Shown here: positions 1 through 53,062 of the stretch, piece after piece
Numbering within the stretch: the first letter of the stretch is position 1
Layout: each line of letters starts with the position of its first letter
NCBI GenBank assembly: GCA_017478025.1
Contig: JAFVGZ010000010.1
Coordinates: 1-53,062, forward strand
Length of the DNA: 53,062 nt
Direction: 5' to 3'
From: Prevotella sp.
GTDB taxonomy: Bacteria; Bacteroidota; Bacteroidia; Bacteroidales; Bacteroidaceae
Notes under the pieces: model-generated
Databases searched by the model: none
Seen by the model: only the letters and a program-made list of their open reading frames with translations
What the model was told of the DNA's origin: nothing
Position numbers and translations under genes: made by a program

Positions 1-149
1 ACGAGGAGTAGCTCCCTGTGTGAAGAAAAGAAACATTTAGTATCGCAAGATACATGATTATAGTTTTTTGTAAGTGCGGCGCCACTACATTAAAGTCCGC
101 GAGGATGCATCGGGTGCCGCAAAAGATTGAAATTTATTGAAAAGAAATT
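1..149. other. Left edge, no complete gene
   Basis: No complete gene is visible. Plus frame 1 is open from base 1 to a TGA at 55-57 and could be the last codons of an upstream gene, but 18 codons are too few to identify. Bases 77-84 and 113-120 can pair (GCGGCGCC with GGTGCCGC), and the 11-mer GTCCGCGAGGA occurs at 95-105 and again inside the terminator at 160-170. The stretch is probably a 3' untranslated region or a small structured RNA leading into that terminator. Confidence 0.3.
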
Positions 150-187
150 ACGGCGACTTGTCCGCGAGGACAGGCCGCCGTTTTTTT
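150..187 (+). terminator. Intrinsic terminator of the upstream unit
   Basis: A GC-rich hairpin (ACGGCG at 150-155 with CGCCGT at 176-181, inner GTCC/GGAC around a GCGA tetraloop) runs into seven T residues at 181-187. This is a textbook rho-independent terminator for transcription entering from the left. Confidence 0.8.
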
Positions 188-190
188 AAA

Positions 191-252
191 AACCTCTCCC
201 CGGCCCTCCCCCAAGAAACCTCTCCCCAGCCCTCCCCCAAGGGGAGGGAGAT
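191..252. repeat. CC-rich dispersed repeat, two tandem copies
   Basis: Two near-identical 25-bp copies (191-215 and 217-241) of a CCTCTCCCC...CCCTCCCCC sequence are followed by GGGGAGGGAG, so the block can fold on itself. Relatives lie at 5537-5564, 5679-5704, 13929-13993, 14069-14103, 21850-21884 and 29637-29670, always between genes. Confidence 0.7.
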
Positions 253-398
253 GGTAATCGGAGGAGGGAATGGAAAGAAATTATAGGTGGATGGAAAGAA
301 ATTAGCAAGAATGAGAATAATAAGCTGGCGCATGAAGGGGAAGGGACAGCAATTGGGAGGATGATGGAAAGAAATTAGCAAGAATGAGAATAATTTAG

Positions 399-492
399 GC
401 TGGCGCAGTTGGAGATAAAAAGAAAGAAATTATTATAATTAAGATAATTAGGCTGGCGCAGTTGGAGTGCTCAGTTACGATAATTATATTAA
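399..492. repeat. Direct repeat, left copy (partner at 1317-1410)
   Basis: About 94 bp containing two GCTGGCGCAGTTGGAG cores and the tract GTGCTCAGTTACGATAATTA. It is repeated almost identically exactly 918 bp downstream, so the pair brackets the secreted protein gene at 584-1183. Confidence 0.75.
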
Positions 493-558
493 TTCTTCGC
501 TCATTTCTTTCTTTTTATAGGTGCTCAGGCGCTTCGCGGAGTCTAATAATTTCTGTCT
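421..558. repeat. MITE-like element, left copy
   Basis: The ends are AGAAAGAAATTA (421-432) and TAATTTCTGTCT (547-558), an 11/12 inverted match. The core GGCTGGCGCAGTTGGAG lies between. It has no coding capacity. A cleaner sister with perfect 12-bp ends is at 1339-1428. Confidence 0.5.
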
Positions 559-583
559 AAAAATATCATCTCTAATTTCTGTC

Positions 584-1183
584 CTACTTTGTCTGCGCGC
601 CAAGGGCGTTGAACTCCTGGTCGCCCTTGACGATGATGAGCTTGCCGTCTTTGTAGAACTTGCCGTTCTTCTTTGCTTCCTCTGTTGTCTCTGCGTTGTT
701 GATATTTGTAGTGCCGGAACTGCTCTTGATTGAGCTTACAGCATCGCCCTTGAGCTTGATGGATGTGGAAGCGATAGTCACGTTGCGCCTGTGGTCAATG
801 ATCTTCAGAGTGAGGACATCCTCATAGACCGTGTTAACCTCGTGTGGGTTATAGATGATCTTCAGGCGATACCTGCGTGTGCCCGGCTTCTCCGTGAGCT
901 GATAGCTTATTGACGGGTCAACGATGAAATAGTCGGTGTTGGTGTAAGCATTGAAGTTGACGTCAAAGTTGTAGTAGTTTTCAACATCGTTCACGTTCAC
1001 GTACCATATCTTGTCGCCCACTTGGGTGAACTCCCAAATGGTGTTGCCATTGACGGAGTCAACAATAGGACCCGCAGTGGTGGCAGATTCAAGCTTGTTG
1101 AACCACTGCGTGCCGCCTAATGTCTGTGCCATGCTTGCCGTTGCGAGCAGCATGGTTGCCATTAATAGTGATGCCTTCTTCAT
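584..1183 (-). CDS. Small secreted protein, unknown function
   Basis: A 199-residue protein with a clear signal peptide (Lys-Lys, hydrophobic core, A-x-A cut before Q20). The body from about residue 70 to 155 is rich in alternating beta-strand patterns and reads like one immunoglobulin-like domain (LKIIYNP..., LTLKIID...). The C-terminus has a Gly-Lys-Leu-Ile-Ile-Val-Lys segment followed by NALGAQTK, resembling short tails seen on secreted Prevotella proteins, so export by T9SS is possible. ATG is preceded by a purine-rich AAAGGAG. The gene stands alone, with a promoter at 1219-1226, and is bracketed by long direct repeats. I do not recognise a family and assign no function. Confidence 0.8.
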   Translation of the reverse strand: MKKASLLMATMLLATASMAQTLGGTQWFNKLESATTAGPIVDSVNGNTIWEFTQVGDKIWYVNVNDVENYYNFDVNFNAYTNTDYFIVDPSISYQLTEKPGTRRYRLKIIYNPHEVNTVYEDVLTLKIIDHRRNVTIASTSIKLKGDAVSSIKSSSGTTNINNAETTEEAKKNGKFYKDGKLIIVKGDQEFNALGAQTK

Positions 1184-1218
1184 ATCATCTCCTTTTAGTG
1201 ATGCCGTTATCTTGAGCG

Positions 1219-1226
1219 CAAAGATA
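1219..1226 (-). promoter_or_regulatory. -7 element for the small secreted protein
   Basis: Read on the minus strand this is TATCTTTG, a full match to the Bacteroidetes TAnnTTTG element, 36 bases ahead of the ATG. No good TTTG is seen at the expected -33 position, so it is a partial match. Confidence 0.5.
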
Positions 1227-1316
1227 ACACAAAATCTTCATATTATAGCCTTTTCGGGCTTATTTTAACATTGTTTTGATTTAGGGGAAACTTGAAATTA
1301 TAATTAAGATAATTAG

Positions 1317-1410
1317 GCTGGCGCAGTTGGAGATAAAAAGACAGAAATTAGAATATTTAAAATAATTATGCTGGCGCAGTTGGAGTGCTCAGTTACGATA
1401 ATTATCCTAA
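1317..1410. repeat. Direct repeat, right copy (partner at 399-492)
   Basis: Matches 399-492 at a constant 918-bp offset, including both GCTGGCGCAG cores and GTGCTCAGTTACGATAATTA. It lies upstream of the small secreted protein. Confidence 0.75.
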
Positions 1411-1428
1411 TTATAATAATTTCTGTCT
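1339..1428. repeat. MITE-like element, right copy
   Basis: A 90-bp segment with perfect 12-bp inverted ends (AGACAGAAATTA at 1339-1350, TAATTTCTGTCT at 1417-1428) around one GCTGGCGCAG core. It is non-coding and AT-rich. A further TAATTTCTGTCT follows at about 1443-1454. No target-site duplication was obvious. Confidence 0.5.
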
Positions 1429-1454
1429 AAAAATATCATCAATAATTTCTGTCT

Positions 1455-1515
1455 AAAAATATCTTCTTCTATCTCCTTCTAACTCCTTTTATATTCTTCA
1501 AACTCCTTCAACCTT
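1455..1515. other. Pyrimidine-rich tract downstream of ATPase gene
   Basis: Plus strand is strongly C/T with repeated ACTCCTT motifs. It lies directly after the stop of the minus-strand ATPase gene. No terminator hairpin is visible. Confidence 0.4.
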
Positions 1516-2640
1516 TTACAGTCGTCTGAGCCACATGGCGAAGAAACGGTCATAGACGATGTAGCCGTCATGGTATTGGTAGATAAACTGATTCTCTGTG
1601 AGACTGTTTAATGCCATCTTAACACTGCTGAGTGCTGGGAGCCGGTATTTGCTGATGAAAGACTGAGACATGGGAGACTTGACGTGCTGCTCGTGGGCAA
1701 TGGCCAGTAGCAAGGCCGCCTGATTAGACGTTAGTGACGAGTAGTAGTTCTCGAATGCAACTTCCTCCTCGTTAATCAGTTCGCTGATAGTCCAGTCAAT
1801 ATCGGTGTTGGCAATATCAACTGGTTGGTTACTGTATATACGGTTCAATATGGTCTGAACGTACCATGTCTGTCCGTCCACCTTGTTATATAGATAATGG
1901 AATACAGATTCTGGCAATACCTGTCCTCGCTTTTGGAACATTGCGTTGGCGAACCTGTAGTACACTTCTTCGTTGATTTCCTTGATATTGACAATCTGGG
2001 CACCTTGATAGAATGGGCGCTCAGGTGATAGGAACATATCTGACATCATGTGTTGCTTGCTGCCAGCAAAGATGAAATACACATTGGGCACAAATTGAAT
2101 GAACGAACGTAATAGTGCCTCAGTATCAGTATTGGGGTATTTCGTTATCTGCTGAAATTCGTCGATGGCAATATAACAACGTTTTTTCGATTGATTGAGG
2201 TATTCGAAGATACGCTGCAAAGAACGCTCTTCCTGACTTTTCACAATGTCAAGCGAGAATGTCGGTACACCTGTGTTTGCATCAAAAGTCATCGAAGGCC
2301 GGAAGGCACTGAAGAAGTCCTGCACCTTGCGCAACGCTGTCTGGGATGGAGTGTCAAGCCTGCCAAGAACATTTCGGGCCATCTGTTGGATAAACTGTTC
2401 GAGCGTCCTTGTGGCCAGGATGTCAAAGTAGATACAGCAGGTATCAGGCTGTCGTTCCTTTATTTTTGCAAACACATGGTGGATAAGCCCCGTCTTGCCA
2501 ATTCTTCGGGGGGCGATGAGCGTGATGTTTCGCTCATTGTCCAAGCCATTTATGATTTTTTCTGTTTCATTCTCTCTGTCGCAGAAGTATTGCGACCCCT
2601 TGTATCCATACACGACAAACGGGTTGTTCAGTTCCTTCAT
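1516..2640 (-). CDS. Archaeal-type ATPase (ATPase_2 family)
   Basis: A 374-residue P-loop ATPase. Walker A is APRRIGKT (residues 43-50) and Walker B is CYIAIDEF (155-162, D160-E161). The N-terminal YGYKGSQYFCDRENE segment and the C-terminal winged-helix-like part (about 285-374, ending in FAMWLRRL) are typical of the archaeal-ATPase family that is abundant in Bacteroidales. Its cellular role is not established; a STAND-like or regulatory ATPase is the usual suggestion. The open frame extends 10 codons further (to 2670), but that part runs through a hairpin right after the likely promoter, so I start at the second Met (2640, MKELNNPF). It stands next to another ATPase gene with its own promoter. 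Confidence 0.85.
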   Translation of the reverse strand: MKELNNPFVVYGYKGSQYFCDRENETEKIINGLDNERNITLIAPRRIGKTGLIHHVFAKIKERQPDTCCIYFDILATRTLEQFIQQMARNVLGRLDTPSQTALRKVQDFFSAFRPSMTFDANTGVPTFSLDIVKSQEERSLQRIFEYLNQSKKRCYIAIDEFQQITKYPNTDTEALLRSFIQFVPNVYFIFAGSKQHMMSDMFLSPERPFYQGAQIVNIKEINEEVYYRFANAMFQKRGQVLPESVFHYLYNKVDGQTWYVQTILNRIYSNQPVDIANTDIDWTISELINEEEVAFENYYSSLTSNQAALLLAIAHEQHVKSPMSQSFISKYRLPALSSVKMALNSLTENQFIYQYHDGYIVYDRFFAMWLRRL

Positions 2641-2646
2641 ATTATA

Positions 2647-2674
2647 CGCTTCATGTTTTATGAAGCGCAAAATA
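2647..2674 (-). promoter_or_regulatory. Promoter-proximal hairpin of the ATPase gene
   Basis: CGCTTCAT (2647-2654) and ATGAAGCG (2660-2667) form an 8-bp stem with a 5-base loop, between a near -7 motif (TATTTTG on the minus strand, 2668-2674) and the ATG at 2640. It would sit at or near the 5' end of the mRNA and could act as a binding site or a stabilising structure. Confidence 0.45.
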
Positions 2675-2784
2675 CGTCATTTTTTCTGAATCTACCAAAT
2701 ATTTTGTGTTTTTTTAGCAAATTCTTTGTGGGCATTCGTGTTACAAAAGGACAGAAAATATTATTTCGACTTTCGCAAGTGGGA

Positions 2785-2835
2785 AAACGCCCTGCAGGGG
2801 CAAAAGCTTATAGCCCAAGGCATCGCCTTGGGTAT
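2785..2835. repeat. REP-like palindromic element
   Basis: Two adjacent palindromes, CGCCCTGCAGGGGC (2788-2801) and CCCAAGGCATCGCCTTGGG (2814-2832), joined by AAAAGCTTATAG. The same two-palindrome layout recurs at 8042-8087 and 20324-20367. Confidence 0.75.
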
Positions 2836-2882
2836 TAATGTGCATATTTCTGTCAAAAAATATCGCCATAGGTGCTGGAATG

Positions 2883-4262
2883 TCAGACGGATTCCAATTC
2901 CGGTAATATCACAGACTCTTCGCCCTGCTCATTTTGAAGGAACATGCAATAATAAATAGGTAGATAGGTTACGCCTTTTTTCATGAATGTCTCTCGCTCA
3001 TTAGAAAAAACGATGGCACGATTAATGCCGTAATCGGGCGTTTTGAGGAAATTGGTGAGCGCACTGTGCTCCGTATAGTCCTTTCCGGATTTTATCTCTA
3101 TGGGAAGCACAGTCAATTCCTCATAGTTGTCAATCAGGAAATCCACCTCGCCCTTTTTCTTGTTATCATAATAGTGCAATTTGAAACCATGAGCAGCAAG
3201 CTCCTGTGCAACAACAGACTCATATACTGTACCGAGATTGATGCTCTTATTGTCTTGTAATACTGCGTTGACGTTCAATTCATAGAGGAGATTGGTCAAT
3301 AATCCCACATCGTTGAGGTATAGCTTCACCAACTTCTTTTGGTCTGACTCTGCAAGTGGAAAGCAGGGGTTACTGATGGCTGACACTTCCAGGGCAACGC
3401 CTGAATTGGTTAGATATTCAAATTCGTCGGCATAGTCGGCAAAGGTTTTGCCGGCCTTCCCCTCTATGTTCTTATATACAATGCGTTTCTTCTTGTTTTC
3501 CAGATTACTGGGGATGAGGTCATATATCTTGCGAATCTTCAGTTTGTGCCCCTCGTCATATTGCGAAGCATCAATGCGATAGAGATTGTGAATATCCCTG
3601 TGCGTCTGTCTGACCCGCACCATATTTCTGTCAGCCAGATAATTATTTATGGCTTCAGGTAATCCTCCGACAAGCAGATAGTATTGAAAGCGCTTTAGCA
3701 AGATGTTATGGGTGCTCTCATCCAAAGATTGTTCATGGATGAAGTGCTCACGTATGTTTTCTATCCATTCCTTGCTAATGCCTGTGGCCCAGAGAAACTC
3801 TTCAAAGTCAAGAGGATACATCTGCGCAATTGTCACACTTCCAAGTGGTACGGAAGGCGTTTCCGACAGGGCGACACCTAACTGGGAACCGCTTGCGATA
3901 AAGCGGTATCGTGACTCCTGATTGAGAAACTTTAGAAGAGTCATCAGATGAGGGTAACTTTGAATCTCATCCAAGAAAATCAACGTGTCAGTTTTGTCAC
4001 CTAAAGGATCTGTATAGAAATTGCTCAAACGCATATACAGGTCATTGGTAGTATGAACATCTGCAAAAACCTGCTCTCCTTCCGCATCTTCCTTAAGATT
4101 GATTTCCACGAAATGTGTGAATAGTTTCTGTCCGACATAACGAACAAGATAAGACTTGCCTATCTGTCGGGCACCATTAACGAGTAGAATCTTATTAGGC
4201 TCTTCCTTGAGGAAGGTCGTCAGAAATGAAGTGAATTTACGTTCGAGCATAATCATATTCAT
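2883..4262 (-). CDS. AAA_14 / DUF4143 ATPase
   Basis: About 459 residues. The N-terminal AAA domain has Walker A NGARQIGKS and Walker B TLIFLDEIQS. The C-terminal half has the DUF4143 pattern: YESVVAQEL followed by GEVDFLID and then LPIEIKSG, the D...ExK signature of a PD-(D/E)xK nuclease-like fold. Such proteins are common in many copies in Bacteroidales and their role is still unclear; a defence or toxin-like role has been proposed but not shown. Possible starts are 4277, 4262, 4256 and 4250. The -7 element at 4275-4282 rules out 4277, and 4262 is the first Met after it; 4250 (MLERKF) is also plausible. The upstream CGGAATAAGT array is described separately. Confidence 0.85.
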   Translation of the reverse strand: MNMIMLERKFTSFLTTFLKEEPNKILLVNGARQIGKSYLVRYVGQKLFTHFVEINLKEDAEGEQVFADVHTTNDLYMRLSNFYTDPLGDKTDTLIFLDEIQSYPHLMTLLKFLNQESRYRFIASGSQLGVALSETPSVPLGSVTIAQMYPLDFEEFLWATGISKEWIENIREHFIHEQSLDESTHNILLKRFQYYLLVGGLPEAINNYLADRNMVRVRQTHRDIHNLYRIDASQYDEGHKLKIRKIYDLIPSNLENKKKRIVYKNIEGKAGKTFADYADEFEYLTNSGVALEVSAISNPCFPLAESDQKKLVKLYLNDVGLLTNLLYELNVNAVLQDNKSINLGTVYESVVAQELAAHGFKLHYYDNKKKGEVDFLIDNYEELTVLPIEIKSGKDYTEHSALTNFLKTPDYGINRAIVFSNERETFMKKGVTYLPIYYCMFLQNEQGEESVILPELESV

Positions 4263-4274
4263 TGGTATCTGCGG

Positions 4275-4282
4275 CAAAATTA
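4275..4282 (-). promoter_or_regulatory. -7 element of the DUF4143 ATPase gene
   Basis: Minus-strand TAATTTTG fits TAnnTTTG and lies about 13 bases before the likely ATG, so the leader would be very short. The -33 region is weak, which would fit an activator acting from the repeat array just upstream. Confidence 0.5.
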
Positions 4283-4315
4283 CGTTAAATTATTCATTTA
4301 AGCAAGAGATAATCT

Positions 4316-4423
4316 ACTTATTCCGCCTTTTTAATGCTAATTTTATCCACTTATTCCGTTTTCAAGGCTCCAAATTAATCCACTTATTCCGTTTTCTGGA
4401 GATGCGTTTGCTCACTTATTCCG
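4316..4423 (-). repeat. Four CGGAATAAGT repeats at ~33-bp spacing
   Basis: On the plus strand ACTTATTCCG occurs at 4316-4325, 4349-4358, 4382-4391 and 4414-4423, i.e. steps of 33, 33 and 32 bp. The last three copies are followed by TTTT and the two middle ones preceded by TCC. The array lies from about -45 to -155 relative to the ATPase start of transcription. Regular spacing of about three helical turns suggests binding sites on one face of the DNA. Confidence 0.75.
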
Positions 4424-4477
4424 TTTTAATCTGCCGAATTGAGAGTTTTGTGCGCCCCTGACGGAGCAGAGATGTAG

Positions 4478-4516
4478 GGAAAAAAAACAAGCCCAGGGAT
4501 GAGCCTTGGGCTTGTT
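4478..4516 (-). terminator. Intrinsic terminator of cysK
   Basis: AACAAGCCCA (from 4486) pairs with TGGGCTTGTT (to 4516) and, read on the minus strand, is followed by eight T residues (plus-strand A at 4480-4487). It lies 57 bases past the cysK stop. Confidence 0.85.
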
Positions 4517-4572
4517 CGCATTTGTTGTGTTTGTTATGTTGTAATGCCCCTTGTGGGTGTGGGGGCTGGCGT

Positions 4573-5517
4573 TTACAGTGGGTAGTCCTCGAAGGCGTAG
4601 AGGACTGTGGAGAGGTAACGCTCGCCGGTGTCGGGGAGGAGTGCTACGATCTTCTTGCCCTTGTTCTCGGGGCGCTTAGCGAGCTGGATGGCTCCTGCGA
4701 GTGCTGCGCCTGATGAGATACCTACGAGCAGTCCCTCGGTCTTGGCTACCTCGCGGGCTGTGCGGATTGCATCATCGTTGTCTATGTCCAGCACCTCGTC
4801 GATGTAGTCACCCTTGTAGGTCTTAGGTATGAAGCCTGCACCGATACCCTGTATCTTGTGTGCTCCGCTGGGCTTGCCGTTGAGCACGGCAGATGTGGCG
4901 GGCTCTACGGCATACACCTTCACGTTGGCGTTCTGCTCCTTCAGGTAGCGTGCCACGCCGCTGACGGTACCGCCGGTGCCCACGCCTGCCACGAAGATAT
5001 CCACGGTGCCGTCGGTGTCGCGCCATATCTCAGGGCCTGTGGTAGCATAGTGCTTCTCGGGGTTGGCCTCGTTCTCAAACTGCTGCAGTATGACAGAGCC
5101 TGGTATGGAGTCACGCAGCTCTTCGGCAGCCTTGATGGCACCCTTCATGCCGTCCTTGCCTGATGTGAGGCGCACCTCCGCACCGTAAGCCTTTACGAGG
5201 CTGCGGCGCTCCACGCTCATCGTCTCGGGCATGGTGAGGATAAGGTGATAGCCCTTCACGGCGCTGACCAAAGCCAGACCCACGCCGGTGTTGCCTGATG
5301 TGGGCTCGATGATGGTGGCACCGGGCTTGAGGAGACCTTTCTTCTCGGCATCCTCAATCATTGCCAGTGCGATGCGGTCCTTCACGGAACCGCCTGGGTT
5401 AAAGAACTCTACCTTTGCTACCAAAGGTGTTTCCAGGCCGTTGGCCTTTGAGATTTTCTCAAGTGAGAGCAGCGGCGTATTGCCGATGAGCTCAAGAAGT
5501 GATTTTGCTATTGCCAT
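4573..5517 (-). CDS. cysK: Cysteine synthase A (O-acetylserine sulfhydrylase)
   Basis: 314 residues, the usual CysK length. It makes L-cysteine from O-acetylserine and sulfide with pyridoxal phosphate in the cytoplasm. Visible motifs: the PLP lysine in NPGGSVKDR (about residue 47), the substrate loop TSGNTG (about 74-79), the phosphate-binding GVGTGGT (about 178-184), the SSGAA serine that contacts the PLP ring (about 268-272) and [11 protein letters not shown] near the end. The frame stays open 39 codons upstream to 5634, but that part is translated repeat DNA and even overlaps the promoter; [15 protein letters not shown] is the normal CysK start. It has its own promoter (5632-5663) and terminator, next to metY, together forming a sulfur assimilation cluster. 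Confidence 0.97.
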
Positions 5518-5536
5518 GATGATAATAATAATTGAA

Positions 5537-5617
5537 GCCCCCCTCCAGCTCCCCGGGGGAGGGTAGTGTGATATGGGGGAATTATGAATTTTGAATTTTG
5601 AATTATTAATTTTGCAT
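5537..5617. repeat. CC-rich inverted repeat plus AT-rich repeat in cysK leader
   Basis: GCCCCCCTCC...GGGGGAGGG (5537-5564) belongs to the CC-rich family seen elsewhere, and GAATTTTGAATTTTGAATTA (from about 5586) is a second kind of dispersed repeat. Both lie inside the approximately 110-base untranslated leader of cysK and could fold. Confidence 0.6.
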
Positions 5618-5631
5618 TGCCAAAGCATGTG

Positions 5632-5663
5632 CAAAGGTACTGCCTTTTCACCATTCAGGCAAT
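5632..5663 (-). promoter_or_regulatory. cysK promoter
   Basis: Minus-strand TACCTTTG (5639 to 5632) is a perfect -7 element; ATTG at 5663-5660, 20 bases upstream, serves as a 3/4 match to the -33 TTTG. Confidence 0.65.
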
Positions 5664-5678
5664 ACCATAAGTTTGTTA

Positions 5679-5704
5679 TTTTCTCCCCTCGGTGGGGGAG
5701 GGGG
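5679..5704. repeat. CC-rich inverted repeat after metY
   Basis: CTCCCCTC and GGGGGAGGGGG pair imperfectly immediately after the metY stop, upstream of the cysK promoter. On the minus strand it is followed by AAAATAA rather than T's, so it is a weak terminator candidate. Confidence 0.45.
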
Positions 5705-6997
5705 TTATATCTTAGCTAATGCCTGGTCGAGGTCTGCTATGATGTCGTCGATGTGCTCTACGCCTATTGACAGTCTTACCGTGGTCGGTGTGATGTGCTG
5801 CTGTGCGAGTTCCTCTGGGCTGAGCTGTGAGTGTGTTGTCGTGGCGGGGTGTATCACGAGTGACTTCACGTCGGCCACGTTAGCCAGCAGAGAGAAGATC
5901 TGGAGCGAGTCGATGAATTTCCATGCGTCTTCCTGTGTGCCGTTGATCTCGAAGGTGAAGATGCTGCCTGCTCCCTTTGGGAAATACTTCTGATAGAGAG
6001 CGTTATCCTTGTGTGTGGGCAGCGATGGGTGGCTTACGCTCTTCACCTTCGGATGCTTTGACAGGTAATCGACAACCTTCAGCGCGTTCTCCACATGGCG
6101 CTCTATGCGCAGCGGCAGTGACTCCACGCCCTGCAGGAGAATCCAGGCGTTGAATGGCGAGATGGTGGCACCGGTGTCACGCAGTATGACGGCACGGATG
6201 CGTGTCACGAAGGCGGCGGCTCCTGCCACGTCTGCAAAGACGGCACCGTGATAGGATGGGTCTGGCTTTGCTATGGATGGGTACTTGTCGGCATTGGCCT
6301 TCCAGTCAAACTTACCGGCGTCCACTATCACACCGCCGAGGCTTGAGCCGTGACCGCCGATGAACTTTGTGGCGCTATGCACCACCACATCGGCTCCGTG
6401 CTCTATAGGCCGGAACACGATGGGGGCGAAGGTGTTGTCAACAATCAGGATTGTGTTGTGTTTGTGTGCTATCTCTGCTATTGCGTCGATGTTGACAACG
6501 TCTGAGTTTGGGTTGCCGAATGTCTCCACATACACGGCCTTTGTGTTTGGCTTGATAGCCGCCTCCACAGCCTGCAGGTCGCTTACATCCACGATGTCAT
6601 AGCTTACGCCCTGAGTGGAGAGAGTATGTGTGATGAGATTGTAGGAGCCGCCATAGAGGTTGTCTGCTGCCACGATGTGGTCGCCGTTGCGAGCGATGTT
6701 CTGCAGGGCGTATGTGATAGCTGCTGCTCCAGAAGCCACTGCCAGGCCGGCCACGCCACCCTCCAGAGCTGCCACGCGATCCTCAAAGACACCCTGTGTG
6801 GAGTTTGTGAGGCGGCCATAGATGTTGCCGGCATCGCGAAGGCCGAAACGGTCGGCAGCATGCTGTGAGTTGTGGAACACGTATGATGTGGTCTGATAGA
6901 TAGGCACGGCGCGTGAGTCCGTTGTTGGGTCCGCTACTTCCTGGCCAACATGAAGGGCCAGAGTCTCAACGTGAAGATTCTTGTTTTCTGTACTCAT
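5705..6997 (-). CDS. metY: O-acetylhomoserine sulfhydrylase (PLP-dependent)
   Basis: 430 residues, typical for MetY and longer than cystathionine gamma-synthases (~380-400). It belongs to the Cys/Met metabolism PLP family. The PLP lysine is K211 in [10 protein letters not shown] and the ring-nitrogen aspartate is D187 in [19 protein letters not shown] near residues 28-41 and the long insert [22 protein letters not shown] are characteristic of the O-acetylhomoserine aminocarboxypropyltransferase branch, which makes homocysteine from O-acetylhomoserine and sulfide. The start [16 protein letters not shown] is standard and AAAGGAAAA precedes it. It is transcribed from 7207-7239 through a roughly 200-base leader that carries an 8-bp tandem array. 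The divergent Lrp gene is a candidate regulator. Confidence 0.95.
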
Positions 6998-7050
6998 AGT
7001 TCTTTTCCTTTCTTTTTATTATTCCTTATTATATATATGTTTCGAGGTGT

Positions 7051-7187
7051 CGTTATTTCGTTATTTCGTTATGTCGTTAATTCGTTAATTCGTTAATTTG
7101 TTATTTCGTTAATTTGTTAATTCGTTCGCTCGGCACTTTGTGACGCTTGCGTAACATCGTGGAGCAAGAATTCGTTAATTTGTTAAT
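7051..7187. repeat. 8-bp tandem array in the metY leader
   Basis: Nine consecutive 8-bp units of type CGTTAATT (variants CGTTATTT, CGTTATGT, TGTTATTT, TGTTAATT) run from 7051 to 7122, and two more occur at 7172-7187 after a 49-bp non-repeat stretch. The array lies downstream of the metY promoter, so it is transcribed. Copy-number changes by slippage would alter leader length only. Confidence 0.8.
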
Positions 7188-7206
7188 TCGAACCGTTTTC
7201 TGGGTG

Positions 7207-7239
7207 CAAAGTTACGATGCGGAAGTGATATTTTCCAAT
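7207..7239 (-). promoter_or_regulatory. metY promoter
   Basis: Minus-strand TAACTTTG (7214 to 7207) is a perfect -7 element, with ATTG at 7239-7236, 21 bases upstream, as the -33 element. It is divergent from the lrp promoter; the two elements are only a few tens of bases apart and their -33 regions overlap. Confidence 0.6.
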
Positions 7240-7243
7240 AAAA

Positions 7244-7275
7244 CTTGTTTATTTCAGAAAATCTTTCTAACTTTG
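7244..7275 (+). promoter_or_regulatory. lrp-family regulator promoter
   Basis: CTTG (7244-7247), 20 bases, TAACTTTG (7268-7275). It faces away from the metY promoter, so one regulator bound around 7215-7250 could control both. A worn copy of the GCCCTGCAGG repeat lies in the leader near 7327-7340. Confidence 0.6.
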
Positions 7276-7385
7276 CGTCAAATTCGGAATATTATTCTGC
7301 TGTGTGCCCTGTAAGCAAGCGGAAAACGCCCTGCAGGTGCGCGATTGCGGAAATAGATTCTGTCTAAACAATAAAATTTATAGCA

Positions 7386-7865
7386 ATGGCTTCGAAAACC
7401 TACACAGAGAACCTTGATTCTGTTGACATCCAGATACTGCGTTGCCTTCAGCAGGATGCCAGAATCACTATTAAGGACCTGTCGCGCGAGGTGAACCTCA
7501 GCGCCAGTCCAGTGTTTGAACGTATCAAGCGCATGGAGCGCGAGGGCTACATCAAGCGCTATGTCACCGTGCTCGATGCGGAGAAGCTGCACAAGGGCTT
7601 CATCGTCTTCTGCAGCGTGAGACTGTCGCCGCTGAACAAGAAGGTGGCAGAGGAGTTCTGCAAGATAATCCAGGACATACCGGAGGTGACGGAGTGCTAT
7701 AACATCTCCGGGCACTATGACTACCTGCTCAAGGTCCACTCGCCCGACATGAAATACTATCAGGAGTTTATCCTCAACACCCTCGGCCAGCTCTCCATGC
7801 TCGGCAGCCTCGAGTCCACCTTCGTAATGGAGGAGGTGAAGAATGCCTTCGGCATCGTGATCTGA
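7386..7865 (+). CDS. Lrp/AsnC family transcriptional regulator
   Basis: 159 residues, the standard length. The N-terminal winged helix-turn-helix (about 10-60) has the family signature LDSVDIQILRCLQQDARIT followed by SREVNLSASPVFERIKRMEREG. The C-terminal RAM domain (about 70-150), which binds amino acids and builds octamers, shows GHYDYLLKV. Lrp/AsnC proteins are DNA-binding regulators of amino acid metabolism. Because it is divergent from metY and near cysK, I infer control of sulfur amino acid genes, probably including itself; the effector cannot be read from sequence. Confidence 0.95.
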   Translation: MASKTYTENLDSVDIQILRCLQQDARITIKDLSREVNLSASPVFERIKRMEREGYIKRYVTVLDAEKLHKGFIVFCSVRLSPLNKKVAEEFCKIIQDIPEVTECYNISGHYDYLLKVHSPDMKYYQEFILNTLGQLSMLGSLESTFVMEEVKNAFGIVI

Positions 7866-7940
7866 CGCGGAAAGAAATTAACGGTGGATTGACAGAAATT
7901 AGCGTGGAGAATTTTTGACAGAAATTATTATAATTAGAAT

Positions 7941-7998
7941 AATTAGGCTGGCGCAGGAGGGGGACCACGAATTTCACGAATTACACGAAAGGGTTTGA
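7941..7998 (+). repeat. 58-bp direct repeat, first copy
   Basis: AATTAGGCTGGCGCAGGAGG followed by ACCACGAATTTCACGAATTA and CACGAAAGGGTTTGA; repeated at 8208-8267 with a 2-base insertion. It joins the GCTGGCGCAG core to a CACGAATT repeat. Confidence 0.8.
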
Positions 7999-8040
7999 AA
8001 GAAATTGGAATAATTAAAATAATTTAAGATTCTGAAGTTT

Positions 8041-8190
8041 CGCGCCCTGAAAGGGCAAAAGCATATAGCCCAGGGCAGCGCCCTGGGTTTTGATGTGGTT
8101 GTGTGCACACGCCCTGTAGGGGCAGCAGAGTATAACCCCTGCATTATAGCCTTCCCTTATCAAGGGACTCTAAATGCCCTTTCAGGGCGT
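8041..8190. repeat. REP composite in inverted arrangement
   Basis: It opens with GCGCCCTGAAAGGGC (8042-8056) and CCCAGGGCAGCGCCCTGGG (8069-8087), has GCCCTGTAGGGGC at 8111-8123 and closes with the inverted mate GCCCTTTCAGGGC (8176-8188). The outer pair makes the entire 150-bp block foldable, like a REP pair. Confidence 0.7.
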
Positions 8191-8207
8191 TTTACTACTA
8201 TTAATAT

Positions 8208-8267
8208 AATTAGGCTGGCGCAGGAGGGGACGACCACGAATTTCACGAATTACACGAAAGGGTTTGA
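8208..8267 (+). repeat. 58-bp direct repeat, second copy
   Basis: Copy of 7941-7998, 267 bp away. The REP composite lies between the two copies. Confidence 0.8.
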
Positions 8268-8316
8268 CAATGTGGAATGCGAAAGTTGTGCGTGAAAACA
8301 AAAAGTGAAGGTTTTG

Positions 8317-8348
8317 TTTGGTCAGGTACAGATAATTTACTACATTTG
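8317..8348 (+). promoter_or_regulatory. Promoter of the pectin unit
   Basis: TTTG (8317-8320), 20 bases, TACATTTG (8341-8348): a perfect match to the Bacteroidetes consensus, 74 bases ahead of the pectate lyase ATG. Confidence 0.8.
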
Positions 8349-8422
8349 CCGAAGAATTGCGAAAACCTATGGCGGGACTTGCTGGCCTGGCCTAAATCCT
8401 AAACATCCTAAACATTACAAAC

Positions 8423-10579
8423 ATGAACACAAAACGAAGAAATTATCGGATATGTGTCCTGGCACTGCTGCTGATGATGGTGTCAGGCGCCAGTGCTCAG
8501 TTGGGCAACCGCGGCAGGAACCTTCCTACGCAGGAGGATGCCGCTTTCTACAAGACTGATGAGGCGCGGGCCATTGCCGATCAGGTGCTGCTCTATCAGC
8601 GCGTCACCGGCGGTTGGCCAAAGAACATAAACATGAGCCGCCCCCTGAGTGACGCGGAGCGCAAGCAGGTGATGGCTGACAAGGCGCGCCGCGATGACTC
8701 CACCACCGACAATGGCGCCACCAATATGCAGATGCGCTATCTGGCGAGGATGTATCAGGCAACGAAGGACTCAAGATATAAGGATGGATTCAACCGTGCT
8801 GTGGAGTATCTCCTCAGCGGACAGTATGAGAACGGTGGCTGGCCGCAGTTCTGGCCTGACCCGCACGGCTATCAGAAACATATCACGTTCAACGACGGCG
8901 CTATGTATAACACCATGATGCTCCTGCGCAATGTTGCCGAGCAAAAGGGGGACTACAAGGGATTGGCCGACAAACAGCTGCGCAAGCGCTGCATGGATGC
9001 GTTCGATAAGGGCGTGGAGTGCATCCTCGTGACCCAGATGCGCAACAAGGACGGCGAGCTGACGGTGTGGTGTCAGCAGCACGACCGCAACACCTACGCA
9101 CCAGCCCATGCCCGTGCATACGAGTTGCCCTCATACTGCTCCATGGAGAGTGCCGACCTCGTGAGGCTGCTGATGACCCTACCCAAGCCTGATGACCGCG
9201 TGAAGCAGTCGGTGCACGCTGCCATGAGGTGGTTTGACAAGTACAAGCTGACAGGCCTGCGCATACAGCGCCACGGGCCGTGGGCCAGCATGGACGGCGA
9301 TACGAAGCTGGTGAAAGATCCCGATGCGGGACCGATATGGGGCCGGTACTATGACCTGAAGTACTGTGAGCCATACGTCTGTGACCGTGACGGCCTGCCG
9401 CGAAGGAGACTGGAGGACATAGGCCATGAGCGCAGAAACGGCTATGCGTGGTTCAGCAACCGTCCCGCAGAGATATACAGCGTGTATGACGCGTGGGCAG
9501 ACAAGTATGACCCGCAGAACAAGGTCAGCATCAGCCTTACCACCAAGGGAGCTAACGAGAACGGACTCATAGAGATGTTCCGCCAGCCCAAGAGACATCT
9601 GAGCGACTTTGATGCCGTAGTCAATGAGGGCGAGAGCATACAGGCTGCGATAGAGCGCGCACCGGCAAAGCCCGACAGCGCTTCGCCATATAAGATATTC
9701 ATACGCAAGGGAATATACCGTCAGAAGGTTATCATAGACCGCCCTAACATAGTTCTTGTGGGCGAACAGCGTGACAGCACCGTCATCACCATAGCCGAGA
9801 CCGCTAAGACAATGACCATCAAAGAGTACGCAGGGAAACCCGTCCACAACGGCGTGGTGTGTCTGCAGGAAGGTGCAGACAATGTTGTTATCAGCGGCCT
9901 GACCGTATATAACGACTACGGCACCGCAGTAGATCCCGGTAATACCACACATCAGATGGCTGTCTATGGGCGCGGCACACGTACCATCATCGTCAACTGC
10001 AATATATGGGCAGACGGCAACGACGCCCTGTCACTGTGGGCAAGGGACGGCGGCATGTATTATCATGCAGACCTCTTCCTGCGCTGCCCGGGTGTTGACT
10101 TCCTTTGCCCGCGTGGATGGTGCTACGCCACACGATGTCGCTTCTACGGTGACGGGCGTGCCATACTGTGGCATGACGGGCGTAGCAATCCGAATGAGAA
10201 ACTCGTAGTGACCAACTCAGAGTTTGATGCCAAGAGCCCCACACCGCTCGGGCGCTACCACCACGACTCGCAGTTCTATATCGTGAACTGCAAGATGTCA
10301 GGCAATATCCTTGACCGCAACATAGAGCACGCCTACAAAGGCCGCACCGCAGAGGAAATGGCAAAGGAAGGCAAAGTGCTTGACCCGTGCCCATTGGGAC
10401 AGCGCGTGTATTACTACGGCAACCGTCGCGAAGGCGGGCACAGCGGGTGGCTGGACAACAACCTGCAGACAGCACCGGGAGCTCCGGAGTTTCATGGTAT
10501 CACGGCACCGTGGACCTTCGACGGACAGTGGGATCCGGAACAGAGACTGCGTGACCTGTGGGAGGTCATTGCGTATTGA
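8423..10579 (+). CDS. PL10 pectate lyase fused to CE8-like pectinesterase
   Basis: 718 residues with a signal peptide (cut after SGASA, residue 25). Residues about 40-370 are a family 10 pectate lyase: ITGGWPKNI-type opening (VTGGWPKN), DNGATNMQMRYLARMY, NGGWPQFWP and the end region GYAWFSNRPAEI, YDAW. It cleaves de-esterified polygalacturonate by beta-elimination. Residues about 395-718 are a right-handed beta-helix related to CE8 pectin methylesterases: IQAAIERAP, FIRKGIYRQKVII, HQMAVYGRG, NDALSLW in place of the usual QDT motif, and PGVDFLCPRG in place of VDFIFG. Joining an esterase that exposes acid groups to a lyase that cuts them makes sense. The changed motifs leave the esterase activity less certain. 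Location is periplasmic or surface; the GH2 gene follows. Confidence 0.9.
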   Translation: MNTKRRNYRICVLALLLMMVSGASAQLGNRGRNLPTQEDAAFYKTDEARAIADQVLLYQRVTGGWPKNINMSRPLSDAERKQVMADKARRDDSTTDNGATNMQMRYLARMYQATKDSRYKDGFNRAVEYLLSGQYENGGWPQFWPDPHGYQKHITFNDGAMYNTMMLLRNVAEQKGDYKGLADKQLRKRCMDAFDKGVECILVTQMRNKDGELTVWCQQHDRNTYAPAHARAYELPSYCSMESADLVRLLMTLPKPDDRVKQSVHAAMRWFDKYKLTGLRIQRHGPWASMDGDTKLVKDPDAGPIWGRYYDLKYCEPYVCDRDGLPRRRLEDIGHERRNGYAWFSNRPAEIYSVYDAWADKYDPQNKVSISLTTKGANENGLIEMFRQPKRHLSDFDAVVNEGESIQAAIERAPAKPDSASPYKIFIRKGIYRQKVIIDRPNIVLVGEQRDSTVITIAETAKTMTIKEYAGKPVHNGVVCLQEGADNVVISGLTVYNDYGTAVDPGNTTHQMAVYGRGTRTIIVNCNIWADGNDALSLWARDGGMYYHADLFLRCPGVDFLCPRGWCYATRCRFYGDGRAILWHDGRSNPNEKLVVTNSEFDAKSPTPLGRYHHDSQFYIVNCKMSGNILDRNIEHAYKGRTAEEMAKEGKVLDPCPLGQRVYYYGNRREGGHSGWLDNNLQTAPGAPEFHGITAPWTFDGQWDPEQRLRDLWEVIAY

Positions 10580-10590
10580 CGGGATGTAGA

Positions 10591-10720
10591 AATATCGAGA
10601 TGTCGATATAACGATATGCCGAGATGTCGATATGCCGAGATGTCGATATGTCGATATGTCGATATGCCGATATGCCGATATGCCGATATGTCGATATGTC
10701 GATATGCCGGTATATCGATG
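10591..10720. repeat. 8-bp CGATATGY tandem array
   Basis: About 14 units of CGATATGT/CGATATGC, with CGAGATGT variants on the left side, fill the gap between the pectate lyase and GH2 genes. It is followed by CCGCGATGATATCGCGG (about 10721-10737), a near-perfect palindrome. Such an array could form hairpins within the shared transcript and lower expression of the second gene. Confidence 0.8.
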
Positions 10721-10771
10721 CCGCGATGATATCGCGGCCAATGGAAGAAGGAAATTATACATTATAAATTA

Positions 10772-13700
10772 ATGAAGCGTTTACTATTATTATCTCTCTT
10801 GTCTTCGTGCTTGTCGGGCTTTGCCGGTGAGCGATACAATTTTAATGCTGACTGGCGTCTTGCCATAGGCGATGTGACTGACGGCGCGTCTGCGGTGACG
10901 CCTGATGCTGACTGGCAGCAGGTGACGCTGCCATACGCCTGGAACCAGGGTGAGGCCTATTCGCGGAACTGCTCGGAACTGTCGGACACGGTGATGTGGT
11001 ACCGTAAGCACTTCCGCTTGCCGGAGTCGGCACAAGGCAGGAAAGTGTTCGTGGAGTTTGAAGGTGCCCGCTTCGGCGCGCATGTGTTCATCAACGGCCA
11101 CGACCTGGGATGGGCAGACAACGGCGTGATGGCATTCGGATTTGACCTGACACCTTATATTAATTATAAAAAGGATAATGTGCTTGCCGTCTATGTGGAT
11201 AGCGATTGGAAATATCGCGAGCACAGGGCCACGATAAACGGAGAGGGCAAGGAGGTACACTCCACCTTCCAGTGGAACGACAAGAACTTCTACTGCAACT
11301 ATGGCGGCATCAACAAGCGCGTGTGGCTGCACGTGACGGATGATGTGTATCAGACATTGCCGCTATACAGCAACCTCGGTACCAAGGGCGTGTATGTCTA
11401 TGGCAGTGACTATGACATAAGTGGCAAGAGAGTGAGGTGTAATGTAGAATCGGAGGTGGTGAACGGCAGCGGCAAGCCCAAGGAGGTGATGCTGCACGTT
11501 GACGTGACAGACCTCAGCGGGCAGACGGTGGCATCGTTTGACGGCGCGCCGGTAAAGGTGGCAGCGGGTGATACCGTAACGCTGAAGGCGCACAGGGAAC
11601 TGACAGATGTGCATTTCTGGTCATGGGGCTACGGCTACCTATACACCGTGCACTCATCGCTTGTGGTAAACGGTAAGAAGGGTGACTGTCAGAGCATCCG
11701 TACAGGTTTTCGCAAGACAGCCTTCAGGGACGGTATGGTGTATCTCAACGACCGTGTGCTGCAGCTGAAAGGCTTTGCCCAGCGCTCCACGAACGAATGG
11801 CCAGCGGTGGGTATCTCTGTGCCGGCATGGATGTCGGACTATAGCAATGCCCAGGTGTTGGGGTGCAACGGCAACTTCTTTCGCTGGATGCACGTGACAC
11901 CGTCGAAGCAGGATGTGGAGTCCTTTGACCGCTTGGGACTGATACAGGCAATGCCGGCAGGTGATGCAGAGAAAGACGTGACAGACCGCAGGTGGGAACA
12001 GCGGTGTGAGGTGATGCGCGATGCCATCATCTATAACCGCAACAACCCGTCAATACTCTTCTATGAGGGTGGTAACAATAACATCAGCGACGCTCACATG
12101 GCAGAGCTGAAGGCGATACGCGACAAGTATGACCCACACGGAGGACGTGCTGCCGGCTCACGTAACATGCTGAATTCCAAGGAGGCGGAGTATGGCGGCG
12201 AGATGCTGTATGTGAATCGCTCGGCAGGAAAGCCGATGTTCCAAATGGAGTACAGCCGCGACGAGGGCCTGAGACGCTACTGGGACCGCTGGTCATACCC
12301 GTACCACAAGGAGGGTGAGGGCCCGCTGTATCGCGGTTCGCGTGCAGTGGATTACAATCACAATATGGACGGCCACGCGGTGGAGAATATAATAAGGTGG
12401 AACGAATACTGGCTTGCGCGCCCCGGACAGGGAAAGAGTGTGAACAGCGGAGGTGCCAAGATTATCTTCTCGGACTCCAACACCCATGCCCGAGGCGAGA
12501 AGAACTACCGTACCTCAGGCGATGTGGATGCCATGCGTCTGCCTAAGGACTCTTGGTTCGTACACCAGGCGATGTGGGACGGATGGGTAGATACAGAGAA
12601 AGATCACACGTATATCATAGGCCACTGGAACTATGGAAGTGAAGAGCGAAGAGTGAAGAGTGAAGAATATGCTAACGCTCCAAAAGAAGTCGTGAAGCCG
12701 ATCTATGTCTGCTCCACAGGCGACGAGGTGGAACTGTTCCTCAACGGCAAGAGCCTGGGCAAGGGCAAGCAGTCGAACACCTTCCTCTTTACCTTTGACA
12801 GCATACATTGGGAGCCGGGCACGCTCCGTGCCGTGTCTTACCGGAAGGGTAAGGAGGTGAGTTCCTATGAGGTCTCTACCGTCGGCGAACCCGTGAAGCT
12901 GCGCCTGTCATGGATAGACTATCCCAAGCAATCCGCAGAGGGAAACGGTTACGCCTTCCGTGCTGACGGCAGCGACCTGCGCATAGCCCAGGTGGAGGCG
13001 GTGGATGCCAAGGGGCACCGTCATCCTTTAGCTCACGATATGGTAACCTTCTCCATCAGCGGTGAGGGAACATATCTCGGTGGTGTCAGCGGTGTGGTGT
13101 CTGACGAGGAACGGGCACGCAATGCCGCAGCATCTCCCGTCACTGAAGGCGAGATAACATCAGAGGGAGGACACTCGAAGGACAATAACGGCATTGGCTC
13201 TACGCGCCTGATGCTGGAGGGTGGCGTGATACGTGTCCTTGTGCGCTCTACGCTGACACCGGGTGACATAACGCTGAGAGCTTCGGCACCGGGATATAGC
13301 GACGCCGTGCTGACAGCAACAACCGTGGCAACACCGGTAAAGGACGGCTTCTACGTGGATGGAGACCAGTACCCCATTGAGGCTGACTGGAGTAGGGCAC
13401 TGCCGTCATACCTGCTGCGCGGTGAGACACCGGCCACGCCATCGTTCACACAACATCTTGTCACCGTCCCCATAAAGCATGTGAATGCGCCTGTGAACCA
13501 GGAGGATGTGTCAAAGCTATATGACGACAATGAGGCTACGGACACGAAGATGTATGGCGAGTCATCAAAGTGGACCTCTGACGGTGTGCTGGATAATGCA
13601 TGGCTCAGTGTGAAGTTGTGGCGCCCCGCTGCCATAAAACAAATAGCACTGCGAATGAATGACTTCCGCAGTGCCTCATATCCTCTTCAGGTTTATGCCG

Positions 13701-13927
13701 ATGGTGTCCTGATATGGCAGGGATACACCGACAAAGCCTTAGGGTGCAGTTATCTCAATATAGAAAAACCCGTGGTGAGCGATTCGTATGAGATTCGTAT
13801 GATCGGCCCGATGGAACGCAAGGAAGCCTTTGCCAACATGACGGAGCTTGCGGCCAAGAAGAATGTCTCAACCAAGGCCTCTACGTCCAACCGCCTTTCA
13901 ATCATTGAGATGCAGTTTATGGAGTAA
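10772..13927 (+). CDS. Glycoside hydrolase family 2 with C-terminal discoidin-like domain
   Basis: 1051 residues with a signal peptide (cut near residue 19). Order: sugar-binding jelly roll (about 22-195, WYRKHF, FEGARFGAHVFINGHDLG), Ig-like domain (200-310), TIM barrel (about 315-640), two beta domains (640-870) and an F5/8-type (discoidin-like) domain (about 915-1040). The probable nucleophile is E493 in FQMEYS. Where GH2 enzymes have GNE for the acid/base, this protein has GGNNN (N436), so the catalytic acid is not in its usual place. The linker GSEERRVKSEEYANAP (622-637) is translated dispersed repeat. Activity is likely on galactosides or related sugars of pectin side chains, inferred from the lyase upstream. 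The start is the only Met before the signal peptide. Confidence 0.88.
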   Translation: MKRLLLLSLLSSCLSGFAGERYNFNADWRLAIGDVTDGASAVTPDADWQQVTLPYAWNQGEAYSRNCSELSDTVMWYRKHFRLPESAQGRKVFVEFEGARFGAHVFINGHDLGWADNGVMAFGFDLTPYINYKKDNVLAVYVDSDWKYREHRATINGEGKEVHSTFQWNDKNFYCNYGGINKRVWLHVTDDVYQTLPLYSNLGTKGVYVYGSDYDISGKRVRCNVESEVVNGSGKPKEVMLHVDVTDLSGQTVASFDGAPVKVAAGDTVTLKAHRELTDVHFWSWGYGYLYTVHSSLVVNGKKGDCQSIRTGFRKTAFRDGMVYLNDRVLQLKGFAQRSTNEWPAVGISVPAWMSDYSNAQVLGCNGNFFRWMHVTPSKQDVESFDRLGLIQAMPAGDAEKDVTDRRWEQRCEVMRDAIIYNRNNPSILFYEGGNNNISDAHMAELKAIRDKYDPHGGRAAGSRNMLNSKEAEYGGEMLYVNRSAGKPMFQMEYSRDEGLRRYWDRWSYPYHKEGEGPLYRGSRAVDYNHNMDGHAVENIIRWNEYWLARPGQGKSVNSGGAKIIFSDSNTHARGEKNYRTSGDVDAMRLPKDSWFVHQAMWDGWVDTEKDHTYIIGHWNYGSEERRVKSEEYANAPKEVVKPIYVCSTGDEVELFLNGKSLGKGKQSNTFLFTFDSIHWEPGTLRAVSYRKGKEVSSYEVSTVGEPVKLRLSWIDYPKQSAEGNGYAFRADGSDLRIAQVEAVDAKGHRHPLAHDMVTFSISGEGTYLGGVSGVVSDEERARNAAASPVTEGEITSEGGHSKDNNGIGSTRLMLEGGVIRVLVRSTLTPGDITLRASAPGYSDAVLTATTVATPVKDGFYVDGDQYPIEADWSRALPSYLLRGETPATPSFTQHLVTVPIKHVNAPVNQEDVSKLYDDNEATDTKMYGESSKWTSDGVLDNAWLSVKLWRPAAIKQIALRMNDFRSASYPLQVYADGVLIWQGYTDKALGCSYLNIEKPVVSDSYEIRMIGPMERKEAFANMTELAAKKNVSTKASTSNRLSIIEMQFME
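12638..12670 (+). repeat. GAGTGAA repeat inside the GH2 coding sequence
   Basis: AGTGAAGAGCGAAGAGTGAA followed by GAGTGAAGAA is a copy of the intergenic GAGTGAA repeat (compare 36349-36380). It reads in frame as SEERRVKSEEY and adds about ten charged residues after the GHWNYG motif. Confidence 0.75.
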
Positions 13928-13928
13928 A

Positions 13929-13993
13929 GCCCCCTCCCAACCTCCCCCCAAGGGAAGCCCCCTCCCGACCTCCCCCTGGGGGGAGGAGGAGTT
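13929..13993. repeat. CC-rich repeat, two copies plus inverted arm
   Basis: Two copies of CCCCCTCCC(A/G)ACCTCCCCC followed by GGGGGGAGGAGG, directly after the GH2 stop. Confidence 0.75.
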
Positions 13994-13998
13994 AACAA

Positions 13999-14038
13999 AT
14001 TAGCCTCTCTAACCTTCGCAAAGGTTGGAGAGGCTAAT
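13999..14038. terminator. Bidirectional terminator between GH2 and glnN
   Basis: ATTAGCCTCTCTAACCTT (13999-14016) pairs with the segment 14021-14038 over 18 bp with a single T-G wobble and a CGCA loop. It sits between converging genes and has A/T-rich flanks on both sides, so it can stop transcription in both directions. Confidence 0.8.
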
Positions 14039-14068
14039 ATTGTATATTAAACGAGGTACCTAGTAAAT

Positions 14069-14103
14069 TTGCTCCTCCCCCTAGGGTAAGGCTGGGAGGG
14101 GGC
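14069..14103. repeat. CC-rich repeat, inverted copy
   Basis: GCTCCTCCCCCTAGG and GCTGGGAGGGGGCT form an imperfect inverted repeat just past the glnN stop and mirror 13929-13993 across the terminator. Confidence 0.65.
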
Positions 14104-14105
14104 TG

Positions 14106-16292
14106 TTATCTAATAAACAGCATCTCGCGGTACTTCGGCAGAGTCCATACCTCATCATCTACCTTGGCCTCGAGCTTGTCAATGTGGTAGCGTATCTGCT
14201 CCATCAGCGGCTCTACGGTGTCGTGGTATGCTATCGCCATCTCGCGGGCTGAAGTGATTTTGTTTGCTACCCTGCGTGCATCGGTGAGGGCCTGGCAGCC
14301 TTCCTCTATGGTCTTCACGCGCTCAGCAATCTCGGAGATGAGTGCCAGATTGGATGCGGCAACGGTCTTGAACTGCTCCTCGGGCAGGATGGCCTTGAGT
14401 GCGGCAACGTTCTCTGCCAGCTTGGTCTGATAGCCCACCACCTGCGGGATGATGTGATTGATAGACAGGTCGCCGAAGATGCGCGCCTCTATCTGTATCT
14501 TCTTGGTGTAGGTCTCCCACTTTATCTCGTTGCGAGCCTCCAGCTCCTTGCGCGACATCACATTGAGTGACTCAAACATCTGTATAGATGCCTCGTCCAG
14601 ATAGCGGTCGAAGATGATGGGGCATGATGTCTCCACGTCCAGTCCTCTGCGTGCTGCCTCTTCCACCCATTCCTCTGAATAGCCGTTGCCGTCAAAGCGT
14701 ATGGGCTTGCAGGTCTTGATGTCGTCGCGCAGCACGGAGATGATTGCTGAGTGCTTGTTCTTTCCGCCTTCGATAAGTTTATCTACACGCCTCTTGAAAT
14801 CCACCAGTGCCTCAGCTACGGCTGCGTTCAGCGCTATCATGGCAGAGGCGCAGTTAGCCTCACTGCCCGGTGCACGGAACTCAAAACGGTTTCCGGTGAA
14901 AGCGAATGGGCTGGTGCGGTTGCGGTCAGTATCGTCTATCAGCAGCTCTGGCACCGAAGGGATGTCGAGGCGCAGGCCTGACTTGCCCCTGATGGCGATG
15001 GTCTCGTCTGTCGTATTCTCCAGATGGTCCAGCACCTGTGTCAGCTGGCGTCCAAGGAAAGAAGATACGATTGCCGGCGGTGCTTCGTTGCCACCCAAAC
15101 GGTGAGCATTCGTTGCCGACATGATGCTGGCCTTCAGCAGACCGTTGTGACGATAGACAGCCATCAGCGTCTCTACCACGAATGTCACGAAGCGCAGGTT
15201 GCTGAGGTTGTCCTTGCCAGGGGCGTGGAGCAGCACGCCGGTGTCGGTAGAGAGCGACCAGTTGTTGTGCTTGCCCGAACCGTTGACACCGTCAAAGGGC
15301 TTCTCATGCAGCAGGCAGCGGAACCCGTGCTTGCGGGCCACCTTCTTCATCAGCGACATGAGCAGCATGTTGTGATCTACGGCGAGGTTGGTCTCCTCAA
15401 ATATCGGTGCCAGCTCAAACTGATTGGGTGCCACCTCGTTGTGGCGTGTCTTGCAGGGGATGCCCAACTCAAGTGCCTCTATCTCAAGATGTTTCATGAA
15501 TGCCGCTACTCTCTCTGGTATGGAACCGAAGTAGTGGTCATCCATCTGCTGGTCTTTGGCAGAGGAATGTCCCATCAGCGTTCTGCCCGTGAGCAGCAGG
15601 TCGGGGCGGGCAGAGTAGAGACCTTCGTCAATGAGGAAGTACTCCTGCTCCCATCCAAGGTTTGAGATGACCTTCTTCACCTCTGGATAGAAGTAGCGCG
15701 CCACTTCTGTAGCGGCCTCGTTGACGGCTCGCAGAGCCTTCAGCAGAGGTGTCTTATAGTCAAGGGCTTCACCCGTGTAGGATATAAAGACGGTAGGAAT
15801 CATCAGCGTGTCGCCGATGACAAAGACAGGCGATGTGGGGTCCCATGCGGAATAGCCGCGGGCCTCAAAGGTGGAGCGTATGCCACCGGAGGGGAACGAC
15901 GATGCATCAGGCTCTTGCTGCACCAGCGACTTGCCGGCAAAATCCTCTATCATGCCGCCCTTGCCGTCATATTCCAGGAATGCATCGTGCTTCTCGGCTG
16001 TCGTGTCTGTGAGAGGCTGAAACCAGTGTGTGCAATGTGTCACACCAAGACTCATAGCCCATTTCTTCATGCCGTCAGCCACAATGTCGGCGGTAGCACG
16101 GTCCAACGGGGTGCCGTTGTCTATCACGTCAAGCATCTTCTTGTAAGCCTCACGAGGAAGATACTTCTTCATCTTCTGCTTGGTGAATACGTACTTGCCG
16201 AAAAACTCTGACGGGCGCTCCTTAGGAGTGGGGACATCTGCCGGCTGCTTTTTGAAGGCAGCGCCGACCATCTGAAATCTTAAACTTGCCAT
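14106..16292 (-). CDS. glnN: Glutamine synthetase, type III
   Basis: 728 residues, the length of GSIII and much longer than GSI (~470). It makes glutamine from glutamate, ammonia and ATP in the cytoplasm. Family features: the N-terminal region with RFQMVGAAF, PSEFFGKYVF and HWFQPLTDTTAEKHDAF; the conserved RSTFEARGYSAWDPTSP; the catalytic stretch with PCKTRHNEVAPNQFELAP and NGSGKHNNWSLSTDTG; and the end part with VDDEVWTLPKYREMLF. GSIII is the usual enzyme in Bacteroidales. It has its own promoter at 16324-16355 and ends at a shared terminator. The start MASLRFQMVG is the standard one. Confidence 0.97.
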   Translation of the reverse strand: MASLRFQMVGAAFKKQPADVPTPKERPSEFFGKYVFTKQKMKKYLPREAYKKMLDVIDNGTPLDRATADIVADGMKKWAMSLGVTHCTHWFQPLTDTTAEKHDAFLEYDGKGGMIEDFAGKSLVQQEPDASSFPSGGIRSTFEARGYSAWDPTSPVFVIGDTLMIPTVFISYTGEALDYKTPLLKALRAVNEAATEVARYFYPEVKKVISNLGWEQEYFLIDEGLYSARPDLLLTGRTLMGHSSAKDQQMDDHYFGSIPERVAAFMKHLEIEALELGIPCKTRHNEVAPNQFELAPIFEETNLAVDHNMLLMSLMKKVARKHGFRCLLHEKPFDGVNGSGKHNNWSLSTDTGVLLHAPGKDNLSNLRFVTFVVETLMAVYRHNGLLKASIMSATNAHRLGGNEAPPAIVSSFLGRQLTQVLDHLENTTDETIAIRGKSGLRLDIPSVPELLIDDTDRNRTSPFAFTGNRFEFRAPGSEANCASAMIALNAAVAEALVDFKRRVDKLIEGGKNKHSAIISVLRDDIKTCKPIRFDGNGYSEEWVEEAARRGLDVETSCPIIFDRYLDEASIQMFESLNVMSRKELEARNEIKWETYTKKIQIEARIFGDLSINHIIPQVVGYQTKLAENVAALKAILPEEQFKTVAASNLALISEIAERVKTIEEGCQALTDARRVANKITSAREMAIAYHDTVEPLMEQIRYHIDKLEAKVDDEVWTLPKYREMLFIR

Positions 16293-16323
16293 GTTAAATC
16301 CCTAAATTCTGAATTTGTGAGCG

Positions 16324-16355
16324 CAAAGGTACGATTAAGTCTTGAGATATGCAAG
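16324..16355 (-). promoter_or_regulatory. glnN promoter
   Basis: Minus-strand TACCTTTG (16331 to 16324) with CTTG at 16355-16352, 20 bases upstream. It lies at the edge of the first copy of a 133-bp duplication; the second copy has lost the CAAA half of the -7 element. Confidence 0.65.
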
Positions 16356-16575
16356 AAAAAATCACGCAAATTTTTTCTTGCATATCCAAGGCGAAGTTCC
16401 TTCTTTCAGTCGCTACGCTTGATGAAAGCGTCGCTATGCGCCGAGCGCGACACCAGTCAGAGGTACGATTAAGTCTTGAGATATGCAAGAAAAAAGGACG
16501 CATTTTTTTATTGTATATCCAAGGCGGAGTGTCTTCTTTCAGCCGCTTTGCTTGGTGAAAGCGCCGCAAGTGTTG
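16329..16575. repeat. Tandem ~133-bp duplication with hairpins
   Basis: GGTACGATTAAGTCTTGAGA starts copies at 16329 and 16462. Each copy has a large inverted repeat (first copy ATATGCAAGAAAAAA at 16347-16361 with its exact complement at 16371-16385; second copy decayed) and a second small hairpin (CTTTCA at 16403-16408, TGAAAG at 16423-16428). It fills most of the gap between glnN and the fimbrillin operon. No coding potential. Confidence 0.75.
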
Positions 16576-16638
16576 AGTGTAACAGCAGTCAAAGCCGTGC
16601 AAAAAAAATGCTATGCAATAAGAAAAAATGGTAAAAAG

Positions 16639-16670
16639 TTTGGCAGTTATAATAAAATGTCATACCTTTG
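16639..16670 (+). promoter_or_regulatory. Promoter of the plus-strand fimbrillin operon
   Basis: TTTG (16639-16642), 20 bases, TACCTTTG (16663-16670): a perfect consensus, 24 bases ahead of the first ATG. No flanking inverted repeats suggesting an invertible promoter were found. Confidence 0.85.
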
Positions 16671-16694
16671 TACTTTAAAACATTTGATTAATGT

Positions 16695-18263
16695 ATGAAA
16701 CTTTATATATTTAAATATATAACATGTATCACAATAGCTTTGCTGCTGGCGGTGTCGTGCACGTCTGGCGATGCCGATGTAGCAGGGTCGTCAGAGAGTT
16801 CTATCTCAACTGCTATCACCTTCAAGCCGAACATCGGCAGCGGCGAGACGCGTGCCACGTATCCCTCTGATGCATCGGGCAACGGCATCGTGGGAGCCAT
16901 AGACAATGCCCGCCTGAAGGAGACAAGTTTCGGCGTGTTCGCACAGCACACCGAGAATGCGATATGGAGTTCGTATGGTAAGGATACTCCGTTCAACTTT
17001 ATGTGGAATCAGGAGGTGGAATGGAATGACGGTACCTCAAACTGGACATACGACCCCGTGAAGTACTGGCCCAACGACAACCAGCCTGCCGACGACAAGG
17101 GAGCACAAGGTTCGCAGGCGCATAGCTATCTGGACTTCTTTGCTTATGCACCGTATCAGGAGGTGTCAACACCAGCAACGGGCCTTAATGTAAAGGATGT
17201 GGATGCAAACAGCGACAGCAAGCCCGACCACGACGGTATCGTGCAGATTGTGGGCAACAGCACTAACATCAATGATAGCTACATCTATTACCGCACAAGC
17301 AACGACAATCCATTCGGTTCAGAGGAGAGTGTCGATCTGCTGTGGGCTACGCAGCGCGACCTGTGGAAGACGAAAGAGAGCGGCGAGGGCTACGTCAACG
17401 GACGTGTGAGCCTGCCGTTCAAGCATGCCCTTGCGCTGTTCGCCGTCACGGTGCAGGGCCTCTTTGATCATGCAAACAATGACGATACCACAGCGCCATA
17501 TCCTACCGACCGCGACATCTTTACAAAGATACTGGTGGAGAGCGTCGATTTCAGCGGCTCGCCTGTATTTAAGGAGGGAAAGATGTATATAGCACCAAGT
17601 CCCGCCACAGCCGATGTGCCACACTGGGATATGACAGCCGGCAAGGAGCACAGTCTCATCGTTGACGGAGAGGAAGTGAACCCCACCTTTGCCAACCGTT
17701 ATCTTGACGGTACGTGGAAGAAATACTGGGACGAGAGCGATATAGGTGTGTCTGTCCCGGAAAATCTGAAAAGCTTCCTGCAACTCAGCGACCAGGACGA
17801 CGATGGCGATGTGGATGCCGATGATGCCTTAGTACTCTATAACCAGCTGCCCAAGGGCGTGAGCCATACGGAGGTGCCGCTGAACTATACCAACTACGAT
17901 ACGGAGGCAGGCAAGTACGAGGACTACTACTATATGGTATTGCCCAACGATGAGTACCGCACGTCCCACCCCACAGAGAAGATGACGGTGAGGATGGTGT
18001 ACTACGTGATAACCTATGATGAACGACTGACGCTGGTGAAGACCGGCTATCCCAAGTACTTCAGCATAGTGAAGAACAACATCACGGCCGTCTTTGACAA
18101 TTTCTCGTTTGCGCCAAACAAGAAGTACAAGCTACGCCTGCAGCCGGGTCTGACGTCAGCCAAGTTTGAGGTGACGATGGTGGATGACTGGGACACGCCG
18201 CTCACGCTCGACCCGGAAGTGGTGGACTGGTATGAGACGCCGATAGAATATAATGTGGAGTGA
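16695..18263 (+). CDS. Fimbrillin family lipoprotein with EF-hand/dockerin-like loop
   Basis: 522 residues with a lipoprotein signal (LLLAVSC, lipidated C22). Fimbrillin marks: ETRAT around R53, which fits the arginine cleavage site known from P. gingivalis FimA/Mfa1; KYWPND; FFAYAPYQE; LLWATQRD; and LPFKHALALFAVTVQ. These proteins are exported as lipoproteins, cut at the arginine and polymerise by donating their last strand. The unusual part is residues 366-377, DQDDDGDVDADD, a full D-x-D-x-D-G-x-V-D-x-x-D loop, followed by ALVLYNQL as in a dockerin or EF-hand helix. It is the first gene of a six-gene run and close to its promoter, so it may be the main pilin. Confidence 0.88.
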   Translation: MKLYIFKYITCITIALLLAVSCTSGDADVAGSSESSISTAITFKPNIGSGETRATYPSDASGNGIVGAIDNARLKETSFGVFAQHTENAIWSSYGKDTPFNFMWNQEVEWNDGTSNWTYDPVKYWPNDNQPADDKGAQGSQAHSYLDFFAYAPYQEVSTPATGLNVKDVDANSDSKPDHDGIVQIVGNSTNINDSYIYYRTSNDNPFGSEESVDLLWATQRDLWKTKESGEGYVNGRVSLPFKHALALFAVTVQGLFDHANNDDTTAPYPTDRDIFTKILVESVDFSGSPVFKEGKMYIAPSPATADVPHWDMTAGKEHSLIVDGEEVNPTFANRYLDGTWKKYWDESDIGVSVPENLKSFLQLSDQDDDGDVDADDALVLYNQLPKGVSHTEVPLNYTNYDTEAGKYEDYYYMVLPNDEYRTSHPTEKMTVRMVYYVITYDERLTLVKTGYPKYFSIVKNNITAVFDNFSFAPNKKYKLRLQPGLTSAKFEVTMVDDWDTPLTLDPEVVDWYETPIEYNVE

Positions 18264-18267
18264 TGAT

Positions 18268-18336
18268 AAATGCATAATGCATAATGCATAATTCATAATT
18301 CGGGTTCTGCAAACAGAAATCACGCCCTGTAGGGGC
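18268..18336. repeat. GCATAAT repeats and REP palindrome
   Basis: Three to four ATGCATAATGCATAAT-type units (about 18268-18300) and a GCCCTGTAGGGGC palindrome (18324-18336). The segment after the palindrome, AACAGAACATGA...GAAACTTGAGT, recurs ahead of the next pilin gene. Confidence 0.7.
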
Positions 18337-18385
18337 AACAGAACATGACAGAAACTTGAGTTACAACGAATCGAAAAAAAACAAA

Positions 18386-20269
18386 ATGAGACTCAATATA
18401 AACATAGCGATGAGTGTGTTGCTGGCAGCCGTGATGCTGCTGACGGGCTGCACCGATGAGCTCCTTACTGCCGAAGAGTTGCAGAGCACGCAGTTTGCTG
18501 ACTCGCGGGAAGTGAAGATAGCCGTAGCCGAGACCAGCTGGGATGGGGCGACTGTCAGCGTGACACGTGCAGGTGAGACGCTTGAGGCGCTGAAAGCAAG
18601 TTCCGAACGGACGTGGGACTTCACCAAGACCCCGCTGATGGACCTCGGTGTGCTGAAGGCAGATGCAGCCAAGACTGATGGGAAGAAGTGGAGTTATGAT
18701 GATGTGAAAAAACGATATACTAACACTGAAACCATCAACGGCGCATTGGTGGCTAACGGTATTGAACTGTACATGACAGAAGGCCTGTCAATCAGCAGTA
18801 CTTCTGATAAAAAAATTAAGATAGACGTGGATAAGCAGCTACAGTTGGAAGGCAGTAATATAGTGCTGACCATCTCTAATCTGAAGGCGGGTCAGGAAGT
18901 TACAATCACGTTTGCGGCAACGGGCGACGCTGCCACTTTTGATACCCGCACAAATCTGAAGGATGATGCCACAGGATTTACAAAGGCAAACAAAAATACG
19001 ACCCAGGTTGGTAAAGCAACGGTGAAGGCAGACGGTGACGTAACCTTCAAGAATACGACGAGTGGTACAGGTATAAATATCTACAGCATCTCCGTTACAC
19101 GTGCAGAGAGCGACGGCTTCGGTCTGTACTGTAGTAGTGACCGTATGAAGGTAATCAACAGTCACATCGTTTGGGACAATGAAATACAGAGCTGGAAGGG
19201 TATCTCAAATGATGCATACCTGATGCTTTGGCCACATAACATCATGAGATGCAACGTGGCGTTCAACGACCCCGTCGAGCAATCCTGGGCCAACTATTAT
19301 ACATTTAATCATAACTTCCATAGCAAATTTACTGGTTGCACTTACGACGGTATTACTTTCACCCAGGGACTGAATATGGAATCAAGCACCTCCATCAGTT
19401 TTACCCCTGGAATCAGTTCCAATCCTGTCACAGTCACCATTGTGCAGTCTGACTGGCAGGATGACGAACACCCACACGGAACGCCAGCTACTATCAAATT
19501 CGATGATACTGAGCTTGATGTAGCTAAGGCAAAGACTATTCCCGGAGGCAGAGTCTATACAATAAGAAATGTTGTAGCGAATTCCAGCACCACTCACACC
19601 ATCACTCGCGGCAGCGGCGAGAGCGGTATCTTCTATGTGTGTGCGGATATTCCATTTACTGCCTATTCGCCCTATATTAGTGACACTAAACTTGTTCCTG
19701 CAGGGAAAGTAAATTTATATCCCGAAGAGAATAACGATGCATACGGCTTCGTATCGCGCGATAAGGACAATATCGTCTTCAAACCTCATTCAGATAACCG
19801 TATCGACCTGATGTATGCCGAGCATACCACGACTAATGACGGTGTGGTGAATCTGAACTTCAAGCATGCACTTGGAAAGCTGTCTATCGGTACCATCCGT
19901 AATGACTACGGTGAGAATCTGTCCCTTAATCAGATTACCATTTCGGGTACCAGAAATATAAAGGGAACGCTGTCGCTGAGTACAGGAGAATGGAGTGACA
20001 TAACGGTAAATGAAGAGAATGTGGTATATAATGCAGCCACACTTGCAACCATATTCGGCGACCTAAATATTCCCGACAAGGGAGCTCTCACCTTCCCGAA
20101 GAATGTGGCATACACGCAGATCCCAGGAACAACGCTGACGTTTACGTATCAGTTCAAAACCGTCAATAATACAACATTCTCCGTGGCGGCAACGATGAGA
20201 GTTGACCAAGGAGTAAACAAGTTCGTAAACATTACGATAGGTCAGAACCACGAGGTGGTGATAGAGTGA
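18386..20269 (+). CDS. Fimbrillin-like lipoprotein with two inserted domains
   Basis: 627 residues from the ATG at 18386; an upstream TTG (18356) lies in repeat DNA and is rejected. Lipoprotein signal MLLTGC (C22). The fimbrillin frame can be followed in pieces: VTRAG (R61), FGLYCSS, LMLWPHN, PFTAYSPYI, LNFKHALGKLSIG. Between them are two extra parts. Residues about 71-238 begin RTWDFTK and contain VANGIELYMTEGL and INIYSISV, like a beta-sandwich found on secreted Prevotella polysaccharide enzymes. Residues about 285-413 (YDGITFTQGL...VTIVQSDWQ) look like another beta-rich domain. The first is flanked by VTRA on both sides, coded by the same 10-mer. Probably a minor pilin presenting a glycan-binding or adhesive head; the function is inferred. 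Confidence 0.82.
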   Translation: MRLNINIAMSVLLAAVMLLTGCTDELLTAEELQSTQFADSREVKIAVAETSWDGATVSVTRAGETLEALKASSERTWDFTKTPLMDLGVLKADAAKTDGKKWSYDDVKKRYTNTETINGALVANGIELYMTEGLSISSTSDKKIKIDVDKQLQLEGSNIVLTISNLKAGQEVTITFAATGDAATFDTRTNLKDDATGFTKANKNTTQVGKATVKADGDVTFKNTTSGTGINIYSISVTRAESDGFGLYCSSDRMKVINSHIVWDNEIQSWKGISNDAYLMLWPHNIMRCNVAFNDPVEQSWANYYTFNHNFHSKFTGCTYDGITFTQGLNMESSTSISFTPGISSNPVTVTIVQSDWQDDEHPHGTPATIKFDDTELDVAKAKTIPGGRVYTIRNVVANSSTTHTITRGSGESGIFYVCADIPFTAYSPYISDTKLVPAGKVNLYPEENNDAYGFVSRDKDNIVFKPHSDNRIDLMYAEHTTTNDGVVNLNFKHALGKLSIGTIRNDYGENLSLNQITISGTRNIKGTLSLSTGEWSDITVNEENVVYNAATLATIFGDLNIPDKGALTFPKNVAYTQIPGTTLTFTYQFKTVNNTTFSVAATMRVDQGVNKFVNITIGQNHEVVIE

Positions 20270-20412
20270 TGATGAATGCATAATGCATAATTCATAATGC
20301 ATAAGTTCAGCAAGCTTGAACACGGCCTGAAGGGCCAGAAGCTTATAGCCCAGGGTAGCGCCCTGGGGATGTAGTGCAGAAAGTAAAACGCGCCCTGTAA
20401 GGGCAACAGAAC
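20270..20412. repeat. GCATAAT repeats and REP composite
   Basis: ATGCATAAT units (20275-20303), then GGCCTGAAGGGCC (20324-20336), CCCAGGGTAGCGCCCTGGG (20349-20367) and GCGCCCTGTAAGGGC (20390-20404). The 3' part matches the spacer before 18386 almost base for base. Confidence 0.75.
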
Positions 20413-20454
20413 ATGAGCGAAACTTGAGTGACAACGAAGAGAAAGAAAAAAGAA

Positions 20455-21849
20455 ATGAGAATCAAGATACAAATATCAATGGTGATGCTACTGGCGCTGA
20501 CAGCTCTGCTGACGTGTTGCACCAGTGACGATGTCACCACAGAGCAAACAGCCGCCAAGCAGGGTGCGCCGCTGTCGTTTGATGTGGCAGAGGTAGTGGA
20601 GGAGCAAACCCGCAGCGGCAGTGCCGGCAACATCGACTATAGCGTGCTGTCGAAGAGTGGCTATGGCTTTGGTGTCATCGCAGGAGCTCCGCTGAGCTGG
20701 GACAACAAGCAGGTGAAGTATGTTGATAACGACGGTACTGATGATAACCCCGGCTCGGCCTTCTTCTATCCCAGCAAGTGGAGATACTGGACAAGCGACA
20801 ACGAGATAAAATACTGGAATAAGGATATTAATGGTGCGGCGGTGAATTTCTATGCATACGCGCCTTATGTGGAATCGCCTTCAGGCTCTACGGGCATTAC
20901 TGGTATCAGCGGTACTAATGTCAACTATGCTATTGATACCAATATCACTCAGGGCGTTGACCTGTTGTGGGGCGTGAATGGCTCTACGGGTCTGCCTTGG
21001 GAGAAGACAACATATTCAGATGCTGGCACGAAGCAGGATCCAAAGCTGCCTACGGGCGGTCCGGTGCTCTTCACATTCCGTCATGCGCTGGCGGCTATCG
21101 GTTTCCGCACCCAGGTGATGATAAACCAGAAAAACATCACCACCGACTTTGAGGACAAGTCGGCAATCGAGGGTGTGCTGTGGAGCGATGATCCGGAGAA
21201 ATGGAGTGGTAACTACAAGGTGACCATCAAGAAGATAGAACTGATAGGTAACTTCCACCCCAGCGGTACGCTGAGTCTGGATAACGAGACAAAGAATGTT
21301 GCCAACTGGACGAGCAAGACTGCGGCTACAGAGCAGACGCTGACGGTAAGTGCCGACCCAAATGGTGATGACAATAGTGATGACGGTCAGATTATGGCGA
21401 GTATAAGACATCCGCATGCCAAGACGACAACAACCGAAGGTGAGGGTAGTATTGACAGTGATGCCGAGACTATTATGACATCTACGACTATCAAAGGTGT
21501 TTCGCAGGATGTTCAGCAACAGGTGGCGGTCAACGACGGGAATGGGAAGGAGTCGTGTTTCTTTGTCATCCCCAGCGCTGCCCGCGACTATACGCTGAAG
21601 CTCTATTGGTGTGTCAGCGCCATACTGCCCGACAACGAGACGGAGACATACATCGCAGAGGATCATGTGAACACCATCAATATCAGCAGCCTGGAACTGA
21701 AGGCCGGCACGAAATACCTGCTGACCTTTGTCATCGGACTGAAGCTGATAGGCCTGACAGTGGAGGCTACCGACTGGCAGACCGAAAATGTGAACGCTCA
21801 GATTACCATCGAGCACGGCACCAGCGCCAGCGAATCGTTGGCAAAATAA
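20455..21849 (+). CDS. Fimbrillin family lipoprotein
   Basis: 464 residues from the ATG at 20455; the GTG at 20428 lies in the repeat-derived leader and is rejected. Lipoprotein signal ALLTC (C21 or C22). Fimbrillin marks: EEQTRSG (R53), FGVIAG, KYWNKD, NFYAYAPYVE, GVDLLWGVNG, FTFRHALAAIGFRTQ. The C-terminal GTKYLLTFVIGLKLIGLTVEATDWQ is the usual last-strand region. Its leader and first 20 residues resemble those of the preceding gene, so the two arose by duplication at their 5' ends. It precedes the 2569-residue secreted protein by 72 bases and is probably in the same operon. Confidence 0.88.
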   Translation: MRIKIQISMVMLLALTALLTCCTSDDVTTEQTAAKQGAPLSFDVAEVVEEQTRSGSAGNIDYSVLSKSGYGFGVIAGAPLSWDNKQVKYVDNDGTDDNPGSAFFYPSKWRYWTSDNEIKYWNKDINGAAVNFYAYAPYVESPSGSTGITGISGTNVNYAIDTNITQGVDLLWGVNGSTGLPWEKTTYSDAGTKQDPKLPTGGPVLFTFRHALAAIGFRTQVMINQKNITTDFEDKSAIEGVLWSDDPEKWSGNYKVTIKKIELIGNFHPSGTLSLDNETKNVANWTSKTAATEQTLTVSADPNGDDNSDDGQIMASIRHPHAKTTTTEGEGSIDSDAETIMTSTTIKGVSQDVQQQVAVNDGNGKESCFFVIPSAARDYTLKLYWCVSAILPDNETETYIAEDHVNTINISSLELKAGTKYLLTFVIGLKLIGLTVEATDWQTENVNAQITIEHGTSASESLAK

Positions 21850-21884
21850 GCCCCTCCCAACCTCCCCCTCAAGGGGAGAGGATA
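21850..21884. repeat. CC-rich inverted repeat
   Basis: GCCCCTCCCAACCTCCCC with AAGGGGAGAGG, directly after the stop of the third pilin gene and before the giant gene. It could act as an attenuating hairpin. Confidence 0.65.
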
Positions 21885-21921
21885 GAAATGTAACAAACGG
21901 AATAATGGAATAACGAAATAT

Positions 21922-24900
21922 ATGACCATAACGACAATTACACGACATAGATGCATAACGACGAAGCTACTGCTCCTCCTCCTGCTCCTGATGACAGGAG
22001 CCGGTGAGGTGTGGGGAGCTCATTCATATTATTCGCAGAACTACGAGGACCAGAGTGATGCCAGTTTGTGGTCGTCAGCGAACCATTCTGGAGGTCTTTC
22101 GCTTGTAACAGATGATGCTACTTATGGTAAGTACATTTTATTTACAGCACCTGAAGGAGGTCTTAGTGGACCACGAACGGCCTATACAAACTTTAGCGTC
22201 TCAGAATGGCCATATTCTTCATATACTATAGAGTTTGATGCTGCACTGCGAACATGTAATACCACAAACCATTGCACAGAATTGGTTGTGGCCTCTGATG
22301 GATATGAACTTGAAGGAAATAAATATTTTGTCGGTACAAATGAAGACAAGAATAATTTCCTGTTCATGTTGAGAAGTAACGGTGTTTCAAGTACAACCAC
22401 TTACTTAATCAATAATACAGCTAATAGTGTAACAATAGCAGAAAATACTTGGTTCCATGTTAAATTGAACGTCAATATAACCAATACTACTGTCTCATAT
22501 ACGATATCCGGTGGAGCAACTGCGTCGGGTACATATAATGTAACTGATGGAACGAGTATGGAAGCAAAGTCACTTGTTGCAACAATTGGTAAAGGATATT
22601 ATGGAACTGTAAAAATTGATAATATTGCGATATATAGCACCTGGTACTACCTGAAGACTGATATACCGACAACTTTAGTCAGTACGGGAGGCGCTGAAGG
22701 AGTAACTGTGACTCATCCATATCCACACTATGTGTTGAGTGGCACGACGCTCTATCGTTATCCATCAACAGGCGTCAATCCCAACTATGGTAAGACCTTC
22801 ACGCTGACCTCTACGGACAATCAAGAGTTTCCCCTTACAAGTGATGGTACAATTAGTAATGTTGTTGCCTATCGGGAGGCTGAAGACTTTATGACTCCTA
22901 TTAGCGACAATAACAATCTCTATATCCGTTGTTCCAATACGCAGGGTGCATACGCAAGCGCTTATGTTGATGCACTTACCCTTCCACAAGGTGTTTATAC
23001 GTTAACCACAGCATCCTATGCCAACTCCAGCACAACATTCAGTTTTAAAGTCGGCAATGATGTGGTATTCACACAAACAGGTAATGGTGGCTGGAGAGAG
23101 ACGTCTAGCGGAAATATCCAGATTCATGCCAATACTCCAGTCCAGGTGATTGGAGGCAGCCGCAACTATGCTTTGGACTATGTATATGCGCAGGCTCAAT
23201 TTGCATATATGACAGCGTCGGGTGAATTGGCAAAAGGCTCTACTTCTACACCTACGTTGACAAATAGTTTGTCAATGGATGGACATACAATATCCTATGC
23301 TTCAAGCAACCAGGGTGTAGCAACGGTAAACGCTTCTACCGGTGAGATAACAGCTAATCATAACGGTACTGCTGTGATTACGGCATCGTATATAAATTCA
23401 TCTACATCCGCAGTAGAATATACAGCCACTTATACGGTAACGGTAACCGGTGAAACGGCGGGTACCTATACCCTCACACCTTCTCCGACAACTATGGAAA
23501 CCTTTACCGTGACAGGAGCAGGCATGCTGCCACAGACTATAGACGGCAACATGATGAGCCTGTCGTTCGGTGCAGATAATGAAGTGCAGGTTGTAGAAAC
23601 TGTTGGTAGTGAACTTGGTGTCAGGGGTATTGATACGAACAACTATTCACATGTATATGTTTCTGCTGATATTCCCACCATGGGTTCCTATTTTGCCATT
23701 ACGCCCAAGCAGAATGGTGTGCTCAGTTTCCGTGGATACATGAATGATGCCAATGCTATCAGGTTGACAGATGCGGACGGTAACATTCTGGAACGCATCA
23801 GTGCTTCGAATGTGACTACGAATAATTGGGCGAACTATACATTTGGAACCTTGCTCAACAGCGGTGATACCTATTATCTGTTTGCAGAGACACAATCTAT
23901 GACTCTTCATGACGATGATACTTACCCCACGCTCTATCTGAACAACTTAACTTTGACAAAGACTGAGGGTACCACCATTAATCTGATTGACCAATCCTTG
24001 TTGTTCTATCCCGAAAACAATGGTAATTTTAATCGACTGGATCGTAGCATCCCCGGATTTGATATCACATTTATGGGTGACGGCTTCAAATATCAGAATT
24101 CAAAGAATTTTATTGTACGATACAAAGAAAATGGTCCGGCAAAAAATTATATGAAGATTACGCCACGCTTGGCTTCTGGAGAATCTACGGATGTAGTGAT
24201 TACTGGCGTGACACTTCTTTATTCAAATGCTATCAGTAGTCCGAAGGTTACTATTGCGGGGACGGAAAAAACGTTGGAGGCTTCTGATATTTCCTGTGCA
24301 TGGACAGAACTGTCTGCCAACGATATCACTATTACGCTTACCAACGAAAGCGATGCCTCATTCCTTTTGAAAGCTGTTTCCATTACTTATTCATTAAATA
24401 ATGGTGCGACACTCAGCACTTCCAAGCAAGATGTTAATCTGAGGTTTGAGAAGGAGTATGTGTACGGTTATGAGGGAGAAGTCATAGAAAATAAATTCTG
24501 GGTCGATACACCTAAAGCCTATTATGGCGATGTGACGTTCTATGGCAATGTGTCATATTATGGTAGTGGTAGTGGCTTCAGTAATGGAAACACGAATGAA
24601 GTTTCGAAGATAAAAGACTCTTCGGACAACAAAACTTATTATAGAGATCAGACCGCTAATCCCGACGAGGAATATAAAGTTCGTATCGGACAGGGTGTCT
24701 GCGTGTTGGAAGCATCAACTCCTGCGACAACTTATTTTAATGCAGGTTATGGCAGCACCCGTCTTTATAGCCGCGACTATGTGGAGGAACGTCAGCCAGG
24801 ACATGAGTTGGTGTTGGCACCAAATGCTGAGTACACCGTGCCAGCAGCAAGTGGATTATCATTCAAGGTGACAACCAGCGGAGGCTCTATCTCGCTCACA

Positions 24901-27900
24901 GGTACCGATGCCACCCCAAGCACAGCCTTAACAAATGATCAGGTATTTTCGACTACAGCCAATGCTACATCAGTAACTATAAAGAATACGGGTGATGCCG
25001 ATATCACCATCAAGAAGATTGAGGTGAGCCGCAAGAAACCTACAATCGACTTTGGCTATATAGGTGCTGCAGGTGCAGGCAGTGATGTGCTGTTCCCTGG
25101 CTCAAGTACTAATCCTAATACCTATACTCCTAACGCCTTCACAATAATGGATGAAAAGGGTGAAACTGATTTGTCCAGCTATTATGCAGACACAGGAACC
25201 TATGCCATCACGCAGGCTGTGGCAGGAGTGAACATCAATAAATCGACGGGTGTGCTTACCGTAACTGACGGTGCTGCCAACGGAGTGCTGAAGGTGACGC
25301 TGACCGTGAACCCGGAAAATGAATATAAGGCCACCTATGCTCCGCTGACTAAGACGCTCGAGCTGAAGGTTGTTGATGGTATGTGGGATTTCCGTACATA
25401 TAGCCGAGATGAACACCGTACGATGTACAACAGCGATGGTTGGAGCGGAAGTTATGGTGGTTGGTATGCTAGTCGTGATAATGCTGAGTTTGAAGACATC
25501 ATTCGTAATGATGGTACTCCGCTGCCTCGTGCCTTAGCATTGCAGACCATGGGTAAGCACCGTCTGCTGCATACTGATCACGGCTACCTGCACCTGCAGG
25601 GAAAAGGAATAGGTGGCACAGAGTCTGCAAACGGAGGCGGACAACTGCGCATCCCCGTCAAGGCCGATATGCTGGTCGAAATAAATAGCTACTCAGGGGA
25701 CCTGCTGTCGGAAATGGAGATTGACGGTGTCACCGACATAGAGGGCAACGACGTGACGATGTTCTATGTGAACCCCAGTCCTGCTTCGCAGTATTTCATT
25801 GCCAAGAGTGATGGCTACATCATCGTGCGCAACCCGTCAACCAACCTCGACCTGCACATCTGCTATATCAAATCGTCAGCAGATATGGCGTTTAAGTATG
25901 GCGAGGAAGATGAGAGTGGCAATATTATCACTTATGTTGATGCCGGTGCGGGAAAATGGACTAACCCCGTTATGAACCAGGGGACAACGACGATAGCGTA
26001 TTCTTGTGTCAATAATATTAATGCGCCTGTAACATCAATAGATGAAGAAACTGGCGAGGTCACTTTAGGAGGTGCTTATGGTCAGTTTACAGGAACGGCT
26101 ACAGGTAGCGGTACGGGTCTTCTAGCAGGAAAGACAAGAAGCTACATAGCCAATGTGATAGGATTGAATTTCAAAAATGCTTCTCATAATCTTGGCGATG
26201 CAAATGCAAATACTTTTGATCTGATTTCTTCTGAGTGTATTGAAAGTTGCAAAAATACAAGTGGAGAAGATGATGATGGTACGCTGAAAAGCAAGATTGT
26301 GTTCAGTCTCGTTGATGCTTCACCGTCTGTGACACTGTCGGGAAGTACGCTGACTATTGGAGAAGTAGGCACAGTCACCGTGAAGGCAACACTTGGTTCC
26401 ATAGAGAAGACTTTCACCTGTACTCTGAATGGTGGCACGATTTCTTTCTCCATAGATGGAGGAGCACCGGTGACAGGTACCAATATCGTTATACCGAACA
26501 CGACAAATACTTTGACAATAACAGTCTCAGGAGATGGAGTATCGAAATATACTGACTGGGGAGATGTCTACTTCGATAGGGATGAGATGGAAAGGCAAGC
26601 TTTGGGCGATATTAAGAGACTTGCCGTTCCTGAATCTGGCGAAGATCCTACTTCGGTGAAAGATTCCATCACGACATCCGAAACAGGCAATACTTTAACA
26701 ATTACATTTGACCATAGCAAGGTTGGAGAAAAGTTCCCCGGAGGTGTTATCCCGATTATTGGTAAATATGTATATGGTGGTAAAACCTATGACATAACAG
26801 GTACTGTCACCGTAGCCTATACCAGCCATGTGTGGCGCTTCCAGCATAACTTGCTGACAGGTATGGACAGCGCAGGTGAAGATGCAGAAGAGGCAGCAGA
26901 TCATCTGGCTGATGACGCTCTTGTAGGCTATGGTAGTAGTCATGGTCTGACGGGTGGTTTGGGCCAATGGAAGACGAATGATGATGCAGGCAGTTATACT
27001 ATAAAGACAAATACCTGGGGAACGGGAGCCACCATCGATGAACCTACTGATAATGGTACAAAAGATGACAATTACAATTGGAAGTTCGTGCGCAAGATAG
27101 GCGGGCATACCGAGAGCCCTATCATCTATTACTATAACCACGCGGTAGAGGGACAGAATGCGCTGGTGATACCAGAGACGGAAGGTCTGCAGCTGTTCGC
27201 GTCACCAAGCAATAAGCAGTTAGGTGTGTCAATGGCGCGGGACGAGGCTCCATACGACTGCCGCAACCTGATGTTGCTGCGAGGCGGCAAGCTGACAATC
27301 CCACTGCTGAAGAAAGGACAGTGGGTGGAGGTGCGCTGGACGCGCCATAAGGAGGAGATGGGTGAGCGCATCCTGATGACAAACCTCAGCGATGTGGATG
27401 GTACGGCTATCACCTCGACATACAAGATAGGCAACTGTTTCTATAACCTGCCGTGGTCAACAAGTACCTATATGTTCCAAGCTACGGAGGATGGTGATGT
27501 CACCTTCGAAGTGGCCGACAATATCTATGTCAGCATTCAGGAGATTATCTTGCACGATCCCGATAAGGATGTGTGGCCCTTCAAGTCATCCATCTCGACC
27601 ACACTGAAGGGATATGATGATGCAACTACTCCAAGCAGCGACTGGACAGGTCTTACAGCCCCTGATGTTAAATGGGTTTATCTTTGGGATGATGATGCTG
27701 CCAGCCATACGCTGACGTTCCTCACGAAGGACTTCCAGAATGCTCCGAATGCTCCGCAGAAATGGACCTTTGAGCTTGATGATATGCTGAAGCGTGAGGG
27801 AGCTGTGATGACAACAACGGGTGTTGATAACGGCGAAGCCACACTGACGTACAAAGGCGGATGGGGCAAGGCAAAGGTCACCATGACCTGCTACTCGCAG

Positions 27901-29631
27901 AACATGAAGTATGTGGCAAACAAGAAGACGTGGACACTCACCTTCGGACAGGCTCCGAAGCAGACATACCCATATACGTGGGACTTCACGAAGTTCTTCT
28001 CCAGCACACTGGGTTCTACCACCAACGAAAACTCGTGGGCTGCTGTTGCTTATGTTGGTAGTACAACCAGTACGACCAATCCGTTGCGTGTCGCCCTATA
28101 CAACAATCACACCGTCTCTAATTATGGCGCAGGAGGTTATGCCAATACTTACAATACGGACGACTACCAGTCGTACTACGTAGAGGGTGGCCAGCTGGTG
28201 AGCTACGGACTGCGAAATACCAACAACGGCATAGTCCCTGAGACGGCAGGCCTGGGCTTTATACTGGACGTAGATGGTGATGCTAATCATCAGCCTGACC
28301 AGAATATGCTGATGCTTAATATGACTAACAACATTACATCTGCTCAGCAGGCAGTCAATGGGCAGACGTGGATAACGGATACCGGCGATAGCGATGCTAA
28401 AAAGCATACTGACAACAGCCATCTGACCATCGGCTCAGGAGGCAAAGTCATTGTGCCGAAACCGAATGATGAAGTTAATTATGCGAACTACTACATATAT
28501 ATTAAGAGTAGCCATGAGCCTTCTGGCTATACTAATGTAGTGAAGATGGTGGATGAGTCAGCCGGAGCCAATGAGGCCGTTGATGAAGATTACGATGTGC
28601 CAACTGATGAGGGCGTCTATAAGTATCGCTTCAATGCCAATGAAGACGCGGTGTTTACGTTTACCAGTAGTGATGAAGCCACCGATGGTCAGTTACACAG
28701 TTATATAGCCCCTGTGGGAGATCGTAAGTACACCGACATCTATGCTATCGCAGTGACGAAGGACTTCAAGACAGTGAAGCGACTGAATGGAGTAGGCTGG
28801 GCAACGGAGAGCCGCAACTATGCTGTGGATTATTCGCTTGACTCGCTGCTCACCACACAACCGCTGCAGGCATATAGCGTGATAGCTCGAAGCAGTAACC
28901 CGATATACAGCGTGAATAAGACGAAGACTACTGTACGCCTGCAAGACCGCAACTATGTGGTACCTGCCAGACAGGGACTGGTGCTGAAACAGGTGACAGG
29001 CTCACCGGAACCCAATGGCAGTACCTATACCGTACCACTCTTCGTACCTGCCGTAACTACGGCTATAGAACCTGATTATACCTTTACCAACAACCTGATG
29101 CGGCCGAATCTGAATGAGCGTCCTTTCACCACAGAATGTGAAGATGCTGACGGTACCGACAATGGTTCTGGAGAATATACCCGCTTTATCCTGTCAGAGA
29201 AGTATATGACATGGAGAAAGGAAGGTGATGCTGCCGCATCTTATGATACGCAGTTTACGTCAGGAACCGTGCCCGGTTTCTATCGTCTGCATATTTATGG
29301 CGATATTGATTATGATGACAATGATGACACGGCGACAGGCGGTTTTGACCATCTGACGGGTAGTAACCGCAATATCCTCGGTGCCAACAAGGCATATCTG
29401 GTATTGCCTTCAGGTAAAATCAATAGTCCTATATGGCAGGCATCAGCTCCTGCCCGCGCCTCTTACTTTATCGGTATTGAGGACGTGAGCGATATGGAGG
29501 AGATAACGGAAGTAACGGAAGCTCCGGTCAACAATGCTACCTACAACCTTAGCGGCCAACGAGTAGCTGATGACAGCACACTGTCTCCGGGAATCTATAT
29601 ACGTAATGGAAAGAAGTATTTGGTGAAGTAA
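21922..29631 (+). CDS. Giant secreted modular protein (2569 aa), T9SS-type tail
   Basis: Signal peptide with a run of eight leucines, cut near GEVWGA (residue 33). A first region (about 35-240) resembles a concanavalin-like fold. A BIG2-type Ig domain is clear at about 428-511 (SSNQGVATVNASTGEI, GTAVITASY). Three larger units open with an aromatic-containing W-D/R-F motif: MWDFRTYS (~1154), HVWRFQHN (~1636) and YTWDFTKFF (~2019), each followed by GL(G/Q)...L-type beta segments. Before the end, VPARQGLVLKQV and NKAYLVLPSG precede a type A sorting-like tail (about 2534-2569: YNLSGQRVADDS, GIYIRNGKKYLVK). It should be moved by T9SS to the cell surface. Role unknown; its place between fimbrillin genes suggests an adhesin or sheath protein. 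Confidence 0.85.
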   Translation: MTITTITRHRCITTKLLLLLLLLMTGAGEVWGAHSYYSQNYEDQSDASLWSSANHSGGLSLVTDDATYGKYILFTAPEGGLSGPRTAYTNFSVSEWPYSSYTIEFDAALRTCNTTNHCTELVVASDGYELEGNKYFVGTNEDKNNFLFMLRSNGVSSTTTYLINNTANSVTIAENTWFHVKLNVNITNTTVSYTISGGATASGTYNVTDGTSMEAKSLVATIGKGYYGTVKIDNIAIYSTWYYLKTDIPTTLVSTGGAEGVTVTHPYPHYVLSGTTLYRYPSTGVNPNYGKTFTLTSTDNQEFPLTSDGTISNVVAYREAEDFMTPISDNNNLYIRCSNTQGAYASAYVDALTLPQGVYTLTTASYANSSTTFSFKVGNDVVFTQTGNGGWRETSSGNIQIHANTPVQVIGGSRNYALDYVYAQAQFAYMTASGELAKGSTSTPTLTNSLSMDGHTISYASSNQGVATVNASTGEITANHNGTAVITASYINSSTSAVEYTATYTVTVTGETAGTYTLTPSPTTMETFTVTGAGMLPQTIDGNMMSLSFGADNEVQVVETVGSELGVRGIDTNNYSHVYVSADIPTMGSYFAITPKQNGVLSFRGYMNDANAIRLTDADGNILERISASNVTTNNWANYTFGTLLNSGDTYYLFAETQSMTLHDDDTYPTLYLNNLTLTKTEGTTINLIDQSLLFYPENNGNFNRLDRSIPGFDITFMGDGFKYQNSKNFIVRYKENGPAKNYMKITPRLASGESTDVVITGVTLLYSNAISSPKVTIAGTEKTLEASDISCAWTELSANDITITLTNESDASFLLKAVSITYSLNNGATLSTSKQDVNLRFEKEYVYGYEGEVIENKFWVDTPKAYYGDVTFYGNVSYYGSGSGFSNGNTNEVSKIKDSSDNKTYYRDQTANPDEEYKVRIGQGVCVLEASTPATTYFNAGYGSTRLYSRDYVEERQPGHELVLAPNAEYTVPAASGLSFKVTTSGGSISLTGTDATPSTALTNDQVFSTTANATSVTIKNTGDADITIKKIEVSRKKPTIDFGYIGAAGAGSDVLFPGSSTNPNTYTPNAFTIMDEKGETDLSSYYADTGTYAITQAVAGVNINKSTGVLTVTDGAANGVLKVTLTVNPENEYKATYAPLTKTLELKVVDGMWDFRTYSRDEHRTMYNSDGWSGSYGGWYASRDNAEFEDIIRNDGTPLPRALALQTMGKHRLLHTDHGYLHLQGKGIGGTESANGGGQLRIPVKADMLVEINSYSGDLLSEMEIDGVTDIEGNDVTMFYVNPSPASQYFIAKSDGYIIVRNPSTNLDLHICYIKSSADMAFKYGEEDESGNIITYVDAGAGKWTNPVMNQGTTTIAYSCVNNINAPVTSIDEETGEVTLGGAYGQFTGTATGSGTGLLAGKTRSYIANVIGLNFKNASHNLGDANANTFDLISSECIESCKNTSGEDDDGTLKSKIVFSLVDASPSVTLSGSTLTIGEVGTVTVKATLGSIEKTFTCTLNGGTISFSIDGGAPVTGTNIVIPNTTNTLTITVSGDGVSKYTDWGDVYFDRDEMERQALGDIKRLAVPESGEDPTSVKDSITTSETGNTLTITFDHSKVGEKFPGGVIPIIGKYVYGGKTYDITGTVTVAYTSHVWRFQHNLLTGMDSAGEDAEEAADHLADDALVGYGSSHGLTGGLGQWKTNDDAGSYTIKTNTWGTGATIDEPTDNGTKDDNYNWKFVRKIGGHTESPIIYYYNHAVEGQNALVIPETEGLQLFASPSNKQLGVSMARDEAPYDCRNLMLLRGGKLTIPLLKKGQWVEVRWTRHKEEMGERILMTNLSDVDGTAITSTYKIGNCFYNLPWSTSTYMFQATEDGDVTFEVADNIYVSIQEIILHDPDKDVWPFKSSISTTLKGYDDATTPSSDWTGLTAPDVKWVYLWDDDAASHTLTFLTKDFQNAPNAPQKWTFELDDMLKREGAVMTTTGVDNGEATLTYKGGWGKAKVTMTCYSQNMKYVANKKTWTLTFGQAPKQTYPYTWDFTKFFSSTLGSTTNENSWAAVAYVGSTTSTTNPLRVALYNNHTVSNYGAGGYANTYNTDDYQSYYVEGGQLVSYGLRNTNNGIVPETAGLGFILDVDGDANHQPDQNMLMLNMTNNITSAQQAVNGQTWITDTGDSDAKKHTDNSHLTIGSGGKVIVPKPNDEVNYANYYIYIKSSHEPSGYTNVVKMVDESAGANEAVDEDYDVPTDEGVYKYRFNANEDAVFTFTSSDEATDGQLHSYIAPVGDRKYTDIYAIAVTKDFKTVKRLNGVGWATESRNYAVDYSLDSLLTTQPLQAYSVIARSSNPIYSVNKTKTTVRLQDRNYVVPARQGLVLKQVTGSPEPNGSTYTVPLFVPAVTTAIEPDYTFTNNLMRPNLNERPFTTECEDADGTDNGSGEYTRFILSEKYMTWRKEGDAAASYDTQFTSGTVPGFYRLHIYGDIDYDDNDDTATGGFDHLTGSNRNILGANKAYLVLPSGKINSPIWQASAPARASYFIGIEDVSDMEEITEVTEAPVNNATYNLSGQRVADDSTLSPGIYIRNGKKYLVK

Positions 29632-29636
29632 TGACC

Positions 29637-29670
29637 TCACCCCCAGCCCCTCTCCAAAGGCGAGGGGAGT
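29637..29670. repeat. CC-rich inverted repeat
   Basis: CCCCAGCCCCTCTCC with GGCGAGGGGAG, between the giant gene and the next pilin gene. Such hairpins often trim or attenuate expression between operon genes. Confidence 0.6.
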
Positions 29671-29684
29671 AAAGAAGAAATACA

Positions 29685-31085
29685 ATGAAGATGAGAGATA
29701 TATATAATATAATAATGTACGCGTGCGTAGGGATGTTGCTGGCGGGCTGCTCGTCGGGCGATGAGATTGCTACGTCATCTAAACATGCGGCAAACTCTAA
29801 TGACGCCATAGGCTTTGCGACCAATCTCGATGACGATGTCACGGAGAGACAGGCCACCCGTGCCACTACAGGAGCCATCACGGACCTGAAGAAAGTCACG
29901 GAGGGCTTCGGAGTGATAGCATATCTGACAGACACACAAATGTGGAGTGAGGCCAAGAGCGGCATTGTCGATTATACCACATCAGGGAACTTTCCACGTC
30001 CTGACTTTATGAACAATCAGCCGGTGACATGGAACGGAACAGACAAGTATTGGACTTATTCGCCGATGAAGTATTGGCCTAACTCCACAGAGAACACCAC
30101 CAATCGCTACGTCTCATTCTTTGCCTACGCTCCTTTCGTAGAAGGGACGGTCATTAACGCTGAAACCGGAACGGGTGTGACGGGCATGACCTGGGAGAGT
30201 GACTTGCGGCCGCATGTCATCTATACCGTAGATGAGGAGGGAACGAATCCTGTTGACCTGCTGTGGGCAAACAAGATAGATGCTACGCGCAACGGACAGG
30301 GACTGATATACTATGAGAACTCTACAGAAAAGTGGCAGGCTGTGCCGCTGGAGTTCAAGCACGCCCTGTCGTGTGTGGAGGTATATGTGCAGCGTGTGTA
30401 TGATGAGCCGACATATTCGGGCAAGACGGCAGGCAAGGAGACAGACACGACGAAGATATTCATGCAAGAACTGAAGTTTACGTCTGTAAATACGGCCTCA
30501 AATGGTCTGTTTAGGAAGGGACGACTGGACTTGGAAACTGGTACGTGGGGCACCTACAGTGATAATATAATCGCAGATGTATGGGCTGCAGATGCAGGTG
30601 AATTGACCTTCCCCGCTTCTGCATTTGTGGACAGCATCGCCGGTACGCTCTCTGAGGAAGCAGCGGTTATTCGTAATGTGGAGTTGGAGAAGTGGGGTGA
30701 TAAGACCACTGGCGTTGACCAGGACTCGGTGAAACTGTTTAAGGCCGGAAGCATCATGCTCATTCCACAGGCGGGGGAGTTGACTATAACGCCAAGCATA
30801 AAGTATTCTATGGTGACCCGTGGCGAAGAGGGCGACATGGCCTTCAGTCCGCTCGTGGATGCTGCAGGCAATCATTACAGCCGCGTGCTTAACGAGGTGA
30901 AGGGTAATGACCTGAAGATGAAATTCCTCGCAGGAAAGCGATATAAACTGGTCATACGTATCGGTGTGGAACACGTGGTGTTCCAAGTGCTAAGTGTTGA
31001 AGACTGGGACTTCCCCATTCGTCTCACTCCCGAAGCATCAGACATGCCAGAGGAACCCATATCCCATAAACTGAATGAAGACTAA
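29685..31085 (+). CDS. Fimbrillin family lipoprotein
   Basis: 466 residues with lipoprotein signal GMLLAGC (C22). Fimbrillin marks: RQATRAT (R59), FGVIAYL, KYWPNSTE, SFFAYAPFVEG, PVDLLWANK, LEFKHALSCVEVYVQ, and at the end KRYKLVIRIGVEHVVFQVLSVEDW. The ATG at 29685 gives a signal of normal length; 29691 is an alternative. It begins 53 bases after the giant gene and ends 43 bases before the tip-like gene, so all three are probably co-transcribed. Confidence 0.9.
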   Translation: MKMRDIYNIIMYACVGMLLAGCSSGDEIATSSKHAANSNDAIGFATNLDDDVTERQATRATTGAITDLKKVTEGFGVIAYLTDTQMWSEAKSGIVDYTTSGNFPRPDFMNNQPVTWNGTDKYWTYSPMKYWPNSTENTTNRYVSFFAYAPFVEGTVINAETGTGVTGMTWESDLRPHVIYTVDEEGTNPVDLLWANKIDATRNGQGLIYYENSTEKWQAVPLEFKHALSCVEVYVQRVYDEPTYSGKTAGKETDTTKIFMQELKFTSVNTASNGLFRKGRLDLETGTWGTYSDNIIADVWAADAGELTFPASAFVDSIAGTLSEEAAVIRNVELEKWGDKTTGVDQDSVKLFKAGSIMLIPQAGELTITPSIKYSMVTRGEEGDMAFSPLVDAAGNHYSRVLNEVKGNDLKMKFLAGKRYKLVIRIGVEHVVFQVLSVEDWDFPIRLTPEASDMPEEPISHKLNED

Positions 31086-31128
31086 AGGTGGATTCTATTA
31101 ATTCCCACCGAATGTTTAACATTATTAT

Positions 31129-34100
31129 ATGAACAAGTCAGTAATATATAAGTTTTTTATAGTTGCAGCTACAAGTGTTCTGACATCTTGTGTCGATAGT
31201 CTGTTTGAGGACTCGTCGCAGTATGGCAACGACCTTGATGGCGTGGGCTTTAGTCTGTACGTGAAGGAACAGCCCGACATGAAGATCAATATAGGCACCA
31301 GCACTCGCAGCGGCTCAACAGAACAGTCGGGGGCAGCAGAAAAAGTTCCTGCACCGTCCAATGTTCGTGCTTTGGAAGGCGACAACCCGTATGCCCTGAA
31401 GATGCAGTATATGACACTTCCGTATGTAGGCATACACAATGGAGCTGTCAGAGCATCTGCGACACAGACGCAGACCTCAGGACAAAGCACAGGAGAGACC
31501 ACCCGTGCTGCATGGGATGACCATGTAAGTTCTGCCGAGACCTTCCACGACTCGCTGACGGTGTGGGGCTATACCCGTGATGCTGCGACGAAGATATTCG
31601 ACAAGACATTGGTACAGCGCATCACCAACTGGCGTACCTCACGCCACTGGCCCTTTGGCGAGACGGGACCGATGCGGTTCTATGCTGTGGCTCCTTCGTT
31701 GGAGAGTATCAATATGAGTGTGACAGATGCTGACTTCTCAACGCCCCCTATTCTGACCTACACACTGCCAGAGAAGGCGCAGGATATGTGCGACCTGCTC
31801 TACGGAGAGTCGGGCGACATTGACATCCCTTCGTTCGGAACGGAGGATAGCCATGAGGGTAAGGATGACAAAAATGTGAACCTGCAGTTTCAGCATATCC
31901 TTACTGCCATTCGCTTTGCCCAGGGTACTATCCCTTCGGACGTTACGGTCAAGAAAATCTCCATTAAGAATGTGAACACAAAGGCTACGTTTATTCCTTC
32001 GGCAACAGATAACATGACAGACACAAAGGGAACATGGAGTGACTTTGGCAGCCCTGGGAACTATACGATGTATGCTAACTTTACCGGCTCAGGCTCGGGC
32101 TCTACATCATATACCTATATCAATGACTCTGTATTCTATATGCTGCCGCAGATGGTGCCCAGCGGTGTGGAGTTGGAAGTGGAGATAGAAAGCTTACCCA
32201 AATACTCTTATAGTTCTTCGGGAACAGATACCTACACTGGCTCAACAAAGAAAGAACACACCCTTCATTGTTCGCTGGCTGGTGATATATGGAGAAAGGG
32301 TTATACTGCCACCTATCAGCTTACCATCGGTGAGGTGGCTGACGGATACTACTTCGTGGCTGGTGCTCTTGCGGAAAATGAACACAGCGATGTTGTTGCA
32401 ACCCATAGTTTCACGTTGCACAGCTATCGTATGTATGTAGATAAGGAGACAGATCCGACTCAAGATATCACTACTCATGGCGTGAACTGGAAGGTTGTGG
32501 GATACTATTCTGATGCTGCCTGCACTGAACCTTATGATGGAAACGATGCAGAAAATTCACCCTCATGGCTCACAAACGGCATCACTGGTATCAGTTCGGG
32601 TGTAACGGGTGAATATGTCGGTGGCAGTAATGGCACTGCCTCGTACAACCTGAAAGGACAGGAACCCACCAAGAGCGGTAATCATGCTACAAATTTGTAC
32701 TCTAACAGTAATGCCAGTCAGGCTAGTTCACTTGACTTGTCAAAATTCTCACCCAACGGAGATGATCATAGTTCTAACCCGGAAACAGCGAACTGTTATA
32801 TAATAAACCGCACAGGCTCATACAGGTTCCCGCTGGTATATGGCAATAAAAGCAGTGACGGTGCTGAGGCATCATACTTCGTAGATCATACTGGAACAAC
32901 CATTTCTTATAGTAAGATAAAAGATCAGATAACGGCAAAAAATCCTACTGCCGAAACTTACGATGATGCTACACATAGAAAACGTACAGAATATACGTGG
33001 AATATTACTGAAGGTAGTACCCCTATTTCATTGCGTGCTGTATTAGTATGGCAGGATTTCAGCGGATTGGTTAATGGTGAGTATATAGTCCCAGGTGCAG
33101 AATACCTCGGTTTTACTGTTCAATACTCAAATCCAGGTAATGCAGTTGTTGCATTGCAAGCCAGGAAGGTAACGATTTATCAGCAGTATGTAGGAAGCGA
33201 ATGGGTACTTGACACGGCGCAAGGCGATTCGGGCTACGAATTGGGTGATTGGGAGACTCTTTGGACCTGGCATATCTGGATGACTGACGAGGTTTGGCCA
33301 AACTATAGTAGTACAAGTGACGGAGCTACCAATGTTAATACCCAGTATCTCAATAATAATCCCGTAGGCTCCGGAAACTATATAGGAGACCATAAGGTTG
33401 CCTTTAAGACTTATGCAGGCGGCACTAACACCATCCTGCCTGTGAACCTCGGTTGGGTGCCGCAGGAAATGGAGTTTAAGTACTATTCTAAGCGCGAGGT
33501 GTATGTGAAGCTGCAACAAGTGGAACCTGCTACTGATGCTGCGTGGACGGTGGTGCATATCTTGCAGCATGCCAAGCAACCTAACGTGCGCGGTCAGGGA
33601 ACATTCTATCAGTGGGGTAGGCCCACGGCTCTGCCGGGTTATAACTTTACCGACGACCCAGGAAAGACGAAACGCACCATCTACTTCCCAAACGAGGATA
33701 TTTTCAAAGAGTCAGATTTCACAGTAGCTAATATCACCAATCCTTATGAGGCTATTGCTCAGCCCACGAAACTGTTCCGTGTGGAAGACCAGATGACCAC
33801 ATGGTCATCGGCAAGAGTTGATGATAAAAATGTTCCTTACTGGGGAGAGACAAAGACGGTCTATGACCCATGTCCACCTGGTTTTAAGGTGCCTCATTGG
33901 AATATCTTTACAGGACTCTCGCTGACGGGTCTCACGACAAGTACGGGAACGAACCTGAATATGTGGGAGGATGCCGGAGCGAACTTCTATGGTGGTTATT
34001 TCTTTGTTAACCCCCATACCAGTAGAGAAGGTATGGATCGTTATGCTCAGACGGTTTACTTCCCTGCTACTGGTCAGTATCAGGCTACCAAGGGTGTCGG

Positions 34101-34326
34101 TTCGTCATTGTGGTTGACAGTCAGTCCAAATAATAACTTCATCGAGGCATCTCCTGGTACGTTTTGGAGTAATCAATTGCCGTCAGGTGATAATCTGCAT
34201 GGCAGTGCATTGAATCTCTATCCAGAATTTGGTCGCTTAAATGACAGTAAACCACCAGTGGAACTGCCGCGCACCAAGGTGAACCTCAGTACGGCTTGCT
34301 CCATCCGCCCGGTAGTGGTGAAGTAG
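31129..34326 (+). CDS. Large tip-like fimbrillin lipoprotein (1065 aa)
   Basis: Lipoprotein signal SVLTSC (C21). N-terminal half is fimbrillin-like: TRAAWDD (R126; earlier Arg at 60 and 80), HWPFGE, RFYAVAPSLE, LLYGES, LQFQHILTAIRFAQG. The middle has ETANCYIINRTGSYRFPLVYG (about 560), a pattern common in Bacteroidetes surface proteins. The C-terminal half carries YDPCPPGFKVPH (about 915), the hallmark of the Fibrobacter major paralogous (FISUMP) domain. Long pilins of this build are often the tip or minor subunit at the end of a fimbrial operon. This is the last gene of the plus-strand run, which fits a tip adhesin. The partner it binds cannot be read from sequence. Confidence 0.85.
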   Translation: MNKSVIYKFFIVAATSVLTSCVDSLFEDSSQYGNDLDGVGFSLYVKEQPDMKINIGTSTRSGSTEQSGAAEKVPAPSNVRALEGDNPYALKMQYMTLPYVGIHNGAVRASATQTQTSGQSTGETTRAAWDDHVSSAETFHDSLTVWGYTRDAATKIFDKTLVQRITNWRTSRHWPFGETGPMRFYAVAPSLESINMSVTDADFSTPPILTYTLPEKAQDMCDLLYGESGDIDIPSFGTEDSHEGKDDKNVNLQFQHILTAIRFAQGTIPSDVTVKKISIKNVNTKATFIPSATDNMTDTKGTWSDFGSPGNYTMYANFTGSGSGSTSYTYINDSVFYMLPQMVPSGVELEVEIESLPKYSYSSSGTDTYTGSTKKEHTLHCSLAGDIWRKGYTATYQLTIGEVADGYYFVAGALAENEHSDVVATHSFTLHSYRMYVDKETDPTQDITTHGVNWKVVGYYSDAACTEPYDGNDAENSPSWLTNGITGISSGVTGEYVGGSNGTASYNLKGQEPTKSGNHATNLYSNSNASQASSLDLSKFSPNGDDHSSNPETANCYIINRTGSYRFPLVYGNKSSDGAEASYFVDHTGTTISYSKIKDQITAKNPTAETYDDATHRKRTEYTWNITEGSTPISLRAVLVWQDFSGLVNGEYIVPGAEYLGFTVQYSNPGNAVVALQARKVTIYQQYVGSEWVLDTAQGDSGYELGDWETLWTWHIWMTDEVWPNYSSTSDGATNVNTQYLNNNPVGSGNYIGDHKVAFKTYAGGTNTILPVNLGWVPQEMEFKYYSKREVYVKLQQVEPATDAAWTVVHILQHAKQPNVRGQGTFYQWGRPTALPGYNFTDDPGKTKRTIYFPNEDIFKESDFTVANITNPYEAIAQPTKLFRVEDQMTTWSSARVDDKNVPYWGETKTVYDPCPPGFKVPHWNIFTGLSLTGLTTSTGTNLNMWEDAGANFYGGYFFVNPHTSREGMDRYAQTVYFPATGQYQATKGVGSSLWLTVSPNNNFIEASPGTFWSNQLPSGDNLHGSALNLYPEFGRLNDSKPPVELPRTKVNLSTACSIRPVVVK

Positions 34327-34449
34327 TTAGCTTGTTTTTGGGTTAACACACACGATGGCAATGGCTATTCCAGGCACCGAAAAATCGAACAATCGGTTCT
34401 TGTCGGTGACGCCTTTGTAACACGCTGATTATCAGTATGCATTATAATA

Positions 34450-34553
34450 GCAGGTCTTTTACCGCGTAAAAGACCTGCTATTGCATTGTAAAAGACCTAC
34501 TATTACGCGGTAAAAGACCTACTATTAGAGCGCAAAAGACCTGCTTTTGCAAC
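34450..34553. repeat. 22-bp GTAAAAGACCT tandem array with hairpin
   Basis: Four 22-bp units (34466-34487, 34488-34509, 34510-34531, 34532-34553) each start with G(T/C)AAAAGACCT. The first pairs with an inverted half-copy: GCAGGTCTTTTAC (34450-34462) and GTAAAAGACCTGC (34466-34478) make a 13-bp stem with a 3-base loop. It lies between the two converging surface operons and may end transcription from both sides. Two more units lie at 52375-52418. Confidence 0.8.
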
Positions 34554-34603
34554 GCGCTGTAAAAGAAGGCGTTGCGGGATGGTCAATTTTTCGGTGTAAA
34601 CTG

Positions 34604-36436
34604 TTACCACTGGTCGGTGTACTGGTCGGTGTCGAAGATAGTTGTGATGCTCTCCGGTCCGCGAACGATGTCGTCGCCGGGGCGCAGGTCGTCGAGGATG
34701 CCGTAACAGTAGATGACACCGCTCCTCCACTCAATGTTCATCTTCAGCATGTTGATGGTAAGGCGGGCGGAGTATTCAACTTTTTCACTGCTACCAGACT
34801 TGGGCCCTTTGGCTGTGAGCACTATGTGGGGTACGTCATCATCGTCAAGTTCCTGAGGCACTACGAGCAGGATATTACTCTGCGCGAAGTTGTAGTATTT
34901 ATGTTTTACTGCGTCATAGTTCTTTTCTCCCAGGGTATATTGCAGGGCACCACCTCCTGCGGTATAGTCAGCCTGATCATCGAAGTAGCCAAACATGTAG
35001 TCATCGTTCAGGTAGTCGCGTTGCCCCTTGTCATTGAACCGGTACCAATAGGGGTTCATGATGTAATCGGTGACAGTGGCCGAACCAAGTGTGGAGGCTG
35101 GTTCGTAGCCGATGGTCGTTGGTGTGCCATAGACAGGGTAGAAGGTCGTAGTGGTCTTGATGTTATTGAACTCCAACTGGTAGGACAACATAGCGCGGCG
35201 TCGCTTGTGGTTGACATCCCATACCGCTGTGCGTTCCCAACGCTCACACTTAGACTCGTCGGGAATCTGATCGCCTACCTTCAGTTCTATCCATGTTCCA
35301 TATTGGTCCATGACTGCAGGTTTCAGATCACCATAGCCAGAGATGTTCTCGGCAGTCATCGTAACATCGTTTACTACATCACCAACTTGCAACCAACCAC
35401 CAACGGGGACAACACTTGATCGTCCATCAGATTTCCTGAAGTATTTCTTTGTGGCATTGTTCTCCAGATTCGTGTCGGTGAACTTGGTGTCATTCCATGT
35501 ATCGAGCATTTCTTGAGTAGCAGTTTCCTCAAGATACACCATTCGGTCGTTCCCTCGGATGTAGGCATAGATACGCACCTGTGCCAGCAAGTGGTGGAAA
35601 CGCAGAGGGACGGGCTTTGGTGTGTATGTGCCCTGCGGACCTTCTACGAGGGGATAGCCATCGCGGTTGCAGTTGACTACGGGCTCGCTAATCATAAAGT
35701 CGTTCTGGTTGGCTGCATCGGGCTGCATGGTGAACTTCACGCGTCCCATACCTGTACCTTCACCAACTTCGCTCGGTATTATGCTGATACCATAGTCACC
35801 AATCTCTGCTGTAGGGTTGTAGGGGTAGTATGCAAAGAATGTGCAGTACTCGTGACCGGTAGCAGGGTCGGGGAGTCTTGTATTGGGCCAGAAGCGCACC
35901 GGCTCGTAGGTCAGTGTGCCGTTCTCTCCGATAGTGGCCTTGGCATTATAGAGCAAATCGGGTGTGTAGTACTCCTTGAGAATCTTTGGCGCATCGGTCT
36001 GCAAAGTTGTTTCGCTATCGTAGCTATCAAAGTTGTCGGTTTCGGACTTGAGATAGGCTAATTCAGCAGAAGTAATGCTACCATCAGCCATCACACTGGA
36101 CAACATCACCAGCTCTTCCCAGGTGTATTTTCCCGTGTAACAACCGAATAGTCCGGCATAGAAGGTGCTGTTGGCTGTTGTGGGCAATTGGGTGTCGCCT
36201 AGTTTCACGATGGTTAAGTTAGCGCGGGTAGCTTGCTGACTTGGCACAACAGAGCCACTGAACGCAATACCGATGTTCTCTCCTGCCTTAGCATTTGAGC
36301 TGTCGGTACCTATGTCACTCTGGTCGGAGCAGGAAAAGAGCAATAGGAAGAGAAGAGTGAAGAGTGAAGAGTGAAGAATGTGCTTCCACACTCGTCGTGT
36401 TATTACTGTTATCATTGTTGTTGTTGCTGTCATCAT
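34604..36436 (-). CDS. Fimbrillin family lipoprotein paired with the 5188-aa protein
   Basis: 610 residues; lipobox LLLFSC (C36). Fimbrillin marks: QQATRAN (R71), FGCYTG, VRFWPNTR, CTFFAYYPYNP, NDFMISEPV, LRFHHLLAQVRIYAY. An insertion after FGCY (WEELVMLSSVMADGSITSAELAYLKSE, in parts) reads as two helices around a DG-x-I loop, similar to a degenerate EF-hand or TerB-like turn. Part of the signal peptide (ILHSSLFTLLF) is translated GAGTGAA repeat. The start lies one base after the stop of the giant gene, so translation is probably coupled; later Met codons (36433, 36415) are possible. Confidence 0.87.
   Translation of the reverse strand: MMTATTTMITVITRRVWKHILHSSLFTLLFLLLFSCSDQSDIGTDSSNAKAGENIGIAFSGSVVPSQQATRANLTIVKLGDTQLPTTANSTFYAGLFGCYTGKYTWEELVMLSSVMADGSITSAELAYLKSETDNFDSYDSETTLQTDAPKILKEYYTPDLLYNAKATIGENGTLTYEPVRFWPNTRLPDPATGHEYCTFFAYYPYNPTAEIGDYGISIIPSEVGEGTGMGRVKFTMQPDAANQNDFMISEPVVNCNRDGYPLVEGPQGTYTPKPVPLRFHHLLAQVRIYAYIRGNDRMVYLEETATQEMLDTWNDTKFTDTNLENNATKKYFRKSDGRSSVVPVGGWLQVGDVVNDVTMTAENISGYGDLKPAVMDQYGTWIELKVGDQIPDESKCERWERTAVWDVNHKRRRAMLSYQLEFNNIKTTTTFYPVYGTPTTIGYEPASTLGSATVTDYIMNPYWYRFNDKGQRDYLNDDYMFGYFDDQADYTAGGGALQYTLGEKNYDAVKHKYYNFAQSNILLVVPQELDDDDVPHIVLTAKGPKSGSSEKVEYSARLTINMLKMNIEWRSGVIYCYGILDDLRPGDDIVRGPESITTIFDTDQYTDQW
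36349..36380 (-). repeat. GAGTGAA repeat inside a signal peptide
   Basis: Four GAGTGAA units on the plus strand (AGAGTGAAGAGTGAAGAGTG onward) encode, on the minus strand, the HSSLF/TLLF hydrophobic run of the fimbrillin signal peptide. Related repeat at 12638-12670. Confidence 0.7.
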
Positions 36437-36437
36437 C

Positions 36438-39400
36438 TTACTTTATCGTTACTTTCTTATGTCCGAAGATATACACGCCCTTTGGCAGTCCCGGGTGGTT
36501 GTGACGCAGTGTCTCCGGAGTCTCATTCTCTGCTACGCGACGGCCCTGAAGGTCAAAGACATCGCATGGCCACGGCGTGGATTCATAGCTCTGATGGTTT
36601 TCCGGATTCTCTGGCTCAAGCTCCACACCATCAAAGAGAGCTATGATGTGCAGCTGCTTGGCTCCTTTGTTTTTCTTCGTATATGGGTAATATACCTTGT
36701 TATGATAGACGTAGAAGTTAGAGCGTTGTACATCAACGGCATTACGTGCTGTTGCCAGGAACGATGCTGCTGCTGTACCATCGTTGGTGGTCGGCTGATT
36801 GCCGCTTTCGCCGATGATGCTGCCTTCGCCGTATCCGCGCATCCAGTTCTCGTTAGTGTACCAGCCCACCTGCTTGGTAGTACGTGCATATTCGTGATGA
36901 GTATTGTCATGGTCAGCAAACGGCAATCCGAATACCATAATGGACTTGCCAGTAAGTGTATAACCGTCATCACCTTCTTTTGCTTTCATGTAGGTGTCAT
37001 CGAGCGTGCGCTCCAGATATTCGCCACGAAGCAGTATTGTCGCTTTCTCGTCATCCAGACCTGATATTGGTGTGACGTTAGGCAGATAGAGATTGACGTA
37101 GTAGCGTTTAGTATAGACCGATGCAGGGTTGCCCTGGTTCACCAGCGTGATGCTGTCCGGCAGGTTGGTGCGAATGACTACCGGCCATCCTGCAGGCACA
37201 AACTGCGGGTTACCCATACCGTTGAGCTGACTGACGGACTGCATGGTTACCGTTGTTGTGTTAGCTCTGGCTTCGTTGGTCAGAGTAAATGCAGCATCGG
37301 TGGTGTTTGACAGACGGGAGTCGAACGGCACATAGAGCGAGCCATAGTAGTTCTTGTCCTTGTTGTCCTCTGAGGTCAGGTCTGCACCAGTCAGGTCTTG
37401 ATCCTTTACACCGCCTTTTTGTACTTCTGCACGCAGTGGCATCTCGTTGTATGGCCATTCCTCCTTCATGCCCACGGGCTGCAGCAGCCACTTAGTGTCC
37501 TGGATACCGTTCAGTCCGTCGGTGGTATAGTGGTCGCCTATCTCTACCATCTCATTGTCAGTATGGCAGGTGATGCGGTAGCGGTGATGACCATCGATGC
37601 AGACGTAGTTGGTCTTCAGATTATTGGCTACGTCGGTGTCCCATGCCGAAGGCTCGCTGCTGAAGCTGCGTAGGGTCACTGCAGCACCGCCGATGTCGTC
37701 CAGGCGGAGTTCATTCTTAAATGCAATGAGTCCACCCTCTGTCGATGTCGGGTCAGCGGCAGCCAGCTCTGTTCTGCCGAACTTATGAGCATCAGCCACG
37801 CCCTCAGTGCCTCCAGGGCGAACCCATACGTCCAGTCCTTGAGTGGAGAGCTTGTAGCGGTCATAGCCTCCTGATGCGGTAAACAGGAAGACGCTCGACG
37901 GGTCGAAGTCTGCCGGCAGTATTTCGATGTTTCCGCGCATGGCAACATGGTCAAAGACGTCGCGGTCTTTCAGCTCAGCCTTCTCCTCTGGTGTTCTGTC
38001 GCTTTCTTCCACGGCAGTGTTCACAGCAACAATCTTCGCCTTCAGATCAGCGAAGGTGTGTATGTCACTATGTTTCATGTCTGTCTCGAAGAAGTGGAGC
38101 CAGCGTCCGCCATTGTTGTTGGCATCGTTCGGATCGGTCTTCTCACTATCAAAGCGGTAGCCGCTGATGTAGCGCGGACCGGTGATGCCTTTGATGCCTG
38201 TGCCCGACATGTCGTTGCCATCCACATTCAGTGCGTCCTCAGAGAAGGCCCTGATGCGGTAGTGACCATCGGCCATGCTTACAAGGTTGTTGGACACGAA
38301 CTGCAGTGGCAGTCCGTTATTTCCCGTTGTTGTCGGGCGTGCAGTGGTGTAGACAATCTCGGTATCACTATTATACGGGTAGAACTTACCTCCATATACC
38401 AGGTCTTGCAGCTTGGTCAGCTCTGCAAAGGTAAAGGTATCGCCGCTCTTCAGACGGTTGCGGTACTCCTGATTGGTGAAGTCCTGAGCAACGGTAGGTT
38501 TCAGGCCTCCCACGTAGCCGGCACGCTCAAAGTATGGCAGAAGCTGCTCTCTTGTACACTCCAGTCGCCAGTTGGCATCAGGCATGTAGCGCAGGTCGTC
38601 AGACTTGTATTTGCGCAGGTAGGCGCGATGGGCCTGGTAGTCACCATTGGCAGTGGTGTTGTGTACCATGTAGTAGCTCTCGTGGTCAACGTCTTTATTG
38701 TTCATCCATGCGGCCGTCGGGTGCATGAGGAATGAATCGTCGTAACCTCCGATGAACATCTCATAGACAGCATTGGTTGCGCCATCGGTCTGGGCTTTGT
38801 TCGATTCATCGTCACCGCCTTCCGGGTTAATCTTGTCGCCTGTGCGTCGGTGGATGATGCGCTTGTGGTCGAATGGGATGTTACTTGTCGATGACGAGCC
38901 GGTGTAGTAAGCCTTCGACTCGGCAACGGAAGGCTCATCGAAGGGTTCTTCTGCACCATCATCTGTTGACTTATAGATTGGGTTACCCCACGTGTCCTCA
39001 CCCTTTGGCAGCTTACCCTCGGTGGTCATAGCCACATCGTCAAAGCCTGTACCATTGATGGTAGCATAGCGTGAGCGCAGTACGAAGCCGTATGGGTCGC
39101 CTTCCGGTGCCCATAGGTAGTTGTTGGTGTAGTGGTGGGTGCGGTCCAGACGACCACCGATACCGTCCTTGTATGAGAAGTTCAGCAGACCGTCGGCAGT
39201 CTCGTTGTTAGTCATCATCTGGTACCACGCCGTGGTGTTGCGCCCTTTCTGTGCAAAGCGGAAGTTGTTGGTGTTCACCTCGTAGATGACATCGATAATA
39301 ACGCGGCGGTTCTTGTGACAGTCGTAGATCTTATCGAGTTCCACACCCTGCAGTTTCTCTGCCTGATCGTAGCCGCTTGGAATCTTGCGCCAAGTGCCGC

Positions 39401-42400
39401 TTACATTCTCCCAACCGGCTGCAGTTCTCTCACCATCAGTAGGTTTGGCTGCGAGGTCACTCTCACTAACTGCCGTCCAACTGCTCTTATCGAAGATACT
39501 TTCCCACTTCACGTTGAAGGCCTGCTTGGTGACACCGTTTTCTTCGAAGGTCATCGGAATGGGGTTGGTGCCGTCGTTTGACTTGAAGACCTGTCCGGCA
39601 TAATAGGCAACGAAGTTTGCGTCTGCAGTATAAGAATGTTTTTCGTAGTCCTTGTAGGTCTCGTTTAAAACGATGGTACAGGTCTGTCCTGTCCACTCGT
39701 CATCGGCTTGCTGGAATGACGGGTGTGCATTATCAACCACCGAGCGTTGTACGTCGCGCTGATACATGTGGTAGGTACAGAACTGTCGCTTCATGTACCA
39801 AGGTACCTGTGGCTTGTTATCCACACCGACTCTCTCTACGATGGCATCCTTTACTGGGTAGCTCAGGAAGTTTCGGAGTGTACCCTTCTGCTTTAGTAAG
39901 TCTTTAATGTCGTCTTCCTTATTGGTGTCGTATGTCTTAGGAGTCTGACCATCGGAATAATAAGTAGAGATGAAGTAGTCTTTGCTGCTATGTTCTTGGA
40001 TACCCCAGTATTTGAGGAATTCTAACATGCGCTCGTTAACTTCCCCCTTTTGTTCGCCCGACAGATGATCTAGTGTTTCTGTATCCAATGAATACTGGTG
40101 AGCCATGACGAGGTGGTAATCCACAATGTCGGCATAGCTCATGAGGTTGGTGAGATAGAACGGCTTGACAGTGGCAGTCTTTCCGCTACTGTTCACATAA
40201 GTTGTTGCCAGCGTGTTGCCGGTGGCATCGGCGGTGTTCACGCCATTGCCCACCGACATCAGCGTCTTGTTTGATGTACTGCTGAACTCGAAGTCCACCA
40301 GTTGGACGATGTTACCATAGGTAGGACTATCCGGATTGTTGTCGATGATGGCAAGGTAAGGCACGCCTTTCTTGTCAACGACGTAGGCGAACGTCTGGCC
40401 GTCACCATAGTTCTGTGTGATTACATCCGTTCCGCTCATGCTGACTATGACATCAGAATTGTTCAGGTACTGCGCATAGTTCTTCATGGTGAAGCCGTAT
40501 GGGTCGCCCGTCATGCTCCACTTCTGTTCGTTATCTGACTTCTGAACGGTCTGGTCGGCATATACCGGTGTCTGACTGGTGTGTGTATTCAGATAGCCCT
40601 TGGTAGGATATGGTGTCGTCGGGTTGTTCACCACTTCGGTATAGCTTTCTTCACGCCATACCTCATCGATAATCTTTCCTTCTGAGTTATATACATAATG
40701 GTCGAATACCTGTCTGGTTTTCTCTACCTCCACGCTGGATCCTGAATATTTCTGCTCCCAATAGAAGTAGGAGTTAGCCCAGGTATAGTCTTCGGTGCGT
40801 GCATCTTGCGGCGTGGTGAAGAACTGCGATGTGGCATCATCGACGGTATAGACGTATGTCAGCAGCGGAAGTTTTCCTGCCGCAGCAGCTGTTGTCATCG
40901 CGTTATGCAGTTCCTCATAGCCTTCTTCATTCACCAGTTCGCCGAAGTTAGTGACTTCCGTTCCGCTGTTGGTGGCCGGGTCGTAGTTCAGGTAGCACTT
41001 GTAGGAGCATCCATAGCGTCGCAGTGATGCAGGCAATGCTTTCTCTATATTGCCGTAGCGTATCTCCATATCGCTCTTCTTGAGCTTCAGCACACCGTTC
41101 AGGGTGCGTATCTCCACGTCGGCATCAAAGCAGTTATTGTCGGCATCGTCCTCGTCCTTGGCCACGGCGGTGCGTATCTCCAGACGCTGCTGATAGACAC
41201 CCATGCCGTTCATGGTCTTCGAGTAGTTGTTCATGTACTGCGTATTGGAGTAGTTGCTCTTTTCCGCAAGGCTGTAAGGCACCATCTCGAAATAGCTCGT
41301 GGCGGTTGCAGCATCGGGGTATGGCTTGTGAACGAGTCGCCAATAGTTGGAGGTCTGGTTGGTGGCAGAGCCGTTGACTCCATCGTCAGTGCTCGTCTTC
41401 AGCGATGCTGTGCGCAGGAAGTAGTTGGCATCGGCATTGCCGGTCTTGTAAGTGCCGTCGCCATTCTTGGGCGACAGTTTCCACATCTGTACGCTGAAGT
41501 GGGTATTGACGGTGTTATCAGCAATGCTAGATGCTGCAGTTGCTGCGGCATGAGCCACGGTCGGAACATCGGCATTGTAGTCGGCCAGCTGCGATACCCA
41601 TATCACGGAGTCTGCGGTATTGGCATTGTTGCGTACACTGGTCTTCTTCACTTGCAGCCACTGTGCCTCACTATTGCTGCCGTCTTCGTAGCGTCGACGA
41701 TTGAGAATAGTGAAGTCATACGGATCACCCACGAAGGCCCAGTGCAATCCCTTCAGACCGTCGTTCCATCCGTCAGCTGTGTTGTCGCCGATGGCTGTGC
41801 GATAGTTCGTGACCTCGGTGTCGGCGCCTCCGGTCTTATCAAAGAAGAGCCAGTTGGTGCCGTTGCCTAATACCGCCATATCTACCCAGTTCAGGGTGCT
41901 GGTATTGTGCGAGAAGAGATGGGCATCGTTGCCTGCCTCGTCCTTCGACAGGTCATCTACGGTATAATAGACAGTGAACTTAAAGACAGGGTCTATTTTT
42001 GTGCCAGTCTTAAATACATTGCCGGTGTGGGCAGAGCAATCGCTTGAACTGGAGGCTTTGGTTATGCTCAACTCGTGTTCACTCTCCGCGCTGCCGTCCT
42101 TGTCGGTGAGGGCGGAATAGTGTACGAACTTGCGCTGCAGGTGGCGTGGCACCTCAGTAAGGGTCTCGTTCAGTCCGTAGTATTCCGAGAGTTCTTCCTT
42201 TACAACATTGGGTTTTGCATCATAGCGGTTGTCGGCTTCGCGGTTGGCAGTGACATATACCTTCACGGGTTGTACCAGCTTGATGATGGTATTCACATCG
42301 TTGGCGGTGTGATAACCAGCGTATGTACCCGTCTCATGTTGCTCGTTGTCGGGATTGTAGCTCAGGTTGATACTATAGTTCTTCTTCTGGTAGACTTTGC

Positions 42401-45400
42401 TCAGGCCGTCGTGTGCCAGGTAATAATAGACGTTACGGTAACCCAACAGCTGATTGTCCTCCTTAAAGCGCAGGGCAAAGGTTCCTTCCTGATTGCTCGT
42501 AGTGGGTACGCACTCCCAATAGAAGTCATTGAAGTATGGCTTGTTGTAGTGGCGATTGTGGTAGCCTTCTGCCGATGTGTCCTCTACACCGTTCTCATTA
42601 TATGGGTAGAGGGTTTCACGGAGATCAGTTATCGACTCGTCTTTCACACGCAGGTGTACACAGTCTATGGCAAACTGGAAGTTACTCTCCACGGGGTTGA
42701 AGCGTGCCAGCTGGGCGCCGTGTGCTCCCGCCACATTATATACCTGTACCCTATACGGGTCGCCCACGAAGTACCATTTCAGGTTCTGTGGCACAGACTC
42801 CATTCGGTTGTGATTAGTGCGATACTGGTAATTGTTATACCAGTTGTCGGTATCGTCCACGAACGCGCCGGTGCCACCATTTGCTGTGCTGTCCCACTTT
42901 CTCTTCTCTGGTCTTGCCGCACCGGTGTGGGTGTCGCGCTGGGTCTTCAGGTCACCGGTCTTCTCGCGCATGGTGCTCGTCGGATCGTAGTAGGCGTGAT
43001 GGTAGGTGTCTTTGCCCGATGTGTCAGGGAAGTCCATGAAATAGACGTGGTCGTTGTTCTGAGCCATTGTGGCTACTTGCTCCGCTGTCGGTGCAGTCTT
43101 AAGGAAGATGTCGCTCGTCACCTCATACTTCACGTAGATAGCCTGTGCTCCGGAAGTTACCTTGTTGCCATCCTTATCGTAGTATTCATATATCTGATGA
43201 CCGTCCTCGTCGAAGACTCCTTCTTCCGGTTTAGAGTAATCCGGGTAGGGGCCAGCCTGTACCGTGTATATGGTATTATCATGTTCAAAGACATCACTAT
43301 ACATGGTGTAATTGCAGAAGGCACGACGAACCTGTAGAGGCAGTGCATCCTTTTCGCTGGTGTTTATCTCGTCACCTTCCATGTACTTGCGCTCTGAAGC
43401 AGAGAAGTAGAGCTTCGAGATACCTGTGGTCATATTGTTATTAGCGTACTCGATTTTCTGTGCATCTGTTTTTCCATCTTTCCATGAGTTATATGTGGCC
43501 ACATCATCATCGCGTCGTATGACTACCTTCACATCCTCATAGCGCTGAGGGGCATAGGGGAGTAGCTGGATGGCATAGCTGCGGTCTGGAATGTAGTCGA
43601 GCATTCCTTCTACGCTTTCGGTAGTGACGCGGTTTGCGGTGTGGCTCACCATGTGCCAGTAGAGCGGCAGGCTTACCTCCTCGTTGTCAAGAGTCTCGGT
43701 GATGGCTGTAGAGAGCAGACTGAATGTCTGTTCTTTGCTGTTGTTTACTCCTACGCAGAGACCCCAGTACTGGTTCTCGGTAGGCTCCTCAGTAGGAATG
43801 GTAACAGGATAAGTATCATCACCACTTGTCGTAGTACCCTTGTTGATGGTGACGTAGCAGTTGTCAGCAGCAGCCAGTGAGTAAACACCGGAGCTCTCTG
43901 CCTTTACACCTACGGCGGACTCTAAGTTGATGATACGCATATTGTATGGATCATCGCCTACGAAAGTCCACAGCCAGCGTCCCTCGCGGAATGCATCGTT
44001 GTCGCCTTTGCGATATGACTCCGCCAGTCGGTCGTACGACCAGCCCTTGTAGTTATCTACACTCTCCTTGTGCAGGGTGTAGTTGTTGTTCATCCAGTTT
44101 ATGGTGCCATTGTCCTCGCGGCGCAGGAACAGCTGCCTGCCGACGGGAGTGCGAGTAGTACCATTTACTGTGGTAGTGATGCCCTCGTCGGTGTCAAGCA
44201 CCATGTAGAACCACTTGGCCTGCTGAGTGTAGCCAGGCTCTAACCGTCGGCCATTGGCCTCTTTTATCTCTTTATCTGCATTGTCTGTGTAATCTTGGTT
44301 ATTGTAGTGCGCTACATCGGCAGATATCTGTTCTGTAGTACTCGTTATCTGGCTAAGTGTCTTAGCTGAACCCGCCAGATTCAGCGTGGCCTCGTTATCC
44401 ACCTGATATTTGAAGTAGATGGGATATACCTCCTCGAGGCCAATTTCTGGATAGATGTCATATTTACCGCTTTTTGTATCTTTTACACGCATGCTGAGGC
44501 CCGGATCACTATAGAACTGTGCGTTGGGCTTTTCGCCTTTTTCCTCCAGATCTGCCTGAGTCTGGAAATCGTCAGTACCTGTCACATTATCACCCGTGGC
44601 AGCGGTGTTACGCGCCTCATACTTACAGTATCGTCGTGCGATGATGGGTTCCAATACCACATCCTGCAGCCAGTCGTGCTCCATGATGGCATTCCATGTC
44701 TCGCCGATACGCGTAGAGCCTTCATACTTGATAGCATGATAGTGGTACTTACGGGTGACGGGAGCTTTTACAAATTCTGTTAAAAAGAGAGTTGTGCTGC
44801 CACTTCCCATATTGATGACTTTGCGCGTTACCACTTCGTCGCCAGACATGCGGATGTCGCATTCGGAGTAGCTCTTCAGGTCGAAGGGCCAGTCGCTGCT
44901 GGAGTTCAGGTTGCTACCGTCTGGGGTACTTCTCATAAACCTTTTGGTTCCAGTTCCTATCAGCACGGTCCAACGTTTAAGCAGGTAGTCCGCATGGCGG
45001 CTTGGGCTATTGTCGATGGCATAGGCGCTGAGTAGCATAAAGGTTTGGCAGACACCTGTATTATTATCCTGCATGTACTGGTGGTAGTTCGTACTGCTAT
45101 AGTCAACAAATGTCATGTACTTGGAGTCATAGTTTGCATTGGAAATCTTGATGGCGTACGGGTCGTCGCCCTCCAGTTTCCAAAGATACTCCTTCTGTGA
45201 CGGTGCACGTCCGTTGGTTAGATCGGTGATGTTGATCTTCTGGAATTTGATTGTGCTATCTTCCTCCTTTGTGCCTAATACGGTACCGTGGGCTGTGTCG
45301 AAGCCCTGTAGCATATTGGCAATGGTGTACCACGTCTTGCCACTGAGGTCGAGTCCTTTCTCGTCAATCCAACTCAGGCGGGTGCCGTCCTCGGCAGCAT

Positions 45401-48400
45401 CGTTGATGTTAGTGGCAATCTTGAAGGGGCTTGTGTCGCGGTTGTAGGTGTAGCGTACATAGATATCACCAATCTTCTCTTTGACCATAGAGGCAATCGT
45501 GGTGCTCGCTGGCGCCTTGATAGTATCGGAGGACACGGAGGACACCGTGTATATTCCGTCTGTCTCAGTCGCCTTGGTGATATAGATAAAGTCGCTGCTG
45601 TTGAGTAATGGCGACTGATAGACTTCAGGCATCTCTACCGTAGCGTCAGACAGTAGAGAATAACCCTCGAGGGCCTCCTTCTTGCTGTTGGTGATGATGT
45701 GGTAGGTCAGCACAGGGCGGTAGGTAAAGCGGCTGAATACTTTATATTCACTTCCTGTTCTCTCGGGTTCGCCTTCAGGGTCATTATAACGCGTCTTATA
45801 GGGCTCGGAGTCTTTGAATACATAGAGTCCGCCGGTGCTGGCATTAGTCTTTAACTGTGCTTTTCCCACAGCATTACTCTCTGCTACCCACAGGTCATCG
45901 TGGCCGGTGAAATAAAGTTTTAGCTTACCGGGGTTGTTGCTTTCCTGCTCGTTATGCCTCAGCACCATGAATGTGGAGTAGTAGCCGTTAGTGCTGGCAA
46001 CTGCCTGTGTGCACAACTTTGCTAATGGATAGTCAGTGGAAGGGTCTGCGGATGCGACATGGTCTTCCCCCCACCACTTGCCGGCGATAATCTTGTCGCC
46101 ATTGTGGATGGTACATTCGTATGGGTCGTTACCGGTAATAGTCCAGACACAACTCTCTGATGTCAGTTTGTTGTCGGTTATGATGATGTCTGTTGGATTG
46201 ACGTAGTCAGTCGAATTGAGTTTGGCAACTTCCAGCCTCTTTCCGTATTCGTAATGTTTGCTTTTATTATTCTCACCACCTATGGTCAGCACATATTTTA
46301 CTTTTCCGCTGAGGTCGAGTGGGGCTACGTTGAGTGGCAGTTCCGTTCCAAGAATACCGAAGTCGGAAATGGCCTTCTTTGACTTCTCGTAGTCGTAGCG
46401 CACATAGACATCACTTCCGTCGAGGGTGGTAGGCGAGGTGGTAGGCACGCCCTTTACGTCATAGGTGCCGTCGGGTCTGAGTGTGACTGCCGAATGGAAT
46501 ACGTAGGCATCGCTCTCCATAAGCGGAGTCTTCATCCATTCGGGCATTACGTCGGCCAAGTTGGTGTCTTTTGTGATATGAGTGACCACATCGCTGACCA
46601 GTGCTTCCTTGCCGTTGCCAGTGATAAGATGGAAGGTGACGCTGTTGACTATGGATACTTTTTCTACAAGCGTCAGCTTCTTCGTGTCACCGCTGATGGT
46701 GCCGCTGGTGATGTAACCACTCTGCTCTACGAAGTCCGCATGATCACTGCTACCATCGAGGAAGTAGTATTTCGTTGTTGACTGTTCTGGATTGCCTGCC
46801 TCCATAAGGGCGTAACTGCGGTTCTCGTCGGTATAGTCGCTATGGTGGAAGACAATATATCGTTTGCCGTCTGTCTTTTGTGTTTCTTCTCCGTTCCATA
46901 GGGTGACGGCGTACGGGTCTGGCTCGTCACCGGCACTCTTCTTAAAGCGCACGTGGTGGGCTGCATCATCTTCATATTCTTCCTTGGTAATACCGCCAGT
47001 GGTCACCTTTATATCGCTGGCATTCAGCTGGGCATGATACCATGTACCGTAAAGCAACTGGTCTTTATCGGCATCGGGGTTATACTGATAGCGTACATAG
47101 ATGGTCGCATCATCAGCCACACTGTTTGCAGAGAACGAACCGGTAATCAGGTTGCTTTCGTTGATGGTATATATTCCTGCACTTTCTGATGCAGCCTTGT
47201 AGAATGAGAAATTTTCTGCTAATGGGCTGCGGTATTTGGCAGGGATGGTGGGTGCACCGTCGCTCAATGCAGTGTAGCGCAGCGCCTCACGACCATCGTT
47301 ATCCACCACGATATATATATGAGCAGGTGGGCGCAGCAGCCAGGTACTCTGCCCGTGGGTCTTGTCGTCTTCGGGCTGGTCGTCAGCCCATACCTCAAGT
47401 TTTATGTCGTTAGACTCTTTCTCTGTCTCAATTGCATTATAGTGGTCAAAACGCGGCATCAGACGCATGTTGCCTTTGGCATCGCTAACCGCCATGAACG
47501 TCTGGTTGGTCATGTGCAGGTTGACGTCGTCATGTCCTTTACCGTTATTAACCGACGTGTTGACATCCCGATGAGAATTCAATGCCACGTTAGTATCGGT
47601 AAACGTGGCCTTCATGGCATTGGTTTCATCAAGGCGGGAGTAACTGGCGTTGGTGGTGAAGTATTTTCCAGTCGACTGGTTGTATATCTGGATGTTATAT
47701 GGATCGAAGCCTGCTCTGTCGGTTTTGTAGTAGGCAATTCTAGTCTCCGTTTCGGTTCTGGGTAAATGCAGACCGTCAGATGTGTTGTTGACGTCTTCAT
47801 CTTCCTTGCCGGTGTTGGTTTCGTCAGCATACACATAGCCCATCTCTTTATCGATATTCCAGTTGGGTGCTAAGTACCAATAGTAGTTGTCGCCGAGACC
47901 GTTCAATGGCTGGCCTGTATCAATTTTTGTAATGTTTTCGGCTGTGTCGTCTGCAGCCAACGTACCGCTTTTGTCGTATGCCAGTTTGCTGTCTTGGCGA
48001 ATAATGAATGTTTTGCCTGGGGCAACAGCTCCTGACACGCTCGTAACCTTGTCGCCTTCCTTGGTAGCTGTGACATTGTAGAGCTCCAAATATTCTGGCT
48101 TTACGTCGTATGTGACATATAAGTCGGAGACATTGCCGTTGTTGTTGAGCACTTCGGGATAATCACCCAGTGAAGAGCCTGTGCCCTTCTCTGTTTCCCA
48201 ATTGGTGTATTTATGATATCCAGATGTCTTGGTGGCTGTGGTCCAGAAGTGGTAGGTCTTCACCATAGGACTGTCGAACTGACGGATGGCGGCATCGCGA
48301 GTGGCTTTGTTGGCATCGCCGGTCTTTGCCATAGGCTTGCGCATGATTTCCCATCCATGGTTGTCAAGGAGAATCATAATGCCATCGATGGAGTGCTCTA

Positions 48401-51400
48401 CCAAATTAAATGTCTCGTCAAGGCTGATTTTCTGATAGTAGTGGTAGGTGTACTCGTATTTCTTGGACAATGAGGAGTCTGGTTTTGCTGTGTAGATTGG
48501 GCGGGCATTTTGCCAGGCCTGGAAACGATACATAGGATGGGCATCCACGTTTGCAACAGAGAAGTAGCTATATGTGTTATCTTTTTGAGACTGGAACTCA
48601 TCCCATTTAAGGGCTGTACCGTCCTTAGGTTTGACACCCTTGCGGCTGATGGTCTCCCATGTTTTCCAGTATTGCAGGAAGTCCTTGACAGGACGATGCT
48701 TACCGTATGTAGCATGATCTGCCACTCCCGTAATCTCGTTGACCGTCACCAGCTTATAGTGGCCTGTGGTACCCAATAGCATATACTCTGTGGGAACGTT
48801 TGAAGCAGAACCTCCTGTTTTTGATTCATCCGACACCTGGGGGTCATCGGAAATAGTAGCGGTGACAATAGACCCGCCAGTTCCTATTTCACTGTTATAG
48901 TAGGTGCGCCAGTAGTTGTAAAACGAAGTGCTCACATCATCGCCACTCAATTTTCGAGTGTTACAATTTTGCCACGAGGTGATAAGCACACGGTATGGGT
49001 CGTTGGTCTGACTCACCACATACCACGACCAACGGGTACGGGTGGAAGAGCCACCTACCCTGTCTTCATCCCATTTGGTATCACCATACAAGTTAAAACC
49101 GCTGTCACCGTTGGAGTATGGATAGATGGCTTTCATCGGTTCTTTACGAAGACTGTCTCCTCTCTCTTGATAGATCGCATCACCATCGGCGAACTTAATC
49201 ATGAATATCTGTCCCCAACGGTTTTCGTAATCGCGCACAAAAGCTCCTGTCGCACTACCATTTTGGTGTACCCTTGCAGTGGGATCTACCTGAGTGATGA
49301 TATTGTTGTCGGCAACGTCGTAGGTGACGTAGATGTAGCCGTCTGCTACTTCGGCTATATTAGAGACTTCTGTTTGACCACCCTTTAGACGGTACGTACC
49401 GCCTGCCTCAATGAAGTTACTCCTCTTCCAGTAGTGGTAGGCGCTGACCAACGGACTCTTCCAAGTGTCACTGAGGTTAGGAGTGCCGGTAGCATCCTTC
49501 TGCTCGTATTCGACAACGATTTTCCCCTGCTTGTCGATGATACGGTAATAGATCGTCGTAGAGGCGTCGGCAAAGACCACCTGCTGTGCGTCGGCTTTCC
49601 TTTCAGTACTGGCATTGGTAAGGCTGGAGCCGTCGTAGTTCAGACTCAGGCTTGCTACGGGAGTTGTTGCCAAGGGACTGATGTCCTCTCCTGATGCCAG
49701 GATGAGTTCTACCTGCTGACCGTTGTTAGGGTCAGAACCCTTCATCAGGATGTAGTGGATATCAGTACCGTTGTTGGCAGGAAGGTAGTAATCCCCCTCA
49801 AAGGCTTTGTGTATGCTGACATTGTATGGGTCGGAATTGACGACCTTCCATACGAATTTCTTAAGTTTGTCTTCGTAACCTTCAGAACCGCGGGCAGGAA
49901 GTCCTTCTTCAAAGCCGATTGCGCTGTTTTCGTATTTTACATATTTACTGCCTACCTTGACGGAGAGGTTGCTGTTGCCGTCTAAAGACAGCGAGCGTGT
50001 GGACAGCAGATTGGTGGTGTAGTGCACGTAGATGTTGGCATCGGAGGCGGGGGTAGTCGTTATGATGTGTGCTGGGGCCAAGTCCGAATTATTAAAGAAC
50101 GTCAGCGTCTCGCCTTCGAGGTACGGGCTGTAGATGTCCTCAGGCAGAGCCTTGTGGCCGTGATCGCCATCAAGGCGGGTGGAGGCATACTGTTTGACGG
50201 TGTATTGGATAGCGGTGCGCCCCGAGTTGTCAACGATGACGTAGGTGTATTTGTACTTTGGCGTCTGGGTTATCGTAATGTTGTGACCGTCCTGTACCTC
50301 ACCGGAAGCGACCTTGTTGTCAGTATAGAGCCGGATTTGGTTACCACCATCAATAGCATCAAAGAATTCGCGGAAGATATTTTTGAATGCCAGGTCGCGG
50401 CGGAAAATCTGGATAGCACTAGTGGTCTTGGCACCTGATATCATGGCAAAAGAGGCGTAGGTGTCTTCGGGTGAGGCGCTGAAGCGTACGTTGCCGACTG
50501 TACTCTTGAAACCGCAGGCTTCAGTAGAATCCTGGAAGGCATATTGTCCGTCAAGGTCTTTACAGATGATGCGGAACGAGTAGGGGTCGCCGATAAAGGC
50601 AAACTGCGCACGGGTGTCTGTAGCGGGCTTGTCCGCAGTCTCGTCTGAGCGGGAGTCGATGACGTTCTTGTCCCTGTCATAGAAAAACATACGACCGCCA
50701 CCGGAGTTGATTTTCATGCTGAACCATACAGGATTCTCTTCGGTGCTGAAGGTGATATTGGCATCCGTCAGTTCCTCGGTTTCTTCGACTGTGCTGTTAA
50801 AGGTGTATGGCACATATACGTCTGTCACCGCCCAAGGAGCCGTCGTGAGAGGTGTCGTGCAAGCAAGGTCGCTGTAATAGCCGGTTGACAGGGTGCAGCC
50901 CAGACGCTTCAGTCGATTCCTGTGAAATACTGACATCCCCGGGGCAGCTTTCTCTGTAGATGTGCTGAAACGCATGACTTCCGCATGCGAAGGACTGACG
51001 ATATGGAAGGTGACAGGCACTGCTTCTGAGGTTGAGATGCTAATTGTTTTTAGGTCTAAGTTGCCACTACCCGTCACGAATAAACGGCTACCAATATCTC
51101 CGTAATTGGTTTTGCCGTTTTTATAGAGATATATATATTTGTTGGTGTTACTTTCCCACCTATAAGTATTGCCGGCAGCGACAGTGTGACCACTGTTGTC
51201 AAAGAAGAAAGTGTTGAAGAGCTTGGTGGTGGTTTTTCCGGCATAACGTATGTTGTTATTGTCTGCAAAGCTTCCTTTGGCCAGGTCGGAGCGCAAGAAA
51301 TAGCCTGTTGGGGCATTAGCATTGGGATTGTCTTTTGCAAGTTGCTTTCTGAGGGCTTCTTTTTCGCTGTCTGTAAGATCATCGCGATTGCTGATGGCCT

Positions 51401-52004
51401 GAAGTGTATCCCGGACAAAGACGTTGCCGATGTAGATTTTGTAAGGGTCATCGCCCTCATAGAACCACTGGCGCTTTTTGTCGTTGTCGTTAAAGTTGTC
51501 GTCAGTGTTTGTGGAACCGTCCACGCGCCAGTCGCCAGAACCATATTTTTGGTTGAATGTCAGGTAGTGTACTTGCGAGGCGTTGTTGGGATTGCTGTCT
51601 TTGATGTAATAGATGGTATTACCCGACAGGTCGATGGGCGACGATGCATTGTCGTAGTCGTAGGTCACATAGATGGTGGCAGTGCTCGTCGGTAGCTCCG
51701 TCAGCTCGCTTGCTCCATCATTTACTGTATAGGTGGTTCCACTTTGAGTCACGTCGCCAGCGGCCCAGTAGTGGTAATTGCCTTCGGAGACCAGCCTGTT
51801 CTTGATGACGTCTGGGATGGCGGGGTGCTGGTGCTCGCCCGCCGCCTGTGTGGCTCTGGCCTGTGTGGCTATCTCGCCGCTAAGGTTAATCACGATATAG
51901 GTGTATTGGTAGTTGGCACCCAATGCCACATTGATGACACTGCCCAAAAGCAGCAGTAAAACGATAGATGAAAACCTTTTCAGTTGTATCTTCATATTCT
52001 TCAT
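36438..52004 (-). CDS. Giant secreted repeat-module protein (5188 aa), T9SS-type tail
   Basis: Signal peptide (SSIVLLLLLGS, cut near ALGA, residue 30). Residues 30 to about 4400 are built of at least 13 related modules of 250-470 residues. Each has, in order, a Y-x-Y-x-I-I-x-x-x-G segment, a SPL...Y-x-F/W segment, IYVxYxY, often DLSGK-x-x-Y, and a W-x-x-x-GDDPY-x-x-x-I-x-N motif. The DPY motifs are near residues 188, 475, 726, 1004, 1435, 1698, 1962, 2283, 2687, 3084, 3429, 3835 and 4305. Modules are diverged, not recent copies. The last 350 residues hold FVPAGWPVVI and a type A sorting-like tail (VFDLQGRRVAEN, GVYIFGHKKVTIK). It should be exported by T9SS and sit on the surface. I recognise no family for the module. 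M4 (51995) is an alternative start. Fimbrillin gene follows by one base. Confidence 0.88.
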   Translation of the reverse strand: MKNMKIQLKRFSSIVLLLLLGSVINVALGANYQYTYIVINLSGEIATQARATQAAGEHQHPAIPDVIKNRLVSEGNYHYWAAGDVTQSGTTYTVNDGASELTELPTSTATIYVTYDYDNASSPIDLSGNTIYYIKDSNPNNASQVHYLTFNQKYGSGDWRVDGSTNTDDNFNDNDKKRQWFYEGDDPYKIYIGNVFVRDTLQAISNRDDLTDSEKEALRKQLAKDNPNANAPTGYFLRSDLAKGSFADNNNIRYAGKTTTKLFNTFFFDNSGHTVAAGNTYRWESNTNKYIYLYKNGKTNYGDIGSRLFVTGSGNLDLKTISISTSEAVPVTFHIVSPSHAEVMRFSTSTEKAAPGMSVFHRNRLKRLGCTLSTGYYSDLACTTPLTTAPWAVTDVYVPYTFNSTVEETEELTDANITFSTEENPVWFSMKINSGGGRMFFYDRDKNVIDSRSDETADKPATDTRAQFAFIGDPYSFRIICKDLDGQYAFQDSTEACGFKSTVGNVRFSASPEDTYASFAMISGAKTTSAIQIFRRDLAFKNIFREFFDAIDGGNQIRLYTDNKVASGEVQDGHNITITQTPKYKYTYVIVDNSGRTAIQYTVKQYASTRLDGDHGHKALPEDIYSPYLEGETLTFFNNSDLAPAHIITTTPASDANIYVHYTTNLLSTRSLSLDGNSNLSVKVGSKYVKYENSAIGFEEGLPARGSEGYEDKLKKFVWKVVNSDPYNVSIHKAFEGDYYLPANNGTDIHYILMKGSDPNNGQQVELILASGEDISPLATTPVASLSLNYDGSSLTNASTERKADAQQVVFADASTTIYYRIIDKQGKIVVEYEQKDATGTPNLSDTWKSPLVSAYHYWKRSNFIEAGGTYRLKGGQTEVSNIAEVADGYIYVTYDVADNNIITQVDPTARVHQNGSATGAFVRDYENRWGQIFMIKFADGDAIYQERGDSLRKEPMKAIYPYSNGDSGFNLYGDTKWDEDRVGGSSTRTRWSWYVVSQTNDPYRVLITSWQNCNTRKLSGDDVSTSFYNYWRTYYNSEIGTGGSIVTATISDDPQVSDESKTGGSASNVPTEYMLLGTTGHYKLVTVNEITGVADHATYGKHRPVKDFLQYWKTWETISRKGVKPKDGTALKWDEFQSQKDNTYSYFSVANVDAHPMYRFQAWQNARPIYTAKPDSSLSKKYEYTYHYYQKISLDETFNLVEHSIDGIMILLDNHGWEIMRKPMAKTGDANKATRDAAIRQFDSPMVKTYHFWTTATKTSGYHKYTNWETEKGTGSSLGDYPEVLNNNGNVSDLYVTYDVKPEYLELYNVTATKEGDKVTSVSGAVAPGKTFIIRQDSKLAYDKSGTLAADDTAENITKIDTGQPLNGLGDNYYWYLAPNWNIDKEMGYVYADETNTGKEDEDVNNTSDGLHLPRTETETRIAYYKTDRAGFDPYNIQIYNQSTGKYFTTNASYSRLDETNAMKATFTDTNVALNSHRDVNTSVNNGKGHDDVNLHMTNQTFMAVSDAKGNMRLMPRFDHYNAIETEKESNDIKLEVWADDQPEDDKTHGQSTWLLRPPAHIYIVVDNDGREALRYTALSDGAPTIPAKYRSPLAENFSFYKAASESAGIYTINESNLITGSFSANSVADDATIYVRYQYNPDADKDQLLYGTWYHAQLNASDIKVTTGGITKEEYEDDAAHHVRFKKSAGDEPDPYAVTLWNGEETQKTDGKRYIVFHHSDYTDENRSYALMEAGNPEQSTTKYYFLDGSSDHADFVEQSGYITSGTISGDTKKLTLVEKVSIVNSVTFHLITGNGKEALVSDVVTHITKDTNLADVMPEWMKTPLMESDAYVFHSAVTLRPDGTYDVKGVPTTSPTTLDGSDVYVRYDYEKSKKAISDFGILGTELPLNVAPLDLSGKVKYVLTIGGENNKSKHYEYGKRLEVAKLNSTDYVNPTDIIITDNKLTSESCVWTITGNDPYECTIHNGDKIIAGKWWGEDHVASADPSTDYPLAKLCTQAVASTNGYYSTFMVLRHNEQESNNPGKLKLYFTGHDDLWVAESNAVGKAQLKTNASTGGLYVFKDSEPYKTRYNDPEGEPERTGSEYKVFSRFTYRPVLTYHIITNSKKEALEGYSLLSDATVEMPEVYQSPLLNSSDFIYITKATETDGIYTVSSVSSDTIKAPASTTIASMVKEKIGDIYVRYTYNRDTSPFKIATNINDAAEDGTRLSWIDEKGLDLSGKTWYTIANMLQGFDTAHGTVLGTKEEDSTIKFQKINITDLTNGRAPSQKEYLWKLEGDDPYAIKISNANYDSKYMTFVDYSSTNYHQYMQDNNTGVCQTFMLLSAYAIDNSPSRHADYLLKRWTVLIGTGTKRFMRSTPDGSNLNSSSDWPFDLKSYSECDIRMSGDEVVTRKVINMGSGSTTLFLTEFVKAPVTRKYHYHAIKYEGSTRIGETWNAIMEHDWLQDVVLEPIIARRYCKYEARNTAATGDNVTGTDDFQTQADLEEKGEKPNAQFYSDPGLSMRVKDTKSGKYDIYPEIGLEEVYPIYFKYQVDNEATLNLAGSAKTLSQITSTTEQISADVAHYNNQDYTDNADKEIKEANGRRLEPGYTQQAKWFYMVLDTDEGITTTVNGTTRTPVGRQLFLRREDNGTINWMNNNYTLHKESVDNYKGWSYDRLAESYRKGDNDAFREGRWLWTFVGDDPYNMRIINLESAVGVKAESSGVYSLAAADNCYVTINKGTTTSGDDTYPVTIPTEEPTENQYWGLCVGVNNSKEQTFSLLSTAITETLDNEEVSLPLYWHMVSHTANRVTTESVEGMLDYIPDRSYAIQLLPYAPQRYEDVKVVIRRDDDVATYNSWKDGKTDAQKIEYANNNMTTGISKLYFSASERKYMEGDEINTSEKDALPLQVRRAFCNYTMYSDVFEHDNTIYTVQAGPYPDYSKPEEGVFDEDGHQIYEYYDKDGNKVTSGAQAIYVKYEVTSDIFLKTAPTAEQVATMAQNNDHVYFMDFPDTSGKDTYHHAYYDPTSTMREKTGDLKTQRDTHTGAARPEKRKWDSTANGGTGAFVDDTDNWYNNYQYRTNHNRMESVPQNLKWYFVGDPYRVQVYNVAGAHGAQLARFNPVESNFQFAIDCVHLRVKDESITDLRETLYPYNENGVEDTSAEGYHNRHYNKPYFNDFYWECVPTTSNQEGTFALRFKEDNQLLGYRNVYYYLAHDGLSKVYQKKNYSINLSYNPDNEQHETGTYAGYHTANDVNTIIKLVQPVKVYVTANREADNRYDAKPNVVKEELSEYYGLNETLTEVPRHLQRKFVHYSALTDKDGSAESEHELSITKASSSSDCSAHTGNVFKTGTKIDPVFKFTVYYTVDDLSKDEAGNDAHLFSHNTSTLNWVDMAVLGNGTNWLFFDKTGGADTEVTNYRTAIGDNTADGWNDGLKGLHWAFVGDPYDFTILNRRRYEDGSNSEAQWLQVKKTSVRNNANTADSVIWVSQLADYNADVPTVAHAAATAASSIADNTVNTHFSVQMWKLSPKNGDGTYKTGNADANYFLRTASLKTSTDDGVNGSATNQTSNYWRLVHKPYPDAATATSYFEMVPYSLAEKSNYSNTQYMNNYSKTMNGMGVYQQRLEIRTAVAKDEDDADNNCFDADVEIRTLNGVLKLKKSDMEIRYGNIEKALPASLRRYGCSYKCYLNYDPATNSGTEVTNFGELVNEEGYEELHNAMTTAAAAGKLPLLTYVYTVDDATSQFFTTPQDARTEDYTWANSYFYWEQKYSGSSVEVEKTRQVFDHYVYNSEGKIIDEVWREESYTEVVNNPTTPYPTKGYLNTHTSQTPVYADQTVQKSDNEQKWSMTGDPYGFTMKNYAQYLNNSDVIVSMSGTDVITQNYGDGQTFAYVVDKKGVPYLAIIDNNPDSPTYGNIVQLVDFEFSSTSNKTLMSVGNGVNTADATGNTLATTYVNSSGKTATVKPFYLTNLMSYADIVDYHLVMAHQYSLDTETLDHLSGEQKGEVNERMLEFLKYWGIQEHSSKDYFISTYYSDGQTPKTYDTNKEDDIKDLLKQKGTLRNFLSYPVKDAIVERVGVDNKPQVPWYMKRQFCTYHMYQRDVQRSVVDNAHPSFQQADDEWTGQTCTIVLNETYKDYEKHSYTADANFVAYYAGQVFKSNDGTNPIPMTFEENGVTKQAFNVKWESIFDKSSWTAVSESDLAAKPTDGERTAAGWENVSGTWRKIPSGYDQAEKLQGVELDKIYDCHKNRRVIIDVIYEVNTNNFRFAQKGRNTTAWYQMMTNNETADGLLNFSYKDGIGGRLDRTHHYTNNYLWAPEGDPYGFVLRSRYATINGTGFDDVAMTTEGKLPKGEDTWGNPIYKSTDDGAEEPFDEPSVAESKAYYTGSSSTSNIPFDHKRIIHRRTGDKINPEGGDDESNKAQTDGATNAVYEMFIGGYDDSFLMHPTAAWMNNKDVDHESYYMVHNTTANGDYQAHRAYLRKYKSDDLRYMPDANWRLECTREQLLPYFERAGYVGGLKPTVAQDFTNQEYRNRLKSGDTFTFAELTKLQDLVYGGKFYPYNSDTEIVYTTARPTTTGNNGLPLQFVSNNLVSMADGHYRIRAFSEDALNVDGNDMSGTGIKGITGPRYISGYRFDSEKTDPNDANNNGGRWLHFFETDMKHSDIHTFADLKAKIVAVNTAVEESDRTPEEKAELKDRDVFDHVAMRGNIEILPADFDPSSVFLFTASGGYDRYKLSTQGLDVWVRPGGTEGVADAHKFGRTELAAADPTSTEGGLIAFKNELRLDDIGGAAVTLRSFSSEPSAWDTDVANNLKTNYVCIDGHHRYRITCHTDNEMVEIGDHYTTDGLNGIQDTKWLLQPVGMKEEWPYNEMPLRAEVQKGGVKDQDLTGADLTSEDNKDKNYYGSLYVPFDSRLSNTTDAAFTLTNEARANTTTVTMQSVSQLNGMGNPQFVPAGWPVVIRTNLPDSITLVNQGNPASVYTKRYYVNLYLPNVTPISGLDDEKATILLRGEYLERTLDDTYMKAKEGDDGYTLTGKSIMVFGLPFADHDNTHHEYARTTKQVGWYTNENWMRGYGEGSIIGESGNQPTTNDGTAAASFLATARNAVDVQRSNFYVYHNKVYYPYTKKNKGAKQLHIIALFDGVELEPENPENHQSYESTPWPCDVFDLQGRRVAENETPETLRHNHPGLPKGVYIFGHKKVTIK

Positions 52005-52100
52005 GTCACGTTTATTCTCTTACCTATGATGCTGTGCTGATCGTCGTGTCGTGCGTCTGTACGCGTGGTGCGCGCGAGCGCGAATGCACATATATCCTTG

Positions 52101-52131
52101 CAAAAATACTCCTTTTCCTTAATATAGCAAA
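52101..52131 (-). promoter_or_regulatory. Promoter of the giant-protein operon
   Basis: Minus-strand TTTG (52131-52128), 19 bases, TATTTTTG (52108-52101): full match to the Bacteroidetes consensus. The leader of about 90 bases contains GCGCTCGCGCGC-type GC-rich palindromic sequence near 52067-52085 that could fold. Confidence 0.8.
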
Positions 52132-52570
52132 AGAACTTTAACACACGCCCTTCATGTTTAACACAAAATAACACTTCCCGCAAGTCTTGGGTTATGCCTT
52201 AGGTGACGCGTAAATCGCAGGAATATGACTAATGGATGGCTATAGATTAAAACCATTTTCTGTGGATTCTGCAGTTCTTGCGTGAAGCGCAAATGCGCGT
52301 TTTGTCCTATTGGCGCTACTCCGTCCTGACGGCTCCGTAATATCATCACGGAGTAATGGAGTTGATATTACGTTGTAAAAGACCTACTATTAGAGCCTAA
52401 AAGACCTGCCTTTGCAACCTGTTGTAATTGAGTCTGTTACAAAGGCGTTTTTCGGCCTCCTCTTGCCTGCGTAGCATCTCCTTCCGTCAGGCGCCGCTTC
52501 AAATGAGGAAATTCTAAATATTCATTTTGTCCTATACTAACGTCCTTCCTTTCGCGCGTACATTATTATC
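52132..52570. other. Intergenic stretch with small inverted repeats
   Basis: No gene is supported. Apart from the 22-bp units, it holds two overlapping inverted repeats: TACTCCGT (52317-52324) with ACGGAGTA (52348-52355), and GTAATATCA (52338-52346) with TGATATTAC (52363-52371). The arms interleave, so only one can form at a time. Confidence 0.5.
52375..52418. repeat. Two 22-bp AAAAGACCT units
   Basis: 52375-52396 is identical to the third unit of the array at 34510-34531, and 52397-52418 resembles the fourth. Together with that array they bracket the minus-strand surface operon in the same plus-strand orientation. Confidence 0.8.
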
Positions 52571-52765
52571 ATAAATATAAGCCCGCCTCCCCGCGCTTCC
52601 GCTCTCCCGCCTGGTCCCTCTGCTCCCTTCCATTCCGTCCCGCCGTGTCCATTGCCTCTCCCCATCCACCCATTGCGCCCCACCGCGCCCCTCAGAGCTC
52701 CCACCGCCCCTTATAGAGTGCCTGCGGCTTTCCCGCAGGGTTTCCCCCTCTCTGTTGCCCTTTTG
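52571..52765. other. Pyrimidine-rich tract upstream of rRNA leader
   Basis: About 190 bases in which the plus strand is overwhelmingly C and T (CCGCCTCCCCGCGC, CTCTCCCCATCCACCC and similar). No ORF or repeat unit explains it. It includes the hairpin at 52721-52739. Confidence 0.6.
52721..52763 (+). terminator. Hairpin before the rRNA promoter
   Basis: CCTGCGG (52721-52727), loop CTTTC, CCGCAGG (52733-52739), followed by a T/C-rich tail. It could insulate the rRNA promoter from upstream transcription; the tail is not a clean T run. Confidence 0.45.
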
Positions 52766-52829
52766 TCTTGACCCTTGTCAAGCAAACGCCTAAAAACGGC
52801 CTCTTTTCGAAAAAAAAACACGAAAACAT

Positions 52830-52860
52830 TTTGCCAGTTCGCGGAAAAGATGTACCTTTG
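52830..52860 (+). promoter_or_regulatory. Probable rRNA operon promoter
   Basis: TTTG (52830-52833), 19 bases, TACCTTTG (52853-52860). The A-rich stretch CGAAAAAAAAACACGAAAAC just upstream resembles an UP element, as expected for a strong promoter. Confidence 0.75.
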
Positions 52861-52866
52861 CACTCG

Positions 52867-53062
52867 CTTTCCAAAAATCACAGGTATTCAACCACCGGTG
52901 AGACAAGGAGAAGCAAGACGAAAAAGAAAGAGTTCTTTGACAAGATTTACATAAACAGAAAGTAGTAGTACAAGAAGCATCGGCAGTACATCTTCGGATG
53001 TGTTGTCAATGGGTAAACAAAAGTCTTACATCAATTCTTTTACACTTAAATTCGAGAGTCAT
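52867..53062 (+). other. Probable rRNA operon leader with boxA-like site
   Basis: GTTCTTTGACAA at 52932-52943 resembles the boxA antitermination site (E. coli TGCTCTTTAACA) and the conserved TTCTTTGACA found ahead of 16S genes in Bacteroidetes. No ORF fits. The mature 16S start itself is not within the window, so its identity is inferred. Confidence 0.65.

What the first reader, a model, noticed from the sequence alone, without database searches (positions are those of the whole stretch)
36438..52004. 5188-residue surface protein made of a repeated module I cannot assign to any family
Seen: at least 13 copies of an ordered motif set (Y-x-Y-x-I-I...G; SPL...Y; IYVxYxY; DLSGK; W...GDDPY...I-x-N), spaced 250-470 residues apart, between a signal peptide and a T9SS-type tail. 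The copies are diverged and insert-tolerant, so this is an old module and not a recent expansion. Known: T9SS tails place proteins on the surface. Inferred: a very long fibre, adhesin or glycan-binding scaffold. The aromatic-rich core suggests a carbohydrate-binding beta fold.
Basis: partly seen in the sequence, partly recalled or inferred. Interest (0 to 1): 0.85.

Follow-up and report, generated by a model that had tools for sequence, protein, structure and literature searches.

The report
Giant lectin-like adhesin with pilin partner
A Prevotella-like gut bacterium carries a huge surface protein built from alternating small and lectin-like domains, next to a pilus-type partner gene, and probably uses it to stick to sugars on plants, mucus or other microbes.

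The parts
36438..52004 (-). giant gene, 5188 aa
51918..52004 (-). putative signal peptide (aa 1-29)
   Evidence: by eye (sequence)
51024..51917 (-). module 1 (A at aa 34-118; DPY 186, weak by independent profile)
   Evidence: all module edges were set by hand
50259..51023 (-). module 2 (A only E 0.2; DPY 473)
49563..50258 (-). module 3 (DPY 725)
48393..49562 (-). module 4 (DPY 1002), in the best-conserved core
47328..48392 (-). module 5 (DPY 1434), in the core; its B domain (about 47325-48017) is a predicted beta-trefoil
46650..47327 (-). module 6 (DPY 1696, weak by independent profile)
45720..46649 (-). module 7 (DPY 1960)
44766..45719 (-). module 8 (DPY 2281)
43674..44765 (-). module 9 (DPY 2685), diverged
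42324..43673 (-). module 10 (DPY 3082), unlike 1-8 but well conserved between relatives
41190..42323 (-). module 11 (DPY 3427); low-confidence model resembles beta-grasp then beta-trefoil
40134..41189 (-). module 12 (DPY 3834), diverged
38586..40133 (-). module 13 (DPY 4303), diverged
36561..38585 (-). C-terminal region without DPY
36441..36560 (-). T9SS type A sorting-like tail (last 40 aa), below the family cut-off
34604..36436 (-). partner: fimbrillin-like protein (PF13149), 610 aa, ends DTDQYTDQW; 1 nt after the giant's stop (TAA G ATG)
52101..52131 (-). TTTG-N19-TATTTTTG, promoter-like by the recalled Bacteroidetes consensus
   Evidence: pattern match only
29685..31085 (+). another fimbrillin-like gene (PF13149), with 25 aa after the Trp of its last strand; nearby, not shown to belong to the unit

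Best explanation
The protein is a T9SS-exported, cell-surface, multi-lectin-like adhesin: a chain of about 13 units, each a small beta-grasp-like spacer (A) followed by a beta-trefoil (B), working together with a fimbrillin-like protein made from the adjacent gene. Steps. (1) Made with a signal peptide and exported through the T9SS (SprA-type translocon gene present; route inferred). (2) The neighbouring fimbrillin-like protein ends at a Trp (T-D/E-Q-W) where the ordinary fimbrillins compared here go on for 10-25 residues; I infer that it lacks the C-terminal donor strand and is a terminal subunit (tip adaptor or anchor). (3) The giant docks on it, as Mfa5 (also a T9SS substrate) joins Mfa1 fimbriae (inferred by analogy). 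(4) The array of trefoils binds glycans of plant fibre, mucin or neighbouring cells with high avidity (inferred). Shown here: ORF, alternating modules, predicted fold of one B domain, gene linkage, taxonomic spread. Inferred: steps 1-4.
Confidence: 0.55

Rival explanations
1. A free-standing T9SS surface adhesin or fibre anchored by its own tail; the adjacent fimbrillin is only a co-regulated surface gene and does not touch it.
For: T9SS tails anchor proteins by themselves (general knowledge). Many giants have unrelated neighbours: 26 of 50 upstream genes scanned are not PF13149; 9 loci of the long class instead follow a 2.5-2.9 kaa ORF.
Against: The adjacent gene is fimbrillin-like in two arrangements (upstream and downstream) and, in the six genomes looked at, only that copy has the QW end; 1-nt junction in the window.
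Confidence: 0.28
2. A structural or protective surface layer or gliding adhesin (SprB-like role): trefoils used as protein-protein or stalk domains, not for sugars.
For: Trefoils also serve as protein ligands (FGF and IL-18 appear); the three QxW repeats of ricin lectins are missing; modules 9-13 are conserved between relatives but unlike 1-8.
Against: Many of the best matches by Z are lectins and carbohydrate-binding domains, though designed trefoils and FGF are listed too; the locus lies near pectate lyase, GH2 and CBM77 genes, a weak hint. Gliding genes were not searched.
Confidence: 0.12
3. A contact-dependent effector or toxin delivered through a giant shaft.
For: Giant size and a neighbour that could be read as an immunity partner.
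Against: No toxin domain in the Pfam or NCBIfam scans; C-terminus is a T9SS-like tail; partner is fimbrillin-like.
Confidence: 0.03

Closest known systems
Mfa5 of Porphyromonas gingivalis Mfa1 fimbriae (PMC7835359, passages read)
   Same: T9SS-exported large protein linked to fimbrillin genes; located at the tip of a type V pilus
   Different: Mfa5 is about 1200 aa (recalled) with a VWA domain and Ig-like domains; here 5188 aa of A-B modules, no VWA found
Ricin-type / HA33 / CBM13 / CBM42 beta-trefoil domains
   Different: no sequence family match, no triple QxW, set in a 13-fold chain with a second domain
MucBP and InlB B-repeats (beta-grasp spacers of Gram-positive adhesins)
   Different: no Pfam hit; evidence from a low-confidence model
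Fimbrillin-like proteins PF13149 (Mfa_like_1)
   Same: partner gene matches the family
   Different: partners stop at the last Trp (T-D/E-Q-W-COOH); five ordinary ones compared go on for 10-25 residues, by eye

Membership tests
T9SS type A substrate | C-terminal sorting domain (TIGR04183) | tested here: inconclusive
   window tail 21.4 bits, cut-off 23; 33 of 45 family tails at E<=0.01
T9SS type A substrate | T9SS translocon in the genome | tested here: met
   TIGR04189 SprA 2476.7 bits; 9 TIGR04183 places elsewhere in the genome
T9SS type A substrate | N-terminal signal peptide | tested here: inconclusive
   hydrophobic N-terminus by eye, no predictor on hand
Ricin-type beta-trefoil lectin (CBM13) | beta-trefoil fold | tested here: met
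Ricin-type beta-trefoil lectin (CBM13) | three QxW repeats / Pfam match | tested here: not met
   5 QxW in the whole protein; no ricin-type Pfam match in 50 core members. So it is not filed as a member
Ricin-type beta-trefoil lectin (CBM13) | binds sugar | not testable with these tools
   needs a binding assay
MucBP / InlB B-repeat | Pfam match | tested here: not met
   25 A domains scanned at E<=10, no such family
MucBP / InlB B-repeat | beta-grasp fold | tested here: inconclusive
Type V pilus component (Mfa5-like) | encoded with fimbrillins and exported by T9SS | tested here: inconclusive
   linkage shown in part of the family; export not shown
Type V pilus component (Mfa5-like) | VWA domain as in Mfa5 | tested here: not met
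   no VWA hit in the Pfam scan at E<=1
Type V pilus component (Mfa5-like) | present in purified fimbriae | not testable with these tools
   needs an isolate

The most novel reading that the evidence does not exclude
A new kind of hybrid appendage: an ordinary fimbrillin makes a type V stalk, a truncated fimbrillin ending in T-D/E-Q-W caps it, and a 3-5 kaa T9SS-exported lectin chain is docked onto that cap. The free C-terminal QW end would be the docking signal. Prevotella relatives of the ruminant gut would use interchangeable giant chains on a shared pilin base.
Probability: 0.27. Interest if true: 0.8.

Novelty: new variant of a known kind. Interest (0 to 1): 0.62.

Why it matters
Prevotella relatives are abundant in the rumen (general knowledge), and how they hold on to fibre, mucus or other microbes is poorly understood (my judgement). 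This family offers a concrete, testable candidate: very large adhesin-like genes with a defined partner and a short sequence end that marks the pair. It also suggests that the Mfa5 arrangement of P. gingivalis (T9SS adhesin plus type V fimbrillin) may be a wider design in Bacteroidales.

Tried and rejected
Family searches: Pfam and NCBIfam on both halves of the giant gave only sub-threshold hits (aRib E 0.1, tRNA_bind_2 E 0.13, TIGR04183 E 0.003); Pfam on 50 core members gave 12 families, each in one member (best E 0.0032), taken as strays; PDB sequences with the core profile: none at E<=1; with domain A: one at E 0.76, taken as chance. Pfam on two long relatives gave BatD at E 0.0041 in one, below cut-off. 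Structure of modules 10+11: pLDDT 51.1, not used as proof. Foldseek's best row for the core, 2vsa at E 5.8e-6, has rmsd 26 over 768 columns and is not relied on. The VIA list is filled by the B trefoil of module 5; the B domain of module 4 appears only in rows with rmsd 17-19 A, so its fold is suggested, not shown.

Considered and rejected: recent tandem expansion (no self-BLAST pair); a toxin (no domain found, T9SS-like tail). I first took the QW end for a new motif; comparing ends by eye suggested that it is the usual last-strand Trp with the extension missing.

Literature: (open PMC library only); I saw listings with starts of abstracts, none describing this family. Passages were read in PMC7835359 and PMC5954841. 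I do not claim that nothing is in print.

Full report
What is there. The ORF at 36438-52004 on the minus strand is intact and codes for 5188 residues. It holds 13 DPY tripeptides, 252-469 residues apart, where shuffled sequence averages 1.08 (maximum 7 in 2000). A profile trained on relatives lists exactly these 13 places (consensus YLWAFVGDPYNLKIYNRATGKYLGTNA). With 14 near relatives also left out (68 training proteins) it lists the same 13: eleven at 7.1-29.5 bits, DPY 1696 at 1.5 and DPY 186 at 0.2, against a top of 1.2 in 100 shuffles. Twelve of 13 thus stand above every shuffle.

Two alternating domains. A second profile describes the stretch before each DPY domain: YTYHIIDNSGKEALR...LPEAIKSPLVETYKYYK...GTYTL...IYVTYDYD (84 positions). 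In the window protein, which was part of its training set, it is significant (E<0.01) in modules 1 and 3-8, E 0.2 in module 2, and not seen in 9-13. Over 90 family proteins 454 of 512 A hits are followed directly by a B hit, median distance 160 residues; 417 of 473 without duplicates. Modules 1-8 are one family by profile comparison; 9-13 share the B motif but not clear overall similarity, while being conserved between relatives.

Family and spread. The same genome holds a paralogue in an open frame of 3602 codons (C4:35578-46383). One scan of genome contigs gave 166 pattern matches, 119 relatives, the best 80 kept. 79 of the 80 titles bear Prevotella, Prevotellaceae, Bacteroidaceae, Paludibacteraceae or Bacteroidales names, one says only 'uncultured bacterium'; 35 titles name a ruminant or a foregut organ and none of the (partly cut) titles names another host. 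The window's own host is not known to me. Core-profile tallies, own genome included: 53 of 398 genomes of the genus (E<=1e-20), 15 of 399 of the family, in 5 of 30 genera (E<=1e-10), 1 of 395 of the phylum (E<=1e-5). Open frames with the core reach 8346 and 8468 codons. Many of these genomes are incomplete, so absence is soft.

Partner gene. The gene starting 1 nt after the giant's stop is fimbrillin-like (PF13149, 30.3 bits, cut-off 27) and ends TDQW. In 25 of the 80 loci the gene just upstream is fimbrillin-like and ends [YF]T(V)EQW, within 133 nt of the giant's open frame except in L104 (380 nt); in L041 such a gene follows and ends AEQW; the own-genome paralogue has one upstream. Homologues of the window's partner turned up in 10 of 16 relatives' genomes queried; all 10 end TDQW, 8 lie directly behind a giant on its strand, one is on the other strand, one has no giant in the stretch read. 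So 34 of 80 sampled giants have such a neighbour; for the rest the locus is cut, was not examined, or the neighbour is unrelated (26 of 50 upstream genes scanned are not PF13149). In six genomes 7 of 18 PF13149 hits end this way, and these seven are the ones next to a giant; five of the six genomes were picked because they had such a neighbour, so the telling part is that none of the other 11 ends so. Five ordinary fimbrillins compared by eye carry a like last strand and Trp (VEDW, VDDW) followed by 10-25 more residues; a sixth (C4, 497 codons) runs on much further. An ordinary fimbrillin lies upstream of the QW gene in 16 of 27 loci, 4 of them being the query genomes. In P. gingivalis, Mfa1 lacking either terminal strand region failed to polymerise, with the authors' caution that truncation may misfold it (PMC5954841, passages). 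That a fimbrillin stopping at the Trp cannot donate a strand is my inference.

Mechanism. The nearest known arrangement is Mfa5, the one Mfa fimbrial protein with a T9SS signal, found at the fimbrial tip (PMC7835359, passages). By analogy the giant is exported by the T9SS (SprA present; tail near but under cut-off), docks on the terminal fimbrillin and presents a string of trefoils. Sugar binding is the likeliest role of trefoil arrays in my judgement, but trefoils also bind proteins, and the ricin QxW signature is missing.

Verdict. Real, old and family-wide; a known fold in a new, giant arrangement with a specific partner. I rate it a new variant of a known kind.

Noticed in passing
window 16695-34326, + strand: A second surface cluster converges on the giant: two fimbrillin-like genes (16695-18263, 29685-31085), a CBM77 protein (18356-20269), a 473-aa protein without Pfam hit that looks similar to fimbrillins (20428-21849), a 2569-aa ORF with a T9SS-like tail by eye (GIYIRNGKKYLVK, 21922-29631) and a 1065-aa ORF whose N-terminal part matches PF13149 in the genome search but not in the Pfam scan.
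   Followed up: partly
G000:C4:35578-46383 (L005): Paralogue (open frame of 3602 codons) in the same genome with 7 DPY plus one DVY, next to a fimbrillin ending FTEQW.
   Followed up: yes
L063, L066, L074, L085, L087, L088, L089, L099, L103: A long class: A-B pairs (three detected) followed in L063 by [FY]GGG repeats (39 in the 4601 aa read), with a 2.5-2.9 kaa ORF directly upstream, mostly overlapping, whose end looks like a T9SS tail. Function unknown.
   Followed up: partly
L048, L061, L076, L082, L083, L100, L102: Seven relatives' ORFs with the core stop without a T9SS-like tail; in L048 the next ORF (2499 aa) ends in one. Split genes or another architecture, not resolved.
   Followed up: no
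window 8423-16292: Pectate lyase (8423-10579), GH2 (10772-13927) and glutamine synthetase III (14106-16292) near the surface cluster.
   Followed up: no
P0001 aa 2778-3230 (window 42315-43673): Module 10 has stretches almost invariant in 14 aligned sequences (NNDHVYFMDF, LKWYFVGDPY, YRNVYYYLAHDG); reason unknown.
   Followed up: no
L027, L055, L070 flanks: YhcG-type PDDEXK nuclease genes beside some giants (Pfam for two, BLAST cluster for the third); probably chance neighbours.
   Followed up: no
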